From positions 1-21,065 of the forward strand of contig RFLL01000273.1 of assembly GCA_003693905.1 (NCBI GenBank): a stretch of DNA of 21,065 nt, written 5' to 3'. This document shows positions 1-21,065 of the stretch, one piece after another. The position numbers and the translations under genes are program-made. The DNA is from Alphaproteobacteria bacterium (GTDB lineage: Bacteria; Pseudomonadota; Alphaproteobacteria; Kiloniellales; J153). The notes under the pieces are model-generated. The model was not told the DNA's origin. It searched no databases and saw nothing but the letters and a program-made list of their open reading frames with translations. Position 1 is the stretch's first letter; the number at the start of each line of letters is the position of its first letter.

Positions 1-395
1 ATCCCTATCTGTTCTCGGTGATCGAGCCGTTCCTGGCCGAGCGCCGCTCGCTGCGGCTCAACCCGGAAGATTTCGTGACCTCGATCCGGCAGCACATCAA
101 GCTCAATCTCGGCGACGCCGCCCCGACCCTGAAGGACGTGGCCGAAAGCCTGGGCATGTCGCCGTGGACCCTGCAACGGCGGCTGAAGGAATACGGCGTC
201 GCCTTCAACGACCTGCTCAAGGCGGCGCGGCAGGAGCTGGCGCTGCGCTATGTCAGTTCCACCGATCTGCCGCTGACCGAGATTGCGCTGTCGCTCGGCT
301 ATTCTGAATTGTCGGCGTTTTCCCGCGCCTTCCGGCTGTGGACCGGGATGTCGCCGCAGCGTTACCGCCGGCTCCACTTCCAAGGTCAGGGCTGA
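1..395 (+). CDS. AraC-family transcriptional regulator, C-terminal part (5' end outside window)
   Basis: The frame is open from base 3 to the TGA at 393-395, giving about 130 visible residues, and it enters from outside the window. The visible part is the AraC DNA-binding domain with two helix-turn-helix units: the first around TLKDVAESLGMSPWTLQRRL, the second around LTEIALSLGYSELSAFSRAF, followed by the family signature TGMSPQRYRR. The ligand-binding N-terminal domain is not visible. The spacing and style recall regulators of the OruR/arabinose-binding-domain group, but that is a guess. The gene lies just upstream of, and co-oriented with, the transporter and microcompartment operons. Paired TGTCAA repeats with 21-bp period in front of both operons fit the binding geometry of this family, so it is the likely local activator responding to the amine substrate. 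Confidence 0.9.
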   Translation, partial: PYLFSVIEPFLAERRSLRLNPEDFVTSIRQHIKLNLGDAAPTLKDVAESLGMSPWTLQRRLKEYGVAFNDLLKAARQELALRYVSSTDLPLTEIALSLGYSELSAFSRAFRLWTGMSPQRYRRLHFQGQG

Positions 396-477
396 GTCGC
401 GCGCCCGGGACGGCGTCACGGAACAAGACGACGCCACGGAAATTGTGCGGCGCAAAACCGGTTCTGCTGCGAAACCG

Positions 478-505
478 TGTCAAACTTGTGTTGCGCGGTG
501 TCAAG
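478..505 (+). promoter_or_regulatory. Candidate AraC-type operator, direct repeat TGTCAA with 21-bp period, before the transporter operon
   Basis: TGTCAAAC begins at 478 and TGTCAAGC begins at 499, exactly 21 bp apart and therefore on the same DNA face two turns apart. The second half-site would overlap a -35 region if GATAGT at 527-532 is the -10, which is the usual class II activator position. The same repeat with the same period recurs at 6640-6667. The rest of the 244-bp gap (396-639) holds no convincing gene. The binding-protein ribosome site (GGAGGGAGG, about 628-636) lies at its end. The binding partner is inferred from the adjacent araC-type gene. Confidence 0.6.
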
Positions 506-639
506 CGCCGGATTCTATTTCCTCCCGATAGTTGAACGCTCGCTCGATATTTGTCTCCGGCGAACGCGTGGCCGGACGTCCGGCACTTGCGGCCGATGGG
601 CGCCCCCCGCGGGTCAACCAAAAAAACGGAGGGAGGAAC

Positions 640-1773
640 ATGGTCAATCGCAGAACCTTTTTGAAGGGCACGGCTGCCGTGGCCGGCCTGGCGGCACTCG
701 CAGGTCCGCGCCGGTCATGGGCCGGGCGCGAGAACGAACTGAACATCCTGTGCTGGGAAGGCTACAACACCGACGACGTTCTCGGCCCGTTCCGGGCCAA
801 GCATCCCGGCAGCCGGGTCCGGGCAGAAAGCGGCACGTCCGATCCGGACATGATCAACAAGCTGCGCGCGGGCGAGGTCAACGTCTGGGATCTGATCAAC
901 GTCAACCAGCCGTGGGCGCGCAACCAGCTTTACCCCGAAGGCCTCATCAAGCCGCTGAACCGGGCCCGCTTCGAGCCCTATTTCGATCTCATGCTGCCCG
1001 AATTCCAGGGGCCGTATCCGCTCGCGCTCGATGAATCGGGCAAGGAGCTGATCGGCATGGTGCAGCGCTTCGGGCCGTTCTCGTTCGTCGTCAACACCGA
1101 CAAGATCTCGCGCCAGATGGCCGAGGATCAGGGCTACAAGCTGTTCCTCGACCCCAAGATGAAGGGGCGCTACGGCGTCCTCACGTACGACAACTGGAAC
1201 ATCATGCACATGTGCATGGCGGCGGATCTGAACCCGTTTGCGCCGCTCGGCGAATCCGATTTCGCCAAGTTCTCCAAGGTGGCCAAGGCGATTTTCGACG
1301 GTGCGAAGCTGTTGACCGACGACCTGGTGGGCATGAACACGGCGCTCATCAACGGCGAGATCGACGCCTATTTCACCGGCGGTACCTATACCGCTTCGCC
1401 GGCACGCTTCGACGGCCAGACGCAGGTCCGCGGCATTACGCCGAAATCCGGGCCCGTCAACGGCAAGGGCGGGGTGGTCTGGGTCGAAGTGACATCGGCC
1501 GTGAACAATCCCGATCCGACGCCGCTGGCCGAGGATTTCCTGGAATTCGTCCAGCAGCCGGAAATCTGCAAGGTCGTCGCCTTTGCCGAGGGTACCTACA
1601 ATCCGGTTACGCAGATGGCCAACCCCAAGGTCATGGCCCTGTTCGACAAGGACGAACTTGACGCGATCCAGTGGGATTCCCTGCCCGAGGAAATGGAGCG
1701 TTCGGTCGATTATCAGATCGTCGTCGATTACAACAGGCTGAACGAACTCTACAATGCGGCCAAACGTTCGTAA
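640..1773 (+). CDS. Tat-exported spermidine/putrescine-type ABC transporter substrate-binding protein
   Basis: This is a 377-residue extracytoplasmic solute-binding protein of the PotD/PotF-like (family 1) class. The ATG at 640 follows a strong GGAGGGAGG site. The N-terminus has a twin-arginine motif NRRTFLK (residues 3-9), a hydrophobic Ala/Gly-rich h-region and a probable cleavage after SWA (residue 28). Mature-protein features include the WEGY segment (39-42), typical of this family, and a W-V-E element (281-283) at the position where polyamine binders usually carry an acidic residue facing the amine. That suggests a cationic amine ligand. It is the first gene of the importer operon directly upstream of aminoalcohol catabolic genes, so the ligand is more likely 1-amino-2-propanol, aminoacetone or a related amine than a polyamine. 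The ligand assignment is inference from context. Confidence 0.85.
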   Translation: MVNRRTFLKGTAAVAGLAALAGPRRSWAGRENELNILCWEGYNTDDVLGPFRAKHPGSRVRAESGTSDPDMINKLRAGEVNVWDLINVNQPWARNQLYPEGLIKPLNRARFEPYFDLMLPEFQGPYPLALDESGKELIGMVQRFGPFSFVVNTDKISRQMAEDQGYKLFLDPKMKGRYGVLTYDNWNIMHMCMAADLNPFAPLGESDFAKFSKVAKAIFDGAKLLTDDLVGMNTALINGEIDAYFTGGTYTASPARFDGQTQVRGITPKSGPVNGKGGVVWVEVTSAVNNPDPTPLAEDFLEFVQQPEICKVVAFAEGTYNPVTQMANPKVMALFDKDELDAIQWDSLPEEMERSVDYQIVVDYNRLNELYNAAKRS

Positions 1774-1794
1774 GGCGTGATGCGGGCGCGGTCC

Positions 1795-1822
1795 GGAACC
1801 GGCGGGGGTACCCGCCGGCTCC
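1795..1822 (+). other. Strong intercistronic hairpin after the binding-protein gene
   Basis: An inverted repeat with arms GGAACCGGCGGG (1795-1806) and CCCGCCGGCTCC (1811-1822) encloses a GGTA loop and has a single mismatch. No T-run follows, so it is unlikely to be a full terminator. Hairpins here, between a binding-protein gene and the rest of an ABC importer operon, commonly protect the upstream message and reduce downstream expression. That role is inferred from the position. Confidence 0.55.
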
Positions 1823-1897
1823 GGCCGCGGCGACGCAACGCAAGTGCGCGGTTGACTTCGATTGTCACATAACAGCGGTATTGGAGCGCGCGGCACC

Positions 1898-2978
1898 ATG
1901 GCGCCCCCGGTCGTTCTGCGTCTGGAAAACGTTACCAAACGCTTCGGTTTGTTCACGGCGCTGCACGACATCAATCTCGACATTTATGACGGCGAGTTTC
2001 TGACCATCGTCGGGCCGTCGGGCAGCGGCAAGACGACGATGATCCGACTTCTGGTCGGAATGGATGAACCGAGCGAAGGTCTCATCTACCTCGACGGCAA
2101 GGTCATAAATCGGGTGCCCGCGAACAAGCGCCCGACCTGTATGGTGTTTCAATCTCTGGCCCTGTTTCCGCACCGCACGGTCGGCCAGAACATCGAGTTT
2201 CCGCTCAAGATACGCGGCGTCGATGAACGCCGCCGCCGGGCGCGGGCCAACGAGCTGCTCGACCTGCTGCATCTGCCGCGCGACTACTACGGCAAGGGCG
2301 TGATGCAGTGTTCGGGCGGCGAGCGCCAGCGTGTCGCACTGGCCCGGGCGCTGGCCTTCGATCCGGAAATCCTATTCTTCGACGAGCCGCTGTCGGCGCT
2401 CGACTATCGTCTGCGCAAGGCGCTGGAGAAGGAGCTGAAGCAGCTTCACCGGCAGACCGGCAAGACCTTCGTCTACATCACCCATTCCCTTGAAGAGGCG
2501 ATGGTGATGAGCGATCGCATCGCCATCATGCGCACCGGTTCGATCGCCCAGGTCGGCACCCGACGAAATCTATGCCAGCCCGAAAAGCCGCTTCGTCGCC
2601 GAATTCATGGGCGAGGTCAACCTGTTCGATGTCGAGGGCCTGGGCGACGGGCGGTTTCGGGCGCTCGGCGTGGATATGTCGGTCAACGGCGCCCGTCTCG
2701 ATATCGCCGAAGGCGAGCGCGCCACCTTGATGGTGCGGCCGGAATTCGCCCGTTTCCTGACTCCCGGGGATGCCGCCGACTGCGTTCTCAAAGGCCGGAT
2801 GGGTAACGATTTCTCGCTCGGATCGCGAATGCAGTACGAGGTCGATGTCGGCGGTGGTCGCGTGATCACGGTGGAGAAGCTGCGTGAGGATCGCTTCGCC
2901 GGATCCTTTGGCGACGACGTTCTGATCGGCTGGGACATCGACAGCGTGCATTTGATTCGTGAGGTGGAACGGAGCTGA
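1898..2978 (+). CDS. PotA-type ABC importer ATPase, with a frameshift near 2561
   Basis: This is the nucleotide-binding subunit of the importer. The ATG at 1898 has a GGAG at 1883-1886; an upstream TTG at 1862 is less likely. Residues are: Walker A GPSGSGKTT (39-47), Q-loop Q85, signature CSGGERQ (138-144, Cys replacing the usual Leu), Walker B LFFDEP (159-164) and switch His196. The first frame is normal through VGT (residue 221). After base 2560 it continues out of register to a stop at 2806. The family-typical sequence DEIYASPKSRFVAEFMGE resumes in another frame from 2562 and runs through the C-terminal TOBE region to TGA 2976-2978. Joined, the product is about 359 residues, the normal PotA length. 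The break needs one extra or two missing bases at the CCC around 2559-2561. It is either a real lesion or a sequencing error. The intact flanking genes favour error or very recent loss. Confidence 0.85.
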
Positions 2979-2979
2979 C

Positions 2980-3834
2980 ATGGATCGCATCGAGGAAAGA
3001 CAGGGTCTGCTCAGCGCGCTGCCGCTGAGTGTCCTGATGGTGCTGATCTTCGTTGCGCCGCTGATCGTGGTTGCGGTGTTTTCAATCATGCCGCCGCGCG
3101 TGTTCGACGTGCTTCACATGCCGAGCTTCGAGAACTACCGCATCTTCTTCACCCAGGGCTATTACCGCTCGCTGGGATGGGCGCTGGGCATGGCGGCGAT
3201 GGCCACGGTAACGCTGTTCGTCATCTGCTATCCGCTCGCCTATGCGATGGCCAAGATTTTCAAGAAGTTCACCCTGATCATCACCATCGCCGTCGTGGTG
3301 ACACTGTTCGTGTCCGAGAACATCCGTCTGTTCGGCTGGGTCCTGACCCTTATGAAAGGAGGTCTGATAAGCGGATACCTGCGCACCTATGCCGGTATTG
3401 ATATCGACGGCTGGCTGTACAACGTGCCGGTGATCGTCTTCGGCCTCGTCTACGTCTATTTTCCGTTCATGCTGTTTCCGCTGGTGCAGGGAATCTCGAT
3501 GGTGCCGGAAGAGGTGCGCCAGGCGGCCAGCGACCTCGGTGCTTCGCGCACGCGGATCTTTTTCGAGATCGACTTGCCGCTGGCGATGCCGGGCATCGTT
3601 GTCGGTTCGTTGCTGACGTTCGTGCTGGCCGCCGGTGCGATGGCGGAATCGAAACTGCTCGGCGGTCAGGCGGTGATCGTCATGGCCGACGAAATCGAGG
3701 CCGCCTTCACCTTCGGTCAGAACTGGTCGCTGGGCTCTGCCCTGGCGATGATTCTCATTCTGATCATCGGATCACTGGCGTTCTTTGCCCTGTCGCGGGT
3801 CGACCTCGACGGCATCATGGGACGGCGGGGGTAA
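2980..3834 (+). CDS. ABC importer permease subunit 1 (PotB-like)
   Basis: This 284-residue inner-membrane permease belongs to the binding-protein-dependent transport family. Its ATG at 2980 follows the ATPase stop by one base, so an alternative start at 2959 inside the ATPase end is less likely. There are about six hydrophobic spans: roughly residues 13-36, 66-88, 98-112, 150-170, 205-224 and 252-272. The cytoplasmic EAA loop, EEVRQAASDLGASRTRIFFE (177-196), ends in the conserved LPLAMPGI and is the contact site for the ATPase. It pairs with the next permease to form the translocation channel, and with the Tat-exported binding protein forms one importer. Substrate specificity cannot be read from this subunit. 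Confidence 0.88.
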   Translation: MDRIEERQGLLSALPLSVLMVLIFVAPLIVVAVFSIMPPRVFDVLHMPSFENYRIFFTQGYYRSLGWALGMAAMATVTLFVICYPLAYAMAKIFKKFTLIITIAVVVTLFVSENIRLFGWVLTLMKGGLISGYLRTYAGIDIDGWLYNVPVIVFGLVYVYFPFMLFPLVQGISMVPEEVRQAASDLGASRTRIFFEIDLPLAMPGIVVGSLLTFVLAAGAMAESKLLGGQAVIVMADEIEAAFTFGQNWSLGSALAMILILIIGSLAFFALSRVDLDGIMGRRG

Positions 3835-3838
3835 GGCC

Positions 3839-4657
3839 ATGCATCATCCCCGGTCCATTCGCATCGCCCTTTTATGTTACGGCGTGACCCTGATCGTCTT
3901 TCTCTATCTGCCGCTGGCGGCGATCACATTCGCATCGTTTTCCAAGGCACGTTATCTGACGTTCCCGATCCGTCGCTATACCTTCCAGTGGTATGAGAAG
4001 GCCTTCGCGTCACCGACGGTGGCTGATCTTCTGACGACGTCATTGAAAATCGCCATTGTCGTCACCGTGATCTCCATGGTGGTCGGGTTTTTCGGTGCTT
4101 TGGCGTTTGCGCGCTACCGGTGGCGCTTTCGCGGCGCATTTCAGAAATTCATCCTGTTGCCGATCTTCTTTCCCCAGACCGTGCTCGGCCTGGCGCTGCT
4201 GATGTGGTTCAACGCGGTCGGGATCATCCCGACCTGGAAGACCGCCATTGTTGCGCATCTAGTCTGGATCGCGCCGATCGCCACTCTGATCGTGGCCATT
4301 CGCGCCTATTCCTTCGACCCTGCGCTGGAGGAGGCGGCGCGCGACATGGGGGCCAGCACCTGGCAGGTTCTGCGTGAGGTTACGCTGCCGCTGCTGTGGC
4401 CCGGAATCGTATCGGCAGGGTTGTTCGCGTTTCTTCTGTCGTGGGGCAATTTCCCGCTGTCCCTGTTCACGACCGGCGCCGATCTGACCCTGCCGGAATG
4501 GCTCTACGCCAAGATGGTCTCGGGCTATTCGCCGCTGGTGCCGGCCGTGGGCACGTTGAGCGTTGTCGGCTCGGTCATTCTGATCGGCCTTGGCACCGCG
4601 TTCGTGGTGTGGAGCAACCGCCGCCGTGCCGCCATGAGTGCCGGTGCGGAGGACTGA
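3839..4657 (+). CDS. ABC importer permease subunit 2 (PotC-like)
   Basis: This is a 272-residue second permease of the importer, starting five bases after the first permease stop. Its N-terminal span (about 10-33) is followed by membrane spans near 68-90, 104-124, 136-155, 188-210 and 235-258. The EAA loop reads EEAARDMGASTWQVLREV (164-181) and then TLPLLWPGI, the canonical contact motif for the ATPase. Order and spacing (binding protein, ATPase, permease, permease) match spermidine/putrescine-type operons. The operon then runs on into the SDR gene after 65 bp, linking uptake to catabolism. Confidence 0.88.
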   Translation: MHHPRSIRIALLCYGVTLIVFLYLPLAAITFASFSKARYLTFPIRRYTFQWYEKAFASPTVADLLTTSLKIAIVVTVISMVVGFFGALAFARYRWRFRGAFQKFILLPIFFPQTVLGLALLMWFNAVGIIPTWKTAIVAHLVWIAPIATLIVAIRAYSFDPALEEAARDMGASTWQVLREVTLPLLWPGIVSAGLFAFLLSWGNFPLSLFTTGADLTLPEWLYAKMVSGYSPLVPAVGTLSVVGSVILIGLGTAFVVWSNRRRAAMSAGAED

Positions 4658-4722
4658 GCACCGATGACGGGTTGCAACAAAAGAGCGCAGCACTTCAATC
4701 GGAATATCGGGAGGACAGAAAC

Positions 4723-5502
4723 ATGCTGAGTTCGATCAAAGGCCGCAGCGTCATCGTGACCGGGGCCTCCAAGGGCATCGGCAAAGGCATTGCCCGCGTG
4801 TTCGCCAAACACGGTGCCAACGTCATGATCGTCGCCCGCGGCGAGGAGGCGGCGGCCGGAACGGTCGAGGAAATCAAGGCCGGCGGTGGCAGTGCCGCTT
4901 ATTGTCTGGCCGACGTCTCGCAGTGGGACGACGTGCAGCGGATGGTCGCCAGGACCGAAGAAGCCTTCGGCGGTCTCGACATCCTGTGTTCCAACGCCGG
5001 CATCTTTCCGCAGGCCAAGATCCTCGACATGGCGCCGGAGGACTGGGATACGGTTCTCGACACCAACCTGAAAAGCACCTTCCTGTCGGTCAAGGCGGCG
5101 GTGCCGGCGATGCGCAAACGCGGCAAAGGGCGGGTCGTCATCACCTCGTCGATCACCGGGCCGATCACCGGCTATCCCGGCTGGACCCACTACGGCGCCT
5201 CCAAGGCCGGGCAGCTCGGCTTCATCCGCACCGCGGCCATCGAGCTGGCCAAATACAACATCACCGTCAACGCGGTGCTGCCCGGCAACATCATGACCGA
5301 GGGGCTTCAGGGCCTGGGCCAGGACTATCTCGACACCATGGCGGCTTCGATTCCGCTCAAGCGCCTGGGCACGGTCGAGGACATCGGCAATACCGCCTTG
5401 TTCCTGGCCTCGGACGAAGCGGGCTACATCACCGGCCAGACGATCGTCGTCGACGGAGGGCAGATCCTGCCCGAATCCCTGGAGGCATTGCAGGAAGCCT
5501 GA
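4723..5502 (+). CDS. Short-chain dehydrogenase, probable NADP-dependent 1-amino-2-propanol dehydrogenase / aminoacetone reductase
   Basis: This is a 259-residue classical SDR; the ATG at 4723 is preceded by GGGAGG (4709-4714). Seen directly: cofactor motif TGASKGIG (13-20), Arg39 after strand 2 (favours NADP), D64, NAG (91-93) and catalytic S143-Y157-K161. From memory of the published Mycobacterium smegmatis RMM 1-amino-2-propanol dehydrogenase, substrate contacts are Phe95, Thr145, Trp154, Leu195 and a C-terminal Glu251 from a neighbouring subunit. This protein has F95, T145, W154, L195 and E251 at exactly those numbers, so I consider it an orthologue. It would interconvert aminoacetone and (S)-1-amino-2-propanol, connecting threonine/aminoacetone metabolism to the kinase and lyase downstream. 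The short C-terminal helix ESLEALQEA shows no obvious encapsulation extension. Confidence 0.85.
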   Translation: MLSSIKGRSVIVTGASKGIGKGIARVFAKHGANVMIVARGEEAAAGTVEEIKAGGGSAAYCLADVSQWDDVQRMVARTEEAFGGLDILCSNAGIFPQAKILDMAPEDWDTVLDTNLKSTFLSVKAAVPAMRKRGKGRVVITSSITGPITGYPGWTHYGASKAGQLGFIRTAAIELAKYNITVNAVLPGNIMTEGLQGLGQDYLDTMAASIPLKRLGTVEDIGNTALFLASDEAGYITGQTIVVDGGQILPESLEALQEA

Positions 5503-5520
5503 TTCCAGACCCGGCACCGC

Positions 5521-5548
5521 GCGCGGGGGGCGCTCGCCGGCCCCGCGC
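5521..5548 (+). other. GC-rich hairpin between SDR and kinase genes
   Basis: Arms GCGCGGGG (5521-5528) and CCCCGCGC (5541-5548) form an 8-bp stem with a 12-base loop in the 92-bp gap. No T-run follows. It may serve as a processing or attenuation element within the operon, but nothing in the sequence decides this. Confidence 0.35.
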
Positions 5549-5594
5549 CCGATGCCGGCATCCATGAACAACGCCCGCAACGGCGGAGGGTCGT

Positions 5595-6608
5595 ATGAGC
5601 ACCGATACGATGACGATGAGCCACGATGCGCTGGTCGCCACTCTCGCCCGCCTGGCGAACGCCTCGCTGTCCCTGTGGGATCTCGAGGCGGGGGCGACGG
5701 CGCGCCTGATCAACCTGTCGGAGAACGCGACCTATCTGGTCGAGACCCCGTCCGGTGGCAGGACGATTCTGCGCATCCACCGCGAAGGATATCATTCCAG
5801 GCGCGCCATCGAGTGCGAGCTGGCCTGGCTTGAGGCGTTGCGCACCGAAGGCGGTGTCATCACGCCGCACGCGATCCCCGGGCGCGACGGCGAAATCATC
5901 CAGATCGGGCGCATCGACGCTCTGCCCACCCCTCGGCACATGGTGCTGTTCGAGTTCATCGAAGGCGAGGAGCCGGACGAGAAGGCGCATGACCTGCGCC
6001 AGCCGTTCATCCGCCTGGGGGAGATCACCGCCAGGATCCACCGCCATTCCGAAACCTGGGCGCGCCCGCAGCCGTTCGAGCGGCTGACCTGGGATTACGA
6101 GCATATCCTGGGGGCGCATCCCTACTGGGGTGACTGGCGTGCGGCCCCGGCGATGGATCCGGCACGCGAGGAAATCCTGACCCGGCAGCAGGATACCATT
6201 CGCCGCCGTCTCGAATCCTACGGCATGGGGCCGCACCGTTACGGTCTCATCCATGCCGACCTGCGGCTGGCCAACCTGCTCGTGAGCGGCGATTCGACCC
6301 GGGTCATCGACTTCGACGACTGCGGTTTCGGCTGGTACCTCTACGACTTGGCGACCGCCTTTTCGTTCTTCGAGGACAACCCCCAGGTACCGGAGCTGAC
6401 CCGTTACTGGCTCGAAGGCTATCTGCCGGTGCGCAACCTCGATCAGGCCGACATCGACGAGATCCCGACCTTCATCATGTTGCGGCGCATGGCCCTGCTG
6501 GCGTGGATCGGCTCTCACTCCGAAACCGAGCTCGCGCAGGAAATGGGGCCGGAATTTACCCGCGTGTCCTGCGAACTGGCGGAGGATTACCTGACCAGGT
6601 TTGGTTAA
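5595..6608 (+). CDS. APH/choline-kinase-fold phosphotransferase, probable aminoalcohol O-kinase
   Basis: This 337-residue protein starts at the ATG at 5595 after GGAGGG (5585-5590). It has the aminoglycoside-phosphotransferase/homoserine-kinase-II fold. The catalytic loop is HADLRLANLL (H220, catalytic D222, metal-binding N227) and the metal-binding segment is VIDFDD (D239). Family members phosphorylate hydroxyls of small aminated molecules. Lying between an aminoalcohol dehydrogenase and a class III PLP enzyme in a microcompartment locus, it probably uses ATP to make 1-amino-2-propanol O-phosphate, the substrate of the lyase. Ethanolamine is the main alternative. The N-terminal stretch around DALVATLARLANASL is amphipathic and could aid shell targeting, but this is weak. 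It is the last gene of the first transcription unit, ending shortly before the second operator. Confidence 0.8.
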   Translation: MSTDTMTMSHDALVATLARLANASLSLWDLEAGATARLINLSENATYLVETPSGGRTILRIHREGYHSRRAIECELAWLEALRTEGGVITPHAIPGRDGEIIQIGRIDALPTPRHMVLFEFIEGEEPDEKAHDLRQPFIRLGEITARIHRHSETWARPQPFERLTWDYEHILGAHPYWGDWRAAPAMDPAREEILTRQQDTIRRRLESYGMGPHRYGLIHADLRLANLLVSGDSTRVIDFDDCGFGWYLYDLATAFSFFEDNPQVPELTRYWLEGYLPVRNLDQADIDEIPTFIMLRRMALLAWIGSHSETELAQEMGPEFTRVSCELAEDYLTRFG

Positions 6609-6639
6609 TAAATCCGGCCGACCGGGACCGGTGATGCGC

Positions 6640-6667
6640 TGTCAAGTCGACCCGGCCGGGTGTCAAG
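6640..6667 (+). promoter_or_regulatory. Second candidate AraC-type operator, TGTCAAG direct repeat with 21-bp period, before the shell operon
   Basis: TGTCAAGT starts at 6640 and TGTCAAGC at 6661, again exactly 21 bp apart. A weak -10 candidate CATGAT lies at 6688-6693, 27 bp from the second repeat start (28 bp at the first operator). The aminotransferase start at 6717 and its GAGGAG site (6704-6709) follow. The site sits in the 108-bp gap between kinase and aminotransferase genes and implies an internal promoter for the enzyme/shell genes under the same regulator. Confidence 0.6.
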
Positions 6668-6716
6668 CCGCCCGCGGTCCCGGCCGGCATGATGACAGGA
6701 CCTGAGGAGACCTGTC

Positions 6717-7988
6717 GTGAGCGTTGAAAAGCTGGAATTTCTGGAGCGTTCCAAGACCTTCTGGAACCCGGGTAAGACCCAGGCGTGGCAGGACATGGGG
6801 GTCGATCTCGTCATTGACCGCCGCGAGGGTTATTTCCTGTACGACATGGACGGGCGGCGGTTGATCGACGTTCATCTGAACGGCGGCACCTACAATATCG
6901 GCCACCGCCATCCCGAACTGATCGAGGTGCTGAACACCGCCACCCAGCGCTTCGACATGGGCAACCATCACTTCCCCTCGCTGGCCCGCACTGCGCTGGC
7001 CGAGGCGCTGGCCGCCTGCACGCCGGGCGATCTGCAATACACGATCTACGGCTCCGGCGGTGGCGAGGCGATCGACATCGCCATCAAGACCGCCCGCAAC
7101 GCGATGAAAAAGCGCAAGATCGTCTCGATCATCAAGGCCTATCACGGGCACACCGGTCTCGCCGTCAAGGCGGGCGATTCCCGGTTCTCCAAGCTGTTTC
7201 TGTCCGAAGACACGAAGGGCGAATTCATCCAGGTCCCCTTCAACGATCTGAACGCGATGGAAGATGCGCTGAAGGGGCGCGATGTCGCCGCCGTGCTGAT
7301 GGAGACGATCCCCGCCACCTACGGTTTTCCCATGCCGCACGAGGGCTATCTGCCCGCGGTCAAGAAGCTGTGCGAAAGGTACGATGCGCTTTACATCGCC
7401 GACGAGGTGCAGACCGGGTTGATGCGCACCGGCGAGATGTGGGGCATCACCAGATACGGCGTCGTGCCCGACCTTCTGGTCACCGGCAAGGGCATTTCCG
7501 GCGGCATGTATCCGATCGCCTGCACCGTGGTGTCGAAGGAACGCGCCGGCTGGCTGTCGCAGGACGGGTTCGGGCACATGTCGACCATGGGCGGGGCCGA
7601 GCTCGGCTGTATCGTCGCCCTCAAGGTGCTGGAAATCGTCCAGCGCCCCGAGGTCGCCTCGATGGTGCGTTACATCTCCAACTTCATCCGCGCCGGCCTC
7701 GACGAGATCATGGCGCTTTATCCCGACTTCTTCGTCGGCATCCGCCAGAACGGCGTCATCATGGGGCTGGAATTCGATCATCCCGAAGGCGCCAAGCCGG
7801 TCATGAAGCATCTCTACCGCAACGGCGTGTGGGCGATCTTCTCGACCCTCGATCCGAGGGTTCTCCAGTTCAAGCCGGGCATTCTGATGACCCAGGCGCT
7901 GTCGGAGGAATTGCTCCAGCGCGTCGAGGTGGCGATCGGGCAGGCGCGCCGGGAAGTCTTCGGCACCGCCAGACGCAAGAGTGCGTGA
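6717..7988 (+). CDS. Class III aminotransferase-fold PLP enzyme, probable aminoalcohol-phosphate phospho-lyase
   Basis: This 423-residue protein uses a GTG start at 6717, with GAGGAG seven bases upstream. Fold-type I class III features are: phosphate-binding GSGGGEA (112-118), the DEVQTG motif (229-234, D229 contacting the PLP ring nitrogen) and Schiff-base Lys258 in TGKGISGG. The length is normal. Class III proteins include true transaminases and ethanolamine-phosphate / 1-amino-2-propanol-phosphate phospho-lyases. The kinase immediately before it and the aldehyde dehydrogenase whose start overlaps its stop favour the lyase, releasing propionaldehyde, ammonia and phosphate. This would be the aldehyde-producing signature enzyme of the compartment. 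A plain transaminase cannot be excluded from motifs alone. No clear encapsulation peptide is seen at either end. Confidence 0.82.
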   Translation: MSVEKLEFLERSKTFWNPGKTQAWQDMGVDLVIDRREGYFLYDMDGRRLIDVHLNGGTYNIGHRHPELIEVLNTATQRFDMGNHHFPSLARTALAEALAACTPGDLQYTIYGSGGGEAIDIAIKTARNAMKKRKIVSIIKAYHGHTGLAVKAGDSRFSKLFLSEDTKGEFIQVPFNDLNAMEDALKGRDVAAVLMETIPATYGFPMPHEGYLPAVKKLCERYDALYIADEVQTGLMRTGEMWGITRYGVVPDLLVTGKGISGGMYPIACTVVSKERAGWLSQDGFGHMSTMGGAELGCIVALKVLEIVQRPEVASMVRYISNFIRAGLDEIMALYPDFFVGIRQNGVIMGLEFDHPEGAKPVMKHLYRNGVWAIFSTLDPRVLQFKPGILMTQALSEELLQRVEVAIGQARREVFGTARRKSA

Positions 7989-9595
7989 TGGACGCCGCGA
8001 TCCGCAATCTCGTCGATATCTCGCACACGCTGGCTGCGCGCCGCGCCCGGGCCGAGCTGATGCTGGAGCGTGCGCGGTGGGCGGCGGAGGTGTTTCGTCG
8101 CTACGACCGCGATACCACCCAGGCGATCGCCGCGGCGGTCGCCCGCGTCGCCTTCGACAAGGCCGGCGAATACGCCGAATGGGCTGTCAAGGAAACCGGG
8201 TTCGGCGTTGCCGCCCACAAGAAGATCAAGAACGAGCTGTCGAGCGTGCCGCTGGTCGAGCATTACCGCGACTGGGATTTCGTCAATCCGCGTATCGACG
8301 AGGTGGCCAAGATCGTCGAGGTGCCGCGCCCGGCCGGCGTCGTCTTTGCCCTGGTCCCCTCGACCAATCCGATCGCGACCGTCTATTTCAAAGTGCTGTC
8401 TGCCCTGATGACGCGCAATGCGGTGGTGATGAGCCCGCATCCGGCGGCCCGCGAATGCTGCGTCGATGCGGCGCGCACACTGGCCCGGGCGGCGGAGAAG
8501 GCCGGCGCGCCGGAAGCCGTCGTTCAGGTTGTCGAGCAGCCCGACATCCCTCTGATCGAGGAATTCATGCGTTCGGAAAAGACCGATGTCATTCTGGCCA
8601 CCGGCGGGACGGCTATGGTGCGGGCAGCCTATTCCTCGACCAATCCGGCCATCGGCGTCGGCCCCGGCAATGCACCGGTCTTCGTTGACGGCTCGGCCAA
8701 CCTGAAACTGGCGGCGCAGCGCATCGTCGAGTCGAAGTCCTTCGACAATTCGATCCTGTGCACCAACGAATCGGTTCTGATCACGCTTGCTGACATCGCA
8801 AAGCAGTTGCGGCGCGAACTGGAACGCGCCGGCGCCTACGTCTGCTCCGGGGATGAGCGCGACGCCCTGCGCCGCTATCTCTTTCACGAGCGCGGCTTCA
8901 ATGTTGAAGCCATCGGTCGCGATGCGACCTGGATTGCTGCCCAGGCCGGGCTGCGGGTGCCGCCGAAAACCAGAATCCTGGTGACGCCGATCGACCTGAT
9001 CGGGGTCGACGAGCCGCTGTCGAAGGAAAAGCTGTGCCCGGTGCTCGGCCTTTATGTTGCCCATGGCCGGGCACAGGCATTTTCGCAGGCCCGCGCCATG
9101 CTGCGGATGGCCGGGGCCGGACATTCCGCCGCCATCCACGCCAACGAGACCCAGGTCATCATGGATTATTCGGCCGCCGTCGAGGTCTACCGGGTCGTCG
9201 TCAACGCCCCGTGCAGCCAGGGGGCGGCGGGCTTTGCCACCAACCTGTCGCCGTCGTTCACCATCGGTACCGGTTTCTTCGGCCGCTCCTCGGTGGGAGA
9301 GAACATCGGGCCGCAGCATCTCGTGAACTGGACCCGGATCGCCTATCACAAGGATCCGGGGGAGGTGATGGGAGACTTTTCCGCGACCCGGCTCAGGTTT
9401 GCCGGCCCTCTGCCGGAGGCGCCGGCGGACGGGGTGCCGGGCAGCTCGCGCGCGCCGGCCGGTCGTCCCCCCGTGTCGGCGGCGCGCCGGGCGCCCGGTG
9501 ATGGTACGGGTGGAACCATCATTTCGGGGGCCGAGCTGCGCGAAGAGATTCGCCGCATCATCATCGAAGAACTGCGTGCCGCGCTCAAAGAGTAG
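7988..9595 (+). CDS. CoA-acylating aldehyde dehydrogenase with C-terminal encapsulation helix
   Basis: This 535-residue protein has an ATG that overlaps the aminotransferase stop (TGATG), indicating translational coupling. The ALDH core (to about residue 464) resembles the PduP/EutE/AdhE class, with catalytic Cys258 in SILCTNES and a GVGPGNAP segment before it. The reaction is aldehyde + CoA + NAD giving acyl-CoA, here most likely propionaldehyde to propionyl-CoA. After the core comes a Pro/Ala/Arg-rich linker (about 465-509) and a terminal amphipathic helix with core LREEIRRIIIEELRAAL (residues 517-533). This linker-plus-helix layout is the classic microcompartment encapsulation peptide, and it explains the extra length over a usual 460-470-residue enzyme. 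The shell genes begin four bases after its stop codon. Confidence 0.92.
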   Translation: MDAAIRNLVDISHTLAARRARAELMLERARWAAEVFRRYDRDTTQAIAAAVARVAFDKAGEYAEWAVKETGFGVAAHKKIKNELSSVPLVEHYRDWDFVNPRIDEVAKIVEVPRPAGVVFALVPSTNPIATVYFKVLSALMTRNAVVMSPHPAARECCVDAARTLARAAEKAGAPEAVVQVVEQPDIPLIEEFMRSEKTDVILATGGTAMVRAAYSSTNPAIGVGPGNAPVFVDGSANLKLAAQRIVESKSFDNSILCTNESVLITLADIAKQLRRELERAGAYVCSGDERDALRRYLFHERGFNVEAIGRDATWIAAQAGLRVPPKTRILVTPIDLIGVDEPLSKEKLCPVLGLYVAHGRAQAFSQARAMLRMAGAGHSAAIHANETQVIMDYSAAVEVYRVVVNAPCSQGAAGFATNLSPSFTIGTGFFGRSSVGENIGPQHLVNWTRIAYHKDPGEVMGDFSATRLRFAGPLPEAPADGVPGSSRAPAGRPPVSAARRAPGDGTGGTIISGAELREEIRRIIIEELRAALKE

Positions 9596-9598
9596 GCC

Positions 9599-10210
9599 AT
9601 GGCGGAACTGCGCTCTTTCATTTTCATCGACCAGTTGCAGCCGCAAACCCTGTGCTATATTGCATCGTGGATGCGCGGGTCGTTGCCGCGCGCCAACATG
9701 GCGGCGCAGATCATCGAGGTCGCCCCCGGCCTCGATATCGAGGGCCTGACCGATATCGCGCTCAAGCATGCCGATGTGAAGGCCGGCATTCTGGTGGTCG
9801 AACGCCAGTTCGGCTATCTCGAATTCCATTCCCGGTCGACCGCAGAGGTGAAAGCCTCGGCCGAAGCGGTGCTCGATGCCCTTGGCGCGCGGCCCGAAGA
9901 TGTGACCACGCCCACCATTCTTGCCTCGAAGATCATCACCCGGATCGATCACCAGCATGCGTTTCTGATCAATCGCAACAAGCTGGGCTCGATGATCCTG
10001 GGCGGGGAATCGCTGTTCGTGCTGGAAATGCGCCCGGCGTCCTACGCCATCATCGCCGCCAACGAGGCGGAGAAGGCGGCCAATATCAAGATCGTCGACT
10101 ACCGCATGATCGGGGCCAACGGTCGGGTCTACATCTCCGGCGACGAGGCCGAGGTCCGCAATGCGCGCGGCGCCGCCGAAGAGGCGTTGCGCGCACTCGG
10201 GGCGCAGTAG
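9599..10210 (+). CDS. BMC-T shell protein, CsoS1D/CcmP-like tandem-domain trimer (first copy)
   Basis: This is a 203-residue shell protein made of two fused BMC domains. Domain 1 spans about 5-95 and starts RSFIFIDQLQPQ; domain 2 spans about 100-203 and includes DHQHAFLINRNKLGSMILGGESLFVLE and ANEAEKAANIKI. The layout and motifs fit the CsoS1D/CcmP group, whose trimers can stack face to face and carry a large gated pore. The VERQFG segment (E68, R69) matches the Glu-Arg pair known to gate CsoS1D. It would form pseudohexameric facet tiles and a conduit for larger metabolites such as NAD(P), ATP or CoA. It lies directly after the ALDH. The paralogue at 11442 shares the fold, but the two differ clearly in domain 1. 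Confidence 0.92.
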   Translation: MAELRSFIFIDQLQPQTLCYIASWMRGSLPRANMAAQIIEVAPGLDIEGLTDIALKHADVKAGILVVERQFGYLEFHSRSTAEVKASAEAVLDALGARPEDVTTPTILASKIITRIDHQHAFLINRNKLGSMILGGESLFVLEMRPASYAIIAANEAEKAANIKIVDYRMIGANGRVYISGDEAEVRNARGAAEEALRALGAQ

Positions 10211-10225
10211 GGGGAGGCGGCTCGC

Positions 10226-10699
10226 GTGAACCCCGTCAATCCGGCGCTGCTGCGGTCATTGATACGCGAAGCCCTGGCCGAGGAGATCGGTCGTTTGCGC
10301 GGATCATTGGGCGGCGCCTTCGCGCCGACCACACCACGGCCGCAGGTCCGCGAGGAGGTGGTGTCGATCCGCTCCGATGCCGAGCTCATGGCCTTCGTGC
10401 ACCGGCTTCTCGAGCTCGCCAAGGACGGGCGCACCCGCCAGGAAATCGAATCCGGCCGCTGGGTCTTTCGCCTTCACGCCAGCGGCGTGGGGGCCGCTTC
10501 ACCGCTGCCATCAGGCCGTCCGGGCGCGCCGGCGGGCGGTGCAGTGGCGCAGTTCACGGCCGGCCTCGTTTCGGAACGGCAGATCGACGCCCTGCCGCCG
10601 GGGACGAGCAGGCTCGTCATCGGCCGGCGCGTGCGCTTTACGCCGCTGGCCCGCGACCGCATCCGCCAGCGCGGGATCGAGATCGAGAGGATGGAGTGA
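10226..10699 (+). CDS. Small BMC-associated protein with N-terminal encapsulation-like helix; function unknown
   Basis: This 157-residue protein starts at GTG 10226 with GGGGAGG at 10211-10217. It is encoded between shell genes, and its stop overlaps the BMC-P start (ATGA). I do not recognise a named family. The N-terminus is a strong amphipathic helix, LLRSLIREALAEEIGRL (about 9-25), similar in pattern to the ALDH C-terminal helix. A Gly/Pro/Ala linker and a helical middle follow (about 49-86, containing LMAFVHRLLELAKDG). A second low-complexity Gly/Ala/Pro linker leads to a C-terminal unit ending GRRVRFTPLARDRIRQRGIE. A TPLARD...RGI tail of this sort recurs, from memory, in accessory proteins of other microcompartments. 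No catalytic motif is seen. A scaffold linking cargo to shell is the simplest idea, but it is inference. Confidence 0.75.
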   Translation: MNPVNPALLRSLIREALAEEIGRLRGSLGGAFAPTTPRPQVREEVVSIRSDAELMAFVHRLLELAKDGRTRQEIESGRWVFRLHASGVGAASPLPSGRPGAPAGGAVAQFTAGLVSERQIDALPPGTSRLVIGRRVRFTPLARDRIRQRGIEIERME

Positions 10700-10956
10700 T
10701 GGTGAGAGGACGCGTCAAAGGACGCTACTGGGCGACCAAGCGGGTGGCGACGCTGCCCCAGGGCGCGCTGCTGGAGGTCGAACTGGAGAACGGATCGCAC
10801 ATCATCGCCTTCGACCCGCTCGGTTGCGGCGACGGCGAGCAGGTGCTGATCACCCAGGGTTCGGTTGCGGCCGGATATTTCGACAAGATCAGGGCGCCGG
10901 TCGATGCCCTGATCATCGGGTCGTTGGACGAGGTTCCCCCGTCGCGCAGGCGCTGA
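10699..10956 (+). CDS. BMC-P pentamer vertex protein (EutN/CcmL family)
   Basis: This is an 85-residue protein, the typical length. The N-terminal pattern MVRGRVKGRYWATKRVATL, followed by LLEVEL, AFDPLGCGDGEQVLITQGS (38-56) and the closing VDALIIGSLD, matches EutN/CcmL beta-barrel pentamers. They cap the vertices of the icosahedral shell and are needed for closure. The ATG overlaps the stop of the preceding gene. It is the only pentamer gene visible in the window, whereas RMM-type loci can have one or more. Confidence 0.95.
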   Translation: MVRGRVKGRYWATKRVATLPQGALLEVELENGSHIIAFDPLGCGDGEQVLITQGSVAAGYFDKIRAPVDALIIGSLDEVPPSRRR

Positions 10957-11019
10957 GGGCACCAGCCGGTCGGGGTTGGGGTATTTGGGACGAACGAGAC
11001 AGGAATCGGAGGATAAGCC

Positions 11020-11310
11020 ATGTCCAATCAGGCAATCGGCATGATCGAAACCAAGGGCTACGTGGCGGCGTTGGCCGCTGCGGATGCCATGGTCAAGGCG
11101 GCGAACGTGACCATCATCGGCCGTGAAGAGGTCGGTGACGGCCTCGTCTCGGTCATCATCAATGGCGATGTCGGCGCGGTGAAGGCGGCGACCGAAGCCG
11201 GGGCGGAAACCGCCAACCAGATCGGCGAGCTGGTTTCGGTCCATGTCATCCCGCGGCCGCATCAGGATCTTGGCAAGCACTTCGCTTCGGCGGTGTCCAA
11301 GTCCAGGTAG
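11020..11310 (+). CDS. BMC-H hexameric shell protein
   Basis: This 96-residue single Pfam-BMC-domain protein starts at ATG 11020 after GGAGG (11008-11012). It opens with the canonical AIGMIETKGYVAALAAADAM, then VKAANVTIIG, VGAVKAATEAG and VSVHVIPRPH. It forms the hexagonal facet tiles that are the main shell component. The pore-loop region reads REEVGDG (35-41). The loop at this place in many BMC-H proteins is a small neutral IGSG/VGGG type, so the Asp at position 40 would place acidic charge at the hexamer axis, which could favour cationic amines. That selectivity is inference. The 63-bp gap before it holds only its ribosome-binding site. Confidence 0.96.
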   Translation: MSNQAIGMIETKGYVAALAAADAMVKAANVTIIGREEVGDGLVSVIINGDVGAVKAATEAGAETANQIGELVSVHVIPRPHQDLGKHFASAVSKSR

Positions 11311-11441
11311 GCCGGCACGGACGCGTGCGGATTCGTCGCGCTGGGGCCGATTCGCCTTTGCGAAGGCGTGTCCGCCCGGCGGGCATGCCCGGCGGCGGGG
11401 ATGCCGATCGCAACGTTTCCGGCCATGTGTGAGGAGCGAGG
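11311..11441 (+). other. 131-bp gap between BMC-H and second BMC-T genes, with hairpins
   Basis: There is no gene here. A small hairpin CGCCTT-TGCG-AAGGCG sits at 11353-11368 and is followed by a GC-palindromic stretch around GGGCATGCCC (about 11380-11389). No T-run is present. It may lower or partly terminate transcription after the abundantly needed BMC-H gene, so that the minor BMC-T is made at a lower level. GAGGAGCGAGG (about 11431-11441) is the ribosome site of the next gene. Confidence 0.4.
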
Positions 11442-12074
11442 ATGACCGAGCTTCGGGTGTATCTGCCGATCGAGGATCTGCAACCGCAGTTTGCGGCCTA
11501 TCTGACGACGCCGATGCGCGCGCGCGGCTACCCGCCGTTCGAGGGCGAACACAGCCTGATCATCGAGGTCGCCCCGGCGCTGGCCATTCACCGCATCGTC
11601 GATCTCGCGCTCAAGGCCGCACCGGACATGGAGCCGGGCATCCTCTTCACCGAGCGGCAGTTCGGCCTGCTTGAGCTGCATGCGCGCGATCGCGGCGTCA
11701 TTGACGCCGCCGGTGCGGCGATTCTGAAAGGCATCGGGGCCAAGGCCAGCGACCAGTTGGCGCCGGTGACACTGTTCAACGACATCATCGAAAACATTGC
11801 CGATCAGCACGCGATCATCCTCGACCGGATGCGCAACGCCTCGATGATTCTGCCCGGACAGTCGCTGCTGCTCTACGAGATGGCGCCGGCGCTGTTCGCC
11901 GCCGTGGCCGCCAACGAGGCCGAAAAGGCCGCGCCCGCGGCGACCATCGTCGACATCCAGATGATGGGCGCTTCGGGGCGCGTGTTCATGGCCGGCACCA
12001 CCGACGATCTGAGGCGGGCCCAGGACAGGATCGCCCGCACCCTGGCTGCCATCAAAGGCCGCAAGGCCGGGTAA
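11442..12074 (+). CDS. BMC-T shell protein, CsoS1D/CcmP-like tandem-domain trimer (second copy)
   Basis: This 210-residue double BMC-domain protein starts at ATG 11442 with GAGGAGCGAGG just upstream. It opens ELRVYLPIEDLQPQFAAYL and has the same landmarks as the first BMC-T: IIEVAPALAIHRIVDLALKA, TERQFG (E71, R72 as the possible pore-gating pair), DQHAIILDRMRNASMILPGQ and ANEAEKAAPAATIVD. Relative to the first copy it carries an altered domain-1 insertion (RARGYPPFEGEH). It is the last gene of the shell operon, separated by a 131-bp hairpin-containing gap. Two different gated trimers could pass different large cofactors or form mixed double layers. That is inference. Confidence 0.92.
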   Translation: MTELRVYLPIEDLQPQFAAYLTTPMRARGYPPFEGEHSLIIEVAPALAIHRIVDLALKAAPDMEPGILFTERQFGLLELHARDRGVIDAAGAAILKGIGAKASDQLAPVTLFNDIIENIADQHAIILDRMRNASMILPGQSLLLYEMAPALFAAVAANEAEKAAPAATIVDIQMMGASGRVFMAGTTDDLRRAQDRIARTLAAIKGRKAG

Positions 12075-12088
12075 GCGGGTCGCCGGAG

Positions 12089-12138
12089 GCCCCTTCGTTC
12101 CGTCATCCCGCGAAAGCGTCTCCTGCCTCCGAAGGGGC
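12089..12138. terminator. Possible bidirectional terminator hairpin between shell operon and phaC
   Basis: GCCCCTTCG (12089-12097) pairs with CGAAGGGGC (12130-12138). An alternative pairing, GGAGGC (12085-12090) with GCCTCC (12124-12129), is nested nearby. It sits in the short gap between the convergent BMC-T and phaC genes and touches the phaC stop codon. The loop is long (about 32 bases) and the T-tract is poor (CTATTCTT), so the assignment is tentative. Confidence 0.4.
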
Positions 12139-13877
12139 TATTCTTCAAGAACGTAGGTGCCGGGGGCGTCACACAGCGGCGGGTATCCGGCCTTCGCCCT
12201 GCCCATGCCAGGGGGCTTGGTGCGGGCGCCCGAATGCCTGGCCAGCCATGCCTGCCACGTCGGCCACCACGAGCCTTCGCGCGGCTTGGTTCTGGCAACC
12301 CATTCATCCGGCGCAACGTAAAGGTCGCCTTCGCGCTTGGTAGCGACCCGGTGGTGCCGGCGCGGGTGTCCCGGCTCGCTGATGATGCCGGCGTTGTGCC
12401 CGCCGCTGGTCAGCAGGAAGGTGACGTCGGTATCGGACAGCAGATTGATCTTGTAGACGGATTTCCATGGCGCAACGTGGTCTTTTTCGGCACCAACCGC
12501 AAAGATCGGAACGTGGATGTCGCTCAGCGCCACCGGTTTGTCGCCGACGGTGTAGCGCCCTTCGGCCAGATCGTTGTTCAGGAACAGTTTGCGCAGATAT
12601 TCCGAATGCATGCGGTACGGCATGCGGGTGGCATCGGCGTTCCAGGCCATGAGATCGGTCATCGGCCGGCGTTCGCCGATCAGGTAGTCGTGAACCATCC
12701 GCGACCAGATCAGGTCGTTGGAGCGCAGAAGCTGGAAGGCGCCGGCCATCTGCTTGGTATCCAGATATCCCTGATCCCACATCAGGTCTTCGAGGTAGGA
12801 AACCTGGCTCTGGTCGATGAACAGCATCAGCTCGCCGGCTTCGGTAAAATCGGTCTGGGCGGCAAAAAGGGTCACCGATTTCAGCCAGTCCTTGCCGTCG
12901 CGGCCCAGCGTGGCGGCGGCAATCGCCAGCAATGTGCCGCCGATGCAGTAGCCGACAGTGTGGACCCGGCGATCGGGAATGATCGTCCGGACCGCTTCCA
13001 GGGCCTGCATGGCGCCGCGTTCTAGATAATCGTCCATGCCGAGGTCGCGGTCCTCCTCGGTCGGGTTCTTCCATGAGATCATGAAGACGGTGTGCCCCTG
13101 GTCGACCAGGTATTTGACCAGGGAATTGTGGGGCGAAAGATCGAGGATGTAATACTTCATGATCCACGCCGGGATGATCAGTACCGGCTCCGGATAAACG
13201 GTTCTGGTCGTGGGCGCGTACTGGATCAGTTCGATCAGCCGGTTGCGGTAGATCACCTTGCCCGGCGTGATTGCCACGTTCTTGCCGACCTGGAAATTCT
13301 CGGCCCCCACGGGCGGCTTCTGAAGCACCGTACGTTCCCAGTCTTCAAGAAAATTCTGGAAACCGTTGACGAGGTTCATCCCTCCTTTCCTCATCGTGAC
13401 CGCAAGAACTTCGGGATTGGTCAGCGGAAAGTTGGAGGGTGAAAAGAGGTCGAGCATCTGCCGGGCGCAGAAAGAGACCACGTCCTGGTGATGATCGCTG
13501 ACTCCTTCGATGCCGACGGTGGCGTTGTACCACCATTGTTGAGTCAGCAGAAACGCCTGATACCAGAACAGGAACGGCGGCTGTTGCCATTCCGGTGCCT
13601 GGAAGCGCCGGTCCTGCGGCAGGGGGTCGATGCAGGGGCCTTCCTGCTTGCCGGCGGCCAAGCGTTCCAGGTAGGCGCCGAATTTCACGCTTTTGCGCCA
13701 GGCCTTGTGAACCAGTTCACCTTGTTTGCCCGGTGAATTGGCAAGATGGACGGCCCAGTCGAAATAGGCGAGCATCAGCGAAGCAGGTGAAATTCCCGCC
13801 GTCAGACGGCCCTGCCAGGCATGCAGAAAGCGATCGATGGGGTAGACGTGCTCCTTTCGTACGGGCGGTTCGCTCAT
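12138..13877 (-). CDS. phaC: Class I poly(3-hydroxyalkanoate) synthase
   Basis: This 579-residue protein starts at ATG 13877 with a GGAGGGGG site just upstream; the frame stays open further upstream, but that start is unsupported. The N-terminal PhaC domain (about 20-200) is followed by an alpha/beta hydrolase-fold catalytic domain. The lipase-like box is GYCIGG with catalytic Cys311, and the partners are Asp466 (AEKDHVAPW) and His494 (GGHNAG). The C-terminal segment GSWWPTWQAWL...APGTYVLEE is typical of alphaproteobacterial type I enzymes. It polymerises hydroxyacyl-CoA into PHA granules in the cytosol. It is convergent with the microcompartment operon, whose inferred product, propionyl-CoA, is a precursor for hydroxyvalerate units. 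Functional coupling is speculative. A palindrome (13951-13962) and an FNR-type box (14083-14096) lie upstream. Confidence 0.93.
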   Translation of the reverse strand: MSEPPVRKEHVYPIDRFLHAWQGRLTAGISPASLMLAYFDWAVHLANSPGKQGELVHKAWRKSVKFGAYLERLAAGKQEGPCIDPLPQDRRFQAPEWQQPPFLFWYQAFLLTQQWWYNATVGIEGVSDHHQDVVSFCARQMLDLFSPSNFPLTNPEVLAVTMRKGGMNLVNGFQNFLEDWERTVLQKPPVGAENFQVGKNVAITPGKVIYRNRLIELIQYAPTTRTVYPEPVLIIPAWIMKYYILDLSPHNSLVKYLVDQGHTVFMISWKNPTEEDRDLGMDDYLERGAMQALEAVRTIIPDRRVHTVGYCIGGTLLAIAAATLGRDGKDWLKSVTLFAAQTDFTEAGELMLFIDQSQVSYLEDLMWDQGYLDTKQMAGAFQLLRSNDLIWSRMVHDYLIGERRPMTDLMAWNADATRMPYRMHSEYLRKLFLNNDLAEGRYTVGDKPVALSDIHVPIFAVGAEKDHVAPWKSVYKINLLSDTDVTFLLTSGGHNAGIISEPGHPRRHHRVATKREGDLYVAPDEWVARTKPREGSWWPTWQAWLARHSGARTKPPGMGRAKAGYPPLCDAPGTYVLEE

Positions 13878-14193
13878 TGCCCCCTCCGAGCGTCGGTCGG
13901 TAGCCCCCCGCCGGGGCGCGGTGTTTGGTCGTGTCTGGCGCGGGAAATGCTCAATGCATTGAAAAATAACGATTTTATGACAACGCCATGGCATCCACCC
14001 GGGTCCGTCGGTCCTGCAAGGCCGCCGTCGCGAGAGCAGATTTCCCTGGAAAAATGCGTACGCCTGCCCACCTGTTCAGGCATTGACATGGGTCAACGCA
14101 CGCCGCGACGGCAAAGCGCCAAGGTGCCCGGGATGCGGACGTTCAGTTCGCTCCGTGGCGCGGAACATCCGTCTGAATGGGAGGTGAAAGGGT
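13878..14193. other. 316-bp divergent intergenic region between phaC and the TreT-like gene
   Basis: I see no credible gene in this stretch. It contains the phaC ribosome site (complement of CCCCCTCC, about 13880-13887), a perfect 12-base palindrome TCAATGCATTGA at 13951-13962 (74 bp upstream of phaC), a locally AT-rich stretch around 13959-13982 that could hold the phaC promoter, an FNR/FixK-type box at 14083-14096, and the ribosome site GGGAGGTGAAA (about 14179-14189) of the TreT-like gene. Confidence 0.6.
14083..14096. promoter_or_regulatory. FNR/FixK-type binding site TTGAC-N4-GTCAA upstream of the TreT-like gene
   Basis: TTGACATGGGTCAA is a perfect inverted repeat with 4-base spacer, matching the CRP/FNR-superfamily half-site TTGA(C/T). 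Its centre is about 104 bp from the TreT-like start and 212 bp from phaC. A -41.5 position would give a leader of about 60 nt for the TreT-like gene. A second such box occurs at 17337. The regulator is not in this window. Confidence 0.65.
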
Positions 14194-15480
14194 ATGGGCG
14201 ATACCGGTATCTCCGACGAAATCGTGGCGGTTGATGGCGATGACGAGGAAATCGAAGAGACTTCCGTACACGCGGTCGAGGATTATGCACCGCTGATCGG
14301 CAAGGCGGCGGTCGAGCGTCTGCTGGCCAAGGCCCGCCGCCTGTCCGATCTGCACGTGGTCAACGTGAATTCCACCTTCTACGGCGGCGGCGTGGCCGAA
14401 ATCCTGACCCCGCTGACGCTTCTGATGAACCGGGCAGGGCTCAAGACCGGATGGCGGGTGATCCAGGGGCGGCCGGATTTCTTCAGTGTCACCAAGAAGA
14501 TGCACAATGCCCTTCAGGGCGATTCCATCAATTTGAGTGCGAAAAAGAAGCGCATCTACGAAGAGGTCGTATGTGAAAACGCCCTGCGCACGCACCTGGA
14601 TCACGATCTGATCATTGTGCACGATCCGCAGCCGCTGCCGCTGATCACGCACTATCGCAAGCAAAGCCCGTGGATCTGGCGCTGTCACGTCGATCTCAGC
14701 GCCCCCAACCCCGAACTGTGGAGTTATCTGAAACCGTTCATCGAACGCTACGACGCGGTGATCCTCAGCATCCCCGAGTACCGGCAGAAATTGCGCACGC
14801 CGCAACGCTTCTTCATGCCGGCCATTGATCCGTTCATCCTCAAGAACCGCCGCCTCGAAGAGCGCGAGATCGACGAGAGGCTGGCACATTACGGCATTCC
14901 GACCGATCTGCCGATCATTGCCCAGATCGCCCGCTTCGACCGCTGGAAGGATCCCCAGGGCGTGATCGATGCCTACCGCATGGCGCGCCGGGAAGTAGAC
15001 TGCACCCTGGTCCTGCTCGGCAATATAGCAACCGATGATCCGGAAGGTCAGACGGTCTTCGAATCCCTGTGCAGTTGCCGCGATGATCGTATTTTCATCC
15101 TGTCCCATCAGGATACGGCGCTCGTGAATGCATTGCAGACGCGTGCGGCCGTCGTGCTTCAGAAATCGATCCGCGAAGGCTTCGGCCTCAGCGTCACCGA
15201 GGCGATGTGGAAGGGAACACCGGTCATCGGCGGCAACGTCGGCGGCATCCGCTATCAAATCGAAGACGGGGTCAACGGGTTCCTCGTCGATACGGTGGAG
15301 CAGGCGGCGGCCCGCATCGTACAGCTTCTCAAGGACACCGATCTGCGCTGCCGGATGGGGGCGGCGGCCCGCGAAACCGTGCGCAGAAAATTTCTAATGA
15401 CACGTCTCATGGAACAGTACCTGGACCTTTTCGCCAGCTTCGAGGTCGTGTTCCGATTGAAAGAGTCGCCGAAGTTCTAG
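14194..15480 (+). CDS. treT: GT4 glycosyltransferase, TreT-like trehalose synthase
   Basis: This 428-residue protein starts at ATG 14194 with GGGAGG at 14179-14184. An acidic N-terminus of about 30 residues precedes a two-domain GT-B fold. The N-domain has HVVNVNSTFYGGGVAEIL (54-71), GWRVIQGRPDFFSVTKKMHN and a DPQPLPL turn. The C-domain has the donor-binding ARFDRWKDP (246-254) and the GT4 EX7E motif, EGFGLSVTE (E328, E336). The GGGVAEIL and DFFxVTKK landmarks are those of the trehalose glycosyltransferring synthase (TreT), which makes trehalose from NDP-glucose and glucose, or the reverse. No export signal is seen, so it is cytosolic. It is followed after 44 bp by a GalT-family gene, supporting nucleotide-sugar metabolism. 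The substrate assignment is homology-based, and another glucosyl acceptor is possible. Confidence 0.8.
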   Translation: MGDTGISDEIVAVDGDDEEIEETSVHAVEDYAPLIGKAAVERLLAKARRLSDLHVVNVNSTFYGGGVAEILTPLTLLMNRAGLKTGWRVIQGRPDFFSVTKKMHNALQGDSINLSAKKKRIYEEVVCENALRTHLDHDLIIVHDPQPLPLITHYRKQSPWIWRCHVDLSAPNPELWSYLKPFIERYDAVILSIPEYRQKLRTPQRFFMPAIDPFILKNRRLEEREIDERLAHYGIPTDLPIIAQIARFDRWKDPQGVIDAYRMARREVDCTLVLLGNIATDDPEGQTVFESLCSCRDDRIFILSHQDTALVNALQTRAAVVLQKSIREGFGLSVTEAMWKGTPVIGGNVGGIRYQIEDGVNGFLVDTVEQAAARIVQLLKDTDLRCRMGAAARETVRRKFLMTRLMEQYLDLFASFEVVFRLKESPKF

Positions 15481-15524
15481 ACATCGGAAGATCGGGATCT
15501 CCCGCGCCGGATTCGCAGAGGACC

Positions 15525-16574
15525 ATGAGCGAAATACGCCACGACAGGATAACGGGCACGTGGATCATCATCGCACCGAAGCGCGGCCGCCGGCCGGGCG
15601 GACATGCACCTGCGGACAACAATGGGGTCACGGGGGCCGTCGCACCACCATTCGTCCGCGACTGTCCGTTCTGCCCCGGCAACGAACACCTTTTACCGTC
15701 GATCCTTGACGAGGTTCCCCGTTCCTCCCCGCCCGGCTGGCAGGTGCGCGTGGTGCCGAACCGCTATCCCGCCGTGGAAATGGGCGCGCCGGAAACTGCA
15801 AAAGCAACCGGAACCCGGTTGTATGAAACCTTCCCCGGCGCCGGGCGCCACGAAGTCATCGTCGAGCATCCCCGCCACGATCTGGATCTGGCGACGATGA
15901 GGGACGAAGAGGGGCAAGCCGTTCTTGAAACCTGCCGGGCACGGTATCGGACTCTGATGAGCGAGGCCGGAACAGACAGCGTGATCCTGTTTCGAAACCG
16001 CGGCAGGAATGCGGGGGCATCCATCGGCCACCCGCATTCCCAGATCGTTGCTCTGAATGTGGTGCCGCCGTTCGTCCGCGAGCGGGTCGAACGATCCCGG
16101 CACTATCATGCCCAGGAAGGGCGGTGCCCCGTGTGCGATCTCATCGCCCGGGAAAGTGCGGAACAGGTGCGCCTGGTATGGCGAAGCGACCACTTCCTGG
16201 CCCTTGTTCCATTCGCGGCGACGAGCCCGTTCGAGGTCTGGGTGATCCCCTTGGCGCACGCGCCGGGCTTCGGGGCGGCTTCGGACGCGCATCTGCGCGA
16301 TCTGGCCATGGTTCTGCGCGACATTCTCGGCCTCTATCGCCGTACGCTCGGCGTGTACGAATACAATTTCGTCGTCCACTCGGCCCCGCGACTACCGACA
16401 CCGGCGCCGTATCTGCACTGGTACGTCCAGATTATGCCCCGCCTGACCACGCCTGCGGGCTTCGAATTCGGGTCGGGGATGCGGATCAATCCGTCGCTTC
16501 CCGAAGAGGACGCCGCTTTCCTGGCGCACGCTCTCAGGACCCGCGCCGCTGAAAATCCTCGTCGACGTGGATGA
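15525..16574 (+). CDS. galT: GalT-family hexose-1-phosphate uridylyltransferase
   Basis: This 349-residue, full-length member of the GalT (HIT superfamily) family starts at ATG 15525. The substrate-binding start is EIRHDRITGTWIIIAPKR. The zinc/structural motif is CPFC (47-50), and a further CPVC pair lies at 201-204. The active-site GHPHSQ carries nucleophile His171 in the HPH triad (169-171). The C-domain has LHWYVQIMPR (297-306). Canonical enzymes transfer UMP between UDP-glucose and galactose-1-phosphate; bacterial relatives include NDP-sugar phosphorylase-like proteins. No galK or galE is visible, so with the TreT-like gene it more likely handles NDP-glucose / glucose-1-phosphate around trehalose. 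That is inference. Its 3' end overlaps the convergent gene at 16534 by 41 bp. Confidence 0.85.
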   Translation: MSEIRHDRITGTWIIIAPKRGRRPGGHAPADNNGVTGAVAPPFVRDCPFCPGNEHLLPSILDEVPRSSPPGWQVRVVPNRYPAVEMGAPETAKATGTRLYETFPGAGRHEVIVEHPRHDLDLATMRDEEGQAVLETCRARYRTLMSEAGTDSVILFRNRGRNAGASIGHPHSQIVALNVVPPFVRERVERSRHYHAQEGRCPVCDLIARESAEQVRLVWRSDHFLALVPFAATSPFEVWVIPLAHAPGFGAASDAHLRDLAMVLRDILGLYRRTLGVYEYNFVVHSAPRLPTPAPYLHWYVQIMPRLTTPAGFEFGSGMRINPSLPEEDAAFLAHALRTRAAENPRRRG

Positions 16575-16830
16575 TCCAACGGTTGAAACTGTTGATCAGG
16601 GCCTCCCAATCTTCCTTGAGTTCGTGCTTCATCACGTCCCAGGTCGACTCTTCGGTGCCCTGAATCTTTTCTCGAAGGGCCGCTGCCTTGGCGTACATTT
16701 CGTCAATCCGGGCACGGTGCCGGGACGGGACGGGGCCGGTCTTGGCGATTTGCGCTTCCCTTGCAGCCAGGCGCTTCTCGAAGTCGTCGAGACGCCGGCG
16801 AAGGTCGGCAACGGTTTCGTTGTCATGCAT
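16534..16830 (-). CDS. Small acidic/basic coiled-coil protein, function unknown
   Basis: This 98-residue protein starts at ATG 16830 with a GAGGGAGAG ribosome site. Residues 4-32 (VADLRRRLDDFEKRL and on) and 38-60 (RIDEMYAKAAALREKI) form heptad-like charged helices. The C-terminus is amphipathic, WEALINSFNRWIIHVDEDF. No catalytic motif or signal is visible. It follows the STAS-like gene by 24 bp on the same strand, so the two are probably co-transcribed, and it overlaps the convergent galT end by 41 bp. It is not a recognised family. A small membrane-stress or structural partner of the STAS-like protein is one possibility, with low certainty. Confidence 0.7.
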   Translation of the reverse strand: MHDNETVADLRRRLDDFEKRLAAREAQIAKTGPVPSRHRARIDEMYAKAAALREKIQGTEESTWDVMKHELKEDWEALINSFNRWIIHVDEDFQRRGS

Positions 16831-16854
16831 TGGACGGCTCTCCCTCGTCGGTTC

Positions 16855-17223
16855 TCACTGCGTGGTCTTGATCCATGCCCAAGCCTGGTCGAGCTGCTCG
16901 GCGGGAAACACCCTGATCTCGCCCTTCATCAGGAAGCCGATCAGCCGGATGCACCATTCGACCCAGGGCGGTGCTCCGACCACGGCGATCCTGTCGAAAT
17001 CCGCCCGGTGTCTGAGGCCGTAGGAGGCGTCGTCCCAGGCAGCTTCGAGGTCCCATCCTGTGAAGGTTTCGTCCATGTAGAACAGGATGTTGAGTTTCCG
17101 ATGCTGCTTGAGCCTCTCTTCCAGACAGGGAATCAGAATCTGCCGGTAGTCGGCGTCGCTCAATCTGCCGCCGGCCTTGATGCCGATCACGTTGCCACTG
17201 CTCTGCGGCATGATTTCGATCAC
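16855..17223 (-). CDS. STAS/SpoIIAA-like domain protein
   Basis: This is a 122-residue protein using a GTG start at 17223, with GAGGAG seven bases upstream (complement of 17231-17236). The ATG at 17211 is too far from that site, and longer frames reaching 17337 lack support. The pattern, with an opening beta strand (NVIGIKAGGRLSDADYRQILIP), a central NILFYMDETFTGWDLEAAWDD and the C-terminal IRVFPAEQLDQAWAWI, matches the SpoIIAA-like family (DUF3478-type STAS fold). These proteins are often found in alphaproteobacterial stress clusters. The anti-sigma-antagonist phosphoserine site is not evident, so a signalling role is unproven. An FNR-type box at 17337-17350 lies upstream. Confidence 0.78.
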   Translation of the reverse strand: MIEIMPQSSGNVIGIKAGGRLSDADYRQILIPCLEERLKQHRKLNILFYMDETFTGWDLEAAWDDASYGLRHRADFDRIAVVGAPPWVEWCIRLIGFLMKGEIRVFPAEQLDQAWAWIKTTQ

Positions 17224-17336
17224 TTCCGTTCTCCTCGAACCCGGTCCGCACGGTCCCGGGAGCACTCGCCAGGGCCACCGGGACAGGCCTTTTGCAATTC
17301 CGGATCGACTATCGGGCACCGCCCCGGCGGCGATCA

Positions 17337-17350
17337 TTGACGTGAGTCAA
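17337..17350. promoter_or_regulatory. FNR/FixK-type binding site TTGAC-N4-GTCAA upstream of the STAS-like gene
   Basis: TTGACGTGAGTCAA is a perfect inverted repeat with 4-base spacer, the same form as the site at 14083. It lies in the 164-bp gap between the STAS-like gene start (17223) and the end of the ABC exporter (17388). Its centre is about 120 bp upstream of the GTG, allowing a promoter at the usual -41.5 spacing with an 80-nt leader. Confidence 0.65.
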
Positions 17351-17387
17351 TCCCATGGAGAGCCGGGCCGCCTGATGAAAGGCGCCG

Positions 17388-18497
17388 CTAGTTCATCCGG
17401 TGGCGGAACATCCATGCCGCTCCCGCCAGTGTCACGAGGGCGATGAGAACCATAGGCCACAGCCGTTCGTAGACGAGAACCGCCGGCAGGCCCTCGAGAA
17501 ACGTTCCCCGTACGATGATCAGGAAATAGCGCATGGGGTTGATCAGGGTCAGATCCTGGATCAGGGGCGGCATGTTGGCGATCGGGGTGGCGAACCCGGA
17601 CAGGATGACGGCCGGCACGACGAAAAGGAACGCCCCCAGGATGGCCTGCTGCTGGGTTCTGGAAATCGACGAGATCATCAGCCCGATGCCGATGACGGCA
17701 AGCAGATACACAAACAGGCCGCCATAGAGAAGAAGCAGATCACCGCGCAAAGGAACCCCGAACCAGAACACGGCAACAGCAATAATGGTCGAGCCTTCCG
17801 CCAGCCCGATGACCAGGGCGGGGATCGACTTGCCGATCAGAATCTCGAAGGGCCGGAACGGGGTGACCAGAAGTTGCTCGAACGTTCCGACCTCGCGTTC
17901 GCGCGCGACGCTCAGCGCCGTTACGACCGTCGTGACCACCAGCGTCAGCAGGGCCACGATTCCGGGTACGATGAACCATTGGCTTTTGAGGTTCGGGTTG
18001 AACCACGATCGTACGACAAGGCGGGCCGGAGGCAGAGCCCTGCCCGCCGATTCGAGCCATTCGACGTTGAAGTCCGCGATGATACGGCTTGCATATCCGA
18101 GGACGATCAGGGCGGTGTTGGATTCGCGCCCGTCAACGATCAACTGCACCTTTGCCGGTCGACCGGACATGAGATCGCGGGAGAAGGTCTGGCCGATGTG
18201 AACGACGAGGCTTGCTTCCTTCGGATCCATGACGGTTCCGATCTCCGCCTCCCGGGTGATGTAGGCAACGGTTCTGAACGTAGGCGACCCCTCGAACCGG
18301 GCAATGAGCATGCGCGCGGCAAGGCCCGTGTCCTCGTTGTAGATTGCGGTCGCGACGTGGTTCACGTCGAAAGTGGCGGCGTATCCGAACACCAGAAGTT
18401 GGATGATCGGCGGGCCGATGATGACGGTGCGGCTTTTCCTGTCCTTCCAAACCGCCAGAAACTCCTTAATGATCAGGGCGCGGATGCGGGTCCACAT
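17388..18497 (-). CDS. ybhR: ABC-2 exporter permease, YbhR-like
   Basis: This is a 369-residue inner-membrane permease. The chosen ATG at 18497 gives the family-typical start MWTRIRALIIKEFLAVWKDR; the frame is open far upstream, but that region overlaps the neighbouring permease. One N-terminal span (about 26-42) is followed by a large extracytoplasmic domain (about 45-170) and five spans near 176-197, 224-247, 256-276, 286-303 and 347-364. The conserved coupling segment AREREVGTFEQLLVTPFRP (198-216) is the ABC-2 contact for the ATPase. It starts 11 bp after the sister permease stop. The system is of the YbhFSR drug/cation export class, and the substrate cannot be inferred here. An HlyD-type partner would be expected beyond the window edge. 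Confidence 0.85.
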   Translation of the reverse strand: MWTRIRALIIKEFLAVWKDRKSRTVIIGPPIIQLLVFGYAATFDVNHVATAIYNEDTGLAARMLIARFEGSPTFRTVAYITREAEIGTVMDPKEASLVVHIGQTFSRDLMSGRPAKVQLIVDGRESNTALIVLGYASRIIADFNVEWLESAGRALPPARLVVRSWFNPNLKSQWFIVPGIVALLTLVVTTVVTALSVAREREVGTFEQLLVTPFRPFEILIGKSIPALVIGLAEGSTIIAVAVFWFGVPLRGDLLLLYGGLFVYLLAVIGIGLMISSISRTQQQAILGAFLFVVPAVILSGFATPIANMPPLIQDLTLINPMRYFLIIVRGTFLEGLPAVLVYERLWPMVLIALVTLAGAAWMFRHRMN

Positions 18498-18508
18498 GAG
18501 GGGTGGTC

Positions 18509-19692
18509 CTATTCCAGGGATTTGCGCGTTTTGCGACGGGTCAGGCCGAGAAAGACGATGGCCATCAGCACAAGAGCGCCGCCGTTGGAAAGAACGACGG
18601 GCCACACGGTTCCGGCCAGAAATAGCGTCTGCAAGGCGGAGACGAAGTAGCGTGCCGGAATGACATGGGTGATCCACTGCACGACTCGCGGCATGCTTGC
18701 AATGTCGAAAAGGAAACCGGACAGGATGAAAGCGGGAAGAAAGGCGACGATGATGGCTACCTGTCCGGCTACGAACTGGCTGCGTGCGACCGTCGAGATG
18801 AGCAGTCCCATGCCCAGAGCACTCAGCATGAACAGGGCGGACACGACAAAAAGGACGGCGAAGGAGCCACGGAACGGAACATGAAACACCCACACGGCCA
18901 TGGCCGCGGACAGAGCCATGCCGCCCATGCCCAGAATGAAGTACGGGATCAGCTTGCCGAGAAGAATTTCATCTATGCGCACCGGCGTGACCATGAGCGC
19001 CTCCATGGTGCCGCGTTCCCATTCCCGCGCCACGACCATCGCCGTAAGCAGGGTTCCGATCAGCGTCATGATGATGGCGATCAGGCCCGGGACCAGGAAG
19101 TTTCGGCTGCGAACCTCAGCGTTGAACCAGACGCGTTGCTCGGCAACCACGGGTGGCTTCAGGGACAGGCCCTGATCCTGCGAATATTGCCGCAGCCACG
19201 TCTGCCACGCGCCCTGCATGTAGCCTTCGATGATGCGGGCGGTGTTGGCGTCGGTTCCGTCCACGATGACCTGTATCGGCGCGCCCTCGGGGGACAGCAG
19301 CCGGCGCGAGAAGTCACTGCGCAGGACCACCAGGGCATTGACGTCGCCGGCGATCAGGGCCTCTTGCGCGGTGCGGCGCGAATTCATGAAAACGGGTGCA
19401 AAATAAGGTGAATTGGTCAGGGAAACGGCGAAGCTGAAGGTCTCGGTGGTTGGATTTTCGATGACCAGGGCAACGGGAACATGCTTGGCATCCAGCGAGA
19501 CCCCGTAGCCAAACAGAAGCAGCAGAATCGCAGGCAGCACGAAGGCGATGGAAATGCTGCTGGGATCCCGCAGAATCTGGAGCGTCTCCTTACGGATCAA
19601 TCCGCGCATGCGCAGTCTTCGATATCCGCTTCCGTGTATCGACGACGGCTGCGCAGCCGCTGTGCCGCTGTTTTCATCGGGGCGGAGTGGGT

Positions 19693-19696
<4 letters not shown>
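18509..19696 (-). CDS. ybhS: ABC-2 exporter permease, YbhS-like
   Basis: This is a 395-residue permease whose ATG (19696) overlaps the ATPase stop as ATGA, supporting this start over an internal Met near residue 30. It therefore has a polar N-terminal extension of about 30 residues before RGLIRKETLQILRD. Spans lie at about 49-66, 202-222, 247-270, 279-302, 310-330 and 367-385, with an external domain between about 68 and 195. The AREWERGTMEALMVTPVR motif (223-240) is the ATPase coupling site. It is paralogous to the following permease, and the two likely form the heterodimeric channel of the exporter. Confidence 0.87.

Positions 19697-21065
<1,369 letters not shown>

Follow-up and report, generated by a model that had tools for sequence, protein, structure and literature searches.

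RMM microcompartments are usually described as actinobacterial, and the question raised by the present locus is how such an organelle, found here in an apparently alphaproteobacterial genome, is supplied with its substrate and by which chemistry that substrate is processed. The locus covers positions 3–12074 of the + strand of the analysed stretch of 21,065 nucleotides (hereafter the window), and family searches together with structure-sequence searches recovered, all on this strand, each of the genes listed in the preliminary description: an AraC-type HTH protein, a Tat-signal binding protein, an ABC ATPase, two permeases, an SDR, an APH-fold kinase, a class III PLP enzyme, an acylating-type ALDH, and then BMC-T, linker, BMC-P, BMC-H and a second BMC-T. 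The order and content of the locus are repeated in relatives, with core synteny of the RMM genes in 80 named loci and an identical gene set in locus L019 of Fodinicurvata fenggangensis DSM 21160, so that the arrangement is not a product of chance, and the catalytic residues examined in its enzymes are intact. The locus is genuine and, by its genes, is an RMM (aminoacetone/1-amino-2-propanol) microcompartment. It had been called complete, which does not strictly hold in this assembly: the beginning of the contig truncates the AraC gene, and a frameshift interrupts the ATPase gene of the importer.

The assignment to RMM is well supported for the shell, kinase, SDR and ALDH by structure matches and the ALDH tree. 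The shell comprises two BMC-T, one BMC-P and one BMC-H related to MSM0271/0272/0273/0275, and for the first three the top solved structure is the corresponding M. smegmatis RMM protein: MSM0275 for the first BMC-T (9599..10210; 313 bits), MSM0273 for BMC-P (10699..10956; 80 bits) and MSM0271 for the second BMC-T (11442..12074), which has no Pfam match although the structure matched at 285 bits. For BMC-H (11020..11310) a tandem BMC-H fusion protein (175 bits) outscores MSM0272 (147 bits), which ranks second. The ALDH (7988..9595; EutE/AdhE family) has a conserved catalytic Cys and clusters with 62 other RMM ALDHs (63 RMM rows against 6 others, SH-aLRT 95), apart from EUT, GRM and AdhE enzymes, in a quick tree with long branches and without any PduP row. 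The ALDH carries a C-terminal helix-like tail resembling an encapsulation peptide, and a comparable helix is present at the N-terminus of the linker protein (10226..10699), whose C-terminal stretch is PduM-like, a weak match under the Pfam cut-off. Among the genes identified in the window, none corresponds to PTAC, an alcohol dehydrogenase, an amino-acid-type permease or a GntR regulator; nor is there, among those identified at 3–12074 in a view that begins at base 1, a diol dehydratase, which is an RMM2 criterion in Axen 2014.

Upstream of these genes lie those for import and sensing. The binding protein (640..1773) is followed by a PotA-like ATPase whose reading frame shifts at about 2560–2590, with the ABC domain in a first part (1862..2560; frame lost soon after) and the TOBE domain in another frame (2561..2978; ORF listed at 2607–2978), and by PotB-like (2959..3834) and PotC-like (3839..4657) permeases. 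In four relatives compared the ATPase is a single ORF of 357–383 residues; the frame change may reflect a sequencing error or a decaying gene alike. Since the window begins at base 1 of the contig, only a C-terminal HTH fragment of the AraC regulator is available (3..398), which scores 133.5 bits against the NCBIfam QhpR equivalog, for which the cut-off of 250 applies to the whole protein, while all three RMM-linked relatives tested pass this cut-off.

We have analysed the distribution of these modules in 30 RMM loci from outside the Actinobacteria, each having 9 kb or more of upstream sequence, and in 15 actinobacterial loci with enough flank. The importer lies beside RMM in 26/30 of the former, being absent in four (L022, L024, L040 and L051), and in none of the 15 actinobacterial loci; it is not an oddity of the window's genome. 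An AraC relative is found in 25/30 against 0/15, with no match in the remaining five and only 33% identity in L026/L027. Conversely, all 15 actinobacterial loci and none of the 30 others have a GntR regulator, and the same counts for the amino-acid permease bear out the earlier statement that such a transporter is associated with actinobacterial RMM. The SDR and the kinase are each kept in 28/30 non-actinobacterial loci. By sequence, the window has RMM-type genes for the shell, the ALDH, the SDR, the kinase and the PLP enzyme, with import and sensing genes unlike those of actinobacterial loci.

The closest known system is the RMM1/AAUM microcompartment of Mycobacterium smegmatis/Rhodococcus, on which Mallette and Kimber have reportedly worked. 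This system (Axen 2014) has the same four shell paralogs and linker and the same enzymes, namely SDR, kinase, PLP enzyme and a tailed ALDH, and differs in having an APC-type permease where the window has an ABC importer, GntR in place of AraC (QhpR-type in relatives), and the kinase and SDR downstream of the shell genes, whereas in the proteobacterial form these are mostly upstream. The Aut microcompartment of Ravcheev and Thiele 2019 (PMC6620236) has the same shell and enzyme set and had already been assigned to Proteobacteria: two genomes by the paper's count, one of them named, in a cluster whose permease groups with actinobacterial ones and which holds no kinase. Unlike in that cluster, the ABC importer (26/30) and the kinase (28/30) are the rule in the present loci. 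A transfer of RMM from Actinobacteria to Proteobacteria has been suggested in the literature.

Concerning the enzymes, the SDR (4723..5502; catalytic Tyr and Lys intact) is a putative 1-amino-2-propanol dehydrogenase/aminoacetone reductase, matching at 319 and 318 bits 6ci8 and 6ci9, which are deposited as 3-oxoacyl-ACP reductases and which we take to be the M. smegmatis 1-amino-2-propanol dehydrogenase entries. The putative 1-amino-2-propanol kinase (5595..6608; HxDxxxxN and DFD intact) matches 6ef6, presumably the RMM aminopropanol kinase, at 320 bits. Together with a class III PLP enzyme (6717..7988), both stand alongside the shell genes. We consider it probable that the locus encodes a proteobacterial form of the RMM/AAUM/Aut organelle, operating as follows. 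The Pot-type ABC importer would take up 1-amino-2-propanol, aminoacetone or a closely related small cationic amine, which the AraC regulator would sense; the SDR would interconvert aminoacetone and 1-amino-2-propanol, and the kinase would convert the latter into its O-phosphate. Inside the shell, the PLP enzyme would eliminate phosphate and ammonia to give propionaldehyde, which the encapsulated ALDH would turn into propionyl-CoA, leaving for the cytosolic methylmalonyl-CoA route.

Ravcheev and Thiele 2019 (PMC6620236) propose a different chemistry, which Axen 2014 discusses: the PLP enzyme would act by transamination, turning 1-amino-2-propanol into lactaldehyde or aminoacetone into methylglyoxal, with the ALDH making the acyl-CoA and the kinase acting later. 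The PLP enzyme indeed has the class III fold, its closest solved structures being putrescine aminotransferases at 179 bits, with the phospho-lyase 6tor behind them at 115 bits. In class III aminotransferases an Arg binds the oxo-acid carboxylate, and it is present in PatA, ArgD and GabT; however, this position is Gln in 60/60 RMM PLP enzymes (Gln384 in the window, with Lys258 present), with an invariant Lys two positions on. The ethanolamine-phosphate phospho-lyases 6tor and 5g4i likewise combine the class III fold with loss of this Arg and a basic residue two positions on, but have Lys where the window enzyme, of a different subfamily, has Gln. Moreover, kinase and PLP genes occur together in 28/30 non-actinobacterial and 15/15 actinobacterial loci with enough flank, and in the Vibrio locus L040 a 5g4i-like protein (362 bits) stands in place of the usual PLP enzyme, the locus also carrying a kinase-like fragment (weak GntI match). 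The missing Arg and the Vibrio substitution favour kinase plus putative phospho-lyase, with propionaldehyde and then propionyl-CoA as the predicted products, and make transamination quite improbable. As the loss of the Arg is conserved, one assay could separate the two published pathway types.

The identity of the imported amine and the link between importer and organelle may be questioned in turn. The PotD/PotF fold of the binding protein is confirmed, as is its Tat signal, a feature that, with its location in an RMM cluster, sets this importer apart from PotABCD/PotFGHI. Several of the acids that coordinate polyamines in PotF appear to be lacking as well: in an alignment at 18% identity D39, D247, E185 and D278 correspond to G41, G248, N187 and E283, and counterparts of the first three are missing in 34/34 aligned rows. 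That the same organelle handles mainly another amine in the proteobacterial form, be it ethanolamine, some different amino alcohol or a product of polyamine degradation, would agree with the polyamine-binding fold, with the annotated ethanolamine permease adjoining the R. jostii RMM locus and with the partly amine-like contexts of the importer family elsewhere; the pocket acids missing from the alignment and an SDR that, kept in 28/30 loci, fits a secondary alcohol or ketone rather than ethanolamine render it unlikely. The importer had also been presented as RMM's own, yet its family is not dedicated to RMM: in the order (61 genomes) the binding protein occurs in 17/54 genomes that lack RMM. 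Where RMM is missing, members of the family have neighbours of glutamine-synthetase-like, PuuD-like, FGGY-kinase or dioxygenase type at distances of up to about 7 kb. These occurrences, and the RMM loci without an importer nearby, would agree with a mere neighbour feeding some other metabolism. Against such an accidental position, which we regard as very unlikely, stand the 26/30 loci, the 7/7 RMM genomes (the window's own included) that make the link statistical as well as positional, and the adjacency in 6/7 other loci of the class sample, that is 6/6 with upstream sequence, the seventh stopping at the contig edge and three of the six also being in the named set. Furthermore, when the importer family is arranged in a tree, its RMM-linked members belong to three distinct clades.

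On a bolder reading, which we hold to be somewhat less likely than not, proteobacterial RMM would constitute a distinct and widespread variant, in which a fixed catalytic and shell core is retained while the whole uptake-sensing module is replaced by a high-affinity Pot-family importer for amino alcohols or aminoketones and a QhpR-type amine sensor; different importer clades would have joined RMM more than once, and the pathway would run through a phospho-lyase for which, on one or more occasions (Vibrio), an enzyme of a different subfamily was substituted. The large proteobacterial RMM set has a common core with an importer and a regulator that differ by phylum, and it offers a handle on the RMM substrate question, as the importer ligand and the AraC inducer are directly measurable. 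The particular ligand is putative, and so is the previously suggested scavenging of dilute amines; if true, periplasmic high-affinity uptake feeding a microcompartment would point to scavenging in dilute habitats.

In favour of the proposed route, the MM_CoA_mutase family was found in all of five RMM genomes tested and PTAC in none. Against it, Arg39 of the SDR suggests NADP(H) as cofactor, and this NADP-type Arg is present in 58/58 sequences, so that the published proposal of an NADH loop between this enzyme and the ALDH may fail to hold. Lastly, and again in its favour, two proteins match the long fused proteins NCBIfam PRK06149/PRK06148: the kinase of the window, weakly, at their N-terminal part, and the Vibrio PLP protein at their C-terminal part.

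The uptake and sensing genes that surround the shared core of RMM loci differ by phylum. Among the best 80 of the 295 relatives from the scan of named genomes, to which the counts by phylum refer, the core common across phyla comprises genes for the PLP enzyme, ALDH, BMC-T, linker, BMC-P, BMC-H and BMC-T. Considering loci with adequate flank (at least 9 kb upstream for the 30 non-actinobacterial loci, and 9 kb upstream plus 5 kb downstream for the 15 actinobacterial ones), at least two genes of the PotABCD-like ABC importer were present in 26/30 non-actinobacterial versus 0/15 actinobacterial loci (Fisher p 1e-8, related genomes not being independent and a near-identical pair, L026/L027, being among the 30), and in 33/53 versus 0/27 with any flank. 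Likewise, 25/30 versus 0/15 loci have an AraC relative at an E-value limit of 1e-15, with matches mostly 40-60% identical and only 33% in L026/L027, whereas the APC-type permease and the GntR regulator are each confined to the actinobacterial loci (0/30 versus 15/15), the three queries being each drawn from one counted locus (L024, L059, L077). The amino acid-type permease which the preliminary description had associated with actinobacterial RMM is thus indeed present in all 15 such loci and in none of the other 30. The QhpR equivalog cut-off was passed by all three RMM-linked AraC proteins tested. In the class sample, importer and SDR genes adjoin RMM in 6 of 7 other RMM loci, three of the 7 appearing to overlap the named-genome set, and the seventh (L142) runs out at the contig end shortly after its PLP gene. 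The importer is absent beside RMM in four of the 30 non-actinobacterial loci (L022, L024, L040 and L051). Locus L024 also has an extra BMC-H upstream (4922-5203) and an amidase gene downstream (12529-13965).

RMM was already reported in Proteobacteria by Ravcheev and Thiele 2019 (PMC6620236), and PMC8156839 gives Paracoccus yeei as a carrier of RMM2. The proteobacterial cluster of the former differs from the present one, as its permease groups with actinobacterial ones and no kinase lies within it. In the literature searched, outside which lay supplementary data and most subscription papers, no paper was found to pair RMM with the ABC importer or with the AraC regulator. What appears new here is therefore the occurrence of both with RMM, the gene content being well supported and the function putative.

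The assignment of the window locus to the RMM class is borne out by the shell, kinase and SDR matches and by the ALDH tree. Among solved structures, the best matches of the BMC-T at 9599, the BMC-T at 11442 and the BMC-P are the M. smegmatis RMM shell proteins MSM0275 (313 bits; next 171), MSM0271 (285 bits; next 146) and MSM0273 (80 bits; next 27), and the BMC-H matches a tandem BMC-H fusion protein first (175 bits) and MSM0272 second (147 bits). The kinase scores 320 bits with 6ef6, which we take to be the aminopropanol kinase from the RMM of M. smegmatis, the next match being amicoumacin kinase (58 bits), and the SDR scores 319 and 318 bits with 6ci8 and 6ci9, both deposited as 3-oxoacyl-ACP reductase and taken here to represent the 1-amino-2-propanol dehydrogenase of M. 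smegmatis. In a quick ALDH tree of 69 rows, with long branches and without a PduP row, 63 RMM rows split from six others (E. coli EutE, E. coli AdhE, rhizobial AdhE, one EUT ALDH and two choline-type GRM ALDHs) with SH-aLRT 95; the set had been thinned of 11 loci by name and kept to rows of 480-600 residues.

Contig C2, at whose first base the window starts, belongs to a 2.33 Mb assembly (455 contigs, 59.6% complete), whose two BMC-domain (PF00936) matches both lie inside the RMM locus (3-12074). The order on the + strand is AraC C-terminal fragment, Tat-signal binding protein, ABC ATPase, two permeases, SDR, APH-fold kinase, class III PLP enzyme, acylating-type ALDH, BMC-T, linker, BMC-P, BMC-H and BMC-T, and the intergenic gaps of -1 to 131 bases from the first permease onward suggest one or few transcripts. 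All genes previously listed are present, but the locus is not complete as had been claimed: the AraC gene is truncated at the contig start and the ATPase gene (1862-2978) changes frame at about 2560-2590, with the ABC and TOBE domains in different frames. In all four relatives compared the ATPase is a single ORF of 357-383 residues, and the frame change may reflect either a sequencing error or gene decay. On the opposite strand, facing the operon, lies a polyhydroxyalkanoate-synthase-like ORF (12138-13994, named by eye), which had no match in the other RMM loci compared.

The importer family is not restricted to RMM. The binding protein (E up to 1e-80) occurs in 24 of the 61 genomes of the order, once at only 42% identity, and in 7/7 genomes with RMM versus 17/54 without (Fisher p 0.0008). 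Neighbours within about 7 kb of non-RMM copies include a 2OG-Fe dioxygenase, an isochorismatase-fold protein and an FGGY kinase, as well as a PuuD-like peptidase C26 and a glutamine-synthetase-like protein, both below NCBIfam cut-offs. In a midpoint-rooted tree of 34 binding proteins (the window plus 33 of 36 locus rows kept by length), a branch with support 100/99 separates the window and 15 other RMM-linked rows from 13 rows labelled non-RMM and from five RMM rows, these five lying in two separate places. RMM-linked members thus fall into three clades, with at least three changes of linkage as labelled, a spread which may result from either recruitment or loss. At least one of the non-RMM labels is wrong, since the sequence of L119 (genome G005) breaks off within a PLP gene (residues 5-67, 71% identity) and hence adjoins RMM; three others (L123-L125) end too soon for linkage to be judged.

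The PLP enzyme (6717-7988) has Gln384 where PatA, ArgD and GabT have an arginine, which in aminotransferases presumably binds the oxo-acid carboxylate. This Gln, and a Lys two positions after it, are invariant in 60/60 RMM rows (the window plus 59 of 71 chosen by length, near-duplicates kept). Dialkylglycine decarboxylase has Arg at the same aligned position, and phospholyase 5g4i, phospho-lyase 6tor and the PLP protein of the Vibrio sp. S9_S30 locus (L040) have Lys there, with a basic residue two on. As for the routes proposed, Axen 2014 (PMC4207490) discusses aminotransferase action on aminoacetone, Ravcheev and Thiele 2019 propose lactaldehyde, and PMC8156839 credits a route from aminoacetone to propionyl-CoA to Mallette and Kimber. 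The residue alignment favours the last route, in which the enzyme would act as a phospho-lyase; against this, its nearest solved relatives are putrescine aminotransferases. In the Vibrio locus the shell and ALDH genes are of RMM type, but a search there for the SDR, kinase and PLP enzyme of the window gave nothing above threshold; its PLP protein best matches 5g4i (362 bits), and its edge carries a kinase-like fragment that weakly matches GntI. Along with these two genes, an amidase gene and an ABC transporter other than the Pot importer stand in, within 1-15437, for the usual SDR, kinase and importer.

The other enzymes appear intact, kinase motifs being conserved in 68/68 rows, the ALDH Cys in 72/72, and the SDR Tyr and Lys in 58/58 (the window plus 67 of 70, 71 of 83 and 57 of 60 locus rows kept by length, respectively). 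Arg39 of the SDR, also present in 58/58 rows, hints at NADP(H) use, which would be difficult to reconcile with the NADH loop that Ravcheev and Thiele (PMC6620236) put forward. The MM_CoA_mutase family was found in 5/5 and PTAC in 0/5 RMM genomes tested, two of these being less than 90% complete, so that propionyl-CoA could be used directly. As to how cargo is loaded, an LRxxIRxxLxEEL-like pattern recurs in the tails of the ALDHs and at the N-termini of the linkers, and residues 6-28 of the linker are modelled as a helix; both proteins would dock to the shell via one kind of helix. A fold search with the linker body gave no confident match.

Counting the window genome, the BMC-T at 9599 has matches in 6/58 relatives (E-value limit 1e-40), 7/61 genomes of the order (1e-60) and 8/385 of the class (1e-75). 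By record title, the best 80 of 295 comprise 50 Pseudomonadota, 27 Actinomycetota and one each of Fidelibacterota, Campylobacterota and Spirochaetota, the last three all being MAGs that may be misbinned. Three RMM loci of MAGs labelled Neomarinimicrobiota (L032), Gammaproteobacteria (L033) and Sulfurimonas (L035) are closely related, L032 being 98.8-99.9% identical in DNA to the other two over 7-14 kb, with a further L032/L035 stretch at 89%. These may be the RMM2 phylum outliers which Sutter 2021 (PMC8217296) explains by phage transfer; binning error is the alternative. Two MAGs with RMM loci (L066, L075) are labelled Bifidobacterium breve, which looks doubtful; in the ALDH tree, from which L075 was left out, L066 falls among other Actinobacteria. 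On R. jostii RHA1 pRHL2 (L099, 12409-17898) the BMC-T, linker, BMC-P and BMC-H set is tandemly doubled with identical protein accessions, and in L042 (8265-12621) the RMM genes have as neighbours a DeoR-like regulator and another APH-like gene, each named by eye, as well as a protein that combines oxidoreductase and GcvT parts.
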